Positions 1 through 64,000 of a stretch of 64,000 bases of DNA are shown in pieces (position 1 is the stretch's first letter; each line of letters opens with the position of its first letter). The stretch spans positions 1 through 64,000 of the forward strand of contig JAGXFH010000062.1 of the NCBI GenBank assembly GCA_024637315.1, given 5' to 3'. Both the position numbers and the translations under genes were made by a program. The notes below the pieces were generated by a model, which was not told the DNA's origin, did not search any database, and saw only the letters and a list, made by a program, of their open reading frames with translations. Source of the DNA: Brevirhabdus sp. (GTDB lineage Bacteria; Pseudomonadota; Alphaproteobacteria; Rhodobacterales; Rhodobacteraceae).

Positions 1-278
1 GCTCAACCCCGTTTGTGACAACATGCTCATGAAACTCTCCGCCGTTTTTGATGAGCACAGCATTGGGGGCAAAACGCGAACATTCAGTTAAAGGCGCTGA
101 AAAACAGAGGCAAATTTTCCAGAAGGTCCGCCATTGGGGTTGCGCCGCAGGCAAGCCCGCATCGCCGTTGCGCTTCGCGCCGGAAAGATCGGACCGGCAA
201 GATCGAAGCGACAGCTGTTTCTTTTCAGCCGAAAATATCCCCGCCGGAGGCATCCGCCTTCGCCGGCCCGCGCTGCCG

Positions 279-548
279 TCAGCGGGCGGGTGCTGTCCCG
301 GCATGGCGCGCGATCATCGCGATCATCTGCGCCAGCGGTGTCGGGGCGTCGGCCTGCCCCGTCACCCAGAGATAGAGATCCTGATCGTTCTCGCCCAGAA
401 GCCGGTCGTAAAGCGTCAGCTCCGCTTCGCCGAGGCTGCCGATACGGGCATCGGCAAACGGTCCCAGGATCAGGTCCATTTCCTTGGTGCCGCGCCGCCA
501 GGAACGCATCTTGAGGCGCTTGAGCCGGTCGGCCGGCGCCTCGATCAT
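279..548 (-). CDS. sdhE: Succinate dehydrogenase assembly factor 2 family (SdhE/DUF339)
   Basis: 89 aa; 'RLKMRSWRRGTKEMDLILGPFAD...LYDRLLGENDQDLYLWVTG' matches the SdhE RGxxEMDLxL and ND.DLYxW motifs. Confidence 0.9.
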   Translation of the reverse strand: MIEAPADRLKRLKMRSWRRGTKEMDLILGPFADARIGSLGEAELTLYDRLLGENDQDLYLWVTGQADAPTPLAQMIAMIARHAGTAPAR

Positions 549-967
549 GATGCGGTGACGCTTTTCAGTTCGGCCCGCAGGCGCTTTTCCAGCCGCCCGA
601 TCCGTTCCGCAAGCGTTACGGCCTGGCCGCGCAATTCGCGCATTTCGGCGAGCAGCGCCGAGACGTCGGCGGAAAGCTCGACCTGATCCTCGGGCGACGA
701 AACGCCGTCACCCTCGCCGGTCAGCAGCCAGCGCATCGAGACGTTGAGAACACCGGCAAGCATCTGCAACTTGTTGGCGCGGGGTTCAGCGGTGTCATTC
801 TCCCATGCCTTGATGGTCTTGTCCTTGACGCCAAGGCGCGCGGCAAGATCGCTCTGCGAAAGCCCGGTCAAGTCGCGGGCGGCGGTCATCCGGTCGCCGA
901 AGGTTGCGGCATTGTCGGAATACCAGTCGGTCGGTTTGGTTGGTTCGTCCATCGGGTGGCCTTTCAT
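545..967 (-). CDS. XRE-family helix-turn-helix regulator
   Basis: N-terminal HTH 'LTGLSQSDLAARLGVKDKTIKAWEND' plus C-terminal coiled coil; overlaps the sdhE start by 4 nt. Confidence 0.8.
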   Translation of the reverse strand: MKGHPMDEPTKPTDWYSDNAATFGDRMTAARDLTGLSQSDLAARLGVKDKTIKAWENDTAEPRANKLQMLAGVLNVSMRWLLTGEGDGVSSPEDQVELSADVSALLAEMRELRGQAVTLAERIGRLEKRLRAELKSVTAS

Positions 968-997
968 GCTTGATCGCGGTTGCGGCGCAACCTATGA

Positions 998-2236
<1,239 letters not shown>

Positions 2237-2246
2237 AGGAGAAACA

Positions 2247-2384
2247 ATGGCCAAGGTAACCCGGCCGGCGATATCGAATGACCCGATCAGCGCGCCGGAG
2301 GTGCAGCCGGGAGGTCCGCGCATGGTCTTTGCGGTCGGTCGTGACGGCAGCCTGCCGCGCTGCATCGGTAACAGGGGGCTCTGA
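2247..2384 (+). CDS. Small hypothetical protein (45 aa), not in ORF track
   Basis: AAGGAG 5 nt upstream of ATG 2247; encodes MAKVTRPAISNDPISAPEVQPGGPRMVFAVGRDGSLPRCIGNRGL; stop overlaps the next ATG (TGATG). Confidence 0.45.
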   Translation: MAKVTRPAISNDPISAPEVQPGGPRMVFAVGRDGSLPRCIGNRGL

Positions 2385-2812
2385 TGGCGGGCATCGAGCT
2401 TCCTGAATATTACTTCCGGGTGCGCGAGAACGGCGCTTTCGTCTTTCGCGTCGATACCGAGAACCGCCAGCGGCGGATCGAGATGGACCAGATCGCCGTC
2501 ATCAACATCAAGAACGGCGAGGTCAAACCGCAGGGCGACCGGGTGTTGTCGGATCAGGACAAGGCCGCCATCGCCCAATGGATGGAGGCGCGCATCGCCG
2601 TGCTGGCCGAGCGTGACATCGACGACATCCGCCGCACGATCGACCACCTGAACCTGACCGCGCATTGGGCCAACAGCCGCGCGACCGGCGCTCAACTTGA
2701 CGAAGTGACAGACGCGCTGTTGCTGGCGATGCACGATCTGCGCTCGGTTCTGGTGCGCAAGAAAGCCGACCGGCTGGGCAAGGAAAACCAAAGCCTTTCG
2801 GAAAACCCCTGA
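2384..2812 (+). CDS. Conserved hypothetical protein
   Basis: 142 aa ORF co-directional with and coupled to the 45-aa ORF. Confidence 0.6.
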   Translation: MAGIELPEYYFRVRENGAFVFRVDTENRQRRIEMDQIAVINIKNGEVKPQGDRVLSDQDKAAIAQWMEARIAVLAERDIDDIRRTIDHLNLTAHWANSRATGAQLDEVTDALLLAMHDLRSVLVRKKADRLGKENQSLSENP

Positions 2813-2871
2813 ATCGGGAATTCACTGCCTCTCGCTGCGCCCGAAGGCGAATTCCGATGCTTTCTGTCTCA
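2810..2871. repeat. Copy A of a 62-nt dispersed repeat
   Basis: Gapless with 40700..40761, 49/62 identical by hand count. Confidence 0.65.
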
Positions 2872-4275
2872 CCTGTTTCCCGAACCACTGTATCGGCCCG
2901 CACCGGAGATCGTCGGATCGTCCTCGGTCGCTGTTTGGGCGCGGAACAGCCAGAATCTGGCCGACAGGCTGATCCAGACCGTGACAAGGCCGATCACCAG
3001 CCCCATCCAGACGCCCAGCCCGCCCCAGTCCAACCAGAAGCCCAGACCATAGGCGACCGGCATCCCGACGAACCAGTAACAGATGATCGCGATATACATC
3101 GGCACGCGGGTGTCCTGGATGCCGCGCAGCAGGCCGATGGCCATGGCCTGCCCGCCATCGGCCAGCTGGAAGAGAGCCGCCATGTAGACCAGCCCGACCC
3201 CCACGGCGATCACCGCGGGCGTATCCGGGCCGCTGGGATCGAGGAACAGTGACAGAAGTTCGCTGGCGAACAGGTAGAACACGCCACTGGCGACGATGGC
3301 TATGCTGATCGACAGCATCACCGCCGCCAATGCGCCCTGCCGTAGCCCATACAGATCGTCCTGCCCCTGTGCCTGGCCGGCGCGTATGGTGGCGGCGTTG
3401 GACAGGCCCAGATGGATCAGGAAGGCGAACGACGCCAGTTGCAGCGCGATGCCGTGGGCGGCCAGCGAGATCGGGGAAATCCAGCCCATCATGATCGAGG
3501 CGCTGGCGAAAAGACCGGTTTCGGCCAGGATCGTCAGGCCGATCGGCCAGCCCAGCGCAAAGATCCGCGCCATCGCCTGGTTGTCCGGCCGCCAGAACCG
3601 AGAGAAAAGCTGATGCCCCGGAAATGTGCGAACAGCGTAAAGGGCAAGGATGATGAAGGCGATGGTCTCGGTCAACAGGGTCGAGATCGCCGCCCCCCGG
3701 ACGCCTAGCTCGGGAAAACCGAGATGGCCGAAGATCAGCACCCAGTTGGTAAAGCCATGGATCAACGCTGCGCCGACCGTGACCCACAGCACGACCGCCG
3801 TGCGCTCCAGCCCGGAAAGGTAGGATTTCAGCACCATGATCATCAGCGACGGGTAAATCCCCCAGCCCGCGATCAGCAGGTAATCACCGGCCAGCCGGGC
3901 GACCTGTGGGTCCTGCCCGGCGTACAGCAGGATGCGTTCGGCAAACAGGAACACCGGCGCGGTGATCGTGGCGTAGATCAGCGACAGCCAGAACGCCATG
4001 CGGGTGGCGCGCCGCACCTGCACCTCGTCATGGCGCGCCATCGCCGAGGCGACGACCGCGGGCAGCGCCGAGGCAAAGCCCGAACCGACGATGAACAGAA
4101 CGAACCAGAACATCCCGCCGATGACGACCGAAGCAAGTTCATCGACGCCGTACCAGCCCAGCATGACGGTATCGGTGACATGCACGCCGAACTGCGCCAG
4201 ATGGCTGCCGACAAGCGGCAGGCCAAGCACCAGCAATGCACGGGTGTGCTGACGTTTGGTCAAAGCGCGCGTCAT
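2869..4275 (-). CDS. MATE family efflux transporter
   Basis: 468 aa polytopic; 'LPLVGSHLAQFGVHVTDTVMLGWYGVDELASVVIGG'. Confidence 0.9.
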   Translation of the reverse strand: MTRALTKRQHTRALLVLGLPLVGSHLAQFGVHVTDTVMLGWYGVDELASVVIGGMFWFVLFIVGSGFASALPAVVASAMARHDEVQVRRATRMAFWLSLIYATITAPVFLFAERILLYAGQDPQVARLAGDYLLIAGWGIYPSLMIMVLKSYLSGLERTAVVLWVTVGAALIHGFTNWVLIFGHLGFPELGVRGAAISTLLTETIAFIILALYAVRTFPGHQLFSRFWRPDNQAMARIFALGWPIGLTILAETGLFASASIMMGWISPISLAAHGIALQLASFAFLIHLGLSNAATIRAGQAQGQDDLYGLRQGALAAVMLSISIAIVASGVFYLFASELLSLFLDPSGPDTPAVIAVGVGLVYMAALFQLADGGQAMAIGLLRGIQDTRVPMYIAIICYWFVGMPVAYGLGFWLDWGGLGVWMGLVIGLVTVWISLSARFWLFRAQTATEDDPTISGAGRYSGSGNR

Positions 4276-4371
4276 TGCAGTGCCATAGGCGGTTTCCCGA
4301 ACCCCCGCAAGATGCTCAGAGCATCGCGTCGGGCAGCGCGCGGGACGCCGTCGGCGCGACCCCCGGTTCGA

Positions 4372-5271
4372 TCATCTGCGCGGATCGGCGATGTACTTCC
4401 GCCAATGATGACGCTGCTCGAAGCCCAGCATCTCGCGCGCCTTGCGGTTGGAAAAGAAGGTCTCCTCGAGGCCCATTTCCTGCCTGAGCGGAACCCCCTC
4501 GTAATAGCGCGCGATGATCTCGGGCGTCGTCAGCGCGACCGAATGGTCGTCATTCGAGGCGTTGAATATCTGAAAGCCCAACCCGTCGGTCTTCAGGCAG
4601 AGATCGACGATCTGCCCCAGATCGCGGGCGTCGATATAGGCGAAGAAGTTGCGCCGGCGCATGTCGGGATTGACCAGCCATGTCGGAAAGTCGGTTTCGT
4701 ATTGCTCGGGCGAGATCACGTTGTTGATGCGCAGCCCGTAGATGTCGGCGCCGGTGCGCTGGTGAAACGACCGTCCCGTCACCTCGTTGACCACTTTCGA
4801 CATCGCATAGCTGTCCTCGGGCACCACCGGGTGCTCTTCGTCGACCGGGATGTACTCCGGCTTGCGCTCACCATCGGCGAAACAGATGCCGTAGGTGGTT
4901 TCGGACGAGGCGAAGACGATCTTGCGGATACCAAGCTTGGTCGCCGCCTCCATCACGTTGTAGGTGCCGATCACATTGACGCGGTAGGTCTCGTTATCGG
5001 GCACCAGCAGGATCCGCGGCACCGCCGCGAAATGCACGACCGCGTCGAATTTCGGCACCCCGGTTCCCGGTTCCAACTCGTCGAACCCGGCATACGAGGA
5101 GAGCGCATTGAACATCTGCCCGCTGTCGGTGATGTCGGCGGTCAGGTTGTCCACACCCTCCAGATCCAGCGGCACCTTGTCGACGTTCAGCACCCGGTGG
5201 CCCTGCTCGATCAGGTAGGGCACAACAACCCGGCCCGCCTTGCCGCTACCGCCGGTAAAAAGAACACGCAT
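4372..5271 (-). CDS. NAD(P)-dependent epimerase/dehydratase (extended SDR)
   Basis: 299 aa; N-terminal 'MRVLFTGGSGKAGRVVVPYL' Rossmann motif; 'DSYAMSKVVNE' YxxxK. Confidence 0.85.
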   Translation of the reverse strand: MRVLFTGGSGKAGRVVVPYLIEQGHRVLNVDKVPLDLEGVDNLTADITDSGQMFNALSSYAGFDELEPGTGVPKFDAVVHFAAVPRILLVPDNETYRVNVIGTYNVMEAATKLGIRKIVFASSETTYGICFADGERKPEYIPVDEEHPVVPEDSYAMSKVVNEVTGRSFHQRTGADIYGLRINNVISPEQYETDFPTWLVNPDMRRRNFFAYIDARDLGQIVDLCLKTDGLGFQIFNASNDDHSVALTTPEIIARYYEGVPLRQEMGLEETFFSNRKAREMLGFEQRHHWRKYIADPRR

Positions 5272-5593
5272 GTCTCTGCCTCCATATCGAGATCGCTTCG
5301 GTTATAGTCTCAACACCCGAAAGTGCAATTCCGCCGCCGCGACCGAAGCTCCGTCGCGCAAGCCCGATCGCAGGGGCGCGCTTGACGTCAAGAGCAACAA
5401 GATGACCCGGACGTCGGTCACCGGGTGTGCTCTGAACACTTGCGAAACGCGTCATCGGCGTGACCGTTGAAAAACGGCGCATCGGGACTGGTCGGCAAGC
5501 GAACCGGCGACGCGCCAAACACCGCACCGCACGAGGCAAACGCGATCCATCGGCGGTTGAGGGGGCCGTCCTCGATCCCTCGTCGGATGCACC

Positions 5594-6532
5594 CTAGTCG
5601 GTCAAAGTGGCCTTCGGCGCGGCGGGATCGGCGCCGCCATTGGGTTTCGCCTTGTCGGCACCGTGACGCTGGCCGGGATGCAGCGACGTGCCAAGGATGT
5701 GGTCCGTGCGATGCACCACATGTTCCGCCCGCCCGACGATCAGCGGGTCGGCCGCATGCGCGATCTTCGCGTCCTTGCCCGGATAGTCCAGCGAGTTCAG
5801 GAAATGCAGCATGCAGTTCAGCCGCGCCCGCTTCTTGTCGTCCGACTTGATGATCGTCCAGGGCGCGTCGGCGGTGTCGGTGTAGAAGAACATCGCTTCC
5901 TTAGCTTCGCTGTAATCGTCCCATTTGCCAAGGCTGGCCTTGTCGATCGGGGACAGTTTCCAGCGCTTCAGCGGATCGGTCTCCCGGCTTTCGAAGCGGT
6001 TCATCTGTTCATGCTGGGTGACCGAGAACCAGTACTTGTAAAGCCGGATCCCGCACCGGACCAGCATCCGCTCAAGCTCTGGCGTCTGGCGCATGAATTC
6101 CAGGTAGTCGTTGGGATTGCAGAACCCCATCACCCGCTCGACCCCGGCGCGGTTGTACCAGCTGCGGTCGTAAAAGACCATTTCGCCGGCGGTGGGCAGA
6201 TGCTCGACATAGCGCTGGAAGAACCACTGCCCGCGTTCGGTGTCAGTGGGCTTGTTCAGCGCCACGACCCGCGCGGTGCGCGGATTGAGATGTTCCATGA
6301 ACCGCTTGATCGTGCCGCCCTTGCCGGCGGCATCGCGGCCTTCGAAGAGGATCACGAATTTTTGCCCGGTCTCCTGCGCCCAAAGCTGGACCTTCAGCAA
6401 TTCCGCCTGCAGCTTCGCCTTCTGGGCCTCGTAGCTGCGGCGCGACAGGCGGTCGGCATAGGGATAGGATCCGGTTTCGAACACTTCGCGGATATTGTCG
6501 GCGGTGACGGCGGGCAGTTTCGGTGCGGTCAT
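5594..6532 (-). CDS. ppk2: Polyphosphate kinase 2
   Basis: 312 aa; 'LFEGRDAAGKGGTIKRFMEHLNPR', 'FYDRSWYNRAGVERVMGF'. Confidence 0.93.
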   Translation of the reverse strand: MTAPKLPAVTADNIREVFETGSYPYADRLSRRSYEAQKAKLQAELLKVQLWAQETGQKFVILFEGRDAAGKGGTIKRFMEHLNPRTARVVALNKPTDTERGQWFFQRYVEHLPTAGEMVFYDRSWYNRAGVERVMGFCNPNDYLEFMRQTPELERMLVRCGIRLYKYWFSVTQHEQMNRFESRETDPLKRWKLSPIDKASLGKWDDYSEAKEAMFFYTDTADAPWTIIKSDDKKRARLNCMLHFLNSLDYPGKDAKIAHAADPLIVGRAEHVVHRTDHILGTSLHPGQRHGADKAKPNGGADPAAPKATLTD

Positions 6533-6760
6533 TCAAGCAGTCCTCCTGATGGCAACGCCAAGGATATCCGATTGCCGGGGCCCCTGCCTTGATCGGTGTC
6601 AAGAGCGGGGTGCGCCGGGCATCGCAAGGCGCGGGGCTGCCGGCGGGGATATTTGCGGCCACAAGGACGGCAGACGGCGGCCGGCGCGCGCTCAATCCCC
6701 ATTGCCCCGCCAGCGCGCACCTGCCAAAATGCCCGAAACCAAAAAGAACGAGAGCAGCTC

Positions 6761-8719
6761 ATGGCCGACGACCTTCTGACCAGCACGGGCGATCCCTTGT
6801 ACGATGCCTCCTCGATCGAGGTGCTCGAGGGGCTGGAACCGGTGCGCAAACGCCCCGGCATGTATATCGGCGGCACCGATGAACGCGCGCTCCACCACCT
6901 CGTCGCCGAGGTGCTCGACAACGCGATGGACGAGGCGGTCGCCGGCCATGCCACCCGGATCGAGGTCGAACTGCACGCCGATTACTCGGTCACCGTGCGC
7001 GACAACGGCCGCGGCATCCCGGTCGATCCGCATCCGAAATTCCCCGGCAAATCCGCGCTCGAGGTGATCCTGTGCACGCTGCATTCGGGCGGCAAGTTCT
7101 CCGGCAAGGCCTACCAGACCTCGGGCGGCCTGCACGGCGTCGGCATATCGGTGGTCAACGCGCTCTCCGATCACGTCCGGGTCGAGGTCGCGCGCAACCG
7201 CGAGCTTTGGGCGCAGGAGTTCTCGCGCGGGCTGCCCCAGGGCCCCGCCCGGCCCGAAGGTGCCGCCCCGAACCGGCGTGGCACCTCGGTCACCTTCCAC
7301 CCCGACGCCGAGATCTTCGGGCATCTGAAATTCAAGCCCGCCCGCCTGCTGAAAATGGTCCGCTCCAAGGCGTATCTGTTTTCCGGCGTCGAGATCCGCT
7401 GGAAATCCGCTGTCGATGACGGCGAGACCCCGGCCGAGGCGACGTTCCACTTCCCCGGCGGGCTTTCGGATTACCTCGCCGAACAGCTGCACGGCGCCTC
7501 GACCTATGCCGACCGCCCCTTCGCCGGCAAGGTCAGCTTCGAGGAAAAGTTCGGCCAGCCCGGATCGGTCGAATGGGCGATCAACTGGACGCCTTCGATC
7601 GACGGCTTCATCCAGTCCTACTGCAACACCGTCCCCACCCCCGAGGGCGGCACCCACGAGGCCGGGTTCTGGGCCGCGATCCTGAAGGGCATCCGCGCCT
7701 ATGGCGAGCTGGTCAACAACCGCAAGGCCCGGGACATCTCCCGCGATGACCTGACCACGGGCGGCTGCGCGCTGATCTCGATCTTCATCCGCGATCCATC
7801 CTTTGTCGGCCAGACCAAGGACCGGCTGTCGACCGAAGACGCGCTGAAACTGGTCGAGAATTCGGTCCGCGACCATTTCGACAACTGGCTGGCGTCAGAC
7901 ACCAAGTCGGCCGGCGCGATCCTCGATTTCCTGGTGCTCAGGGCCGAGGAACGCCTGCGCCGGCGCGCCGAAAAGGAAACCGCCCGCAAGACCGCCACCA
8001 AGAAGCTGCGGCTGCCCGGCAAGCTGGTGGATTGCTCCGCCACCGCCCGCGAGGGCACGGAGCTGTTCATCGTCGAGGGGGATTCAGCGGGCGGCTCGGC
8101 CAAGATGGCCCGCGAGCGCAAGACCCAGGCGCTCTTGCCCCTGCGCGGCAAGATCCTGAATGTGCTGGGCGCGGCGTCATCGAAGCTCGGAACCAATGCG
8201 GAGATATCGGATTTGTGTCAGGCGCTCGGCGTCGGCATGGGCAGCAAGTTCCGGCTCGACGACCTGCGCTACGACAAGATCATCATCATGACCGATGCCG
8301 ATGTCGATGGGGCGCATATCTCGGCGCTGCTGATGACCTTCTTCTTCACCCAGATGCGCCCGATGATCGACGCCGGCCACCTATACCTCGCCTGCCCGCC
8401 CTTGTACCGGCTGACCCAGGGCGCCACCCGCGTCTATTGCCTTGACGAGGCCGAACGCGACGCCTGGCTGGAAAAGGGTCTGGGCGGCAAGGGCAAGATC
8501 GACTCCAGCCGCTTCAAGGGTCTGGGAGAGATGGACGCCAAGGACCTGAAAGACACCACGATGAACCCCGCCACCCGCAAGCTGATCCGGGTGTCGATCG
8601 ACGAGGACGAACCCGGCGAGACCAGCGACCTTGTCGAGCGGCTGATGGGCAAGAAGCCGGAACTGCGGTTCCAGTACATCCAGGAAAACGCGCGGTTCGT
8701 GGAGGAGTTGGATGTATGA
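6761..8719 (+). CDS. parE: DNA topoisomerase IV subunit B
   Basis: Start trimmed to MADDLLTSTGDPLYDASSIEVLEGLEPVRKRPGMYIGGT; GHKL ATPase and 'EGDSAGGSAKMARERKTQALLPLRGKILNV' TOPRIM motif. Confidence 0.93.
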   Translation: MADDLLTSTGDPLYDASSIEVLEGLEPVRKRPGMYIGGTDERALHHLVAEVLDNAMDEAVAGHATRIEVELHADYSVTVRDNGRGIPVDPHPKFPGKSALEVILCTLHSGGKFSGKAYQTSGGLHGVGISVVNALSDHVRVEVARNRELWAQEFSRGLPQGPARPEGAAPNRRGTSVTFHPDAEIFGHLKFKPARLLKMVRSKAYLFSGVEIRWKSAVDDGETPAEATFHFPGGLSDYLAEQLHGASTYADRPFAGKVSFEEKFGQPGSVEWAINWTPSIDGFIQSYCNTVPTPEGGTHEAGFWAAILKGIRAYGELVNNRKARDISRDDLTTGGCALISIFIRDPSFVGQTKDRLSTEDALKLVENSVRDHFDNWLASDTKSAGAILDFLVLRAEERLRRRAEKETARKTATKKLRLPGKLVDCSATAREGTELFIVEGDSAGGSAKMARERKTQALLPLRGKILNVLGAASSKLGTNAEISDLCQALGVGMGSKFRLDDLRYDKIIIMTDADVDGAHISALLMTFFFTQMRPMIDAGHLYLACPPLYRLTQGATRVYCLDEAERDAWLEKGLGGKGKIDSSRFKGLGEMDAKDLKDTTMNPATRKLIRVSIDEDEPGETSDLVERLMGKKPELRFQYIQENARFVEELDV

Positions 8720-8767
8720 GTGTGCCTCACCAGAACATTGATTTCATATTTTTTGTATGTATATTAA

Positions 8768-9043
8768 ATGATCGAATGGGATGAGGCGAAACGCCGCCTG
8801 AACCTTGACAAGCATGGCGTCGACTTCGCCGGGATGGATGGATTTGACTGGGACAAGGCCGTCACCCGCGAGGATGCGCGCGGCGAATACGGCGAACGGC
8901 GGTTCGTCTCTGTCGGCTGGATCGGATCAAGACTTCATGTCTGCGTCTGGACGTATCGAGAAGAGGCGTTTCGGCTCATCAGCCTGAGAAAGGCCAACGA
9001 TCGCGAAAGGAAACGCTATGGGCAAGCGCAAGAGCTACATTGA
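8768..9043 (+). CDS. brnT: BrnT-family type II toxin
   Basis: 91 aa; 'IEWDEAKRRLNLDKHGVDFA...RLISLRKANDRERKRYG' is the BrnT signature. Confidence 0.9.
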   Translation: MIEWDEAKRRLNLDKHGVDFAGMDGFDWDKAVTREDARGEYGERRFVSVGWIGSRLHVCVWTYREEAFRLISLRKANDRERKRYGQAQELH

Positions 9044-9287
9044 CAAGGACGGCGAGGCGACGGAACTGGACGAAGCCTGGTTCCACGACGCCAAGCCGAT
9101 CGACGCCTTCCCCGACGCCGCCCGCACGCTCCGCCCCGGCCGCCCGCCGCTGCCCGAGAGCGAGAAGAAACAGCGGGTGACGATCTACCTCGACCGCGAC
9201 GTGGTGGAGCGCTTGAAGCAGGACGGCAAGGGCTGGCAGACCCGCGCGAATGCCAAGCTGCGCAAGGCGCTTGGGCTGGGCGGGTGA
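9018..9287 (+). CDS. brnA: BrnA-family antitoxin
   Basis: 89 aa; 'KKQRVTIYLDRDVVERLKQDGKGWQTRANAKLRKALG'; overlaps brnT by 26 nt. Confidence 0.9.
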   Translation: MGKRKSYIDKDGEATELDEAWFHDAKPIDAFPDAARTLRPGRPPLPESEKKQRVTIYLDRDVVERLKQDGKGWQTRANAKLRKALGLGG

Positions 9288-9362
9288 TGGGGAATTGGCC
9301 GGATTTGCGGTTCGGGTATGCTCTGGAGAACGCCCGGTTCGTTGCGGAGTTGGATGTTTGAG
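9283..9362 (+). repeat. Diverged duplicate of the parE 3' end
   Basis: Gapless 80-nt alignment with 8641..8720, 61/80 identical by hand count; encodes ..DLRFGYALENARFVAELDV* vs parE ..ELRFQYIQENARFVEELDV*. Confidence 0.88.
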
Positions 9363-10158
9363 CATCCCGGAGACAAATTTAAACGCGCGAAGCCTCGCTT
9401 GGCGGCTATTTCGCGAAGCCGCCGATGAAGATTATTTAGTAGCTCGCTGGTCCGTATCGGCTGGGCTGGATTATCAGTTTGCTTGGAGTTCGCAGCAGGC
9501 CATTGAAAAGTACTTGAAATGCGCGCTCTTATTAAACGATGTTAACGTCAAGTTCTACGGGCACAAGCTATTGCCAATGTTCCAAGCTCTCAAATCCTTG
9601 GATACTGGGCTGGTGCCTGACTTATATTGCCCGCCTTCGTATTTTCCAAATCAGCTTCAAACTCTCAGCGGCCGGTTCGAACTGACGGTGGATGTGATTC
9701 GTCGTTTCGATACTTCGGGCGACACTAATAACCGATACCGAAACTACAGCTTAGCAAGCGACCGGTTTGATCTGCATAAACTTGATGAGCTTTGTTTTAA
9801 CATTCGACGTTTGACGATGCCTTTGAATATGATGTTTGACGAGACAATGAGATATCGAGATGCACTCAAGAAGTTCCCCAATCTGCAACTTCATCCGTTC
9901 AAGATAAATGGTAGCCCCGGAGATGCGAGATTTGACAAACGGAACGCAACATTTCTTTGGCGAAATTTCTCATACAACCAGGAGGGAGCGTTAGAAGTCG
10001 GTAAAATCTCGGTGGGGTTTTCCTCTAAGAATTCAGAGATTTACTTGGCCACAAAACGCGGTGAAGACGCGATGGAGGCTATTGATTGGGTCTTAGAGAA
10101 CGCTTGGTTTTCAAAGGAAGACCGCCAATTCCTACGAACGGTGACAAGCAAGCCGTAG
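9358..10158 (+). CDS. HEPN-domain-like protein
   Basis: 'YQFAWSSQQAIEKYLKCALLLNDVNVKFYGHKLLPMFQAL' resembles HEPN; proposed TTG start overlaps the stop of the parE-tail copy (TTGA) with GGAG upstream; AT-richer than its neighbours. Confidence 0.55.
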   Translation: MSIPETNLNARSLAWRLFREAADEDYLVARWSVSAGLDYQFAWSSQQAIEKYLKCALLLNDVNVKFYGHKLLPMFQALKSLDTGLVPDLYCPPSYFPNQLQTLSGRFELTVDVIRRFDTSGDTNNRYRNYSLASDRFDLHKLDELCFNIRRLTMPLNMMFDETMRYRDALKKFPNLQLHPFKINGSPGDARFDKRNATFLWRNFSYNQEGALEVGKISVGFSSKNSEIYLATKRGEDAMEAIDWVLENAWFSKEDRQFLRTVTSKP

Positions 10159-10177
10159 GGTGGGCTTCAGCCCACCA
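10155..10177 (+). repeat. REP-like palindrome GTAGGGTGGGCTTCAGCCCACCA
   Basis: GGTGGGC-TTCA-GCCCACC inverted repeat directly after a stop codon; a second related copy lies at 10286. Confidence 0.65.
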
Positions 10178-10285
10178 TCCCCACCAACCACCCCGCGAAA
10201 CGATGGGTTTGCTTCGCCTCGCGTTTGATCCGTCGGGCATGATCGCCGCCCCGTGCGGCTTGCCCCTCCCGTCATTCGTCCGGGC

Positions 10286-10308
10286 GTAGGGCGGGGGTTT
10301 ACCCGGCC
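10286..10308 (+). repeat. REP-like copy GTAGGGCGGGGGTTTACCCGGCC
   Basis: Same GTAGGGNGGG...CCC layout and orientation as 10155..10177. Confidence 0.5.
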
Positions 10309-10337
10309 AATCGTCCATCCACTCTGCACCAACCCAA

Positions 10338-10494
10338 GGGCAGCGCCCGATCGCGGGTGGGCGCTCCTGCCGCCCGAGGTCCGCGCTTTATCTCTCCGTC
10401 ACATCCCCGGCCGATCCCCGCACCGGCGGTGCAGAAGCGCCCGCCCGGTCGTGCCGGAGGCACGCCTACGGCGTGATGCGGTCGGGCGCTGCCC
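10338..10494. repeat. Long-range inverted repeat GGGCAGCGCCCGA ... TCGGGCGCTGCCC with internal hairpins
   Basis: Perfect 13-nt arms at 10338..10350 and 10482..10494; ACGCC-TAC-GGCGT hairpin between them. Confidence 0.6.
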
Positions 10495-10970
10495 GGCGGC
10501 GCTGCGCGCCTTGTTCCGGGCTTGGAACAGCAAGCGCAGGGTGCGGGCGCGCACCGGAACCCGCGTCGCGTCCCGGCGCCACAAGCCTGCCCCCCCGGCC
10601 CCCGGCTGACCCATCTCGTCGGGAAATCCCGCTTTCCCAACCTCTTGTGTCAATCCCCACCGCCCGCCACCGCGAAACCGTTAACAAATCCTGAACGGAT
10701 TTTTCCAACCCCTTGATTTTACGAAACATCCCCTCCCGTCCACATGTGGACAGGCGGCTTTCCCCGGTTTGCTGCCCCCTCACCCCCCTTGCGTCCGCCC
10801 CCAACAAGCGTAGACTCGCCTCGCGGGCGGCATGGGCAAGAAATACCCGACCGGCCCCGCGCTGCCTTAGGCCAATCATCGCCCTGACGCGCGTCAGGCA
10901 ACCCTGAACACCCAAAGCATCGCGACCGACCGGCATCAGCCGGGCGGACCTCCGAAAAAAGGGTGACCCC

Positions 10971-11102
10971 ATGTCCAAGGACAAGAACCGCGGCAATCGT
11001 GAAATCAAGAAGCCGAAGAAAGCCGTCGCCAAGCCGGCCCCCGCCGCCAATACCGGCAGCGCCAAGGCCGACACCGTGATCGGCGGCAAACGAGTCAAGT
11101 AG
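10971..11102 (+). CDS. Small lysine-rich conserved hypothetical protein (43 aa)
   Basis: MSKDKNRGNREIKKPKKAVAKPAPAANTGSAKADTVIGGKRVK; not in ORF track. Confidence 0.6.
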   Translation: MSKDKNRGNREIKKPKKAVAKPAPAANTGSAKADTVIGGKRVK

Positions 11103-11418
11103 ACTCTGGCGCAGGGCGAGGGTTCGCACCTCCAGCGAGGACCGGCGGCCCTGCTCCTGCAGCCCTTCCAGACGGGCCACGGGTTCTGCCCCCGCTGGCT
11201 GGTCGAGGTCCTGTCCATCGGCAGGCCCGAATTGGTTCTGAAGACCAACGGAAACGCGGCTATCTTTGACAGACATTGCAGGTTCATGCCCCACTCGTGT
11301 TAGAATATCGTGTGCTGATCCTGATCGCCTCGGCGGGCGGGCGATGGGTTGAAAGACGGATCCGGATCGACGGGCGAAACTGAGTATCTTGACTGTCGAC
11401 CGCGAAAAAGGTTCAGGA

Positions 11419-12486
11419 ATGACGCCCCCGATCGCAACCCTGAAGGATGTCGCGGAACTTGCCGGCGTGTCACGTTCGGCGGTCTCGCGCACATTTACCA
11501 AGGGCGCGTCGGTCTCTGCCAAGACCCGCGAAAGGGTGATGCGGGCCGCAGATCAATTGGGCTACCGGCCGAACTTCCTGGCCCGCGCACTCAGCACCCG
11601 GCGAACCCGGCTGATCGGCCTTGTCTCGAACAACTTTCACAATCCGGTGTTTCTGGAAGTGTTCGATCTTTTTACCCGCGGCCTTCAAGATCGTGGGCTT
11701 CGCCCGCTTCTGGTCAATCTCTCGAACGAGACAAATCCGGGCAATTCCGTTCAGCTGTTGCAGCAATATTCGGTGGATGGGGTGATCGTGGCGTCTTCGA
11801 CGTTGCCACCGATCTTTGCAAAGGCGTTCCGCGATGCCGGGATGCCGGTGGTTCACGCCTTTGGCCGGCAGACCGACAGGCCCAAGTTCGATGTCGTGGG
11901 GATCGACAATATCGCCTGCGGCGGCATCGCTGCCAGATGCCTGATTGAACGCGGATACCGCCATGTCGGCTTCATGGGGGGGCCGGAGAGCGCAACTTCG
12001 ACCCAGGACCGCTGGCTCGGGTTTCGCACCACATGCGCCGAACATCCCGGCATCACGCTCAGCCACAGCTTCGCCGCCGCCTACACGTTCGAGGCAGGAC
12101 GCGCCCAGATGCTGCGCCTTCTCGGGACTCATCCAGCCGAGGCCTATTTCTGCGGCGACGATGTGCTGTCGATCGGTGCGCTCAGCGCGGCCGCGTCCAA
12201 CGGAATCCGCGTCCCCGAGGATCTCGGCATCATCGGCCTGAACGACATGGAGATGGCCGGCTGGCAAAACATCAACCTGACGACAATCCGCCAGCCGATC
12301 GACCAGATCGTCGCCGCCTCGATCGAGTTGATGGTGGCATCGCTCGACGATCCCGACCGCAAACCTGAGGTCCGAATGCATGTTTGCGAAATCATCGAGC
12401 GCGGAACCTTGAACCCCCCGCCCACAGCGGTTCGGGAAACACCTCAGACAGCGAATCCCGATTCAGTCCCTTCCCGAAACGCTTAG
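11419..12486 (+). CDS. LacI-family transcriptional regulator
   Basis: 'ATLKDVAELAGVSRSAVSRTFTKGASVSAKTRERV' HTH plus periplasmic-binding-like domain. Confidence 0.9.
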   Translation: MTPPIATLKDVAELAGVSRSAVSRTFTKGASVSAKTRERVMRAADQLGYRPNFLARALSTRRTRLIGLVSNNFHNPVFLEVFDLFTRGLQDRGLRPLLVNLSNETNPGNSVQLLQQYSVDGVIVASSTLPPIFAKAFRDAGMPVVHAFGRQTDRPKFDVVGIDNIACGGIAARCLIERGYRHVGFMGGPESATSTQDRWLGFRTTCAEHPGITLSHSFAAAYTFEAGRAQMLRLLGTHPAEAYFCGDDVLSIGALSAAASNGIRVPEDLGIIGLNDMEMAGWQNINLTTIRQPIDQIVAASIELMVASLDDPDRKPEVRMHVCEIIERGTLNPPPTAVRETPQTANPDSVPSRNA

Positions 12487-13641
12487 GCGGAACATCGGTG
12501 GTCGGGCATCGACCCACGCCCCGTTCTGCCGAGCGGACGCGACGGCCCCGTGAACCGCTGCCATCGAGCGCAATCCGTCCTCGGCTTTCGGGTAGAGCAT
12601 CGCGGCAGGGTCCGGCGCGCGATCCTCTTTCCCGGCACGGATCACTTCGGCCAGATCCGCATAGATATTGGCAAAAGCCAACGGCATGCCCTCGGCATGG
12701 CCGATCGTGACTCGGCTGGCGCGGTCGGCAGCCGGCGACAGGCCCGCCTCACCGCGCTCGATGACTTGAACGCGACCGCCCGTCGGCGACCAGTAGAGCT
12801 GGTTCGGTTGTTCCTGCGCCCATCGCAACCCGCCCTTTTCCCCAAAGACCTGCAGCGTCAGCCCATGCATCCGCCCGACCGCGACCGAACTGGTCCAGAG
12901 TCGACCAACCGCGCCGCCGGTCATCCGGAAATTGACCATCGCATCATCTTCAAGACTGCGCGACGGTATCGTCGATGCGAAATCGGCAGACAGCTTTTCG
13001 ACCTCTTGCCCGGTCACGAAACTGGCCATGTGAAGGGCATGAATGCCACAATCGGCGAATTGCGCCGACACACCCGCCTGCGCCGGATCGTAGCGCCAAC
13101 GCACGCGCGGATTGTCGGCGTCGGCGGCATCGGCGTGATGGCCATGTGCGAATTCCGCAACGACGACGCGGACCTTCCCCAGATCGCCGCGCGCAACCAT
13201 CGCCGCCATGTGGCGGACAAGAGCATAACCGGTGTAGCCATAATTGACCGCGCATATCCTGCCTGCGGATCGCGCGAGTTTCACGATCTCTTCCCCCTCT
13301 TCGACGGTCATCGTCATCGGCTTCTCGCAGAGCACGTGAAACCCGGCCCCGAGAAAAGCCATGGTGATCTCGAAATGCGTCGCATTGGGTGTTGCGACTG
13401 TCACCAGATCAACGCGATCGTCGCGGGCCACCTCGCCGTCCAGCATCTCGCGCCAGTCGCCATAGGCGCGATCCTCAGCTATCCCCAGCTTTCGCGCATA
13501 GGCGCGTCCGGCCTTGTGATCATGGTCCAGCGCTCCCGCGACAAAGCCGAAATGGCCATCCAGTCCCGCGCCCAGCCGATGTGCGGGTCCGATCTGGCTG
13601 CCTTCGCCACCGCCGACCATACCCCAATTCAGTTTTGCCAT
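12463..13641 (-). CDS. Gfo/Idh/MocA family oxidoreductase
   Basis: 392 aa; 'NWGMVGGGEGSQIG', 'CEKPMTMTVEEGEEIV'. Confidence 0.88.
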   Translation of the reverse strand: MAKLNWGMVGGGEGSQIGPAHRLGAGLDGHFGFVAGALDHDHKAGRAYARKLGIAEDRAYGDWREMLDGEVARDDRVDLVTVATPNATHFEITMAFLGAGFHVLCEKPMTMTVEEGEEIVKLARSAGRICAVNYGYTGYALVRHMAAMVARGDLGKVRVVVAEFAHGHHADAADADNPRVRWRYDPAQAGVSAQFADCGIHALHMASFVTGQEVEKLSADFASTIPSRSLEDDAMVNFRMTGGAVGRLWTSSVAVGRMHGLTLQVFGEKGGLRWAQEQPNQLYWSPTGGRVQVIERGEAGLSPAADRASRVTIGHAEGMPLAFANIYADLAEVIRAGKEDRAPDPAAMLYPKAEDGLRSMAAVHGAVASARQNGAWVDARPPMFRLSVSGRD

Positions 13642-13653
13642 TCGGACTGTTCC

Positions 13654-14547
13654 CTATTTGAACCCGATCGAAGCCAGATAATCCCGGTTCGCCCTCGCAT
13701 CCGCGATTGGAGAGGTGGCCCCCGCCGGATCGCAATCCTGCTCGACGGTACACCAGCCGGTGTAACCGGACTGCAAAAGAAGGTCTCGAACAGCGGGGAA
13801 ATCCACATCGCCAAACCCCAGGTTGCAGAAGATGCCTTTCCCGCAGGCATCATAAAAACCGGTCCGGCTCTCGATGGCACTGGCTTTGACCTTGGGGTCT
13901 ATATCCTTGAAATGCATGTAGGATATTCGGCTGATGTTGCGCTGCATGAATGCGACCGGATCGAAGCCGGCATAGGAATGATGGCCGGTATCAAAGCAGA
14001 TTTTCAGGATCTTCTCGTCGATCTCAAACAAGAGCCGCTCCAGTTCCGGCTCGAAATCTATGAACCCGGCGGCATGGGCGTGGATACCGACGGTCAGGCC
14101 GAAATCTTCCGCCCCCAGCCGCGCAACGGTACGGATCCGGTCCGCGAAATCTGTCCATTCAGCTTTGTCCATCTGTTCGGCCTCCGCAGCGCGCCCCGCC
14201 GTTGGCGCACGTCGCGGCGAGATGCTGTCGATCAGAACCAGATGCTGTGCGCCATGCGCCTTGAGCGCCTTGCAGGTTCGCACGGCGCCATCCATTACAT
14301 CGTCCCATTTGCCGGGATCATGGAAGGCGCGAAAAACTACACCACCGATCAGTTCCAGCCCAGCTTCGTCCAGCGCATCCGACAGCAATGCGGGATCTTC
14401 GGGCATGAAGCCGACAGGACCGAGTTCGATGCCGGAATAGCCTGCATCGGCGCATTGAGTCAGCACGTCCCGCCAGTTCGGATTGCGCGGATCGTCCGCA
14501 AACTCGACACCCCAGGAACAGGGGGCGTTGCCAATTCGGATGGTCAT
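13654..14547 (-). CDS. Sugar phosphate isomerase/epimerase, inosose dehydratase (IolE)-like TIM barrel
   Basis: 'IRIGNAPCSWGVEF...GYSGIELGPVGFMP', 'CFDTGHHSYAG', 'HFKDIDP' are IolE-like motifs. Confidence 0.8.
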   Translation of the reverse strand: MTIRIGNAPCSWGVEFADDPRNPNWRDVLTQCADAGYSGIELGPVGFMPEDPALLSDALDEAGLELIGGVVFRAFHDPGKWDDVMDGAVRTCKALKAHGAQHLVLIDSISPRRAPTAGRAAEAEQMDKAEWTDFADRIRTVARLGAEDFGLTVGIHAHAAGFIDFEPELERLLFEIDEKILKICFDTGHHSYAGFDPVAFMQRNISRISYMHFKDIDPKVKASAIESRTGFYDACGKGIFCNLGFGDVDFPAVRDLLLQSGYTGWCTVEQDCDPAGATSPIADARANRDYLASIGFK

Positions 14548-14568
14548 GATCGCAGCGCCTTTGCTGTT

Positions 14569-15684
14569 TCAGAAATCGGACACGCTTTGCCAACGGCCAG
14601 TTGCATGAGACGCATGGGCTGTCGCGACAACGCGTGACACGTCCAGCCCGTCCTGGAACGTCGGCCAGACTGATCTACCCAATTCGATCGCGCGCAGGAA
14701 GTCCCGCGCCTCGATGATGATCTGGTCCTGATAGCCGGTGCCATGGCCCGGGCCCTGACAAAACGGCAGATAGTCAGGGTGGTCCGGCCCGGTCAGAATC
14801 TTGCGAAAACCACGCTCGGCCGGTGCGTCCTCGGCCTGGTAAAGCCATAGCGCATTCTGATCTTCCTGATCGAAGCGGATCGCACCCTTTGTACCGTGGA
14901 TTTCGTAGGCGTAGCCCATCTTTCGCCCCGTCGCGACACGGCTGAACATCAGATGGCCGGCCACACCGTTTTCAAAGCGGATCATCATCTGCGCCTGATC
15001 GTCATTTGTCACCTCGACCGGTCCATCCGGTCCCGGGCGAGCGCGGTGCACCGTTTGAATGTCGGCGTTGAGCGACGCAATCGGTCCGATCAGTGCTAGC
15101 GCCGCGTTGATCATGTGCGGCGCCAGATCGCCCATCGCGCCATTTGCCGCCCCCTGGCTGCGCCAGGTTGCCGGCTGGTCGGGGTTGGCAAAGAAATCCT
15201 CGTTATGTTCGCCGCGAAACCAGGTCACGTCACCGATCTTGCCGGCCGACAGCAACTGGCGCGCGAATTGCGAGGCCGGTGTGCGGATGTAGTTGAACCC
15301 GATCATGTTGACGACGCCGCTTTTCTTCGCGGCGGAAGTCATCGCGCGGGCATCATCCAGCGATCCACCTAGCGGCTTCTCGCAGAATACCGGCTTGCCG
15401 TGTTCGAAAGCAGCCTCGGCGATCGCTCGGTGCGTTTCGGGCGGTGAGGCGATGATCACTGCCCCTACCCTTTCATCCGCGACCAGCGTCTTCCAGTCAT
15501 CCGTCGCGCGCTGAAATCCGTAGACGGACCTGTAACGTTCCGCCTTCTTGGCGGACCTGCTGCAGATCATCTCCAGCTGCGGCCGCAACGCAGTCTCGAA
15601 CACCGGCCCGACGGCGGCCATCGCCACGGAATGAGCCTTACCCATATAGCCGCCGCCGACAATGCCGATGCCGATTTCCCTCAT
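14569..15684 (-). CDS. Gfo/Idh/MocA family oxidoreductase
   Basis: 371 aa; 'GIVGGGYMGKAHSVAM', 'CEKPLGGSLDDARAM'. Confidence 0.88.
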   Translation of the reverse strand: MREIGIGIVGGGYMGKAHSVAMAAVGPVFETALRPQLEMICSRSAKKAERYRSVYGFQRATDDWKTLVADERVGAVIIASPPETHRAIAEAAFEHGKPVFCEKPLGGSLDDARAMTSAAKKSGVVNMIGFNYIRTPASQFARQLLSAGKIGDVTWFRGEHNEDFFANPDQPATWRSQGAANGAMGDLAPHMINAALALIGPIASLNADIQTVHRARPGPDGPVEVTNDDQAQMMIRFENGVAGHLMFSRVATGRKMGYAYEIHGTKGAIRFDQEDQNALWLYQAEDAPAERGFRKILTGPDHPDYLPFCQGPGHGTGYQDQIIIEARDFLRAIELGRSVWPTFQDGLDVSRVVATAHASHATGRWQSVSDF

Positions 15685-15708
15685 CCGCCACCACTCGGAA
15701 AATGATTA

Positions 15709-15722
15709 TGCAACCGGTTGCA
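15709..15722. promoter_or_regulatory. Candidate LacI-family operator TGCAACCGGTTGCA
   Basis: Perfect 14-bp palindrome with central CG in the divergent promoter region 15685..15833. Confidence 0.65.
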
Positions 15723-15833
15723 AAAACAGTATCCTTGTGGCAAATCCCGCCGTCCTTGGCAAACGAAATTGCGGCTGACTGCGCGATTCCACCCGAAACC
15801 GCGGATGCGGAGGCCTATTGACGGATTGTGCCG

Positions 15834-16817
15834 ATGGACAGCTTGCTGAAAGCAATTGCGCGCAGGAACTTCGTGATCATCGGTCGCGCAGGAATGGATT
15901 TCTACCCCGATCCGCCGGGCACCAGAACTGAAGAAGCGGAACGCTTCGTGTCGTGTCTTGGCGGCTCTTCGGCCAATATCGGCGTGGCGCTTCGACGGCA
16001 CGGCATCAACGTCGCCTTGGTGACAGCGGTTTCGGATGACGCTATCGGTCGTTTCTGCCTCAATCAGCTTGACCATTACGGGATCGACCGGCGTCATGTC
16101 CGTTCAGTCGGCGGCGAGGCTCGTAATTCGTTGGCGGTTGTGGAGAGCCGGGTCGAGGATCACCAGTCGGTCATCTACCGCAATGGTGCCGCGGATTTCC
16201 AGATGACAACGAAAGACATCGAAGCGGTCGATTTTTCCCGCTTCAGTGCATTGATCACGACCGGCACGGTGCTGGCGGCAGAGCCATCGCGCTCGGCCAC
16301 CTTCCACGCCTTCGATCTGGCGAAGAAGGCAGGATTACCAATTCTGTTCGACATCGACTATCGGCCCTATTCCTGGCCTTCGGCGACGGTCGCATCCGAG
16401 GTGTACTCGCGTGCCGGGGCCCTCTGCGATGTCGTCATCGGCAACGATGACGAATTCGGCTTCATGGCAGGTGGCAAAGAAAAGGGTCTGGCCAAGGCGC
16501 GTGAACTTGTCCGGGGGGGTGCCGCGTTTGTCGTCTACAAGATGGGCGAAAATGGGGCGATCACGTTGGCATCGCACGCGGAATTCCGGACCGGCATTTA
16601 TCCGGTCGAAGCTTTGAAACCCACGGGCGCGGGGGATGCGTTCATGGGCGGCCTAATCGCCTCGTTGGCTGACGGCCATGATCTGCACGACGCGGTGCTG
16701 CGCGGCTCTGCTTCGGCGGCCATGGTTGTATCCAGGGTGGGTTGTGCCCCGGCGATGCCGACCACCGCACAGCTGGAAGAGTTCCTGTCCGCACATCCCG
16801 GCGTCAAAGCGACCTGA
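15834..16817 (+). CDS. iolC: PfkB-family kinase, 5-dehydro-2-deoxygluconokinase (IolC)-like
   Basis: 'IGRAGMDFYPDPPG', 'LGGSSANIGVALRRHG', 'KPTGAGDAFMGGL'; no C-terminal DUF2090 extension. Confidence 0.82.
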   Translation: MDSLLKAIARRNFVIIGRAGMDFYPDPPGTRTEEAERFVSCLGGSSANIGVALRRHGINVALVTAVSDDAIGRFCLNQLDHYGIDRRHVRSVGGEARNSLAVVESRVEDHQSVIYRNGAADFQMTTKDIEAVDFSRFSALITTGTVLAAEPSRSATFHAFDLAKKAGLPILFDIDYRPYSWPSATVASEVYSRAGALCDVVIGNDDEFGFMAGGKEKGLAKARELVRGGAAFVVYKMGENGAITLASHAEFRTGIYPVEALKPTGAGDAFMGGLIASLADGHDLHDAVLRGSASAAMVVSRVGCAPAMPTTAQLEEFLSAHPGVKAT

Positions 16818-16828
16818 AGGACCAAAAC

Positions 16829-17671
16829 ATGCACATCCCGCCCTATGACAATCAGAACAAACCGATCGTCGATGTCGATGATCCCTGTGTGCCGCTGACC
16901 TACTTCAACATCGTGAAGCTCAAGGCCGGACAAGCCTTTGAATACCGCGTTCCGGGCTATGAAACCTGCATCGTACCCGCCACTGGCGCGGTCAATGTCA
17001 TGGTTCGGGGAGAAGATTACAAGAATGTCGGCGGTCGAGGCACCGATGTCTGGGATGGAGAGCCCGAGGGCGTCTATGTCCCCAGCAACACAACTGTCCA
17101 CATGGTCTGCACCTCCGACGCCGCAGAAATCTTCGTGGCGGGCGCGCAGTATGATGAGGTTCTTGAACCGTTCGTGGTTCGCAGCGGTGACCTTGACCTC
17201 GTGCAATATGGTTCGGACGACACCAAGACGCACCGCAAGATCAAGCACATCCTTGGGCAGAAGCACCACGGACGCGTCGGCCGACTGCTGGTCAGCGAGC
17301 TGTTCACCGTCGGGCAAGGCGGCTGGTCCGGATTTCCGTCGCACAAGCACGACACGGACCGATTGCCCGAGGAAACCCGGCATGACGAAACCTACAACTT
17401 TCGGTTTCGCCCCAAGCACGGCTCTGGCGTTCAGATGTTGCAAAGAGAGGATGGCAAGCCGGGAGATGCCTATCATATTGTCGACGGGTCAACGATATGC
17501 CTCGACAAGGGCTACCATCCCTGCGCCGTCCTGCCGGGATACGAGATGTATTATTTCACCATCCTCGGTGGCCTCAGCCAGCGGTCCCTAGTGCAGTATT
17601 TTCAACCCACTCACGCCAACCAGATCGAGACTATACCGGGCATCAAAGACATGATTGCGAAGTTCAAATGA
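16829..17671 (+). CDS. 5-deoxy-glucuronate isomerase (IolB) family protein, copy 1
   Basis: 'WSGFPSHKHD...EETYNF.F' and 'KGYHPCAVLPGYEMYYFTILGG' IolB-like cupin motifs. Confidence 0.78.
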   Translation: MHIPPYDNQNKPIVDVDDPCVPLTYFNIVKLKAGQAFEYRVPGYETCIVPATGAVNVMVRGEDYKNVGGRGTDVWDGEPEGVYVPSNTTVHMVCTSDAAEIFVAGAQYDEVLEPFVVRSGDLDLVQYGSDDTKTHRKIKHILGQKHHGRVGRLLVSELFTVGQGGWSGFPSHKHDTDRLPEETRHDETYNFRFRPKHGSGVQMLQREDGKPGDAYHIVDGSTICLDKGYHPCAVLPGYEMYYFTILGGLSQRSLVQYFQPTHANQIETIPGIKDMIAKFK

Positions 17672-18501
17672 CAGTCGCCACCCTTGCGGATGTGCTGCAG
17701 CCCGCGCTGAAGGGCGGCTATGCGGTCGGCGGGCTTGTCGTTCTGGGTTGGGAAGATGCGCGCGCCTATGCTTCCGCGGCCGAGGCGGAAAATTCACCGC
17801 TGATCCTTCAGGCCGGTCCGAGTTGCCGGGCACACACGCCCCTGCCGATCCTCGGCCGAATGTTCCGGTACCTTGCCGAGAATGCCTCGGTACCGATCGT
17901 GGCACATCTCGATCATGGATACAGCCAGCAGGACTGTCGCGAAGCGATCGACTGTGGATTCACCTCCGTCATGTTCGATGGCTCCCGCAATTCTCTGCAC
18001 CAGAACATAGATGAAACCGCTGCGATCACAGAGCTGGCCCATGCCGCAGGCGTATCCGTCGAAGGCGAGGTCGGCTTCGTAGGCTACGCCGAAGGCGAGG
18101 CATCGACCGGAACCGACCCCGAAGAGGCCCGCAGATTCGCTACCGAGAGCGGGGTCGATGCCATGGCCGTCTCGATCGGCAATGTCCATCTGAAACAGGA
18201 ACAGGGGACCGAGATCGACCTTGACCGTCTGCGCGCAATCGAAGCCTTGACCGACCTGCCGCTGGTGCTCCATGGCGGCTCGGGCATTCCCGTTTCCGTC
18301 CGGACAAAACTGGCCCGGAGCAGCCAAATCTGCAAGTTCAACATCGGGACAGAGCTTCGGATGGCTTTCGGACAGGCGCTGCGAAAGGCCATCAGCGCGG
18401 ATCCGGACCGGTTCGATCGTGTCGCCCTCCTGCGGGAAACCCACGCGCCAATGGTTGATGCCGCCAGAACTGTCATCCGGGCGCTCGCCGCGCGTCCGTA
18501 A
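17668..18501 (+). CDS. Class II fructose-bisphosphate-aldolase family (IolJ-like)
   Basis: 'PIVAHLDHGYSQQDCREAIDCGFTSVMFDGSRNSLHQNI', 'LHGGSGIP'; ATGA overlap with the upstream stop. Confidence 0.82.
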   Translation: MTVATLADVLQPALKGGYAVGGLVVLGWEDARAYASAAEAENSPLILQAGPSCRAHTPLPILGRMFRYLAENASVPIVAHLDHGYSQQDCREAIDCGFTSVMFDGSRNSLHQNIDETAAITELAHAAGVSVEGEVGFVGYAEGEASTGTDPEEARRFATESGVDAMAVSIGNVHLKQEQGTEIDLDRLRAIEALTDLPLVLHGGSGIPVSVRTKLARSSQICKFNIGTELRMAFGQALRKAISADPDRFDRVALLRETHAPMVDAARTVIRALAARP

Positions 18502-18524
18502 CCTCTGCTGGAAGGAGCCGCAAA

Positions 18525-19706
18525 ATGCCGCACCGAGTATCGCGAACCGAACGTGTCTGGCTTGATCCCTCGTCGGGCGATTACGAGACGTTCGTGAAAC
18601 TTGTCAGCCGCTCGACCATCCCCGAAGACTGGCCGCTTGCCGATCGCATCGAAATGAACGCGCCAATCTACAAGGGCGACATGATCCGTACGCTTGATGA
18701 AGAGCACCGACGAGATCTGATGGCAGAATGGGTCGAGGTATTCTCCAGCGGTCCCGGTTTGATCGTGATCGAGGGGGCTTTCGGCGATACCGCCCCGATC
18801 GACCGGGCCACGACGCTGTTCGAAGAGATGATCGAGAAAGAGCAGCAAGCAGGCCATTCCGGGGCGGATCACTTTGCCAAGCCTGGTGCGAATGACCGCG
18901 TCTGGAACTCACTTGAAAAACACTGCCTCGCCGATCCCGAGAGCTTTGCCCTCTACTACGGCAACGTGGCGGTGGCAGCCGTCAGCGAAGCCTGGCTTGG
19001 TCCGGGTTATCAGATCACCGCGCAAGTCAATCGGGTCAATCCCGGCGGTCAGGCGCAATCGGCGCATCGCGACTATCATCTTGGGTTCATGACGCCCGAC
19101 CAGATCACCCGCTATCCCGCGCATGTTCACACGATCTCGCCGGTGCTGACATTGCAGGGGGCAATCGCGCATTGCGACATGCCGCTGGAAAGCGGGCCGA
19201 CGCTGTATCTGCCGTTCTCGCAGCTTTATTTTGAGGGCTACATCGCCTTTGCTCGGCCAGAGTTTCAGACCTACTTCACCGAGAACCACGTCCAGTTGGC
19301 GCTGAAGAAGGGTGACGCGGTGTTTTTCAACCCCGCCCTGATGCATGCCGCTGGATCAAACACATCGACCAGTATCCGCCGGATGGCGAACCTTTTGCAG
19401 GTCTCCTCGCCGTTCGGCCGCGCGCTTGAGGCGGTGGATCGGGACGCGATGACGCGAACCCTCTACCCGGTCCTGCAGACCCTCAAGGGGCAAAACCGGT
19501 TGCCGCCCGCCGAGGTCGCCGCGGCCATTTCAGCCTGCGCAGAAGGCTATCCATTCCCTACCAATCTCGACCGGGATCCGCCGGTCGGGGGCCTGGCGCC
19601 GAAATCGCAGCAGGTTCTGATGACAGAGGCGCTGGAAGCGGGGCAATCTGCCGAGGATTTCTGCGCGGTGCTGGACGATTTGCGAATCAAGCACGAAACC
19701 CGTTAG
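18525..19706 (+). CDS. Phytanoyl-CoA dioxygenase (PhyH)-family Fe(II)/2-oxoglutarate oxygenase-like protein
   Basis: 'SAHRDYHLGF' HxD plus distal 'LMHAAGSN..TSIRRMANL' H/R triad layout. Confidence 0.68.
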   Translation: MPHRVSRTERVWLDPSSGDYETFVKLVSRSTIPEDWPLADRIEMNAPIYKGDMIRTLDEEHRRDLMAEWVEVFSSGPGLIVIEGAFGDTAPIDRATTLFEEMIEKEQQAGHSGADHFAKPGANDRVWNSLEKHCLADPESFALYYGNVAVAAVSEAWLGPGYQITAQVNRVNPGGQAQSAHRDYHLGFMTPDQITRYPAHVHTISPVLTLQGAIAHCDMPLESGPTLYLPFSQLYFEGYIAFARPEFQTYFTENHVQLALKKGDAVFFNPALMHAAGSNTSTSIRRMANLLQVSSPFGRALEAVDRDAMTRTLYPVLQTLKGQNRLPPAEVAAAISACAEGYPFPTNLDRDPPVGGLAPKSQQVLMTEALEAGQSAEDFCAVLDDLRIKHETR

Positions 19707-20512
19707 TCGCGGTCGCGCTCATAAATCCAGTCGTGATGGGGATGGTTCCGGAACCGCCATTTCCGCATAGGCCCGGCCATGACGTTGAGATAGTACATCT
19801 CATAGCCCCACGGCACGCCGCAGGGATGATAGCCCTTCGGCACCAGCACCACATCGTGGTCATGCACCGTCATCGTCTGGTCCAGCGAACCATCCTCGGT
19901 CCAGACCCGCTGGTGGCCATATCCCTGTGACGGATTCAGCCGGTGATAGTAAGTCTCTTCGAGGTAGGTGATCTCGGGGTAGTTGTCCTCGTCATGCCGG
20001 TGAGGAGGGTAAGAAGACCAATTGCCAGGCGGGGTGAACACCTCGGTGACCAGCAGGCTGTCGGCAACATCGCGTTCTTCCATGGCGATCGTGTTGATCT
20101 GTCGCGTATTGCCGCCCTTTCCGCGCGTCACCGTCGCGATGCCGGCTGGCCCGATGATCTGCGCCGAATGCCCACCGGCACCGGGGGCCGAGCAGACCGC
20201 CAAGGTGCAATCCGTGGTCGCGGTCGCACTCCATTCGCTCTGATCCGGAATGTAGACGCAATGCGGCGGAGCCTTTTCGAACACGTCCATCCGGTCGCCC
20301 AGTTCACCGAAATCCAGGTCGCCGGAACTCAAAAGCGCCCGACCTTCGACGAGAACCAGAATGACCTCGGCATTGCCGGTCGGCTCGGCCGCCCTCTCGC
20401 CAGCCTTCAGTCGGTAAAGCCCGAACCCGACATAGGACCAGCCGGCATCGGCCGGCGTGATGCCATGCACCTTGCCGCTTGGTGCGGCGGGGCGGCGAAG
20501 CATTCCTTTCAT
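19703..20512 (-). CDS. iolB: 5-deoxy-glucuronate isomerase, copy 2
   Basis: 'NWSSYPPHRHDEDNYPEITYLEETYYHRLNPSQGYGHQRVWTEDGSLDQTMTVHDHDVVLVPKGYHPCGVPWGYEMYYLNVMAGP'. Confidence 0.9.
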   Translation of the reverse strand: MKGMLRRPAAPSGKVHGITPADAGWSYVGFGLYRLKAGERAAEPTGNAEVILVLVEGRALLSSGDLDFGELGDRMDVFEKAPPHCVYIPDQSEWSATATTDCTLAVCSAPGAGGHSAQIIGPAGIATVTRGKGGNTRQINTIAMEERDVADSLLVTEVFTPPGNWSSYPPHRHDEDNYPEITYLEETYYHRLNPSQGYGHQRVWTEDGSLDQTMTVHDHDVVLVPKGYHPCGVPWGYEMYYLNVMAGPMRKWRFRNHPHHDWIYERDRD

Positions 20513-20721
20513 AGGTCGCTTTCCTCCTCTGGGGGATCGAAGGCCAGAAAGAACGCATAGGCGCAGTATAGACCGATCCCAACGAACAGGCTGCCCCAGA
20601 AAGTATAGCCCCCCCAGAATTCGAAAAGCCCCCAGCCGAGACAGATCGCGACCACCGCGATCCGCCGCCAGAGCGGGATGAAGAACCGGTGCTGAACGTC
20701 AATGATCGGTCGCCTAGCCAT
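20509..20721 (-). CDS. Small two-TM membrane protein (70 aa) between iolD and iolB
   Basis: Aromatic-rich hydrophobic segments; overlaps both flanking genes (8 nt with iolD, 4 nt with iolB). Confidence 0.6.
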   Translation of the reverse strand: MARRPIIDVQHRFFIPLWRRIAVVAICLGWGLFEFWGGYTFWGSLFVGIGLYCAYAFFLAFDPPEEESDL

Positions 20722-22540
20722 CTGACCGCTCCTTCAGCGCCGCCTCGTAGGATTCTCGGGCCGCGTTGACTTCCTCGCGCTCCGAGACTTCGGGAACCGC
20801 CACTTCCCACCAGGTTCCGCCATGCGGGGTGGACGGATAGGGGTCGGTTTCGATCACGATAACGAACGGCCCGGTGGCGGACTTCGCCTGTTTCAGCGCC
20901 GCTTCGAGATCGGCGATCGACCCGGCCTTGACGGCAGTCGCGCCCATTGATCCGGCATGGGCGACAAAGTCGATCTGGCTGGGCTGCTGCTGATGCGCGT
21001 CCTTCAGCAGATTGTTGAACTCTGCGCCGCCGGTCGCCGTCTGTAACCGGTTGATGCAGCCGAAGCCGCGATTGTCGATAATGACAACAGTGATCTTGAT
21101 CCCCATCATCGCCGCCGTCGCCATTTCCGAGTTCATCATCATGTAGCTGCCGTCGCCAACCATGCAGACTATATCGCGCTCTGGTTCGGCCATCTTGATG
21201 CCAATGGCGCCGGCAATCTCGTAACCCATGCACGAAAATCCGTATTCCATGTGATAACTGCCCGGCTTCCCCGCCTTCCAGAGTTTGTGCAGTTCGCCCG
21301 GCATCGTGCCAGCGGCGCACATCACCACCGTCTGAGGACCCGCGGTGCGCTGAACCGCGCCGATGACCTGCATGTCCGAAGGCAGGGCATTGCCGTTGTC
21401 CGGAGCCGCCGTCACCGGATCGACAGCCGCGAACCATTCGGCCTTGCGGCCAGTATCCGGGCTTGCCGAATAGTCGCCCAGTTGTGCCGACACCTCTTCC
21501 AGCCCGACCCTTGCGTCGGCGACCAGCGCCATCGCGCCGTGTTTGGCCGCATCGTAGGCGGCCACGTTCAGCGAAATCAACCGGCGCGCCGGATGCTTGA
21601 AAAGCGCCCACGAGCCTGTCGTGAAATCCTGAAACCGGGTTCCAACGCCCAGCACAACATCCGCCGACGCGCAGACCGCGTTGGCCGACGTGGCGCCGGT
21701 CACGCCGACAGGGCCGAAATTCATCGGATGGTCCCACGGCAGCGCGGATTTGCCGGCCTGGGTTTCGACCACGGGAATCTGATGAGTCTCGACGAAATCG
21801 CGCAAGGCATCCACCGCCCCCGAATAATGCACCCCACCGCCCGCCACGATCACCGGCGACTTGCCTGCACGAAGGGCCTCTGCGACCGCCTCAAGCTCTG
21901 CCCGATCCGGTCGGATTCGGCGCGGGCGCCAGATCATCGGTTCAAAGAAACTCTCGGGCCAGTCATGGGCCTCGGCCTGAACGTCCTGACAAAAGGCCAG
22001 CGTCACCGGCCCGCAATCCGCCGGGTCGGTCAGCACCGCCATCGCGCGTGGCAACGCCGTCAGTAGGTGCTGCGGCCGGACGATCCTGTCGAAGTACCGT
22101 GACACTGGGCGAAAGCAGTCATTGGCAGACACCGTACCATCCTGAAAATCCTCGACCTGCTGCAACACCGGGTCTGGTCCGCGGCTGGCAAAGACATCGC
22201 CGGGGATAAAAAGGACCGGCAGCCGGTTGACATGGGCAAGCGCAGCAGCCGTCACCATGTTGGTCGCACCCGGCCCGATCGAGGATGTCACCGCCATTGC
22301 CCGCCGCCGCCGGGACTGCTTGGCATAAGCAATCGCGGCATGCGCCATGCTTTGTTCATTATGTCCACGATAGGTCGGCAGCCGGTCCCGCACCCCGTAA
22401 AGCGCCTCGCCCAGCCCGGCCACGTTGCCATGTCCGAAGATCGCCCATATGCCCGCGAAGAATGTCTCGTTCTCTTCTGTCATCTGCACCGATAGCCAGC
22501 GCACCATTGCCTGGGCGGCGGTCAGGCGAATTGTCGTCAT
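20714..22540 (-). CDS. iolD: 3D-(3,5/4)-trihydroxycyclohexane-1,2-dione acylhydrolase
   Basis: 608 aa ThDP enzyme; 'FFAGIWAIFGHGNVAGLGEAL', 'MVGDGSYMMMNSEMATA'. Confidence 0.92.
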   Translation of the reverse strand: MTTIRLTAAQAMVRWLSVQMTEENETFFAGIWAIFGHGNVAGLGEALYGVRDRLPTYRGHNEQSMAHAAIAYAKQSRRRRAMAVTSSIGPGATNMVTAAALAHVNRLPVLFIPGDVFASRGPDPVLQQVEDFQDGTVSANDCFRPVSRYFDRIVRPQHLLTALPRAMAVLTDPADCGPVTLAFCQDVQAEAHDWPESFFEPMIWRPRRIRPDRAELEAVAEALRAGKSPVIVAGGGVHYSGAVDALRDFVETHQIPVVETQAGKSALPWDHPMNFGPVGVTGATSANAVCASADVVLGVGTRFQDFTTGSWALFKHPARRLISLNVAAYDAAKHGAMALVADARVGLEEVSAQLGDYSASPDTGRKAEWFAAVDPVTAAPDNGNALPSDMQVIGAVQRTAGPQTVVMCAAGTMPGELHKLWKAGKPGSYHMEYGFSCMGYEIAGAIGIKMAEPERDIVCMVGDGSYMMMNSEMATAAMMGIKITVVIIDNRGFGCINRLQTATGGAEFNNLLKDAHQQQPSQIDFVAHAGSMGATAVKAGSIADLEAALKQAKSATGPFVIVIETDPYPSTPHGGTWWEVAVPEVSEREEVNAARESYEAALKERSDG

Positions 22541-22563
22541 GCTCGGTTCTCCTCTGATCAGCG

Positions 22564-23568
22564 TCAGCCCAAGATGTCACTTACGAGAACTGTCCGGTTT
22601 TCTGCGACTGACAGCACTGCCGCTTCTGCCAGTGCCAACGCCCGCAGACCGTCCAGCCCTGACACCGGCGGCGGCGCGCCATCCTGCACTGCCTTGACGA
22701 AGGCGGCTATCTCGGCGGCATAGGCGTCTGCATAGCGGGTGATGAAAAAGTGCTGGTTCGGCGGTCTTGTGTAACCTTCCGGCCCCGCAAACTCAATCCG
22801 CGCCTCGGCGTGGTTGAGCGCCGAAACCGAGCCTTCGGAACCATGAACCTCGATCCGCTGATCATAGCCATACGTCGCCCGCCGCGAATTGTTGATCGTG
22901 CATTGCCGCCCAGATGCGGTGCGCAGGATCAGATTGACGCTGTCGAAATCCCCCAACTCGCCGATCTTCGGATCGACCAGCACCGAGGCGGCCGCCTGCA
23001 CCGTGTCGACTTCCTCGCCCAAGAGCCAGCGCGCGACGTCGAAATCGTGGATCGTCATGTCGCGGAAGATCCCGCCGCAGCGCTTGATGTAGTCGTAGGG
23101 CGGTGGGCCCGGATCCCGGCTGGTCAGTGCGATCATTTCGACTTTGCCGATACGCCCCGCATCAATCGCCTGCTTCAGGACATTGAAATCCGGTTCGAAC
23201 CGGCGCTGAAAGCCGATCATCAAAAAGCTCTTCGTCTCGTCGACCACTTTCAGACAATCACGCACCCGGGCGAGGCTCAGGTCGACCGGCTTTTCGCAGA
23301 AGATGGCCTTGCCGGCACGGGCGAAGCGTTCGATCAGGTCTGCATGGGTGTCAGTCGGTGTGCAGATGATCACCGCGTCGATATCCTTGGCCGCCTCTAT
23401 TGCGTCGACAGAGCGGATATCACAACCGTACTTGTCCTGGATGGCCTTCGCTGCGGTCTCGAGAGGATCCGAGACCGCGACCATCGCGGCACCAGCAAGG
23501 CCTGCGACCGCAGCAGCATGAACCTGGCCGATTCTCCCGGCACCCAGAATTCCGAATCTCAGTGTCAT
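22564..23568 (-). CDS. iolG: Inositol 2-dehydrogenase
   Basis: 'RFGILGAGRIGQVHAAAV', 'CEKPVDLSLARVRDCL', 'GFQRRFDPxF'-like 'GFQRRFEPDFNVLKQAID'. Confidence 0.88.
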   Translation of the reverse strand: MTLRFGILGAGRIGQVHAAAVAGLAGAAMVAVSDPLETAAKAIQDKYGCDIRSVDAIEAAKDIDAVIICTPTDTHADLIERFARAGKAIFCEKPVDLSLARVRDCLKVVDETKSFLMIGFQRRFEPDFNVLKQAIDAGRIGKVEMIALTSRDPGPPPYDYIKRCGGIFRDMTIHDFDVARWLLGEEVDTVQAAASVLVDPKIGELGDFDSVNLILRTASGRQCTINNSRRATYGYDQRIEVHGSEGSVSALNHAEARIEFAGPEGYTRPPNQHFFITRYADAYAAEIAAFVKAVQDGAPPPVSGLDGLRALALAEAAVLSVAENRTVLVSDILG

Positions 23569-23628
23569 TGATCTGTCCCTTTCGACCCAAGCTCCGACGA
23601 CGTGCGCGCCTGTCCAATAGCCTGCGCT

Positions 23629-24399
23629 TCAGGCGGCGCCCTCGAACTCCGCGCCGGTCTTGGCACCGGTGATATAGGCCACGACATCCTGCCCGTCAGT
23701 CTCGTTCTTGCTCAGATTGGCTACCATGCGCCCGCGACGGAACACCACGATACGATCCACAAGGTCGAATACCTGACGCATGTTGTGGCTGATCAGAATC
23801 AACGGCTCACCCGCCTCTTTCAGCGTGCGGATGATGTTCTCGACCTGTGCGGTTTCCTGCACCCCCAGAGCCGCCGTTGGCTCGTCCATGATGGTCAGCT
23901 TGGAATGAAAGGTCGCCGTGCGCGCGATGGCAACGCATTGCCGCTGACCGCCCGACATATTGCGGATCGCGTTGTTCAGGTTTGGTATCTTCACCGCCGT
24001 ACGCTTCAGACCTTCCTCTGTCGCCCGACGCATTCCCTTCATGTCAAGGATCGAGAATGGCCCAAGATTGAACAGCACCATCTCGCGCCCAAGAAACAGG
24101 TTCGACGGCACATCGAGATCATCCGCCAGCGCGAGGTTCTGGAACACGGTCTCGATCCCGGCCTCGCGCGCGTCCAGAGGGCCTGCGAAATTCACCTCGC
24201 GCCCGTCGAAGATGATCTTGCCGCGAGTTCGTTGCTCGACTCCGGTGATCTGGCGTACGAAAGTCGACTTGCCCGCGCCGTTGTCACCCATGATGGCAAC
24301 ATGCTCGCCCTTGCGCAGCTCGAAATTCGCGCTCTCCAGCGCATGTACACCGCCGTAATGCTTGGTCAGGTCTTCGGTCTTCAGAATCACATTCGTCAT
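23629..24399 (-). CDS. Sugar ABC transporter ATP-binding protein
   Basis: Walker A 'GDNGAGKSTFVRQI', signature 'MSGGQRQCVAIART', Walker B 'LTIMDEPTAAL'. Confidence 0.92.
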   Translation of the reverse strand: MTNVILKTEDLTKHYGGVHALESANFELRKGEHVAIMGDNGAGKSTFVRQITGVEQRTRGKIIFDGREVNFAGPLDAREAGIETVFQNLALADDLDVPSNLFLGREMVLFNLGPFSILDMKGMRRATEEGLKRTAVKIPNLNNAIRNMSGGQRQCVAIARTATFHSKLTIMDEPTAALGVQETAQVENIIRTLKEAGEPLILISHNMRQVFDLVDRIVVFRRGRMVANLSKNETDGQDVVAYITGAKTGAEFEGAA

Positions 24400-24402
24400 G
24401 GC

Positions 24403-25434
24403 TCAACTCTCCATCGCGCGGCGTCTCTGCCGATACATGTCAGCCACAACGGCTGCGATGATGATCGCGCCCTTGATCATTTCCTGATAGAACGCGTCCA
24501 GCCTGAGGAAGGTGAAGCCCGATATGATGACCCCGAAGATGATCATCCCGATGGTCGTGCCGACAATGGACCCCCGCCCCCCAGCCAGCGACACGCCACC
24601 GATCACGCTCATCGCGATGGCATCGAGTTCATACATGACCCCCATGCCCGACTGCGCGGTCAGCCCGCGTGCCGACAGGACCATCGCGGCCAACCCGGCC
24701 AGCAGGCCAGCAATCGTGTAGACCAGCACCTTGTGACGCTCGACGTTGATACCGGACATCCGCGCGGCATCTTCATTTGATCCGATCGCATAGGTATGCT
24801 TGCCATAAACCGTGAAACGCAAAATCAAATAGAACAGGATCGCGACTCCGAGGAAGATGAAGACCGGCGTCATGCCTTGGCCCATTGCGGCATACTGGTC
24901 GGTCGGGAAGGAAACCGGCTTGCCCTTGGTCCACCACTGCGCCACGCCGCGCGCCGACACCATCATGCCCAGGGTTGCGATGAACGGCGGGATCTTTGTG
25001 TATGCGATCAGCAAGCCGTTGATCAGCCCGGCTATCAGCCCACATCCCAGACCGACAACGACCGGTATGATTACCGGCAGATCGACCCACCCTTGCTCGA
25101 TGAACACTGCCCTGGGATAGGTGCCGACTTGCGCGAAGCTCGTCGCGATCATCGCGGTCGCGCCGACCACCGATCCCGAAGACAGGTCGATGCCGCCCGA
25201 GATGATCACCTGCGTCACACCGATAGCGATGATACCGATGATCGAGACCTGCAGGATCATGATCTTCAACCGGGTGAGGTTGCCGAAAAAGCTTTGGTCC
25301 CGGACAATCCAGCCGAGTATCTCGAAGACGATCGCGATGCCGATCAAACCGATCAGGGCATTGAATTCGGGCGGCCAATGGCGCTTTTTCCTCGATGTGT
25401 CGATTATGGCTGCCGGTGCTGTCGCATCAGCCAT
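24403..25434 (-). CDS. Sugar ABC transporter permease (RbsC/XylH type)
   Basis: Polytopic; '[20 protein letters not shown]', '[18 protein letters not shown]'. Confidence 0.9.
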
Positions 25435-25530
25435 CGCCCTGTCCTCCCCCGAAACTCCGGATCATGTCAGCTCTCGGTCGCTCCGGGCCGGTCAAGCCGC
25501 CCCGGAGCCTTGTCAATATCCTGACAGGCC

Positions 25531-26475
25531 TCAGTTTTCGCCCAGGAAGGACTCGATATTGTCAGCTGTGACCAGTTGGAACGGTATATACACTTTTTTA
25601 TCCACATCCTCGCCGGCGACCAGCTTCAGCACCGTATCGACCGCGCCTGCGCCCTGTCCCGCAGCATCCTGGAACACGGTCACGTCGAGATCGCCGTCCT
25701 GCATGGCTTGCAATGCGTCGGCGGTTGCATCGACGCCGCCCACGATGACGTCGGACATATCCATTCCAGCCGCCTTCATCGCCTGAATCGCGCCAATGGC
25801 CATCTCGTCATTGTTCGCGATGACGGCATCGAATTCGACGCCTGCCGACAGCCAGTTGGTCATCAGGTCTTGCGCCTCGACCCGGCTCCAGTTCGCGGTC
25901 TGCTCTTCGACGATGGTCATGAAGTTGCACATGTCGATGCCGACCACATCATGCACGTCCTTGGTCCGTTGCACTGCGGCCTGGTTCGACAACTGGCCCA
26001 TCATCACCACGACGTTGGCCCCACCAGCCTTGCCCGCTGCCCTCAGCATCTTGCAAACCTCGAAACTTTCCAGCGTGCCGGATTCGATCTCGTTGGACGC
26101 AACGAAGGCCTGATTTTCGGGCAGTTCGTTCACGTTGACCGGTTCGCGGTTGACGTAGACCAGCGGAATGCCCGCCTCTGCGGCGGCATTGCTCATGGCA
26201 ACGGTCGCATCCGTGTCGACCGGGTTGACGATGATCGCGTCGACGCCCGAAGCGATGAAGTTCTGGATCTGGTTCAGCTGTTTGCCGACGTCATCCGTCG
26301 CGTCCTCTACCTGCAACTCGACACCGTCAAGGCCGGCGGCATGATCCACCATGGCGTTGCGCATGACCGTCAGCCAGTTGTCATCGAACCGCGCAATGGT
26401 GGCGCCGATCGTCTCAGCCATGGCCGACGTCGCCAGCAGCGAAGTCAAACCCGCAACAAGTAGTGTCTTCTTCAT
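25531..26475 (-). CDS. Sugar ABC transporter substrate-binding protein (probably inositol)
   Basis: Signal peptide '[24 protein letters not shown]'; periplasmic-binding '[10 protein letters not shown]', '[25 protein letters not shown]'. Confidence 0.88.
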
Positions 26476-26543
26476 TTTCTTCCTCCCATAGCGGTGTCCG
26501 GCGCACCAGTTATGCAGATGCCGGATGCCCTTCCTGGGCAGCT

Positions 26544-27383
26544 TCAAATCGGTCTCTCGCTCACGGACTCGCTTGCTTTGGACCGGACGAATTCGAATGA
26601 CCGGGCGATGTCCTCGCCCAGCGTAGCAGAGTTGTGGACTTCCGGCGCGAAAGCCTCGATGGAAAACGGTCCTGAAAATCCCGCCTCGACCAACCCATTG
26701 ATCTGCTCGATATTTCCCAGCCGGTCTCTTTCGTCGACCAGCACGCGATGCTCGTCCCTCATCTCGCTGGTGGCAAGGGCCGGATCGGTGACGCCGGAAA
26801 GATGGACGATCCCGGTATGATCGGAAAACAGCGCTCCGCCGCCAGCCAGATGATGGTGAAACGTATCATGCACCAGCTTGAAGCAGTCACCTCCGCCGAC
26901 GGCTTCGATTGCATCGACGGCCTCGGCCTTGTGACGCAGGGTGCAGCTTTCGAACCCCAATGGCTCAACCAATCCGACCAGCCGATGCGCTTGCAACATC
27001 GGCTTCATCTCGCGCAAGGCCAGTCGAAGATTGGCCTGGCGTTCGCCGTTGCCAAGACCCATGCCGTCATTTCGCGGGATAAGGCTGATGGCCTCGGCCC
27101 CGGCCGCAACCGCGATAGCCATCAGATTGGCAGCCTCGGCGCGTTTCCGCTCCGACCAGTTGTTGAACTGCTTGACCTCCGCCACGGCCAGAATGCGTAG
27201 CCCGTTCCGTCGCGCCGCGGCACCGGCCTGGTCGGCCGACAGACCATCGAATAGCTTTGTGGTCAGGTCGTTGCGAACCTCGACACCCACACATCCCAGT
27301 CGCTCGCACAACTCCAGAAGTGCCGGGAAACTGAAACTCGCCGCTGTCATGTGATTCAGCGCGATCGGCAACATCGCCGACAT
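26544..27383 (-). CDS. TIM-barrel isomerase, inosose isomerase (IolI)-like
   Basis: AP-endonuclease-2-like 'LVEPLGFESCTLRHKAEAVDAIEAVG...KLVHDTFHHHLAG'. Confidence 0.75.
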   Translation of the reverse strand: MSAMLPIALNHMTAASFSFPALLELCERLGCVGVEVRNDLTTKLFDGLSADQAGAAARRNGLRILAVAEVKQFNNWSERKRAEAANLMAIAVAAGAEAISLIPRNDGMGLGNGERQANLRLALREMKPMLQAHRLVGLVEPLGFESCTLRHKAEAVDAIEAVGGGDCFKLVHDTFHHHLAGGGALFSDHTGIVHLSGVTDPALATSEMRDEHRVLVDERDRLGNIEQINGLVEAGFSGPFSIEAFAPEVHNSATLGEDIARSFEFVRSKASESVSERPI

Positions 27384-27551
27384 CTCCTCCCGATTGCCCG
27401 CCTTGGGGCAAGACAGTCGTCTTTAGCGACTTTCAACTGAATCAGATTGGCGCTCCTGCATTGTTTTCGTCAACTCGCCAGGCCGAAAGCCACGCGGTTT
27501 CTCGCATTCTTGCAAGATCACAGGTCTCGTCATGATGGTTTTGCATCATTG

Positions 27552-28583
27552 CTAAACAGATTCGGGCAGATATAAGTCCGGTCTCAAGAACCGCTGACCG
27601 CTGACATCCGTGACCCCTCGAGCAGCAGCACTCACCATCAGATCCACAACCTCTCGGCAAAGGATGCGCAGAGGCGTCGCGATTGCCAGCGTCACGAAGT
27701 TGTCCTGCAACCCGGCGCGGGACTCGGGCGTGATCTCGTTGACCACCAACGCCACTTGGCGCGGCTGACGCACTTCACGCAAGGCGGCGATAGCACCTTC
27801 CATGCCGCCACCGGCGATGTATATTCCGCGCAGATCCGGGGTGCGCGCCAGAAGATCAAGCGTCGCCTCGTAGGTCAGTTGCCGTGTCTCCAGATTGACC
27901 AGCGTATCCAGCACGCTGAATTGAGCCGCATTCTCGCGAAAGTAGCTGCGAAAACCCGTCTCGCGCAATTCGTGTCCATGCCAGCGATAGCCGCCGACAA
28001 ACACCGCCAGCTTGCCCGGCCGGTGGACGGCGGTAGCAATCATCGAGGCCGCAACCCGCCCGACTTTCAGGTTGTTGAGCCCGATGTAGGATTGCCGGAC
28101 TCCTTGCGCAAAGTCATTCAGCAAGGCGAAGCACGGAATACCGTTGGACTGTAGAACATCGACCGCCTGCGTCACTTCGTGGTGGGTGACAGCCGTCGCG
28201 GCAACCACGTCCACCTGATCCTTCATGCCCGTCATGATCGCCGCAAACTCCGCCGGCGATTGCGACTGCGCGAATTCGATCTTAACGGTCGCGCGGACAG
28301 TCGCTGTCTCGGCAACCGCGCGATTTATCTCGCTTACCCACTCTTGGTAGAAAGCCTGTCGCTGCTTTTGCAGAACGATCCCCAGGCGCACCTCTTTCTG
28401 TGCGCTCTGCATCCTCTGGCCGATCAATCCGGCGGCGTGATAGTCGATCTGGCGGGCTGCCTCGTAGACTGCGCGGGCTGTCTCTTGACGGACCTTCTGG
28501 CGTCCATTCAGAACTCTGTCGACCGTGGCGACACTGACGCCCGCCTTGAGGGCCACATCCGCGATTGTCGCCCGCCTTGCCAT
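27552..28583 (-). CDS. LacI-family transcriptional regulator
   Basis: 'ATIADVALKAGVSVATVDRVLNGRQKVRQETARAV' HTH. Confidence 0.9.
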   Translation of the reverse strand: MARRATIADVALKAGVSVATVDRVLNGRQKVRQETARAVYEAARQIDYHAAGLIGQRMQSAQKEVRLGIVLQKQRQAFYQEWVSEINRAVAETATVRATVKIEFAQSQSPAEFAAIMTGMKDQVDVVAATAVTHHEVTQAVDVLQSNGIPCFALLNDFAQGVRQSYIGLNNLKVGRVAASMIATAVHRPGKLAVFVGGYRWHGHELRETGFRSYFRENAAQFSVLDTLVNLETRQLTYEATLDLLARTPDLRGIYIAGGGMEGAIAALREVRQPRQVALVVNEITPESRAGLQDNFVTLAIATPLRILCREVVDLMVSAAARGVTDVSGQRFLRPDLYLPESV

Positions 28584-28640
28584 TATCCCCTCACCGGTTC
28601 TGCCGAAAAACCATCATCCGTGAGGTGGTAGTATGAAAGA

Positions 28641-28652
28641 ATTCGTACGAAT
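28641..28652. promoter_or_regulatory. Palindrome ATTCGTACGAAT upstream of the LacI gene, candidate operator
   Basis: Perfect 12-bp palindrome 58 nt upstream of the regulator start. Confidence 0.45.
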
Positions 28653-28677
28653 ATGGAACCGTCATGAGACGCCGTTG

Positions 28678-29940
28678 CTACTGGCTCATCGCAAGTCCAT
28701 AGGGCAAGTCCTTTGCGGCATTGCGATACCATCTGATGATCCTCGTCCTTTCGTCCGGTTCCATGAAAGACACGTTCGCCGGCGGCATGGCGTTGCTGAC
28801 GCCGGCTTGCAGGTAAATTTGCCGCGCTGCCCGGGCGATGTCTGCCGGCGTCTCCAGCAGAATGTTTTTCGGCGCACGATGGATGCCTTCCCAGCCCGGA
28901 TCACGCGCATGGCACATAGCGCAACGTCCAGGCACGATGTTCATGACTTCATCAAACCCGTCCGCGCTGGCGTACACCTGCTCGACCCTCGTCAACTCCC
29001 GCGCCTCCGACTCCTCGTAGCTGTCGTGCATCAACGGCGCGGTCGAGAGCCACATGACGCAGATGAACAGGACCACAGTCACAAGCCACGTCCAGGTCGG
29101 GTTGCCGCTGCGGGCATGCAGCGCGTTGAAGTAGTGCCGGATGGTCACGCCCATCAAGAACACCAGCGCCGCGATCAGCCAGTTGTATTCGGTGGCGAAA
29201 GCCAGCGGATAGTGGTTTGCCAACATCAGGAACAGAACCGGCAAGGTCAGGTAGTTGTTGTGGGTCGATCTGAGCTTGGCGATCTTGCCGTATTTCGGAT
29301 CCGGGGTCCGGCCCTCCTGCAAATCCTTAACGACAATGCGCTGGTTCGGCATGATGATGAAAAACACGTTTGCTGTCATGATTGTCGCCGTGAACGCGCC
29401 AAGATGCAGAAGCGCCGCCCGGCCGGTGAAAATCTGGTTGTAACCCCAGGCCATCGCGACCAGCAGAACGAACAACAGCACCATCAGAAAGGTTGGCCGC
29501 TCGCCCAGTCCCGATTTGCAGAGGAAATCGTAGACAAGCCAGCCGATCGACAGCGAAGCCGCCGAGATCAGAATGCCCTGCCAGATCGCCAGATCGGCCT
29601 TTTGCGAGTCGATCAGGTAAAGTTCCGCACCGGCCCAGTAGACGATCATCAGCAAGGCGGCCCCTGACAGCCACGTCGCATAGCTTTCCCATTTGAACCA
29701 TGTCAGGTGCTCGGGCATCTGTTCGGGCGCGACCAGATACTTCTGGATGTGATAAAAGCCGCCTCCGTGAACTTGCCACTCTTCGCCATGCGCGCCGGCC
29801 GGCAGATGCGGCACTTTGCGCAGCCCCAGATCGAGCGCCACGAAATAGAACGAAGAGCCGATCCAAGCGATTGCGGTGATGACGTGCAGCCAGCGAACGG
29901 CAAAGGACAGCCAATCCCACATGATAGCCAAATCTTGCAT
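28678..29940 (-). CDS. puuD: Urate hydroxylase, membrane-bound with C-terminal cytochrome c
   Basis: Start trimmed to MQDLAIMWDWLSFAVRWLHVITAIAWIGSSFYFVALD; C-terminal CxxCH 'GRCAMCHARDPGW'. Confidence 0.92.
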   Translation of the reverse strand: MQDLAIMWDWLSFAVRWLHVITAIAWIGSSFYFVALDLGLRKVPHLPAGAHGEEWQVHGGGFYHIQKYLVAPEQMPEHLTWFKWESYATWLSGAALLMIVYWAGAELYLIDSQKADLAIWQGILISAASLSIGWLVYDFLCKSGLGERPTFLMVLLFVLLVAMAWGYNQIFTGRAALLHLGAFTATIMTANVFFIIMPNQRIVVKDLQEGRTPDPKYGKIAKLRSTHNNYLTLPVLFLMLANHYPLAFATEYNWLIAALVFLMGVTIRHYFNALHARSGNPTWTWLVTVVLFICVMWLSTAPLMHDSYEESEARELTRVEQVYASADGFDEVMNIVPGRCAMCHARDPGWEGIHRAPKNILLETPADIARAARQIYLQAGVSNAMPPANVSFMEPDERTRIIRWYRNAAKDLPYGLAMSQ

Positions 29941-30074
29941 TGCCGACCTCCTGATTGACGGTTGACCGACGCTATCGCGGAACGGCATTGCCTTGTATCG
30001 GCAAAAAGACCCAAGCAGCATCAAACAAAAGCTGAAAATGGCGGATCTGTTCCGGATCGTCGGACTGCGGCGTT

Positions 30075-30428
30075 TCAGCTGCCGCGATAGGTTGAAAAGC
30101 TGAACGGCGACAGCAGCAGCGGCACATGATAGTGAGTGTCTTCCGACATCCCGAACCGTAGCGGGATGATGTCAAGGAACCGCGGATTCTCCTTCGGAAC
30201 GCCGGCAGAATCCAGATAGTCGCCCGCATGGAACAGCAGTTCATACGTTCCGCGCTCAAATTCCGACGACGGCAGCACCTGCTCGTCGGTTCGACCATCA
30301 TCATTCGTGACCAGGGATCGCAGCAGGTCGCGGCGGTCGCCGACGATCCGGAAGAGTTCGATCTTCATTCCACTGGCTGGCCGCCCCCATGCTGTATCAA
30401 GAACATGCGTTGTCAAAAAACCGGCCAT
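30075..30428 (-). CDS. uraH: 5-hydroxyisourate hydrolase
   Basis: '[21 protein letters not shown]', C-terminal '[19 protein letters not shown]' signature. Confidence 0.95.
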
Positions 30429-30579
30429 GACATCCCTCTTCAATTGATTTCCCGCGAAACATGCCCGCTTTGCCGTCTGATTGTCACTGCGGTGTTTCCA
30501 TTATCTCTTTCAAGAACATTGCGAAAGTCATCTGTATTTCTTTGTTCTACAACTCAATCCAATGAAAGGAGATCCCTTG

Positions 30580-31998
30580 GTGACTCGCTACCTTCGAGAC
30601 ATGCGTGGCTATGGTGCCACCCCGCCAGACCCGAACTGGCCCAACGCGGCAAAGATCGCCGTGCAATTCGTCATCAATTACGAAGAAGGCGGCGAAAACT
30701 GCGTGTTGCACGATGATGCGGCGTCCGAGGCCTTTCTGTCGGAAATCGTGGGTGCTGCGGCGTGGCCCGGACAGCGACACTGGAACATGGAGTCGATCTA
30801 TGAGTACGGTGCTCGGGCCGGATTCTGGCGGCTGCACCAATTGTTCACTGAATACGACATTCCGGCGACGGTCTTTGGCGTTGCCACTGCCCTGGCCCGC
30901 AGCCCCGAACAGGTCCGCGCGATGCAGTCCGCCGGCTGGGAGGTTGCCAGCCACGGACTGAAGTGGATCGAGTACAAGGACTTCGCGCCCGAAGATGAGG
31001 CGGCCCATATGGCCGAAGCCATTCGCCTGCACACCGAGGTGACGGGCGAGCCTCCGCATGGCTGGTATACCGGGCGGTGCTCGGTCAATACCGTCGCCCT
31101 GGCCGCCGAGGCGGGCGAGTTCGACTATGTGGCCGACAGCTATGCCGATGATCTGCCATACTGGGTGCGCATCGGGTCGCGCGATCAGTTAATCGTGCCC
31201 TACACGCTGGATTGCAACGACATGCGCTTTGCCACGCCTCAGGGTTTCAATTCGGGCGATCAGTTCTTCAGCTACTTGAAGGACAGCTTCGACGCACTCT
31301 ATGCCGAGGGCGAGCGCGGTCAGGCCAAGATGCTGTCGGTCGGCCTGCATTGCCGGCTGATCGGGCGTCCGGGCCGCGTGATGGCCCTTCGCCGCTTCAT
31401 GGATTATGCCAAGTCGCATGCGGATGTCTGGTTCGCCCGCAGACTGGATATTGCGCGGCACTGGCAGAAACACCATCCGCCGGCTCGGTTTGATCGGCCA
31501 TCGGAAATGGAAAAGGCAACGTTCATCGCAGCCTATGGCGGCATCTTCGAGCATTCGCCGTGGATCGCAGAGCGCGCATGGGCGCTGGAACTGAGCCCTG
31601 CGCATGACAGCTCCACCGGCCTGCATAACGCCCTGTGCCGGATCTTCCGTTCCGCCAGCGAAGAAGAGCGACTGGGCGTCCTTGCAGCACACCCGGATCT
31701 GGCCGGAAAGCTGGCCCAGGCCAGTCAACTGACCGCAGAGTCCACGTCAGAGCAGGCCGGCGCCGGTCTTGATGCACTGACAGATGACGAACGCAAGATG
31801 TTCACGGACCTGAATGACGCCTACACTGCCAAGCACGGCTTTCCATTCATCATTGCGGTTCGTGACAATACCAAGACCTCGATCGAGGCCGCGTTCAGAC
31901 GGCGGCTCGACAATGATCGCGCCAGCGAATTCGCCGAAGCCTGCCGTCAGGTCGAGCGGATCGCCGAGTTGCGGTTAAAGGATTTGTTGCCCAGATGA
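30580..31998 (+). CDS. puuE: Allantoinase PuuE fused to OHCU decarboxylase UraD
   Basis: N-terminal polysaccharide-deacetylase-like 'YGATPPDPNWPNAAKIAVQFVINYEEGGE'; C-terminal UraD-like 'FEHSPWIAERAW...LAAHPDLAGKLA...NDAYTAKHGFPFIIAVRDN'; GTG start with AAGGAG upstream. Confidence 0.9.
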   Translation: MTRYLRDMRGYGATPPDPNWPNAAKIAVQFVINYEEGGENCVLHDDAASEAFLSEIVGAAAWPGQRHWNMESIYEYGARAGFWRLHQLFTEYDIPATVFGVATALARSPEQVRAMQSAGWEVASHGLKWIEYKDFAPEDEAAHMAEAIRLHTEVTGEPPHGWYTGRCSVNTVALAAEAGEFDYVADSYADDLPYWVRIGSRDQLIVPYTLDCNDMRFATPQGFNSGDQFFSYLKDSFDALYAEGERGQAKMLSVGLHCRLIGRPGRVMALRRFMDYAKSHADVWFARRLDIARHWQKHHPPARFDRPSEMEKATFIAAYGGIFEHSPWIAERAWALELSPAHDSSTGLHNALCRIFRSASEEERLGVLAAHPDLAGKLAQASQLTAESTSEQAGAGLDALTDDERKMFTDLNDAYTAKHGFPFIIAVRDNTKTSIEAAFRRRLDNDRASEFAEACRQVERIAELRLKDLLPR

Positions 31999-32522
31999 CC
32001 CGGCCTTTGCAGACCTCACCGCTGACCGCCGAAGCCTTTGCACCCTACGGAGATCTGCTGGACGTCGCCGGGGCGCCGGACAAGCTGATCAATCAGGGCA
32101 TGTGCGGACGTTACCATGACCGCGCGTCTTTGGATTTTGCCGATGGACGCGCCGGAATCAGCCTGTTCGATGCCAAGGCACGCATGCTGCCCCACATCGT
32201 GGACATGGTCGAGCGGCACCCGGATGGCAGCCAGGCTTTCATTCCGGTCAGCGGTGTTCCGTATCTCGTGGTGGTCGCTGACGATGACAACGGCACACCT
32301 GCCAATCTCCGGGCTTTCGTCGCAAGACCGGGTCAATCGGTCAATCTGCATCGCGGCGTCTGGCACGGCGTGCTCACCCCACTGAACGCTCCCGGCCAGT
32401 TCGTCGTCATCGACAGGATCGGCGCCGGCGAAAATCTTGAGGAACACTGGTTCGATGATCCCTATGTCGTCGAAACAATTGACGACAAGGCCATCGAAGA
32501 CGTGGCCGAACAAGAGCACTGA
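31995..32522 (+). CDS. allA: Ureidoglycolate lyase
   Basis: 'LTAEAFAPYGDLLD', 'MVERHPDGSQAFIPV', 'VNLHRGVWHGVLTPL'; overlaps the upstream stop by 4 nt. Confidence 0.92.
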   Translation: MTRPLQTSPLTAEAFAPYGDLLDVAGAPDKLINQGMCGRYHDRASLDFADGRAGISLFDAKARMLPHIVDMVERHPDGSQAFIPVSGVPYLVVVADDDNGTPANLRAFVARPGQSVNLHRGVWHGVLTPLNAPGQFVVIDRIGAGENLEEHWFDDPYVVETIDDKAIEDVAEQEH

Positions 32523-32561
32523 AAACCTCAACCACTCAAGTCGAACAGGAGTAACGAGACA

Positions 32562-33974
32562 ATGGCAGACACTTCTCTCGGGACGGCGGAGCAACTTCGC
32601 GATCCCGATTACACACCACCGATGGCCAAGGCGATCCCCTTGGGCATCCAGCACGTGCTGGCGATGTTCGTTTCGAACGTGACACCGGCGATCATTGTCG
32701 CTGGCGCCGCCGGATTCGGGTTCGGATCGAACTCTCCGGATTTCCCGGAACTGATCTATATGATCCAGATGGCGATGGTGTTCGCGGGCGTCGCGACACT
32801 TTTCCAGACCATCGGCGTGGGTCCGATGGGTGCCCGCCTTCCGATCGTTCAAGGAACGTCATTCGCATTTCTGCCGATCATGATCCCGCTTGTCGCGGGC
32901 AAGGGCGTCGATGCGATGGCCGGCCTGATGGGTGGCGTTCTGATCGGCGGCATCTTTCAGGGCTTCCTTGGCCTGATCATCAACAAGATCCGCTTCGCCT
33001 TGCCGCCGCTTGTGACCGGACTGATTGTCACGATGATCGGCCTGGCGCTGGTCCAGGTCGGCATTCAGTACGCCGCCGGCGGCGTGCCGGCGATCGGAAC
33101 CGAGGAATATGGCAGCCTGCAGAACTGGTTCGTCGCGCTCGTGGTCATTGCCGTGACGCTGGGGCTGAAATTCTTCACCCGCGGCATGTTGTCGATCTCG
33201 GCGGTACTGATCGGGCTGCTGGCGGGCTACGGCGTTGCCCTGATGATGGGGATGGTCAGCTTTGCCAATGTCGGGCGCGCAGCCAGCTTTGCGCTGCCAG
33301 ATCCGCTGCATTTCGGACTGGAATTCCAGTTTGCGGCGATCGTCGGCTTCTGCTTCATGGCCATCGTCTCGGCGATCGAGACAGTCGGCGATGTTTCCGG
33401 GATCACCAAGGGCGGTGCCGGGCGCGAGGCCACTTCGGAAGAGTTGTCCGGGGCCACATATGCGGACGGCTTCGGCTCGGCCGTTGCCGGACTGTTCGGT
33501 GGCCTGCCGAACACCTCGTTCAGCCAGAATGTCGGTCTGATCGCGATGACCGGCGTGATGAGCCGGCATGTCGTGACCTGTGGCGCGATCTTCCTGATCA
33601 TCGCCGGTCTGGTCCCGAAAGTCGGCGCGATCATCTCGACAGTGCCGATCGAAGTGTTGGGCGGCGGCGTCATCGTCATGTTCGGCATGGTCGTGGCGGC
33701 CGGTATCTCGATGCTGTCGGACGTCGACTGGAATCGCCGCAACATGGTGATCTTCGCGATCGCCCTTTCGGTCGGCCTCGGTCTCCAGCTTGAACCGGGC
33801 GCTGTGCAGCACCTGCCAGACACGCTGCGCGTGCTGATGACATCGGGTCTTTTGCCCGCTGCGGTCATTGCCATCGTGTTGAACCTGGTCCTACCCAAAG
33901 AAATCGCCGCCGAATCCACCGAGGAAGTCGCCGGCGGCATGTCCGGACATGGCGCAGGTAAACTTCCCCACTGA
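32562..33974 (+). CDS. NCS2-family purine/urate permease
   Basis: 'LGIQHVLAMFVSNVTPAIIVAGAAGF', 'TSFSQNVGLIAMTGVMSRHVV' NCS2 motifs. Confidence 0.9.
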   Translation: MADTSLGTAEQLRDPDYTPPMAKAIPLGIQHVLAMFVSNVTPAIIVAGAAGFGFGSNSPDFPELIYMIQMAMVFAGVATLFQTIGVGPMGARLPIVQGTSFAFLPIMIPLVAGKGVDAMAGLMGGVLIGGIFQGFLGLIINKIRFALPPLVTGLIVTMIGLALVQVGIQYAAGGVPAIGTEEYGSLQNWFVALVVIAVTLGLKFFTRGMLSISAVLIGLLAGYGVALMMGMVSFANVGRAASFALPDPLHFGLEFQFAAIVGFCFMAIVSAIETVGDVSGITKGGAGREATSEELSGATYADGFGSAVAGLFGGLPNTSFSQNVGLIAMTGVMSRHVVTCGAIFLIIAGLVPKVGAIISTVPIEVLGGGVIVMFGMVVAAGISMLSDVDWNRRNMVIFAIALSVGLGLQLEPGAVQHLPDTLRVLMTSGLLPAAVIAIVLNLVLPKEIAAESTEEVAGGMSGHGAGKLPH

Positions 33975-33989
33975 TGGCTTGAAACGACG

Positions 33990-34023
33990 AACGCGGCCCG
34001 GTTTCGGGCCGCGTTCTTTCTTC
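33990..34023 (+). terminator. Rho-independent terminator after the urate operon
   Basis: AACGCGGCCCG-GTTT-CGGGCCGCGTT followed by CTTTCTTC. Confidence 0.88.
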
Positions 34024-34193
34024 TCAGATACCCGCTCGCAAATGCTTGCCAAGCATTGCATAAAGAGTTGAAGGTGCGAGAAAGAAGATCCCGCATCCGC
34101 CGAAACTGCCTGCCGATCAAGCGCGTAGCCCATGCGACGTGTTCGACGACAGGCCAACCACCACGCCAAGACACTCTGCCTGGAGAGATCAGA

Positions 34194-36851
34194 ATGACCG
34201 ACAACAGCCCCGATATCGACCCGGTTGAAAGCCAGGAATGGCAAGACGCGATCGAGGACGTGATCCAGCGGGATGGAGCCAATCGTGCGCATTATCTTCT
34301 GGACAAGGCGGTGCAGCAGGCTCGGGCAGCGGGGGCCAACCTGCCCTTTTCCGCAACCACTCCATATCAGAACACGATCCCCGCGGATGACGAACTGGAA
34401 ATCCCCGGTGACCAGGAGATGGAATGGCGCATCCGAACCATCAATCGCTGGAACGCAATGGCGATGGTCGTGCGGCGCAACAAAGAAAGCAGCGAATATG
34501 GCGGGCATATCGCGTCTTTCGCGTCTTCCGCGGTGCTCTACGATATCGGTCTGAACCACTTCTGGCGCGCAAAGTCCGCAATTCACGGTGGCGATCTGGT
34601 ATTTTTTCAGGGCCATGCGATCCCCGGCATCTACGCCCGGTCCTTCATGGAGGGCAGGATCAGCCAGGAACAGCTTGAATCGTTCCGCTCCGAGGTCGAT
34701 GGCGGTGGGTTGTCCTCTTATCCGCATCCTTGGCTGATGCCGGATTACTGGCAGTTCCCGACCGTCTCGATGGGCCTTGGGCCGCTGATGGCGATCTATC
34801 AGGCTCGCTTCATGAAATACATGCACAGCCGCGGACTGATCGACATGGGGGACCGCAAGGTCTGGGTGTTCCTCGGTGACGGAGAGATGGACGAACCCGA
34901 AAGCCTTGGGGCGATCAGCCTGGCGGCGCGCGAGGGGCTCGACAACCTGATCTTCGTGATCAACTGCAACCTGCAGCGTCTGGATGGGCCGGTGCGCGGG
35001 AACTCGAAGATCGTGCAGGAGCTGGAGGGCGAGTTCCGGGGCGGCGGATGGAACGTGATCAAGCTGCTGTGGGGCAAGGGCTGGGACGAATTGTTGGAAA
35101 ACGACACCAGCGGCAAGCTGCGCCAGCTGATGGATGAAACCGTCGATGGCGACTACCAGACCTTCAAATCGAAGGACGGAGCCTATATCCGAGAGCATTT
35201 CTTCGGCAAGTACCCCGAAACCGCTGCCTTGGTCGAGAACTGGACCGACGACCAGATATGGGCGCTGCGCCGCGGCGGGCATGACCCCAAGAAGGTCTAC
35301 ACCGCTTACAAGCGGGCGACCGAAACCAACGGCAAGCCGACTTGTCTGCTGATCAAGACGGTCAAGGGCTATGGCATGGGCACAGGCGGCGAAGGGATGA
35401 ACACCTCGCACCAGCAAAAGAAGCTGGCCGAGGATCAGCTGCGCGCGATGCGCGACCGCTTCAAGATCCCTGTCAGCGACGAGGATTTGCCGAAAGCGCC
35501 TTTCGTGACGCTCAACAATGCGCAAAAGGCCTATCTGGGCGACCGGCGTCGTGCCCTTGGCGGCGAATTCCCTAAGCGGCATTGGCGCGATGCCCCCAAG
35601 CTGGCGATTCCACCGCTCGAGACGTTCAAGGCACAGCTGGACAGCACGGGCGACCGCGAGATCTCGACGACGATGGCATTCGTTCGCATCCTGACCACGC
35701 TGCTGCGCGACAAGAACCTGGGAAAGAACGTAGTGCCGATCGTGCCCGACGAAAGCCGGACCTTCGGGATGGAAGGCCTGTTCCGTTCGGTCGGCATCTA
35801 CAATCCGAAGGGGCAGAAATACACCCCGCAAGACGCCGACCAGATGATGTTCTACAAGGAAAGCGAGACCGGTCAGGTCCTGCAGGAAGGCATCAACGAA
35901 GCCGGCGCCATGGCCGACTGGATCGCGGCGGCCACATCCTATGCCACGCATGGCGTGCCGATGATCCCGTTCTTCATCTACTATTCGATGTTCGGCTTCC
36001 AGCGGATCGGCGATCTGGCCTGGGCGGCAGGCGACAGCCGCGCGCGCGGCTTCATGCTGGGCGGTACCGCCGGGCGAACGACGCTGAATGGCGAAGGTCT
36101 GCAGCATGAGGACGGACACAGCCACATCCTTGCCAGCACGATCCCGAACTGCATCACCTATGATCCGACATTCCAATACGAGGTTGCCGTGATCCTGCAT
36201 CATGGGCTGGAACGGATGTTTCGGGATCAGGAGGATGTGTATTTCTACCTGACGCTGATGAATGAAAACTACGCCCACCCGGCAATGCCGATGGGATCGG
36301 AAGAGGGCATCATCAAGGGCCTCTACCGCCTGACCAAGACCGCCAAACCTGGCAAGAAGCATGTCAACCTGATGGGGTCCGGCACGATACTGATGCAGGC
36401 GATCAAGGCGGCAGACATGCTCAAGGCCGACTTCGGCGTCACCTCGGACATCTGGTCCGCCACATCGCTGAATGAACTGGCCCGAGACGGCCAGGATGCG
36501 GTTCGCCACAACAGGTTGAACCCGCTCACCAAGCCGCAGGTGCCCTACGTGACGCAACTGCTTGAAGGGGCGAAGGGTCCGGTGATCGCCGCCACCGATT
36601 ATATGAAGAACTATGCCGAACAGATCCGCGCCTTCGTGCCGCAGCCCTTCACTGTTCTCGGGACGGACGGGTTCGGACGCTCCGACAGCCGGGTCAATCT
36701 GCGCCGTTTCTTCGAGGTCGACGCGAACCACATCGCGGCAGCTGCGATGGCCGAGCTCTACAAGACCGGCGCGGTGGCCGAGAAGGACATGCGCGCAGCG
36801 CTCAAGAAGTACGAAATCGACGGCGGCAAGCCGAACCCGCGTCTGGTCTGA
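34194..36851 (+). CDS. aceE: Pyruvate dehydrogenase E1, homodimeric type
   Basis: 886 aa; 'GGHIASFASSAVLYDIGLNHFWRA', 'VFLGDGEMDEPESLGAISLAAREGLDNLIFVINCNLQRLDGPVRGN'. Confidence 0.95.
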   Translation: MTDNSPDIDPVESQEWQDAIEDVIQRDGANRAHYLLDKAVQQARAAGANLPFSATTPYQNTIPADDELEIPGDQEMEWRIRTINRWNAMAMVVRRNKESSEYGGHIASFASSAVLYDIGLNHFWRAKSAIHGGDLVFFQGHAIPGIYARSFMEGRISQEQLESFRSEVDGGGLSSYPHPWLMPDYWQFPTVSMGLGPLMAIYQARFMKYMHSRGLIDMGDRKVWVFLGDGEMDEPESLGAISLAAREGLDNLIFVINCNLQRLDGPVRGNSKIVQELEGEFRGGGWNVIKLLWGKGWDELLENDTSGKLRQLMDETVDGDYQTFKSKDGAYIREHFFGKYPETAALVENWTDDQIWALRRGGHDPKKVYTAYKRATETNGKPTCLLIKTVKGYGMGTGGEGMNTSHQQKKLAEDQLRAMRDRFKIPVSDEDLPKAPFVTLNNAQKAYLGDRRRALGGEFPKRHWRDAPKLAIPPLETFKAQLDSTGDREISTTMAFVRILTTLLRDKNLGKNVVPIVPDESRTFGMEGLFRSVGIYNPKGQKYTPQDADQMMFYKESETGQVLQEGINEAGAMADWIAAATSYATHGVPMIPFFIYYSMFGFQRIGDLAWAAGDSRARGFMLGGTAGRTTLNGEGLQHEDGHSHILASTIPNCITYDPTFQYEVAVILHHGLERMFRDQEDVYFYLTLMNENYAHPAMPMGSEEGIIKGLYRLTKTAKPGKKHVNLMGSGTILMQAIKAADMLKADFGVTSDIWSATSLNELARDGQDAVRHNRLNPLTKPQVPYVTQLLEGAKGPVIAATDYMKNYAEQIRAFVPQPFTVLGTDGFGRSDSRVNLRRFFEVDANHIAAAAMAELYKTGAVAEKDMRAALKKYEIDGGKPNPRLV

Positions 36852-36877
36852 CCGGTGGCAGTGAGGAGATTGAAGAG

Positions 36878-38164
36878 ATGACAACAGAAGTCAAAGTTCC
36901 CGATATCGGCGATTTTTCGGATGTGCCGGTGATCAACGTCCTCGTCAGCGTCGGCGATGTCGTGGCGCTTGAAGACCCGCTGATCGAACTGGAAAGCGAC
37001 AAGGCCACGTTGGAAGTGCCCTCAAGCGCCGCAGGCAAGATCACCGAGATCAAGGTGTCCGAGGGCGACAAGGTGTCCGAAGGCAGTCTGATCCTTCTGC
37101 TCGACGCCGACGCAGACTCTGCCGCTGCGGATCCGGAGACGGACAAGCCAGAGCCGGAAACCTCCGCCGCACCCGCACCCGCGGATTCACAGCAATCCAC
37201 CCCGACCCCGCCGCCGGTTCAAGAGGGTCCTCCGGCGGTTACCGATAGCGGATTCGGCAAGACCCATGCATCGCCGTCGGTCCGCGCCTTTGCCCGAACA
37301 GTCGGTGTCGACCTCAGCAAGGTGAACGGCACAGGCCGCAAGGGCCGTATCCTGCGCGAGGATGTCATGAAGGCGCTCAAGTCGACCGCAGCGCCCGCCG
37401 CGGCGGGCGGTGCCGTGCAGGGCGGCATGGGTATCCCGCCGATCCCGACTGTCGATTTCAGCAAGTTCGGCCCGGTCGAAGATGTCGAGATGTCGCGCAT
37501 CAAGAAGCTGTCCGGCCCGGCGCTGCATCGCAGCTGGCTGAACATCCCGCATGTGACGCACCAGGAAGAGGCTGATATCACGGAACTGGATCAATACCGC
37601 AAGGAACTTGATACCGACGCCAAGACAGACGGTTACCGGGTGACCCTGTTGTCCTTCATCATCAAGGCCAGCGTTTCGGCACTCAAGACCCATTGGGAAT
37701 TCAACTCTTCTCTGCATCCTGACGGCGACAAGCTGATCCGAAAATCCTATTACAATATCGGTTTCGCCGCCGACACACCGAATGGCCTGATGGTTCCGGT
37801 GATCAAGGATGCCGACCGCAAGGGGATCATCGACATTTCCAAGGAACTGGGAGAGCTTTCAGCCAAGGCCCGCGACGGCAAGCTGAAGGGCGACGAGATG
37901 GCTGGCGCCACCTTCACGATCTCATCGCTTGGAGGCATCGGCGGAACCGGGTTCACGCCGATCGTCAACGCCCCCGAAGTTGCCATACTGGGCCTCACCC
38001 GGTCGAAGATGGCCCCGGTCTGGGACGGCGAGGCGTTCCAGCCTCGCAACATGCTGCCGATGAGCCTGTCCTACGACCACCGCGCAATCGACGGCGCGCT
38101 GGCGGCGCGCTTTGCGGCAACGCTGAAACACCTGCTCGGCGACGTGCGCCGGCTGATGCTGTAA
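36878..38164 (+). CDS. aceF: Dihydrolipoyllysine acetyltransferase (E2)
   Basis: Single N-terminal lipoyl domain 'ELESDKATLEVPS', E3-binding 'ASPSVRAFARTVGVDLSKVNGTGRKGRILREDV', C-terminal 'SYDHRAIDGALAARF'. Confidence 0.95.
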   Translation: MTTEVKVPDIGDFSDVPVINVLVSVGDVVALEDPLIELESDKATLEVPSSAAGKITEIKVSEGDKVSEGSLILLLDADADSAAADPETDKPEPETSAAPAPADSQQSTPTPPPVQEGPPAVTDSGFGKTHASPSVRAFARTVGVDLSKVNGTGRKGRILREDVMKALKSTAAPAAAGGAVQGGMGIPPIPTVDFSKFGPVEDVEMSRIKKLSGPALHRSWLNIPHVTHQEEADITELDQYRKELDTDAKTDGYRVTLLSFIIKASVSALKTHWEFNSSLHPDGDKLIRKSYYNIGFAADTPNGLMVPVIKDADRKGIIDISKELGELSAKARDGKLKGDEMAGATFTISSLGGIGGTGFTPIVNAPEVAILGLTRSKMAPVWDGEAFQPRNMLPMSLSYDHRAIDGALAARFAATLKHLLGDVRRLML

Positions 38165-38177
38165 GGGGGGGCCGCAG

Positions 38178-39920
38178 ATGGAAGTCAAAGTTCCCGATAT
38201 CGGAGATTTCACCGACGTACCGGTGATCTCGGTGCTGGTCTCGAGCGGCGACAAGGTCGCAACGGAAGACCCGCTGATCGAACTCGAATCCGACAAGGCG
38301 ACGATGGAGGTTCCGTCGCCGGCCGCAGGCGTCGTGAAAGACATCAAGGTCAAGGAAGGCGACAAGGTCTCTGAAGGCTCGATCATTCTCGTGCTCGAAG
38401 GCGCTGAGGCGGCCGATGCAGCCAAGGATAGCGCCCCTGCGGCCGCGGCCGCAGAAGCGCCGAAAACCGTCGCCGCGACCGGCAAAGCCAGTGGTCCCGG
38501 CGATATTCACGGCGAAGTCGTGGTCCTCGGCTCGGGCCCCGGCGGCTATTCTGCAGCGTTCCGCGCGGCCGATCTTGGCAAGAAGGTGATCCTGATCGAG
38601 AAATACGACGTTCTCGGCGGCGTCTGCCTCAATGTCGGGTGCATCCCGTCGAAGGCGCTTCTGCACGCGGCCAAGGTGATCACCGAGGCCGAAGAGATGG
38701 AAGAACACGGCATCAAGTTTGCCAAACCCAAGGTCGACGTCAAGGCGTTGGAGAGTTGGAAATCCTCGGTCGTGAAGCAGTTGACCGGCGGGCTTTCGGG
38801 CTTGGCCAAGGGTCGCAAGGTACAGGTGGTGACGGGCTACGGCAGGTTCACCGGCCCGAACATGATCGAAGTCGAGGGCAAAGACGGCAAGCAAACCGTC
38901 AGCTTCGACCAATGCATCATCGCGGCAGGTTCCGAACCCGTCACGCTGCCCTTCATTCCGCATGACGACAAGCGGGTCATCGACTCCACCGGTGCGCTGG
39001 AACTCGACGGCATTCCAAAACGCCTGCTCGTTCTCGGCGGCGGCATCATCGGGCTGGAAATGGCCTGCGTCTACGACGCGCTCGGATCGAAGATCACCGT
39101 CGTCGAACTGATGGACCAGATTATCCCCGGCGCCGACAAGGACATCGTCAAGCCGCTGCACAAGCGGATCGAGGGACGCTACGAGAAGATACTGCTGAAG
39201 ACCAAGGTTACGGCTGTCGAGGCGCAAAAGTCGGGCCTCAAGGTCACGTTCGAGGATGACAACGGCGAAACCTCGACCGACACATTCGACAAGGTGCTGG
39301 TCGCGGTCGGTCGCAGGCCCAACGGCAAGCTGATCAATGCCGAAGCCGCAGGCGTCGCCGTCGATGAGCGCGGCTTCATAGCCGTCGACAGCCAGCAGCG
39401 CACCGGCGTCGCCCACATCTTCGCCATCGGTGACGTCGTGGGCCAGCCGATGCTCGCCCACAAGGCAGTGCATGAAGGCAAAGTCGCGGCAGAGGTTTGC
39501 GCGGGCCAGAACCGGCACTTCGACGCCCAGGTTATTCCCTCGGTCGCCTATACCGACCCCGAAGTCGCTTGGGTGGGCGTGACGGAAAACCAGGCCAAGG
39601 CGCAAGGCTTGAAGGTCGGCAAAGGCGTCTTTCCCTGGGCCGCTTCGGGGCGCTCTCTGGCTTTGGGTCGGTCGGAAGGCATCACCAAGCTGATCTTCGA
39701 TGAGGCGGACGACCGGGTGATCGGCGCGGGCATCGTCGGCCCGAATGCGGGCGATCTGGTGGCCGAAGTAGCTCTTGCCATCGAGATGGGGGCCGACGCG
39801 GTCGATCTCGGCCACACCATCCACCCGCACCCGACGCTCTCGGAAACAGTCAATTTCGCCGCGGAAATGTTCGAAGGCACAATCACCGACCTGATCCCGC
39901 CGAAGCGCAAGAAGCACTGA
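38178..39920 (+). CDS. lpdA: Dihydrolipoyl dehydrogenase (E3) with N-terminal lipoyl domain
   Basis: Lipoyl domain 'ELESDKATMEVPSPAAG', FAD 'VVLGSGPGGYSAAFRAADLG', redox 'GGVCLNVGCIPSKALLH'. Confidence 0.95.
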   Translation: MEVKVPDIGDFTDVPVISVLVSSGDKVATEDPLIELESDKATMEVPSPAAGVVKDIKVKEGDKVSEGSIILVLEGAEAADAAKDSAPAAAAAEAPKTVAATGKASGPGDIHGEVVVLGSGPGGYSAAFRAADLGKKVILIEKYDVLGGVCLNVGCIPSKALLHAAKVITEAEEMEEHGIKFAKPKVDVKALESWKSSVVKQLTGGLSGLAKGRKVQVVTGYGRFTGPNMIEVEGKDGKQTVSFDQCIIAAGSEPVTLPFIPHDDKRVIDSTGALELDGIPKRLLVLGGGIIGLEMACVYDALGSKITVVELMDQIIPGADKDIVKPLHKRIEGRYEKILLKTKVTAVEAQKSGLKVTFEDDNGETSTDTFDKVLVAVGRRPNGKLINAEAAGVAVDERGFIAVDSQQRTGVAHIFAIGDVVGQPMLAHKAVHEGKVAAEVCAGQNRHFDAQVIPSVAYTDPEVAWVGVTENQAKAQGLKVGKGVFPWAASGRSLALGRSEGITKLIFDEADDRVIGAGIVGPNAGDLVAEVALAIEMGADAVDLGHTIHPHPTLSETVNFAAEMFEGTITDLIPPKRKKH

Positions 39921-39982
39921 ACCAGGGCGGCGGATCGCAAAAACCGCCAAACGCGCAAGTCCGCGCGTTTGGTTCCGATGCT

Positions 39983-40663
39983 CTAGCGACCTCCGGCAGT
40001 CGCAATGGCCTTGGCCATGTCGTCATATCCGCGCTGTTGTGCATGCTGCAAAGGCGTCACACCGTCCCGATCGGCAATTCCCGGATCGGCGCCGGCATCG
40101 AGCAACGCCTCGACCGTCGCCAGATGGTCGGGGCCGCCGTCGCCCAGCACAACCGCTTCGATCAGCGCCGTCCACCCCAGATTGTTGACATGGTCTAGCG
40201 GCGCTCCCCTCGCGATCAAACGGCGAACCACTTCGGCATGCCCCAGATGCGCTGCCGCGATCAGCGCGGTGCCGTCATACCGGCTGGTCACCAGATCCGC
40301 CCGGTTGCCCAGTTCCAGCGCGAGTGAAACCAGTTCGGGGTCGTTGGCGACAGCCGCGATCGTCAGGACGTCATAGGAGCCCTGCTCCAGCGCGTTCATG
40401 TCCGCGCCTGCTTCGGCGAGCGTCTTCAATACCGCGTCGTTAGAGGCGAAGGCCGCCACATGCGCCGGCGTTCGACCTGCCGGATCGCGTTCATCCACAT
40501 CAGCGCCATCAGTCAACAGCGCTTGAAGTGTAACCAAATCTCCTGAATGGGCCGCCCGATGCAGACCCTGATAGACAGCAATCTGCTGCGCCGAAGGTGC
40601 ATCCTGCGCCATTGCGGACACGCCCAGCCAAAAGCCAACAAAGCCAATCGTCAGCCTGAACAT
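39983..40663 (-). CDS. Ankyrin-repeat protein with signal peptide
   Basis: 'MFRLTIGFVGFWLGVSAMAQDA'; repeats 'DLVTLQALLTDGADVDERDPAGRTPAHVAAF', 'GHAEVVRRLIARGAPLDHVNNLGWTALIEAV'. Confidence 0.88.
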   Translation of the reverse strand: MFRLTIGFVGFWLGVSAMAQDAPSAQQIAVYQGLHRAAHSGDLVTLQALLTDGADVDERDPAGRTPAHVAAFASNDAVLKTLAEAGADMNALEQGSYDVLTIAAVANDPELVSLALELGNRADLVTSRYDGTALIAAAHLGHAEVVRRLIARGAPLDHVNNLGWTALIEAVVLGDGGPDHLATVEALLDAGADPGIADRDGVTPLQHAQQRGYDDMAKAIATAGGR

Positions 40664-40699
40664 TCCGCTATCCCCTGATTGCAGCGCTTCGGGACGAGT

Positions 40700-40761
40700 T
40701 GAATCGGAGACTCTCTGCCCCGCGCTGCACTCGAACGCGAATTCCGACGCGTGCCGTCTCA
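40700..40761. repeat. Copy B of the 62-nt dispersed repeat
   Basis: Gapless with 2810..2871; intergenic between bhcD and the ankyrin gene. Confidence 0.65.
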
Positions 40762-40797
40762 AGAATTTCCCGATAGGCTGCAAATGACCAGAGCACT

Positions 40798-41760
40798 TCA
40801 GAAATCGACATAGGTCGCAACGCCCTTGCTGACCGCCAGATCAACCGCCGCCGCCGCGACCGCGAGATCCTGCAGCCCAACCCCGGTGCCGTCGAAAAGG
40901 GTGATCTCGTCGTCGGACTTTCGGCCTGGATGGGTGCCTTCGATGACCTCGCCGAGGGCAGTGATGTCGCTTTCCTTGATCAGCCCTTGAGCGATGGCGT
41001 GCTGCGCTTCACCCAGGGTAATGGATTGCGCGACCTCGTCGGTGAAGATGCTTGCGCGGGCCAGCAGGGCCGGCTCGACCTCTTGCTTGCCGATCGTGTC
41101 GGTCCCCATGCAGGCCAGATGCGTGCCGGCACGGATATGTGCATCCATCAGGGATGCTGCGGGCGAGGAGGTGATGGTGATAATTACATCTGACTGCGCG
41201 CCGAGACCTTCGAGGCTGACCGCCTCGAAGGGTAGCCCCAGCTCCGTGGCAACCTTGCCGAGAGTCGGCAACATATCGGGGTGCAGGTTCCACGCCACGA
41301 CCCTGTCGAAGTTGCGAACCTTCGCAGCCGCGCGCAACTGAAACGCCGCCTGATGACCCGCACCGACCATGCCCAGCACTTTCGCACCCTTGCGCGCCAG
41401 CCGGTCGATCGAAATCGCAGAGGCGGCCGCGGTCCGCAGCGCGGTCAGAAGATTGCCACCGACCATCGCGGTGGGGCGTCCGGTTTCGGGATCGAAGAGA
41501 TAGACTGTCGACTGGTGGTTGGTGATGCCCTTATCGGCATTGCCTGGAAAATACCCGCCCGCCTTGACGCCCAGATTGGCACCTGCGCGGTCGAGGCCGG
41601 ATTTGAAACCGTATTGCCGCCCCTCGCCCAATGCCTCGCGGACCACCGGGAAGTTATAGGCATCCCCGCGCGCCATCGACGCAAAGACGGCCTCGACCGC
41701 CTTGAAAGCAGCGTCGTCGGTGATCAGGCTGGCGATCTCTTTTTCGGGGACAACGTACAT
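40798..41760 (-). CDS. bhcD: Iminosuccinate reductase (ornithine cyclodeaminase/mu-crystallin family)
   Basis: 'MVGAGHQAAFQLRAAAKVRNFDRVVAW' Rossmann; last gene of a bhcABCD-ordered operon. Confidence 0.85.
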   Translation of the reverse strand: MYVVPEKEIASLITDDAAFKAVEAVFASMARGDAYNFPVVREALGEGRQYGFKSGLDRAGANLGVKAGGYFPGNADKGITNHQSTVYLFDPETGRPTAMVGGNLLTALRTAAASAISIDRLARKGAKVLGMVGAGHQAAFQLRAAAKVRNFDRVVAWNLHPDMLPTLGKVATELGLPFEAVSLEGLGAQSDVIITITSSPAASLMDAHIRAGTHLACMGTDTIGKQEVEPALLARASIFTDEVAQSITLGEAQHAIAQGLIKESDITALGEVIEGTHPGRKSDDEITLFDGTGVGLQDLAVAAAAVDLAVSKGVATYVDF

Positions 41761-41777
41761 CGGAGGGGCCTTTCGCA

Positions 41778-41806
41778 AAAAAAGGGGCCGGGACTTGCCC
41801 GGCCCG
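41778..41806 (-). terminator. Intrinsic terminator between bhcC and bhcD
   Basis: On the minus strand GGGCCGGG-CAAGT-CCCGGCCC then CTTTTTTT. Confidence 0.85.
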
Positions 41807-41825
41807 AAGGTAAGGGAGGATCGTC

Positions 41826-42989
41826 TCAGTACGCCTTGCCGCGAGCCGAAACCGGCCAGACGGTCTCGACCTTGCCGTTCCGGACTCCGACATACCAATC
41901 GTGCACGTTGCAGGTCGGGTCGCAGTGGCCAGGCACCAGCCGCAACTTGTCATTGATCTCGAGGACGCCATTCGGATCGTCGACAACGCCATGTTCGTCC
42001 GAGCATTTGATGTATTTGACATCGTCGCGGCCATAGACGAAGGGCAGGCCGCTGTCGACCGACTGCGCCTTGAGGCCTGCATCGACAATCGCAAGGTGCG
42101 GCTTGGCATGGCTCATCACCGAGGTCAGGATGAAGAGCGCATTTTCCCACTCTCCCTGGTCGATCCGGTTGCCGTCCTTGTCGTGGATACGCCCGTAATC
42201 AGCATCCATGAAAGCGTAAGAGCCGCACTGAAGTTCATTGTAGACGCCCGAATTGCTCTCGAAATAGTAGCTTCCCGTGCCACCGCCAGAGACAAGCTCC
42301 GGCTCCAGACCGACCTTTTTCAGCCCCTCTACCGCGTCCTTCACCTGGGCGATGGCCGCATCGAGTTTCGCCTTGCGGTCCTCAAACTTGTCGATGTGCT
42401 GCATCGCACCCTGGTAGGCTTGGATGCCAGTGAACTTGAGGTTCGGCGCGACGTCGATGGCTTTGGCGATCTCGACCACAGCCTCGGTTGTGGTCACCCC
42501 GCAACGGCCAGCCCCGCAGTCGATCTCGACAAAGCATTCAAGCGTCGTGCCATGCTTCTGAGCGGACGCAGATAGGTCCGCAACGTTCGCTACATCATCG
42601 ACACAGACGATGATCCGCGAGCCAAACTTCGGCAGCCGCGCCAGACGATCGATCTTGGCCGGGTCTCGGACCTGGTTCGAGATCAGCACATCCTTGATGC
42701 CGCCCCGCACGAAGACCTCTGCCTCGCTGACCTTCTGACAGCATACGCCGACAGCGCCTCCAAGACTTTCCTGAAGCTTCTGCACGTCCACCGACTTGTG
42801 CATCTTGCCGTGCGACCGGTGGCGCATGCCATGCGCCTTCGCGTAGTCGCCCATCTTCTTGATGTTGCGCTCCAGCGCGTCGAGGTCGAGGATCAGGCAC
42901 GGCGTCTGGATGTCCTTCTCGTCCATTCCAGGTTTGGCCGGAATGTCGTAGCCGACGTCGAGCGCGTTGATGTTCACGGGTGCGTTCAT
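41826..42989 (-). CDS. bhcC: Beta-hydroxyaspartate aldolase (D-threonine aldolase-like, PLP)
   Basis: 'DIQTPCLILDLDALERNIKKMGDYAKAHGMRHRSHGKMHKS', 'VSGGGTGSYYFESNSGVYNELQCGSYAFMDADYG'. Confidence 0.88.
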   Translation of the reverse strand: MNAPVNINALDVGYDIPAKPGMDEKDIQTPCLILDLDALERNIKKMGDYAKAHGMRHRSHGKMHKSVDVQKLQESLGGAVGVCCQKVSEAEVFVRGGIKDVLISNQVRDPAKIDRLARLPKFGSRIIVCVDDVANVADLSASAQKHGTTLECFVEIDCGAGRCGVTTTEAVVEIAKAIDVAPNLKFTGIQAYQGAMQHIDKFEDRKAKLDAAIAQVKDAVEGLKKVGLEPELVSGGGTGSYYFESNSGVYNELQCGSYAFMDADYGRIHDKDGNRIDQGEWENALFILTSVMSHAKPHLAIVDAGLKAQSVDSGLPFVYGRDDVKYIKCSDEHGVVDDPNGVLEINDKLRLVPGHCDPTCNVHDWYVGVRNGKVETVWPVSARGKAY

Positions 42990-43004
42990 GGGAGCCTCCT
43001 TGGC

Positions 43005-43970
43005 TTACATCCAGGGCAGTTTGTCGAGGTCGACATTGCCGCCGGTGATGATGACGCCGACGCGCTTGCCGGCAAAGATGTCCTTGTTTTTCAGGATACA
43101 GGCAAGCGGCACGGCGCTCGACGGCTCTATCACGATCTTCATGCGCTTCCAGATCAGCTTCATCGCTTCGATGATCTCGTCTTCGGAGGCGGTGAAGATG
43201 TCAGCGACGTGGTTCTGCACGAAATGCCAAGTAAGGTCTTTCAACGGCACTTTCAAACCATCCGCAACGGTTTCCGGCGCGTCATCGGCGATGATATGAC
43301 CGGCCTTGAAACTGCGATAGGCATCGTCGGCCTGCTCAGGTTCGGCGGCATAGATCTTCACCTGCGGCCCAAGATTGGACAGCGTCAGACAGGTGCCCGA
43401 CACCATGCCGCCACCACCGATCGGCGCGATCACCGAGTCCAGCCCCTCGACCTGTTCGATCAGTTCCTTCGAACATGTTCCCTGACCGGCGATGACACGC
43501 GGATCGTTGTATGGATGCACGAACTCCGCCCCGGTTTCTGCGACAACCTCGGCAAAGACCGCTTCGCGGCTCGTGGTCGACGGCTCGCACTCGACGACAC
43601 GCCCGCCGTAGCCTTTCACGGCATCCTTCTTGGCTTGGGGTGCGGTCCGCGGCATCACAACCGTGCATGGAATCCCGCGCCGACCAGCAGCGTAGGAAAG
43701 GCAGGTGCCGTGATTACCAGAGGAATGCGTCGCCACGCCCTTGGCGGCCTGCTCATCGGTCAGTCCAAAGACCGCATTCGAGGCCCCTCGCGCCTTGAAC
43801 GCCCCCGCCTTTTGAAGGTTCTCGCATTTGAAGAACAGACTGGCGCCCATCAGGTCGTCGATGAACCGAGAGGTCAGAACCGGCGTACGGTGAATGTAGG
43901 GTTTGACACGTTCATGCGCGATCAGCATGTCGGCGAGGGTCGGGATTTCCATGACTTCGCTATCCTTCAT
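43005..43970 (-). CDS. bhcB: Erythro-beta-hydroxyaspartate dehydratase (Ser/Thr dehydratase fold-type II PLP)
   Basis: 'FFKCENLQKAGAFKARGASNAV', 'THSSGNHGTCLSYAA', 'APIGGGGMVSGTCL'; TAATG coupling to bhcA. Confidence 0.88.
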   Translation of the reverse strand: MKDSEVMEIPTLADMLIAHERVKPYIHRTPVLTSRFIDDLMGASLFFKCENLQKAGAFKARGASNAVFGLTDEQAAKGVATHSSGNHGTCLSYAAGRRGIPCTVVMPRTAPQAKKDAVKGYGGRVVECEPSTTSREAVFAEVVAETGAEFVHPYNDPRVIAGQGTCSKELIEQVEGLDSVIAPIGGGGMVSGTCLTLSNLGPQVKIYAAEPEQADDAYRSFKAGHIIADDAPETVADGLKVPLKDLTWHFVQNHVADIFTASEDEIIEAMKLIWKRMKIVIEPSSAVPLACILKNKDIFAGKRVGVIITGGNVDLDKLPWM

Positions 43971-45160
43971 TACGCAGCCGCTTTCATCGGCTGGGCAACC
44001 GTTGCGCGGAAATGGTCCTGCGCAGAGGCAACGCCAGAGCCAAGCTTGATCGGCAGGCCCAGATCGACCATCACCATCTCGGCGGTTGCCAGACCCGACA
44101 AGGTCATGACATCTGTCAAGCTGCCCAGATGTCCGATCCGAAATACCTTCCCTGCGACCTCGCCAAGCCCGACACCAAAGGCGACCCCGTAAGCCTCTGC
44201 GGCGCGCGTCACGATGGCTGTCGCGTTGAATCCGACGGGGGTTAGGATCGCACTGACGGTATCAGAATACACCTCGGGCGTCTCGGCGCACAGCCGCAGC
44301 CCCCATGCGCTCACCGCCGCCCGGACACCGTCCGCGATTCGCTTATGGCGGGCAAAGACATTGTCCAGTCCTTCGGCCAGCAACATGTCACTCGCCATCT
44401 TGAGGCCATTCAGCAAGCCGACGGCCGGCGTGTAGGGGTAGGCATTGTTGGCATACCCCTTCGCCATGTCGCGGACGTCAAAGAATGTGCGCGGTAACTT
44501 CGCGGTCTCGAGCGCGGCCATTGCACGCGGGCTGAACCCGACAATCGCAAGGCCAGCGGGCAGCATGAAGCCCTTCTGGCTGCCGGTCACGGCGATATCG
44601 ACGCCCCAATCGTCCATCCGGAAATCCATCGATCCGATCGAGCTGACGCCATCGACGAACAGCATCGCCGGGTGTTTGGCCGCGTCGAGCGCGCGCCTCA
44701 CGGCTGCGATATCAGACCTGACACCGGTCGCGGTTTCATTATGCGTGGCCAGTACGACCTTTATCTCGTGGGCCGTGTCGGCGGTCAGGATTGCTTCATA
44801 CCGGTCTGCGGGAATCGCGGCGCCCCAAGCGGCCTCGACGATCTCGACATTCAGATCATGGCGCTGGCACATATCGATCCAGCGATGACTGAACATTCCG
44901 TTCCGGGCCGCCAGCACCTTGTCACCGGGCGACAGAGTATTGGTTAACGCGGTTTCCCAGCCGCCGGTGCCGGTCGACGGGAAGACGAAAATCTCGGCTG
45001 TTTCGCTTTTCAGCACCTTCTTCACACCCGCCAGCGCGGGGTGCAGGATCTGGCCGAACAGCGGCGAGCGATGATCCAACGTCGGCATGTCCACGGCCTT
45101 GCGCAAAACTTCGGGCATGTTCGTGGGACCAGGGATGAAAACGGGGTTCTGGAAGCTCAT
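43970..45160 (-). CDS. bhcA: Aspartate-glyoxylate aminotransferase (class V, PLP)
   Basis: 'FQNPVFIPGPTNMPEVLRKAVDMPTLDHRSPLF', 'FPSTGTGGWETALTNTLSPGDKVL', 'AVTGSQKGFMLPAGLAIVGFS'. Confidence 0.88.
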   Translation of the reverse strand: MSFQNPVFIPGPTNMPEVLRKAVDMPTLDHRSPLFGQILHPALAGVKKVLKSETAEIFVFPSTGTGGWETALTNTLSPGDKVLAARNGMFSHRWIDMCQRHDLNVEIVEAAWGAAIPADRYEAILTADTAHEIKVVLATHNETATGVRSDIAAVRRALDAAKHPAMLFVDGVSSIGSMDFRMDDWGVDIAVTGSQKGFMLPAGLAIVGFSPRAMAALETAKLPRTFFDVRDMAKGYANNAYPYTPAVGLLNGLKMASDMLLAEGLDNVFARHKRIADGVRAAVSAWGLRLCAETPEVYSDTVSAILTPVGFNATAIVTRAAEAYGVAFGVGLGEVAGKVFRIGHLGSLTDVMTLSGLATAEMVMVDLGLPIKLGSGVASAQDHFRATVAQPMKAAA

Positions 45161-45222
45161 GATTTGCCCTCCTGTGGCGATTGCCGTCACTCTAGTCCAA
45201 GCGTCGCATTTTCCCAATTTTT

Positions 45223-45239
45223 TTGAAAAATTATTTCAA
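45223..45239. promoter_or_regulatory. Candidate IclR-type operator TTGAAA-AATTA-TTTCAA
   Basis: Perfect 6-bp inverted arms with 5-nt AT spacer in the bhcA/bhcR divergent promoter region. Confidence 0.55.
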
Positions 45240-45357
45240 TATAGAGATTCCCTTGAAAAGGGTATAATTTACAATGGTTTGTATTTTTTCATTAGCCAGA
45301 AGCAATTTTCGCCACTATGCAGAAAGACCTGATCGTTTTCCGGATCGGGGAAAGAAA

Positions 45358-46173
45358 ATGCAGCCACCCGCCCGCCGCAAGGGCCGCCCCAAGGGTTTCG
45401 ACAGCACCGATTCCCAGACGACAATCCAGTCGCTTGACCGGGCGCTAAACGTCCTTGTGGCTCTGGCCTCGGGCAACGGCATGACACTGACCGACATTTC
45501 GACCGTACTGGATCAGTCTCCCGCCACGATGTACCGCGTCCTGACGACGCTCGCATCACGGGAATTTGTCGAAATCGACCCGCAAAGGCAGGAATGGCAT
45601 ATCGGACCGATGGCGTTCCAGCTCGGCTCCGCCTTCTTGCGGCGCAGCGGGGTGATCGAACGCAGCCGTCCGGTGATGCGCGACCTGACGGCGGCGACGG
45701 GAGAGACATCAAACCTCGGAATCGAAAAGGACGGCGACGTCATGTTCGTCAGCCAGATCGAGACGCACGAATCGATCCGCGCGTTCTTTCCGCCCGGAAC
45801 GCTTTCGCCGATGCACGCCTCTGGCATCGGCAAGGCCCTGCTGAGCATGTTCGAAGAGGATCGGCTCGCGCGGTTCCTGCGTGACCACGACTTGCAGCGT
45901 TTCACCGACAAGACCATCAGCGACCCTGCCCGACTGGTCGAAGACCTGCGGCTCATCCGCGCCCGCGGCTACGCCGTCGATGACGAGGAAAAGACCACCG
46001 GCATGCGCTGCGTCGCCGCCGCAATCATCAATGTTCACGGCGAAGCTGTAGCCGGGATCTCGGTCTCTGGCCCCACCCATCGGATGACCGAAGGCGAGAT
46101 CGGCCGTATCGGCGATCTGGTCAGGGACGCCGCCGCGAACGTATCACGCGGGCTTGGCGCCCCGGACGCCTGA
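45358..46173 (+). CDS. bhcR: IclR-family regulator, divergent to bhcABCD
   Basis: 'TIQSLDRALNVLVALASGNGMTLTDISTVLDQSPATMYRVLTTLASREFVEID' HTH, IclR effector domain. Confidence 0.85.
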   Translation: MQPPARRKGRPKGFDSTDSQTTIQSLDRALNVLVALASGNGMTLTDISTVLDQSPATMYRVLTTLASREFVEIDPQRQEWHIGPMAFQLGSAFLRRSGVIERSRPVMRDLTAATGETSNLGIEKDGDVMFVSQIETHESIRAFFPPGTLSPMHASGIGKALLSMFEEDRLARFLRDHDLQRFTDKTISDPARLVEDLRLIRARGYAVDDEEKTTGMRCVAAAIINVHGEAVAGISVSGPTHRMTEGEIGRIGDLVRDAAANVSRGLGAPDA

Positions 46174-47043
46174 TCACCCTGCCGCAGCCTTGACCCGAGC
46201 GGCGTTCTTGGACAACTCCGGTATCGCCAGCGCCATATGCCGGTTTACATCCTTGTAAAGCAGGTAGCGGAATGGGCCGGGACCACCTGCATAGCAAGCC
46301 TGCGGGCAGAAGGCGCGCAGCCACATGTAGTCGCCCGCCTCCACCTCGACCCAATCCTGATTGAGCCGGTAGACTGCCTTGCCCTCCAGCACGTAAAGCC
46401 CGTGCTCCATCACATGGGTCTCGGCGAAGGGGATGACCCCTCCGGGCTGGAAGGTGACGACCGTAACATGCATGTCGTGGCGCAGATCGGCGGGGTCGAC
46501 GAAGCGCGTGGTCGCCCACGCACCGTCCGTGTCCGGCATCGGCGTCGGTGCGATGTCGTTCTCATTGGTGACGAAGGCGTCAGGCAGCGCGAGCCCTTCG
46601 ACAGCCTGATAGGCCTTGCGGATCCAGTGGAACCGGGCCGGAACCTTGCCAGTGTTGCGAAGCTGCCAGTCGGTATCCGGCGGCAGATAGGCATAGCCGC
46701 CCGTCCTCATGTCGTGCGCCTCACCGCCGATTGTAAGGCTGATGCCGCCCCCGACCACGAACAGAACCGCCTCGACCCCCGAATCAGTTTCGGGCCGGTC
46801 ACTGCCGCCGCCCGGTTGCACCTCGGCGATATATTGCGAAAAGGTTTCGGCAAAGCCGGAAAGCGGTCGCGACAGCACCCAGAACCGGGCGCCGTCCCAG
46901 AAAGGCAGAAAGCTTATCACGATATCGCTGAATGTGCCTTTCGGGATAACCGCATAGGCTTCGGTGAACATGGCGCGGTCGGTCAGAAGCTGCGTCTGCG
47001 GCGGCAAGCCACCTTCGGGAAAGTAGTAGGGGCGCGTGGACAT
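46174..47043 (-). CDS. allE: (S)-ureidoglycine aminohydrolase (bicupin)
   Basis: 'PFAETHVMEHGLYVLEGKAVYRLNQDWVEVEAGDYMWLRAFCPQACYAGGPGPFRYLLYKDVNRH'. Confidence 0.9.
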   Translation of the reverse strand: MSTRPYYFPEGGLPPQTQLLTDRAMFTEAYAVIPKGTFSDIVISFLPFWDGARFWVLSRPLSGFAETFSQYIAEVQPGGGSDRPETDSGVEAVLFVVGGGISLTIGGEAHDMRTGGYAYLPPDTDWQLRNTGKVPARFHWIRKAYQAVEGLALPDAFVTNENDIAPTPMPDTDGAWATTRFVDPADLRHDMHVTVVTFQPGGVIPFAETHVMEHGLYVLEGKAVYRLNQDWVEVEAGDYMWLRAFCPQACYAGGPGPFRYLLYKDVNRHMALAIPELSKNAARVKAAAG

Positions 47044-47324
47044 CGGATTATGCTTTCTGCAGGAATTCGTACCTGTCCACCAAATCCTGCCCGGCACCGC
47101 ATTCCAACTCTTTTCCCGACTTGAATCACCTGAAGGATTGATCGGAAAAAACTGAAAATGGGTGCTCCGCGCAAACTGCCCGGTGTCCGGGCAACCACCG
47201 ATCGCCGAAGTGTGCCGTTTTGCTCGCTGCTGCTGACAGGCGTTGAGATTGCCGTCAACTACTGGAATAGTGACTTTCAGATCATCGGGCGCACCCGCCT
47301 TTGATCGTCAAAGTGGAGGACTAC

Positions 47325-48278
47325 ATGATTAACCTAAAATCCAAGCTCGGCGGCATCGTCGTCGGGGCGACGCTGGTCTTTGCACCGGCGGTTTCGCAAG
47401 CTGAAGAATTCATCAACATCCTCACCGGCGGGACGTCCGGCGTCTACTATCCACTGGGGGTGGGCCTTTCGAAAATCTACGCCGACAACATCGAAGGCGC
47501 CCGTACCCAGGTTCAGTCGACGAAAGCCTCGGTCGAGAACCTGAACCTGCTGCAGCAGGGAAAAGGCGAACTGGCGCTTGCGCTGGGCGACTCGGTGAAA
47601 CTGGCTTGGGAGGGCGACGCAGAGGCCGGGTTCAAGGAGCCTCTGGCCAAGCTGCGCGGAATAGCCGCCGTTTACCCCAACTACATCCAGATCGTCGCTA
47701 GCCATGAATCCGGCATCACGAAGTTCGAGGATCTGATGGGCATGAGCCTGTCCGTGGGTGCGGCGAAGTCGGGGACCGAGTTGAACGCCCGGAAGATCTT
47801 CGAGGCTGCGGGAAAGAGCTACGATGATCTGGGCAAGGTCGAGTACCTGCCCTTCGCTGAGTCGGTCGAGTTGATCAAGAACCGGCAGTTGGATGCAACC
47901 TTGCAGTCGGCCGGCCTTGGCGTCGCGTCGATCAAGGATCTGGCGACATCTTTGCCGATCAACGTCGTGGCCGTACCGGCAGATGTCGTTGCAACCCTTG
48001 GAGCGCCGTACATCTCAGCCGTGATTCCGGCAGGCACCTATGACGGTCAGGACGCGGATGTGGAAACAGTAGCCGTCGTCAACTTCCTCGTGACACATGA
48101 GGATGTATCGGAAGAAACCGCCTATCAGATGACCAAACTGCTGTTTGAGAATCTGCCGGAACTGGAAGCAGCCCACAATGCCGCCGCGTCCATCAAGCTG
48201 GAAAATGCGCTTGCCGGGATGCCGATCCCGCTGCACCCGGGCGCGGAGCGCTACTACAAGGAAAAGGGCATGATGTAG
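47325..48278 (+). CDS. TAXI-family TRAP transporter substrate-binding protein
   Basis: 'FINILTGGTSGVYYPLGVGLSKIYAD', 'TKASVENLNLLQQGKGELALALGDS'; signal peptide. Confidence 0.92.
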   Translation: MINLKSKLGGIVVGATLVFAPAVSQAEEFINILTGGTSGVYYPLGVGLSKIYADNIEGARTQVQSTKASVENLNLLQQGKGELALALGDSVKLAWEGDAEAGFKEPLAKLRGIAAVYPNYIQIVASHESGITKFEDLMGMSLSVGAAKSGTELNARKIFEAAGKSYDDLGKVEYLPFAESVELIKNRQLDATLQSAGLGVASIKDLATSLPINVVAVPADVVATLGAPYISAVIPAGTYDGQDADVETVAVVNFLVTHEDVSEETAYQMTKLLFENLPELEAAHNAAASIKLENALAGMPIPLHPGAERYYKEKGMM

Positions 48279-48336
48279 GTATCAGCCAGCGGGCATTCGC
48301 AACGGATGCCCGCAACTGCCGTCCGGGGAGGGAAAG

Positions 48337-50436
48337 ATGCAGAGCACCGATCAGCCGACTGAACCGCCAGACAACCAACCCGTTGCCGAGCTTCACGATC
48401 CGTTGGCGGCCAGCTTTCCCGGCAGTCTTGAAGGGCGAATTCTGTTCTGGATCGCGGTGGTGTTTTCGGTCTTTCAGATCGCCACGGCCGCGCACCTGAT
48501 CGACTTTGCCAGTCAGGTGACCCGCGCCTTCCATGTCGGCTTTCTCGGCCTCTTGGGGTTTCCGCTGCTGGCGGCCTTGCGTCAAAAGGCCGGCGCCATG
48601 CGGGTGGTCGCCTGGGGCATGGCCGCCCTGTGCGTCGGGGTCGCCCTTTACCAGTGGTGGGAATACACGCCACTGCTGCTTCGCGCCGGTGATCCGCTAC
48701 CACGGGACATCGTCGTCGGCGTGATTGCGCTTTTTGTGGTTTTCGCTGCCGCCTGGGCGCTGATGGGCCCCGCCCTTCCGATCATCGCCGGCAGTTTTCT
48801 GGCCTACTGCCTGTTCGGAGAGTATCTGCCATCGCCCCTGAACCACCGCGGCTATGACTTCGCGCAGGTCGTCGATCACATGGCTTATGGGACCGAAGGC
48901 ATCTACGGCATTCCGACTTATGTATCTTCGACCTACATCTTCCTGTTCATCCTGTTCGGCGCATTCCTTGAACGGGCCGGGATGATCCGGCTGTTCACCG
49001 ACGTTTCGCTGGGGCTGGTTGGCCATCGTCAGGGCGGAGCGGCAAAGGTGTCGGTGGTCTCGTCCGGTTTGATGGGAACCATATCCGGCTCTGGCGTGGC
49101 CAATGTCGTCACGACCGGGCAATTCACGATACCGCTGATGAAGTCCTTTGGCTATCGCCCTGCCTTCGCAGGCGGGGTCGAGGCGACGGCGTCGATGGGC
49201 GGGCAGATCATGCCGCCGGTCATGGGCGCGGTCGCCTTCATCATGGCAGAAACCCTCGGCGTCGAGTATATCGAGGTCGTGCAGGCCGCGCTGATCCCGG
49301 CGATCCTGTATTTCGCTTCGGCCTTCTGGATGGTCCATCTGGAGGCAGGCCGACACGGGCTCAAGGGCATGTCGGCAGACGAACTGCCCTCGCCATTGAA
49401 GGCCATTCGTGAACGCTGGCATCTGATCCTGCCGCTTGCCGTTCTGGTGTATCTTCTGTTCTCTGGCTACACGCCGCTCTTCGCAGGGACGATCGGACTG
49501 GCGCTGACGGTCATGCTGATCCTTGGCGGCTCGGTGGCGCTTGGCCTGCCCGCCGGGGTGATCCGGATGATCTTCTGGGTTGGTCTTGGCCTGACCGCGG
49601 CTGCATTCTTCAAGTACGGCATCACCATCGTGGCCGCCGCCATTCTGGCGCTGATTTTCGTGAACATATTCGTCAAGGGCGGACACGAGACCTTGGCGAT
49701 CTGCCGTGACAGTCTGGCCGAAGGCGCGAAGACCGCGCTGCCGGTCGGCATCGCTTGCGCGCTCGTCGGCGTGATCATCGGCACGATGACGCTGACCGGT
49801 GCGGCCAATACCTTTGGCCAGTTCATCGTCTCTGTCGGCGAAAGCAGCCTGTTCCTGTCGCTGGTGCTGACGATGATCACCTGCATCATACTGGGCATGG
49901 GGATTCCGACGATCCCGAACTACATCATCACGTCTTCCATCGCTGGCCCGGCACTGCTGACGCTTGGCGTGCCGCTGATCGTCAGCCACATGTTCGTCTT
50001 CTACTTCGGCATCCTCGCCGATCTCACCCCGCCGGTGGCGCTTGCCTGTTTTGCGGCGGCACCGATCGCGCGGGAAAGCGGGCTGAAGATCTCGATGGAG
50101 GCGATCAAGGTCGCGGCCGCCGGCTTCGTCATTCCGTTCATGGCGGTCTACACCCCGGCCCTGATGTTGCAGGATGGCGGCCCGTTGGCAGCGTCGATCG
50201 GCTACATTCCGGCGGTCGGATATATCGTGCTGAAGACGCTGCTGGCGATCGGGCTGTGGGGCACGGCGGTCATCGGCTGGCTTGGCCGCAGGCTGAACTG
50301 GATGGAAAGGGTTCTGGCGATGTTGGCAGCCTTTACGCTGGTCGCGGCCCTGCCGCTGACGGACCAGATCGGCTTTGCCCTCTTTGGTGGTTTCGTCATC
50401 CTACTTTGGCAAGCGAGGGTGCGCAGCCCAGCATGA
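48337..50436 (+). CDS. TRAP transporter fused permease (4TM+12TM)
   Basis: 699 aa polytopic; 'GLMGTISGSGVANVVTTGQFTIPLMKSFGYRPAFAGGVEATASMGGQIMPPVMGAVAFIMAE'. Confidence 0.93.
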   Translation: MQSTDQPTEPPDNQPVAELHDPLAASFPGSLEGRILFWIAVVFSVFQIATAAHLIDFASQVTRAFHVGFLGLLGFPLLAALRQKAGAMRVVAWGMAALCVGVALYQWWEYTPLLLRAGDPLPRDIVVGVIALFVVFAAAWALMGPALPIIAGSFLAYCLFGEYLPSPLNHRGYDFAQVVDHMAYGTEGIYGIPTYVSSTYIFLFILFGAFLERAGMIRLFTDVSLGLVGHRQGGAAKVSVVSSGLMGTISGSGVANVVTTGQFTIPLMKSFGYRPAFAGGVEATASMGGQIMPPVMGAVAFIMAETLGVEYIEVVQAALIPAILYFASAFWMVHLEAGRHGLKGMSADELPSPLKAIRERWHLILPLAVLVYLLFSGYTPLFAGTIGLALTVMLILGGSVALGLPAGVIRMIFWVGLGLTAAAFFKYGITIVAAAILALIFVNIFVKGGHETLAICRDSLAEGAKTALPVGIACALVGVIIGTMTLTGAANTFGQFIVSVGESSLFLSLVLTMITCIILGMGIPTIPNYIITSSIAGPALLTLGVPLIVSHMFVFYFGILADLTPPVALACFAAAPIARESGLKISMEAIKVAAAGFVIPFMAVYTPALMLQDGGPLAASIGYIPAVGYIVLKTLLAIGLWGTAVIGWLGRRLNWMERVLAMLAAFTLVAALPLTDQIGFALFGGFVILLWQARVRSPA

Positions 50437-50831
50437 GCACCTGCCTGATGATTGCCGCCACCGCGATCCATCTGGCCGCGGCAGAGTTCGACCTGTCCTG
50501 GCAGCATTCGGTCGAGAAGACGACCTGGCGCGAAACCTGGATGATCAGGGATGGGCTGCTGGAACTGCGCGAGGCTGCCGTCAAGGGATCAGGGGCGGGC
50601 ATGGATCCCGGCGAGGGCGCAAATTTGCAGGATGGCTGGTGGGTCTGGGCGCCCAAACCGCTGGCCGTGGAGGCTCTGGTTCTGGCGGCGTCCGGAGCAA
50701 CCAACGGCGGCTGGCGTCTTTGCAGTAGCGGCGCCTGCCATGACATCGGCGGCGACGCCGGTGCGCCCTTGAACATTTCGGTATGTGCGTCAAACGTCTC
50801 GCCTAGTGAAAATCCCGAGACCTCGGAATGA
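50433..50831 (+). CDS. DUF1850 domain protein
   Basis: 'LSWQHSVEKTTWRETWMIRDGLLELREAAVKGSGAGMDPGEGA'; ATGA overlap with the TRAP permease stop. Confidence 0.82.
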   Translation: MSTCLMIAATAIHLAAAEFDLSWQHSVEKTTWRETWMIRDGLLELREAAVKGSGAGMDPGEGANLQDGWWVWAPKPLAVEALVLAASGATNGGWRLCSSGACHDIGGDAGAPLNISVCASNVSPSENPETSE

Positions 50832-53800
50832 TCCGGGCATTTCGCGGATGCCTGTGCCGGGCTGATGTCAAAGGTCTCAGTACGTGGTCGGCCCGAGCGA
50901 CCTGTATCGCCAGCCGATCGTTCGACAGACCGTCCAAAGCATCGGTTCGATCCTTCAAATGGTGTGCAACAATATGGATGACATCGTCGTCGCGTTGGAC
51001 ATGGCCACGCACATCAATCAGTCGCGCGCCCATGATGACCTTGCGGTATCGAGTCATCACTTTGGGCCAGACGACAAGATTGGCGACACCGGTTTCATCC
51101 TCAAGCGTGATGAAGCACACCCCTTTCGCACTGCCGGGGCGCTGCCGGATCAAAACGATCCCGGCCAGCGAGATCGGCTGACCGTTGCGTGTCTTCGGCA
51201 AATTGCCCGCCGCTGTATAGTTCTGGCGGGTCATGCTTTTGCGCAGGAAGAACATCGGATGTGCCTTCAACGACAGGCGCATGGTCTGGTAATCCGCGAC
51301 CACATGTTCGCAGATCGGCATTTGCGGCAGGCTGACGGCAACCTCGCCACCCTCATCTCGGGTGTCAGAGCCGGAGAAGAGCGGCAAATCAGGCGCATCC
51401 CTCAAAGCCCGCGCGTTCCAAAGGGCCTGCCGCCGGTCCAGTGACATGGACCGGACTGCGTCCGCAGCGGCGAGATTGCGTATCGTGCTGGCACTGATCC
51501 CGGCGCGTGCCTTGAGGTCTTCAAGATCGACATAAGGCATTGTTCGAACCGCCGTGATCCTGTTGGCAACCTCCTTTCTGATCCCGTCCGCCTGCCGGAA
51601 CCCCAACCGCACCGCGAACCTTTCATGCCCGGCAGGCTCCAGCGTATTGTCCCATTCGCTGTAATTCACATCCGGCGGGCGCACCTCGACCCCGTGCTCG
51701 CGGGCGTCTCGCACGATCTGCGCGGGGGCATAGAACCCCATCGGTTGAGAGTTCAGCAAGGCCGCCGCAAAGACATCCGGGTAGTGATGCTTGATCCAAC
51801 TCGAAATGTAGACCAACAGGGCGAAACTGGCAGCATGGCTTTCAGGAAACCCATAATCCCCGAACCCCTTGATCTGATTGAAACATCGATACGCGAACTC
51901 GGTGTCATAGCCCCGCTCGATCATCCGCCCGACCATTTTTTCCTCCAGCTCTCCGATCGTGCCGCGCGACCGGAAGGTCGCCATGGCCTTGCGCAGCTGA
52001 TTGGCTTCCTCGGGAGAGAACCGGGCCGCGACCATTGCGATCTTCATGGCCTGTTCTTGAAAGATCGGCACGCCAAGGGTGCGTTTGAGGATGTTTTCCA
52101 ATTCTTTCGGATCATGCTCTGGCCCCGGCGACGGATAGTGTTCCGGCTCTTTCCCGCTCCGGCGGCGCAGATAGGGATGCACCATATCGCCCTGGATGGG
52201 GCCGGGGCGCACGATGGCGACCTCGATCACCAGATCGTAGAATTGGCGCGGCTTCAGGCGCGGCAGCATGTTCATCTGCGCCCGGCTTTCCACCTGGAAT
52301 ACCCCGACGGAATCGGCCTTGCAGAGCATGTCATAGACGGCCGGGTCCTCTTTTGGCACCGTTGCCAGATCGAAACGCTGACCATAATGCGCGTCGATCA
52401 GATCGAACGCCTTGTGGATGCAGGTCAGCATTCCCAGTGCCAGTACATCAACCTTGAGAATGCGTAATTCGTCGATATCGTCCTTGTCCCATTCGATGAA
52501 GCTACGCTCTGGCATCGCGCCGTTGCCGATGGGTACGGTCTGGGTCAGCGGATTCTGCGTCAGAATGAACCCACCCACATGCTGGCTGAGGTGGCGGGGC
52601 ATTCCGATCATCTGGTCCGCCAGCTTGATCGTTCGCGTCATGAGGGTATCGTTGAGATCGAGTCCCGCCTCCGCTGCCTCTGCCGCGCCAACCTTTTTCC
52701 CGGCACTGCCCCAGATGGTCCTGGCCAGCGCCGAGGTAATATCTTCGCTCAATCCCATGACCTTGCCGACTTCACGGATCGCCATACGCGGGCGGTAGTG
52801 AATGACGGTTGCACAGAGGCCGGCGCGGTCACGGCCGTATTTCTTGTAAATGTGCTGGATCACCTCCTCGCGCCGTTCATGCTCAAAATCCACGTCAATA
52901 TCGGGAGGTTCCCGGCGTTCCTCGGAAATGAACCGTTCAAACAGCAGGTCATGCTTCGAGGGATCTACAGCGGTGATACCCAGAACGTAACAAACCGCAG
53001 AATTGGCGGCGGACCCGCGCCCCTGGCAAAGGATTGGCGGGCTGACTTCATGCCGTGCAAATTGAATGACATCGTGGATTGTAAGAAAATATTGTGCGAT
53101 GTTGAGTTTCCTGATCATCGCCAGTTCCTTTTCCAGAACAGCATGGATCCTATCAGGGACGCCTGCGGGATAGCGCCGCGCCGCGCCCTGCCATGTCAGT
53201 TCCGCCAGATAGTCCTGCGGTGTGCGGCCTTCGGGAACAGTTTCCTGCGGGTATTCGTAGGCCAGTTCCGCAAGGTTGAACCGGCAGGCATCGGCAACCT
53301 CTCGCGTAGCGCGGATCGCATGCGGCCAATCGGCGAAAAGCTTCAGCATCTGTGCGGGGGATTTCAGGTGCCGTTCGGCGTTGGCATTCAGCAGGAAACC
53401 CGCTTTCGCGATGGTCGTCTTGTTCAGGATACATGTCATCACGTCCTGCAATGGACGGCGATCAGGGGCATGGTAATGCACGTCATTCGTGGCGAGGATC
53501 GACAGGCCATGCTGTCTTGCCAGATTGTCCAGCCGATTGATCCGCGCCCGGTCATCGCCTCGGTACAGATAGCTGGCCGCGATATGCCGAAGGGTTGGCA
53601 AAGCGCGGGGCAAAATCCGCAGATTGATGGCGAACTGGTCAAGGTCATCCTCTGGCAGAACGATCAACTGCACACCCGTGGCGTGGGCGGCCAGATCATC
53701 CAGGGTGAGGTCGCAGACGCCCTTCGCCTGCCAGTCGCCATTCACGTCCTGCATCTTGCCTTTCGAGAGCAACGTGCAAAGCCGCCCATAGGCTGCCCGG

Positions 53801-54111
53801 TCACGTGGGTAGGCCAGAAACGCCACGCCGGTAACAAGTTGCAGGCGGCATCCGATCACCGGGCGCAGGTTGGCCTTCCTGGTTTCGGCATGCAGCCGGA
53901 CCACACCGGCCATCGTATTGAGATCGGCAATGCCGATGGCGTCATAGCCAAGCGCCCAGGCGGTCGCGGCCAGATCCACAGCATCCGAGGCACCGCGCAG
54001 GAATGAAAAGCAACTTGTGACGCCAAGCTCCACGAAGGGCATGCGTGGATTTTGGGGAAAACCGCCTTCGGGCAGGGTGCGCCGCGGCTTGCGATTGTCG
54101 TTTTCCGGCAT
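50803..54111 (-). CDS. dnaE2: Error-prone DNA polymerase III alpha-like subunit
   Basis: 1102 aa; PHP 'FVELGVTSCFSFLRGASDAVDLAATAWALGYDAIGIADLN'; 'GRGSAANSAVCYVLGITAVDP', 'DIDVDFEHERREEVI'. Confidence 0.95.
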   Translation of the reverse strand: MPENDNRKPRRTLPEGGFPQNPRMPFVELGVTSCFSFLRGASDAVDLAATAWALGYDAIGIADLNTMAGVVRLHAETRKANLRPVIGCRLQLVTGVAFLAYPRDRAAYGRLCTLLSKGKMQDVNGDWQAKGVCDLTLDDLAAHATGVQLIVLPEDDLDQFAINLRILPRALPTLRHIAASYLYRGDDRARINRLDNLARQHGLSILATNDVHYHAPDRRPLQDVMTCILNKTTIAKAGFLLNANAERHLKSPAQMLKLFADWPHAIRATREVADACRFNLAELAYEYPQETVPEGRTPQDYLAELTWQGAARRYPAGVPDRIHAVLEKELAMIRKLNIAQYFLTIHDVIQFARHEVSPPILCQGRGSAANSAVCYVLGITAVDPSKHDLLFERFISEERREPPDIDVDFEHERREEVIQHIYKKYGRDRAGLCATVIHYRPRMAIREVGKVMGLSEDITSALARTIWGSAGKKVGAAEAAEAGLDLNDTLMTRTIKLADQMIGMPRHLSQHVGGFILTQNPLTQTVPIGNGAMPERSFIEWDKDDIDELRILKVDVLALGMLTCIHKAFDLIDAHYGQRFDLATVPKEDPAVYDMLCKADSVGVFQVESRAQMNMLPRLKPRQFYDLVIEVAIVRPGPIQGDMVHPYLRRRSGKEPEHYPSPGPEHDPKELENILKRTLGVPIFQEQAMKIAMVAARFSPEEANQLRKAMATFRSRGTIGELEEKMVGRMIERGYDTEFAYRCFNQIKGFGDYGFPESHAASFALLVYISSWIKHHYPDVFAAALLNSQPMGFYAPAQIVRDAREHGVEVRPPDVNYSEWDNTLEPAGHERFAVRLGFRQADGIRKEVANRITAVRTMPYVDLEDLKARAGISASTIRNLAAADAVRSMSLDRRQALWNARALRDAPDLPLFSGSDTRDEGGEVAVSLPQMPICEHVVADYQTMRLSLKAHPMFFLRKSMTRQNYTAAGNLPKTRNGQPISLAGIVLIRQRPGSAKGVCFITLEDETGVANLVVWPKVMTRYRKVIMGARLIDVRGHVQRDDDVIHIVAHHLKDRTDALDGLSNDRLAIQVARADHVLRPLTSARHRHPRNARIIPRSRDFH

Positions 54112-55643
54112 CAGGCAAACATCCCGTGCACGAACCAGCGCGGGTCACCGCCGCGACCGTCATCATGCAACCCCTCGCGGTACAGCCAGAACCGACGGCC
54201 GGTATGATCTTCTGCCTTGAAGTAATCGCGCAACCGCGTACCGGGCTTGTCGACCCACCATTCCGGCGCGATCCTTTCGGGGCCGGCATAACGGGTGATC
54301 CGATGTGTCTGCCGCCGCCAGATGAACTGGACGGGCGGGCCTTCGGGGACGGCATAAAGCACGCGCACCTCTTCGGGATGCTCCAACAACCGGATCGGAC
54401 GTTCCCTTGACACCTGTGACGCAGCCGCTTGCGTGTCTCCAATCGCGCGGGTCCACCCTTCCGCCCGTTCAGGCACATGGCTTTCGCGCAAGACCGGGCG
54501 GGTGACGAACCGCGCCCCGAACCGGGCCGTCAGACGGTCGATCAGACGTGCAAGCTGCAGATCTCCGTCCGCCCCGCCATCAAGCCGGGTCTGGACAATA
54601 TCCACCGCTTCGACGGCGCCGGCTTCCAGCGTGATCAGGTCGAACCCGAAACCTGGATTGATGCGTTCAAGCTTGTCATAGAAGAGACGCCGCAGATGAT
54701 CGGCATCCCGACTGGGCGCAGACGTTGCCACGTTGACCGTGCTGACCTCTCCATCGGTGCGATAGACGGCAAGATGAAGATGGCGGCAGCCGAAACCCCT
54801 TTGCGCCAGTTGAGCGCACAAATCGTGGCAGAGTGCCGCAAGATACGGCGCCGGATCCAGTATCGGCTCTGGCAAGCGGCTTTGCGCCCGAAACCTCGGC
54901 AGCGCCTCGACACTTGAAACCGGTTCGGCAAGGCGTCCCATGGCCTGATCAAGCCGGAGTACCGGGTTATCCGGCAGATCGGCGCGCACGAAGCGACGGG
55001 TAAGAGGCAGTCGAGGCATGTCGGCCAGGGCGCCAATCGTTTTCAGCCCCAGACGACGCAGAAGCAGCACGGTTTCGTCGCCAAGTCGCAATGCCGGCAC
55101 GGACAATGGAGCAAGCTGCGAGGCAATCTGATCGGCACTGCAAATCTGCCGCACACCGCCATACCGCGCCAGCGCCCAGGCCGCCCCCCAAGTCGGCGCC
55201 ACCCCAAGCCCGGCAGTCAGGCCAAGCAGGGACAGACGGGTTTCCATCTCGACCAGCATCGCCGCCTCTCCCCCCCAAAGATGGTCCGACCCTGTCGTAT
55301 CCAGCACCAGCCCGTCCGGACCATCCGCAACCGTCCACGGGCACCAGCGCCGCGCCCAAAGGACCAGCCGATCAAGCGCGGCCCTGTCCCCCTCTGTATC
55401 GGCATATTCCACGCGCAGATCGGGGCAAAGCGCCCGCATATCCACCACCCGGGCCCGCATGCGGAGACCTGCAATCCGGGCGGCCCGGTTGGCGGCATGG
55501 ATAACCGGCCCGTGCTGCCCTTCGGTGGCCAGCACCATCGGCACCTCATCCGGCGGCGCGTCGCCGGATCGCTCCATCACTCTCTGCCACCGCTCCATCG
55601 CGAAATGGGGCAGAAAAATCGACACGATCCGCCGCGCTGTCAT
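54111..55643 (-). CDS. imuB: ImuB, Y-family polymerase-like mutasome protein
   Basis: 510 aa; 'SIFLPHFAMERW', 'CPDLRVEYADTEGDRAALDRLVLWARRWCPWTVADGPDGLVLDTTG'; TGATG junction with dnaE2. Confidence 0.93.
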   Translation of the reverse strand: MTARRIVSIFLPHFAMERWQRVMERSGDAPPDEVPMVLATEGQHGPVIHAANRAARIAGLRMRARVVDMRALCPDLRVEYADTEGDRAALDRLVLWARRWCPWTVADGPDGLVLDTTGSDHLWGGEAAMLVEMETRLSLLGLTAGLGVAPTWGAAWALARYGGVRQICSADQIASQLAPLSVPALRLGDETVLLLRRLGLKTIGALADMPRLPLTRRFVRADLPDNPVLRLDQAMGRLAEPVSSVEALPRFRAQSRLPEPILDPAPYLAALCHDLCAQLAQRGFGCRHLHLAVYRTDGEVSTVNVATSAPSRDADHLRRLFYDKLERINPGFGFDLITLEAGAVEAVDIVQTRLDGGADGDLQLARLIDRLTARFGARFVTRPVLRESHVPERAEGWTRAIGDTQAAASQVSRERPIRLLEHPEEVRVLYAVPEGPPVQFIWRRQTHRITRYAGPERIAPEWWVDKPGTRLRDYFKAEDHTGRRFWLYREGLHDDGRGGDPRWFVHGMFA

Positions 55644-56232
55644 AGCGGGCGACCCATGTTCCCGGTCGCGAGTGGCGAGAGCGAAACAGGTCCACCCGCC
55701 ACTGCGGATCGCCGGGCGCTACCGGATCGTGGGGATGCGGGGCCGAAGGCATCGACGCCACCCGCCAGCGCTCCCGTGCCGCACTGAGATCGGGGTTTGT
55801 GGCGCGCCGGATCAGCCAGCAGGGAATTCCATTTGCCTCGGATCGCAGCGCCAGCCGCTTTGTCGCGGTGAAACCAAGCGCAGGCGGTTCTCCCCAGACC
55901 TCTCCGATCACGGCCGCAAGGCCCTTGCAGCGCAACCCATCCTCCATCGCCAGAAGAACATCGACAGCGCGGGTGACATCCACCCGCAGGATCGGCCAGC
56001 GCCGATTGAGCCCGGGCAGATAAAACCGTCCGGCTTCCTTTCCGGACAACCTGTCCTGAACCCATAGAACCGGTTGTGCGCTGCGCTGGATACGCGAAAG
56101 AATAAACCCGACGGCCCCCGCATCCACGGCGCTTTCGGGAAACATCTCGGACAGGCTTCTGGACTGGCCAATAGTCCTTGTGTCCAGCTGGTTTTGATTG
56201 GCAGATTGCCGCGATGCAAAAAGGTAAGACAT
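55546..56232 (-). CDS. imuA: ImuA, RecA-like mutasome protein
   Basis: 'EAGRFYLPGLNR', 'AMEDGLRCKGLAAVIGEVW...FTATKRLALRSEANGIPCWLIR'; upstream of imuB. Confidence 0.85.
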   Translation of the reverse strand: MSYLFASRQSANQNQLDTRTIGQSRSLSEMFPESAVDAGAVGFILSRIQRSAQPVLWVQDRLSGKEAGRFYLPGLNRRWPILRVDVTRAVDVLLAMEDGLRCKGLAAVIGEVWGEPPALGFTATKRLALRSEANGIPCWLIRRATNPDLSAARERWRVASMPSAPHPHDPVAPGDPQWRVDLFRSRHSRPGTWVARYDSAADRVDFSAPFRDGAVAESDGAIRRRAAG

Positions 56233-56258
56233 GCACTGCACAGAGAATCCCGATAAAT

Positions 56259-56273
56259 GTTCTCTGTTTGTTC
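56259..56273. promoter_or_regulatory. LexA (SOS) box GTTC-TCTGTTT-GTTC
   Basis: Exact match to the alphaproteobacterial GTTC-N7-GTTC consensus, 26 nt upstream of imuA. Confidence 0.88.
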
Positions 56274-56594
56274 TAAAGAAATGCCGGTGATCCGTCAAAT
56301 CATCTGAACGTCATCGGGTGGGGCTGCCTTGCCCGCCCGAATCCCTCGCCAGCGTCCCCGATTGTATCGCCCAGACACAATCCGCCCTGGACCCGCTGTT
56401 CAGACGTGTTGATCCGCACCGCGACGGGCTGATCCTGTTGCACTGACGCACGGCGCGCGAGCGCTCTTTCATGGCAAGGCGGATGTCCTCGGACCGCTCG
56501 GTCAAGCCTCGCTGATCCTGCCGACAGCCGTGAAATGCTTCGTGTTCAACGAAACCCCACCACTCGCCCTGATCGAGGGGACCTCAAGCCCAAA

Positions 56595-56627
56595 AGCCGC
56601 CAGAGTCTACTGACTCTGGCGGCTGGC
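56595..56627 (-). terminator. Hairpin/terminator downstream of csbD
   Basis: Perfect 12-bp stem AGCCGCCAGAGT-CTACTG-ACTCTGGCGGCT; minus strand continues TTTTGGG. Confidence 0.7.
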
Positions 56628-56664
56628 TTGTCCGATGGGTTGGAACATCCGAAGGACAGATGGA

Positions 56665-56859
56665 TCAGGAGTCCAAGAAGCGATCCACTTCCTCGCGGGC
56701 CTCTTCCTTGGTCTTGCCGTAGCGCTCCTGGATCTTGCCTTCCAGCTGCTCACGGTTCCCCTCGATCCGGTCGAGGTCGTCATCCGTCAGATCGCCCCAC
56801 TTTTCCTGCAATTTGCCCCTCATCTGTTTCCAGTTTCCTTTGATTTGGTCCCAGTTCAT
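56665..56859 (-). CDS. CsbD-family stress protein
   Basis: MNWDQIKGNWKQMRGKLQEKWGDLTDDDLDRIEGNREQLEGKIQERYGKTKEEAREEVDRFLDS. Confidence 0.95.
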   Translation of the reverse strand: MNWDQIKGNWKQMRGKLQEKWGDLTDDDLDRIEGNREQLEGKIQERYGKTKEEAREEVDRFLDS

Positions 56860-56896
56860 TTTGACATCCTTTCCTGTGATGCGTGGTGTGCGCATT

Positions 56897-56921
56897 AACG
56901 CCTCTTGCCACCATTGGTTCC
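56897..56921 (-). promoter_or_regulatory. EcfG-type promoter for csbD (GGAAC-N16-CGTT)
   Basis: Plus strand reads AACG-N16-GTTCC; 38 nt upstream of the csbD start. Confidence 0.78.
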
Positions 56922-56966
56922 CATTTTCGACGGTCGGCATGTTCCTGCCGATCGTCCCGGCGGCGC

Positions 56967-56991
56967 GGAACCAAGCCCTCCCCGGAGGGTT
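56967..56991 (+). promoter_or_regulatory. EcfG-type promoter for the PRC-barrel gene (GGAAC-N17-GTT)
   Basis: GGAAC-CAAGCCCTCCCCGGAGG-GTT, 49 nt upstream of ATG 57041. Confidence 0.72.
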
Positions 56992-57040
56992 AAACTTCCA
57001 TCGAAGCGCTGCACTGCGGCGCGGAAAAAAGGAGAATGAT

Positions 57041-57592
57041 ATGTCCACGAAACACATCCTCGGTTCGGCGGCTATCGCCGCCCTGATCGCGGGCGGGGCC
57101 GTGGCCGAAAGCCACACCACCGCGGAAACCGAAACCGACGCCACCTCGACCGCACAGGTCGAAGGCACGGTCGGCGATGCAGGCGCGACAGCCGAGACCG
57201 GCACCGCCGTAGAAGGCGAGGCGTCGACAGAAACAGAAGCCACCGACACTGGCGAAACCGAAATGGCCGCCGACCCCGCCGCACCCGAGGCGATGGCCGA
57301 TGCAATGGTCGATGTCGACATCGCCGAGATCGAAGCCGAGGCACTTACAGGTGCCCGCGTCTACGATCAGAACGACAAGTGGATCGGCGAGATATCGGAA
57401 GTGCTGATCGGCGCTGACGGGGCGGTCAGCGAGGTTGTCATCGACATTGGTGGTTTCCTCGGGATCGGCGAAAAGCCGGTCGCGCTTGGCTTCGACAGTC
57501 TGTCGGTTAAATCGGATGGTGACGCATCCTACACGGTCTACGTCACCTATACCGAGGCCGAGTTGGAAGCTATGCCGACATATGAAGGCTGA
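57041..57592 (+). CDS. Exported PRC-barrel domain protein
   Basis: Signal peptide, T/E/A-rich linker, then 'LTGARVYDQNDKWIGEISEVLIGADGAVSEVVIDIGGFLGIGEKPVAL'. Confidence 0.88.
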   Translation: MSTKHILGSAAIAALIAGGAVAESHTTAETETDATSTAQVEGTVGDAGATAETGTAVEGEASTETEATDTGETEMAADPAAPEAMADAMVDVDIAEIEAEALTGARVYDQNDKWIGEISEVLIGADGAVSEVVIDIGGFLGIGEKPVALGFDSLSVKSDGDASYTVYVTYTEAELEAMPTYEG

Positions 57593-57618
57593 TCCCAATT
57601 CATAGGGCAAAATCAGGG

Positions 57619-57642
57619 CGGGTCCCAAACGGGGCCCGTTTT
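57619..57642 (+). terminator. Rho-independent terminator after the PRC-barrel gene
   Basis: CGGGTCCC-AAAC-GGGGCCCG-TTTT. Confidence 0.75.
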
Positions 57643-57698
57643 CGTTTGATCGGGAACAAAGCACCCGACAGAATGCTCAAATAACCGGGGGACGTCGG

Positions 57699-58769
57699 GT
57701 GACTGTTGAAACGCTTTCCAGATGGGCGCTGATCGCACTTGCGACAATCGCAATCTTCGCCGCGCTTTGGTTGGCGAAATCGGTTTTTGCGCCCCTCGCC
57801 TTGGCTTTCGTCATTGCCGTCATGCTGTCTCCACTGTCGGATTTCTGGAACCGGCTCGGGGTTCCGGTGATAATCGGCAGTCTGTTCAGCCTCAGCCTTG
57901 GTCTGGCCGTTCTGACGGCATTGGTCCTTGCCCTCGAACCGCTTGCCGCAAACGTCTACGAAAAGGCGCCGCGCATCAAATGGGAACTTCGCGAATCGCT
58001 TACCGGCCTGCAAGACGCGATGCGAGGCCTCGACGAGGTCTCGGAAGAGGTAAACAAGGTGATCTCTCCCGAGGACCCTGAAAAGGCCGATGCTGACGGC
58101 GAAGAGGCAGGCGTCGAGATGCCGCGGCTCTCGGATGCGCTGTTTCTGGCCCCTGCCATTCTGGGCCAGGTGATGGTCTTTGCCGGCGGTCTCTATTTCT
58201 TTCTGCTCTGCCGTCAGGATGTCTATCGCTGGCTCGCCAAGTTCAGCCGTGGCACGGACGACGCGACGGTGCAGGGCTTTCGCAAGGCGGATCGCCTGGT
58301 TTCCAGATATTGGCTGACGATCACCATGATCAATGCCGGGTTCGGGATCGCCGTCGCGATCGCGCTGCAACTCATCGGGATGCCGGGCGCGTTAATGTGG
58401 GCTTTTGTTGCAGCGCTCATGAACTTCGTGATGTATCTCGGGCCGGTCATCGTCGCCGTAGCATTAACCGTTGCAGGGACGGTGGTGTTCGACGGGTTCT
58501 ATTCGTTCATGCCCGCAGCAATCTTCGTGACCCTGAATGTGATGGAGGGGCAGTTCGTTACACCATCTCTGGTCGGCCATCTCATGCGGGTCAATCCGCT
58601 GCTGGTGTTCTTGTCGCTGTGCCTCTGGCTCTGGCTCTGGGGTCCGATCGGCGGCATCGTGGCCATTCCGCTCCTGGTCTGGGCAATTGCGGTCAGCAAT
58701 GGCCTCTCCGCCGGTCAGTCTGCCCTGACCGACTCGGAGGAGCCGCCACCGTCACTGATTCTACGCTAG
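57699..58769 (+). CDS. AI-2E family transporter
   Basis: 356 aa polytopic; 'LAFVIAVMLSPLSDFWNRLG', 'EGQFVTPSLVGHLMRVNPLLVFLSLCLWLWLWGPIGGIVAIPLLV'; GTG start. Confidence 0.88.
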   Translation: MTVETLSRWALIALATIAIFAALWLAKSVFAPLALAFVIAVMLSPLSDFWNRLGVPVIIGSLFSLSLGLAVLTALVLALEPLAANVYEKAPRIKWELRESLTGLQDAMRGLDEVSEEVNKVISPEDPEKADADGEEAGVEMPRLSDALFLAPAILGQVMVFAGGLYFFLLCRQDVYRWLAKFSRGTDDATVQGFRKADRLVSRYWLTITMINAGFGIAVAIALQLIGMPGALMWAFVAALMNFVMYLGPVIVAVALTVAGTVVFDGFYSFMPAAIFVTLNVMEGQFVTPSLVGHLMRVNPLLVFLSLCLWLWLWGPIGGIVAIPLLVWAIAVSNGLSAGQSALTDSEEPPPSLILR

Positions 58770-60522
58770 CGTCGCTGACACCGCGTCGGATCAGGCCTTC
58801 AACTCTTCGTCGGTCCGCAACCGGGCGCGGAAACCACAACCTGACACGGTAGACGCCATCGTTGGTTTCGGTTTCAAGTCGGCCGTCCAGTTGGTGGGCG
58901 AACGCTTTGATCAACTGCTCACCCAGACCGCTGCTGGAAACGGGGATTGCAACGTTCAGAGGCTCGCCAGTAGAATTGGCAATTTCCAGATAAGACATCG
59001 CCCCTTCCTGATCGGAGAGGCGGACCATGATCCACGGCTTTCCGGATTCGGGTTTGCCAATATACTTCAGGGCATTGGTCACCGCTTCGGAGGCCATCAG
59101 GGACAACGGCACCGCCTGATCCGGATAGAGCACGGTCGGTTCAAAATTCAGGTCAAGCCGAACCCCTCCATCTCGCAGCAAGCCGGCGTTCAGGACACGG
59201 CCAACGACCGCATGAAGCAGCTCGTCGGCGCGCACCCGGCCCTCTGCCGATGTCTCGTAGAGATTCTGATGCAGAGTCGCCAGACTCATCACCCGGTTCC
59301 GGACGTCGAGCAGCGTGGTCTTGGTATCGGGGGCCGTCGTCTTTCGGATCGTCATGTTCAGGATCGAGGCGATCAACTGAAGATTGTTCTTCACCCGGTG
59401 ATGCACCTCTTTCAGCAGTACATTCTTGTCATGGATCGTATCTTCCAGTCGGGCCTCGTCCACCAGAACACTTCCGGCCAGCCGTTCCCAAGTCTCGTCG
59501 ATTTCCTGCAACTCGGTCGACAACGAGCGCCCCCCCTTCGGCGGGCTGATCTGCCGCGATCGCATGAACAGCAGCATCCGCGCCCGCAGATTGCGAGTAG
59601 GTCGGATCACCAGTCGCTCGACCGCCAGGTAGGCGATCGCCAAACAGGCCAGCCACATCAGAACAGGGAACAGCACCGGCATCGCCAGGTTGATGGCACC
59701 GGGGGCGAAGGCCAGCCGTTCCTGTTTCCAACTGCCCATTGCGTAGACCAGGTTCGACACCACCGGCACGACGGCAAAGACACGCTTCTGGCCGTCCACT
59801 GTCCGACCGGTAAAGGCGGTCTGCGGCAAGCCGACGAAACCAGCCAGGGGGCGGCCTTGCGGCAGGCGCAGCTCGACATCGTCCAGCCCGCCTTGAGAGG
59901 TCAGCACCTCGCCCTCTTCATTGAACGTGATAAGATCGACCGGCCGGTCACCTGGCAATTCCGCGAACGCCCTCTGAAGCCGGCGATGCGGCAACGAGAC
60001 CGAGATATGGCCATCGTACACGCTCCCATTCATCACTGGCAGAAAGATCCCGATGACCGAGGTCTCGCTGAACTCTGACTCCCTGACCATCATCGTTCGG
60101 GGCCGCGGTTTGTCACGCATCTTCTGGTATCTTTCCGACCCTGAAAGATCCAGACCGCCACCTGCCGAAGCGCAGGCCAAGATACCGTCCGCATTGACAT
60201 ATCCGGCAAAAGAGAACGCGTCGGAGTCCTTTAGAAAACGGTTCAGCGTCGATTCGCACAGTTCCGGGTCGTCGCGGATCGCAGGCATGAACGACGCAAG
60301 CGCCTGTGCCGCACCGAATCCGATACGGATCAGTCCCTCCTCGCCGCCCGCAGCCTTCGAGGTCATGGCCAGAAGACTAGCCTCGGCCCGGCGATTGGAT
60401 TCCTCGATCAACTGCAGGGTCTGCGCCAGCGCAATGATCCCAATCGGCAACAACGCCAGCGCCAAAAGCGCCGCGATCCGGAAGGCAAGGCCCCTGCTGA
60501 CCAAGCGCAACCGGTTGATCAC
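58693..60522 (-). CDS. Membrane sensor histidine kinase (HisKA_2/HWE class), candidate general-stress kinase
   Basis: 'LLKEVHHRVKNNLQLIASILNMTIRKT' phosphoacceptor; 'LMASEAVTNALKYI', 'SSSGLGEQLIKAFAHQLDG'; 4-nt overlap with ecfG. Confidence 0.87.
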   Translation of the reverse strand: MINRLRLVSRGLAFRIAALLALALLPIGIIALAQTLQLIEESNRRAEASLLAMTSKAAGGEEGLIRIGFGAAQALASFMPAIRDDPELCESTLNRFLKDSDAFSFAGYVNADGILACASAGGGLDLSGSERYQKMRDKPRPRTMMVRESEFSETSVIGIFLPVMNGSVYDGHISVSLPHRRLQRAFAELPGDRPVDLITFNEEGEVLTSQGGLDDVELRLPQGRPLAGFVGLPQTAFTGRTVDGQKRVFAVVPVVSNLVYAMGSWKQERLAFAPGAINLAMPVLFPVLMWLACLAIAYLAVERLVIRPTRNLRARMLLFMRSRQISPPKGGRSLSTELQEIDETWERLAGSVLVDEARLEDTIHDKNVLLKEVHHRVKNNLQLIASILNMTIRKTTAPDTKTTLLDVRNRVMSLATLHQNLYETSAEGRVRADELLHAVVGRVLNAGLLRDGGVRLDLNFEPTVLYPDQAVPLSLMASEAVTNALKYIGKPESGKPWIMVRLSDQEGAMSYLEIANSTGEPLNVAIPVSSSGLGEQLIKAFAHQLDGRLETETNDGVYRVRLWFPRPVADRRRVEGLIRRGVSDASVESVTVAAPPSRSGQTDRRRGHC

Positions 60523-61103
60523 GCCATGTGCCTCTTGGAGGACAGCGTGGAGTTGAGGACAGCCATCGTCGACTTGTCGGTCAATTCAAGCTCGTCCTCT
60601 TCGTCCAGTTCCAGCAATTCCACCAGCCGAAGGCGGCCGCGATTGACGCGACTCTTTATCGTCCCGATCGCCACCGCGCAGGTTTCAGCGGCTTCCTCAT
60701 AGGAAAACCCCATCGCCCCGACCAGCATCAGCGCCTCGCGCTGTTCTGAAGTCAACTCTGCGAAGGCGACCTCGAAATCCGCCATCGCCATGCGCCCATC
60801 ATGATCGGGCTTTTGTGACAGCGTCGCCGCCATCTTTCCGTCCACATCCGCGACCTCGCGCTTGCTCTTGCGACGGTCCGAATAGAATGTGTTGCGTAGG
60901 ATGGTGAACAGCCAAGCCCGCATGTTGGTGCCGGCTGCGAATTTGTCGATGTTCTTCCAGGCCTTCACGATTGTGTCCTGCACCAGATCATCGGCGGCGG
61001 ATCCATTGCGCGTCAGACTGAGCGCAAAGGCCCGCATCGCCGGCAAGTGTCCGACAATCTCGTCTCTGGGATCCAAGGGGCTCGGTTCCTCATCACCACT
61101 CAT
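60519..61103 (-). CDS. ecfG: EcfG general stress response sigma factor
   Basis: 'RDEIVGHLPAMRAFALSLTRNGSAADDLVQDTIVKAWKNIDKFAAGTNMRAWLFTILRNTFYSDRRKSKREVAD'. Confidence 0.93.
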   Translation of the reverse strand: MSGDEEPSPLDPRDEIVGHLPAMRAFALSLTRNGSAADDLVQDTIVKAWKNIDKFAAGTNMRAWLFTILRNTFYSDRRKSKREVADVDGKMAATLSQKPDHDGRMAMADFEVAFAELTSEQREALMLVGAMGFSYEEAAETCAVAIGTIKSRVNRGRLRLVELLELDEEDELELTDKSTMAVLNSTLSSKRHMA

Positions 61104-61249
61104 TTCGAATCGTCCTGCTCCTTGAGTTGCTTCAACAACTCCGCAAACCGATCCGGAACGTCTTCCTCTACGGTTTTCTGGTAGACTTTCCTTAGGTTTT
61201 CTTCGATCTGTCTCTCCAAGCCAGATTTCGGTATTTCCCGCGCCATCAT
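61100..61249 (-). CDS. nepR: NepR anti-sigma factor (49 aa; absent from ORF track)
   Basis: Translated by hand: MMAREIPKSGLERQIEENLRKVYQKTVEEDVPDRFAELLKQLKEQDDSK; NLRKVY/PDRF..LL NepR core; ATGA overlap with ecfG. Confidence 0.92.
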   Translation of the reverse strand: MMAREIPKSGLERQIEENLRKVYQKTVEEDVPDRFAELLKQLKEQDDSK

Positions 61250-61287
61250 CAATCCCGCTTGCCTTGCCTAAAAAACTTCCCACATCT

Positions 61288-61312
61288 GGAACGAAACCAC
61301 GAATAGCGAGTT
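61288..61312 (+). promoter_or_regulatory. EcfG-type promoter for phyR (GGAAC-N17-GTT)
   Basis: GGAAC-GAAACCACGAATAGCGA-GTT upstream of ATG 61348. Confidence 0.82.
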
Positions 61313-61319
61313 TTGTTCC
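61295..61319 (-). promoter_or_regulatory. EcfG-type promoter for nepR-ecfG (GGAAC-N17-GTT), overlapping the phyR promoter
   Basis: Plus strand AAC-N17-GTTCC; minus strand GGAAC-AAAACTCGCTATTCGTG-GTT. Confidence 0.82.
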
Positions 61320-61347
61320 TGGGAAAAGCAAAAAAGGGGCGAAATTA

Positions 61348-62160
61348 ATGCCAGATACCACAGAACAGGTTCCGGTCGGTGAAGTGATCGGCCAATTGCT
61401 GCCTTATCTGCGTCGCTACGCCCGCGCGCTGACCGGCAGTCAGCGAACCGGCGACGCCTATGCTGCGGCAACGCTGGAAGCGATCATCCGCGACCGCTCG
61501 ATATTCGAGGGCGGCCAGTCGCCCAAAGTGGCACTTTTCAAGGCATTTCACGCTATTTGGACCAGCGCCGGCGCACCCATCGAAGGGCGCGAAGGCGGAA
61601 TCGAGGCAAGGGCACAGTCGCATCTTGCCGCCCTGACGCCAAACACCCGCGAGGCGCTGCTGCTGGCCATCATCGAGGAATTCACCACAAGTGAGATCGC
61701 CACGATCATGGGGGTCGGCGAAGACGAGGTGGACCACTTCCTGTCGGTCGCGCGGCGAGAGTTGGAAGACAGCGTCAGCGGCCGCATCATGGTGATCGAG
61801 GACGAGGCGATCATCGCGCTCGATCTGCAAAGCATCATCGCGGATATGGGCCACGCGATCACCGGCGTAGCACGGACACATGGCGGGGCCGTGGCATTGG
61901 CCAACAAGGAGCGACCCGACCTGATCCTGTCGGATATTCAGCTCGCCGATGGTTCCTCTGGCATCGAAGCGGTGAACGAGATCCTCGCCGCCGCCGGGGA
62001 CATTCCGGTGATCTTCATCACCGCGTTCCCCGAGCGCCTGTTGACCGGCGACCGCCCCGAGCCAGCTTTTGTCATCACCAAGCCCTATTCCGAAAAGCAG
62101 GTTCAACTGGCCGTCAGCCAAGCGATGTTCTTCTCTAGCACCGAGACGTTAAACGTCTGA
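61348..62160 (+). CDS. phyR: PhyR anti-anti-sigma response regulator
   Basis: Sigma-like N-terminus 'LLPYLRRYARALTGSQRTGDAYAAATLEAII' plus receiver 'RIMVIEDEAIIALDLQSII...LILSDIQLADGSSGIEAV...FITAFPERLL...KPYSEKQV'. Confidence 0.95.
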   Translation: MPDTTEQVPVGEVIGQLLPYLRRYARALTGSQRTGDAYAAATLEAIIRDRSIFEGGQSPKVALFKAFHAIWTSAGAPIEGREGGIEARAQSHLAALTPNTREALLLAIIEEFTTSEIATIMGVGEDEVDHFLSVARRELEDSVSGRIMVIEDEAIIALDLQSIIADMGHAITGVARTHGGAVALANKERPDLILSDIQLADGSSGIEAVNEILAAAGDIPVIFITAFPERLLTGDRPEPAFVITKPYSEKQVQLAVSQAMFFSSTETLNV

Positions 62161-62181
62161 TCGGTCACGAACAAAACGAAC

Positions 62182-62212
62182 GGCCCCGCGCGTGTCCCGG
62201 CAGGGCCTTTAT
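62182..62212. terminator. Weak terminator between convergent phyR and dps
   Basis: GGCCC-N16-GGGCC-TTTAT. Confidence 0.4.
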
Positions 62213-62229
62213 CATTCATGCGGCAGGTT

Positions 62230-62779
62230 TTACGACGCTGCCGTAGCGCGCAACATCCAAGCTGTCTTCTTGTGAAAGGCGGACCGACCGGTTGCCATGT
62301 CGGCAGTTACCGGGTCGTTGTTGTCTTCGGCCAGCTTGATCAAAGCATGCAACCGATGTGCGACACGTTCGTGATCCTTGACCAGATCCTCAACCATCTC
62401 GATTGCCGAAAGTTCGGACAGCATATCACTGACAGCCGCGCTCTTGGTGATGTCATTGATCCTGTCCGGTGCCAGCTTGCCCAAGGCGCTGATGCGCTCG
62501 GCCAATTCATCGGACGCGGCGCACAGGTTGTTGGACTGCTCCCTCGGTCAGATTGTGGATCGAGCAGAACAACGGGCCTTCGACATTCCAATGGCAGACG
62601 TGGCTTTTGATCAATAGCCGACAGGTATCCGACAACACGTCTGCCGGCGCCGTCACTATAGCGTCCACATTTTTCACGCCAGTGTCGATTTTGCCAGGTT
62701 TTCGCGACGGCTCCCAAACCTTCGGCCGTTCTAGCCTACTAGAAGTGCTTTGGTTTTCACTTGCCTTGCGCCGCAACAA
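62230..62779 (-). pseudogene. dps: Dps-family DNA protection protein disrupted by a +1 frameshift
   Basis: N-part ORF 62507..62779 '..LLIKSHVCHWNVEGPLFCSIHNLTE', C-part ORF 62230..62505 'LAERISALGKLAP..AAS'; removing one G at 62541..62543 joins them. Confidence 0.82.
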
Positions 62780-62833
62780 AACAGCGGCGACCGGACCCGG
62801 TCGCCTCTGCTGCTTCTGATCGCGGAATTTGCT

Positions 62834-63007
62834 TCAGACGGGCGGCTTGCCCTTGAGCGCCCGCATGACCAGCGCTATCACGAAGAGCGCAATGAAGACG
62901 AAAAACAGGAATTGTGCGATGCCAGCAGACGCGCTGGCAATGCCGCCAAAGCCGAAAACAGCCGCAACCAGCGCGACGACAAGAAATGTTAAAGCCCAGC
63001 CAAGCAT
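62834..63007 (-). CDS. DUF1328 (YtjA) small membrane protein
   Basis: [57 protein letters not shown]. Confidence 0.93.
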
Positions 63008-63061
63008 GATGTTCTCCTTTATGATCTGTTTCAACCGCTTTTCAGCGTGTATCGGCAATTC

Positions 63062-63086
63062 AACGTCACCTTGCGCGATTGGTTCC
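63062..63086 (-). promoter_or_regulatory. EcfG-type promoter for the DUF1328 gene (GGAAC-N16-CGTT)
   Basis: Plus strand AACG-N16-GTTCC, 55 nt upstream of the start. Confidence 0.78.
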
Positions 63087-63108
63087 GGGATTTGTTTTGT
63101 TGGCTGCG

Positions 63109-63134
63109 GGAACCGAAAGTCATCCCGCTGCGTT
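63109..63134 (+). promoter_or_regulatory. EcfG-type promoter for the DUF883 gene (GGAAC-N17-CGTT)
   Basis: GGAAC-CGAAAGTCATCCCGCTG-CGTT, 42 nt upstream of ATG 63176. Confidence 0.75.
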
Positions 63135-63175
63135 TCCCGCCCACACGAAAAATGCACCCCTGAAAGGAGCTGCTG

Positions 63176-63505
63176 ATGGCACGCGCTGAAACCAACGGAA
63201 GCAAGACCGAACCGACCACCGCCGATTTGCAGAACGAATTGCAGGCCCTGAAGCGTGATATCGCCAATCTTGGCGCTACACTGGGCGAGTATGGTCGAGC
63301 CAGGGGCGAGCATCTGAAGACCGCCGCAAAGGATCAGGCAGAATTTCTGCGCGCCAAAGGAGAAGAGGGCGTCACTTACGCCCAGCAATCAGCTTCGAGC
63401 GCCTATCATCAGGCCGAGGACTCGGTCCGCGAGAATCCCGCCGCCGCAGTCGGAATCGCCGCCGCAATCGGCTTTATGGTCGGCCTGCTGGCCGGGCGGC
63501 GCTAG
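63176..63505 (+). CDS. DUF883 (YqjD/ElaB-like) protein
   Basis: Amphipathic helices plus C-terminal TM '[26 protein letters not shown]'. Confidence 0.9.
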
Positions 63506-63511
63506 GGGCGT

Positions 63512-63910
63512 ATGATGTTCGACAACATCAAGTCAAAAGCCGCCAGCACCGCCCGTCGTACGGCTTTCGGGCTGGCGGCGGGTGTGGCGATGCTGGTCGG
63601 CTTTTTTTTCCTGACGCTCGCGGCCTGGATCGTGCTGGTCAATGTGGCCGACAGCCTTACAGCCGCGATTGTTTTGGGCGCCGCCTACATGGGCATCGGA
63701 CTGATCCTACTGGCCTTTGCCCTGACCCGGCGAAACGAGCCGCCGGTCTATCACGAAGCGCTGCGATCAACCTCTCAGGGGGCCAGCGACCCCGCTTTCA
63801 AAGGTGTCGCCGCCGCGTTCTTCGAGGGTCTCGGTGCCGGCCTTACTGCGCGCGATCAGTTTTCGCGATCCCGAGGCGCCGGAGCACGGAATGGATCTGA
63901 CCGGTCGTGA
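63512..63910 (+). CDS. Phage holin family (YqjE-like) membrane protein
   Basis: Two TM segments; immediately downstream of the DUF883 gene. Confidence 0.75.
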   Translation: MMFDNIKSKAASTARRTAFGLAAGVAMLVGFFFLTLAAWIVLVNVADSLTAAIVLGAAYMGIGLILLAFALTRRNEPPVYHEALRSTSQGASDPAFKGVAAAFFEGLGAGLTARDQFSRSRGAGARNGSDRS

Positions 63911-64000
63911 ACGGGCGTTCTACGTAATGCCAGCCGGTCGGCTCTCCCGGCGCAGCAAAATCCCTTCCATAGAGCAAGACCATGGCGCCGCCTCGCAACT
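63843..64000 (-). CDS. C-terminal fragment of an ORF running off the window, possibly receiver-like
   Basis: Minus-strand reading ...MVLLYGRDFAAPGEPTGWHYVERPFTTGQIHSVLRRLGIAKTDRAQ*; overlaps the end of the holin-like gene. Confidence 0.3.
   Translation of the reverse strand, partial: LRGGAMVLLYGRDFAAPGEPTGWHYVERPFTTGQIHSVLRRLGIAKTDRAQ

Follow-up and report, generated by a model that had tools for sequence, protein, structure and literature searches.

A beta-hydroxyaspartate cycle operon set among urate-to-glyoxylate genes in an alphaproteobacterium

We analyzed a 64,000-nucleotide stretch of DNA (hereafter, "the window") from an alphaproteobacterium of the Rhodobacter/Roseobacter/Paracoccus group and find that it almost certainly carries the beta-hydroxyaspartate (BHA) cycle as one operon, bhcABCD, together with a divergent gene for the operon's own activator, bhcR. 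The operon itself is of an already known kind and is well supported. The new point is its setting: bhc lies among genes for the route from urate to glyoxylate, and many related bacteria show the same pairing. Work on the BHA cycle has treated it as a route for glycolate; in the genomes examined here, it adjoins purine and ureide genes and not glycolate oxidase. We put at roughly one in two the probability that, in many Alphaproteobacteria including the present one and Paracoccus, the cycle forms the carbon-conserving end of purine/allantoin degradation, taking purine-derived glyoxylate to oxaloacetate or aspartate, and that this is why bhc has repeatedly come to lie beside ureide genes. Should bhc prove both inducible by purine carbon and necessary for its use, such bacteria would conserve the carbon of purines, beyond their nitrogen alone.

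The bhcABCD operon

An earlier note had placed a BHA-cycle operon at 40798-46173, and all five genes are found there in the order and on the strands it gave. Each protein matches its own NCBIfam equivalog (BhcA-D, BhcR) along almost its entire length, with a score over the curated cut-off; generic enzyme models score far under theirs. On the minus strand, bhcA (43970..45160; L-aspartate--glyoxylate aminotransferase, 396 aa; NF045640, 752 bits, cut-off 650) comes first, followed by bhcB (43005..43970; beta-hydroxyaspartate dehydratase, 321 aa; NF045641, 605.9 bits, cut-off 550), bhcC (41826..42989; D-3-hydroxyaspartate aldolase, 387 aa; NF045642, 780 bits, cut-off 690), and bhcD (40798..41760; iminosuccinate reductase, 320 aa; NF045643, 558.5 bits, cut-off 500). 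By coordinates and strands, these genes form a single operon in the order A-B-C-D, with bhcR divergent from it. An AGGAGG site precedes bhcA, the ATG of bhcB overlaps the bhcA stop by 1 base, and the other gaps within the operon are 15 and 65 bases. All four frames are intact, as is that of the plus-strand bhcR; the starts of bhcD (41760) and bhcA (45160) are internal to longer mechanically derived frames.

The four enzymes share superfamilies with widespread amino-acid enzymes, and the cluster could in principle be a chance gathering of a serine/alanine-glyoxylate aminotransferase, a threonine/serine dehydratase, a D-threonine aldolase, and an ornithine cyclodeaminase. The nearest PDB relatives of BhcA and BhcB are in fact a serine-glyoxylate aminotransferase and serine racemases, respectively, with no BhcA or BhcB structure among the matches listed. 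We nevertheless consider this reading highly improbable and dropped it on the model scores, as every specific Bhc model passed and no generic model did. The margins are wide: 752 bits for BhcA against its own model versus 174 for pyridoxamine-pyruvate transaminase, 606 versus 368 for threo-3-hydroxy-L-aspartate ammonia-lyase in the case of BhcB, and 558 versus 201 for alanine dehydrogenase in the case of BhcD. Thus, the genes first described as class-V aminotransferase, dehydratase, aldolase, and cyclodeaminase-like are identified as bhcA, bhcB, bhcC, and bhcD, and their best matches are Bhc-specific models rather than generic clades that exclude Bhc proteins. For BhcC, the top PDB match is 6qkb ("D-3-hydroxyaspartate aldolase"), aligned end-to-end over residues 1-387 with E=1.1e-230, compared with 1e-94 for D-threonine aldolases; for BhcD, it is 6rqa ("iminosuccinate reductase", E=6.8e-129), with 1omo as runner-up (2.8e-47). 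The present bhcC is the sole copy in the genome above the NF045642 cut-off. The genome also encodes far lower-scoring paralogues of BhcC (192 bits, L099:3813-4871, C63; probably of the D-threonine aldolase type) and of BhcB (238 bits, C32), and these are the likely generic enzymes. Finally, the assembly is not a matter of chance: among the 80 best related loci, 64 contain the bhcABCD block, and bhcR accompanies it in 60. The earlier note's remark that standard annotators easily miss the pathway is outdated, because the NCBI models of June 2026 name all five genes; the purine genes nearby were no part of that note.

The gene order with its divergent regulator is, as had been proposed, that of the BHA-cycle genes of Paracoccus denitrificans (Schada von Borzyskowski et al. 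2019, cited via PMC11323563). The two systems are alike in their five proteins and their order, the IclR-type divergent regulator, a palindrome upstream of bhcA, and the presence of glcDEF elsewhere in the genome. They differ in their surroundings: here, a ureidoglycine aminohydrolase gene lies on one side of bhc, and a pyruvate dehydrogenase (PDH) operon stands between its opposite end and the urate-to-glyoxylate set. By analogy with the P. denitrificans work, the four proteins would have the activities for which they are named.

The reaction sequence of the BHA cycle, from BhcC through BhcB and BhcD to BhcA, is established. In the present organism, BhcC would condense glyoxylate with glycine to beta-hydroxyaspartate, BhcB would dehydrate this to iminosuccinate, and BhcD would reduce the latter to L-aspartate. 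BhcA would then pass the amino group of L-aspartate to a second glyoxylate, regenerating glycine and releasing oxaloacetate, so that two glyoxylate would yield one C4 acid (oxaloacetate) with no loss of CO2.

BhcR and its candidate operator

The divergent IclR-type gene had been taken for the regulator of the operon, and it does prove to be bhcR (45358..46173, plus strand; 271 aa from the ATG at 45358), scoring 415.4 bits against NF045644 (cut-off 350) and only 184 against the IclR model. The start is most likely 45358 rather than 45274, since, in the 45274 frame, the BhcR model begins to match only at residue 32, and the ATG at 45358 has a ribosome-binding-like stretch, GGGGAAAG, in front of it. 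The effector pocket (143S, 146A, 154S, 160G, 161I, 212D, 220M, 239S, 241S) shares eight of nine residues with P. denitrificans BhcR (PMC11323563, Table 1), the sole difference being S for T at 143. It is of the BhcR type, lacking the pyruvate methyl patch and carrying Ile161, and it keeps the altered patch of A146, S154, and M220. In P. denitrificans, BhcR senses glyoxylate and is required for bhc expression (PMC11323563); by analogy, the present BhcR would act in the same way, responding to glyoxylate and binding a conserved palindrome upstream of bhcA.

We propose as the likely BhcR operator the palindrome TTTTGAAAAATTATTTCAATA at 45221..45241. Its far end is ~80 bp ahead of the ATG of bhcA, and it shares bases with a weak promoter-like match for that gene. 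Across 100 bhcR-bhcA intergenic regions compared, the motif could be aligned in all 100, with the consensus TTTTGAAAAANTTTTTCAAAA and a near-constant spacing to the bhcA start (~80 bp); the exact TGAAA-N5-TTTCA core is present in 54 of them versus 0.2 in shuffled sequence. A potential palindromic site has also been noted upstream of P. denitrificans bhcA, with its letters given in a figure only (PMC11323563). Allowing one mismatch, the palindrome occurs once in the window and once in the 3.87-Mb genome. This genome scan gave no BhcR operator near the purine genes, so that shared regulation of bhc and purine genes is without support, and co-regulation of the purine genes or glcDEF by BhcR was rejected on the same single-copy result. 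Any regulatory link between bhc and the purine genes would run via glyoxylate itself.

Purine and ureide genes around bhc

Immediately beyond bhcR, and convergent with it, lies a cupin gene for ureidoglycine aminohydrolase (46174..47043, minus strand; NF008373, 530 bits, cut-off 445). On the far side of bhcD are the genes for a membrane-type urate oxidase, PuuD (28678..29940, minus strand; PF06181, 453.6 bits), the hydroxyisourate hydrolase UraH (30075..30443, minus strand; TIGR02962, 119.4 bits, cut-off 87.45; also PF00576), and the allantoinase PuuE fused to an OHCU decarboxylase (30481..31998, plus strand; TIGR03212, 527 bits, cut-off 424.6; TIGR03164, 213 bits, cut-off 96). The TIGR03212 match runs from residue 37, and the true start of the fusion is probably further inside the listed frame. 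They are followed on the plus strand by the gene for ureidoglycolate lyase AllA, which releases glyoxylate and urea (31995..32522; NF002952, 278.8 bits, cut-off 260), and that for an NCS2-type xanthine/nucleobase permease (32562..33974; TIGR03173, 427.8 bits, cut-off 414). PuuD, UraH, the PuuE and OHCU decarboxylase activities, ureidoglycine aminohydrolase, and AllA are thus all represented in the flanks and together would make up a route from urate to glyoxylate, the allantoate step being uncertain. For that step, the cupin at 46174-47043 also matches a model named "bifunctional allantoicase/(S)-ureidoglycine aminohydrolase" (NF040771, 505.7 bits, cut-off 350), the one AllC-like gene is weak, and TIGR02961 matched nothing in any sequence searched, so that its silence here is no evidence of absence.

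Two open reading frames in this region were set aside. A plus-strand frame at 30228-30716, considered as a uric-acid gene, has no domain, the true genes being those on the minus strand at 28678-29940 and 30075-30443; another, at 28633-29667, runs antisense to PuuD, and the matches it gave were PuuD.

Between bhcD and the permease gene stand the PDH genes aceE-aceF-lpd (34056..39920, plus strand; TIGR00759, TIGR01348, and TIGR01350, all above cut-off) and an ankyrin-repeat gene, the whole block covering 34056-40666. A PDH operon at this junction is absent from the relatives compared, where bhcD and the permease gene are directly adjacent.

Linkage in relatives and the source of glyoxylate

We examined the linkage of bhc to purine genes in two sets that were assembled independently of linkage. 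One takes a single genome per genus of the family, 151 in all, of which 63 have BhcB above cut-off. In 23 of these 63, bhc and the allantoinase gene puuE are no more than 15 kb apart, a count that contig breaks can only lower; as a control, a BhcB paralogue was set against puuE in the same way, and none of 83 cases came within 15 kb (Fisher p ~6e-10, uncorrected for shared ancestry). The other set holds the 80 best named relatives, picked by BhcB similarity alone, and 59 of their loci have full flanks. At least two purine genes occur within ~10 kb of bhc in 26 of the 59, in at least five arrangements. A Rhodobacterales arrangement has the genes directly adjacent in the order ureidoglycine aminohydrolase, bhcR, bhcABCD, xanthine permease, allA, puuE, uraH, puuD. 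In Paracoccus, genes for a xanthine permease, an 8-oxoguanine deaminase-like protein, UraH, and PuuD follow bhcD on the same strand (in Paracoccus alkanivorans, at L021:13136-17809). The Rhizobium tropici group has puuE-allA upstream of bhcR, Aureimonas has the entire ureide set upstream of bhcR, and Methylobacterium brachythecii has the ureide set after bhcD.

That the arrangements differ and are found in different families suggests repeated selection for the bhc-purine neighbourhood, with the counts inflated by shared ancestry and by block transfer within families. A BhcABC tree holds 21 linkage changes; since its rows were partly chosen by linkage and gain cannot be distinguished from loss, we prefer the unselected counts from the 151 genomes and 80 relatives. 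In the open papers searched, we found no earlier report of the bhc-purine link, which the 2019 Nature paper may nonetheless mention; PMC11323563 makes only the general remark that glyoxylate can derive from purines.

The glyoxylate metabolism of the rest of the genome (3.87 Mb, completeness 99.9%) was searched as well. The genes glcDEF are present on another contig, GlcF scoring 463.5 bits against a cut-off of 333; the GlcD and GlcE families give the best matches for their genes, yet remain under cut-off. Malate synthase G is present in the genome. Neither isocitrate lyase nor glyoxylate carboligase (Gcl) was detected there, which leaves the BHA cycle and malate synthase as the two visible exits for glyoxylate. 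The best "Gcl" match, at 393 bits, is acetolactate synthase, scoring 1137 bits against the acetolactate synthase model; matches of about this strength occur in nearly all genomes of the family, and none of the 151 has a carboligase above cut-off.

Glyoxylate for the cycle could come from glycolate, through the distant glcDEF, and from purine/allantoin breakdown by the flanking genes. We think it rather more likely than not that the latter is an important source besides glycolate, with purine-derived glyoxylate a presumed physiological substrate of the cycle. The opposing reading, that the cycle is essentially for glycolate only and that the purine-gene neighbourhood is functionally meaningless, is less likely in our judgment and still has considerable weight. 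In P. denitrificans, the cycle has its demonstrated role in glycolate supply (PMC11323563); this genome has GlcDEF, its purine genes are without a BhcR operator, and the PDH operon separates them from bhc. Many purine-degrading genomes do without bhc altogether: 83 of the 88 sampled genomes that lack it carry puuE, which shows that purines can be degraded without the BHA cycle. Against a glycolate-only role stand the gene positions. Within 15 kb of bhc, a purine or ureide gene is found in 23 genomes versus glcD in none (the two are never within 20 kb in the family sample, the smallest distance being 22 kb), and this holds for several arrangements in several families. In Paracoccus, the genes for the xanthine permease and a deaminase come directly after bhcD on the same strand.

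Such a coupling has parallels in known systems. In the gcl/allantoin regulon of Escherichia coli (AllR; glycerate pathway), ureidoglycolate lyase frees purine glyoxylate, and the carboligase route that follows loses CO2. The present genes resemble that regulon in the formation of purine-derived glyoxylate by ureidoglycolate lyase and in an IclR-family glyoxylate sensor; unlike in E. coli, no carboligase scores above cut-off here or in the 151 family genomes. For Pseudomonas aeruginosa, an allantoin-inducible glyoxylate pathway that makes pyruvate via another gene cluster is reported (PMC12694930). It couples purine catabolism to a dedicated route of glyoxylate assimilation; here, the coupled route would be the BHA cycle, leading to oxaloacetate rather than pyruvate.

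Several other gene groups are recognizable in the window. A TAXI-type TRAP transporter (binding protein and fused permease, 47301-50436) lies beside the ureidoglycine aminohydrolase gene and is not conserved near bhc in relatives. Myo-inositol catabolism genes (iolE-like, iolG, iolC, iolD, iolB), a sugar ABC transporter, and a LacI-type regulator occupy 12463-28583. An error-prone DNA polymerase gene, dnaE2, and an ImuB-like (IMS-domain) gene form a mutasome cassette at 50803-55643. At 58693-61361, a gene for an HWE/HisKA_2 histidine kinase overlaps that for an ECF-type sigma factor, an arrangement reminiscent of the alphaproteobacterial general stress response module.
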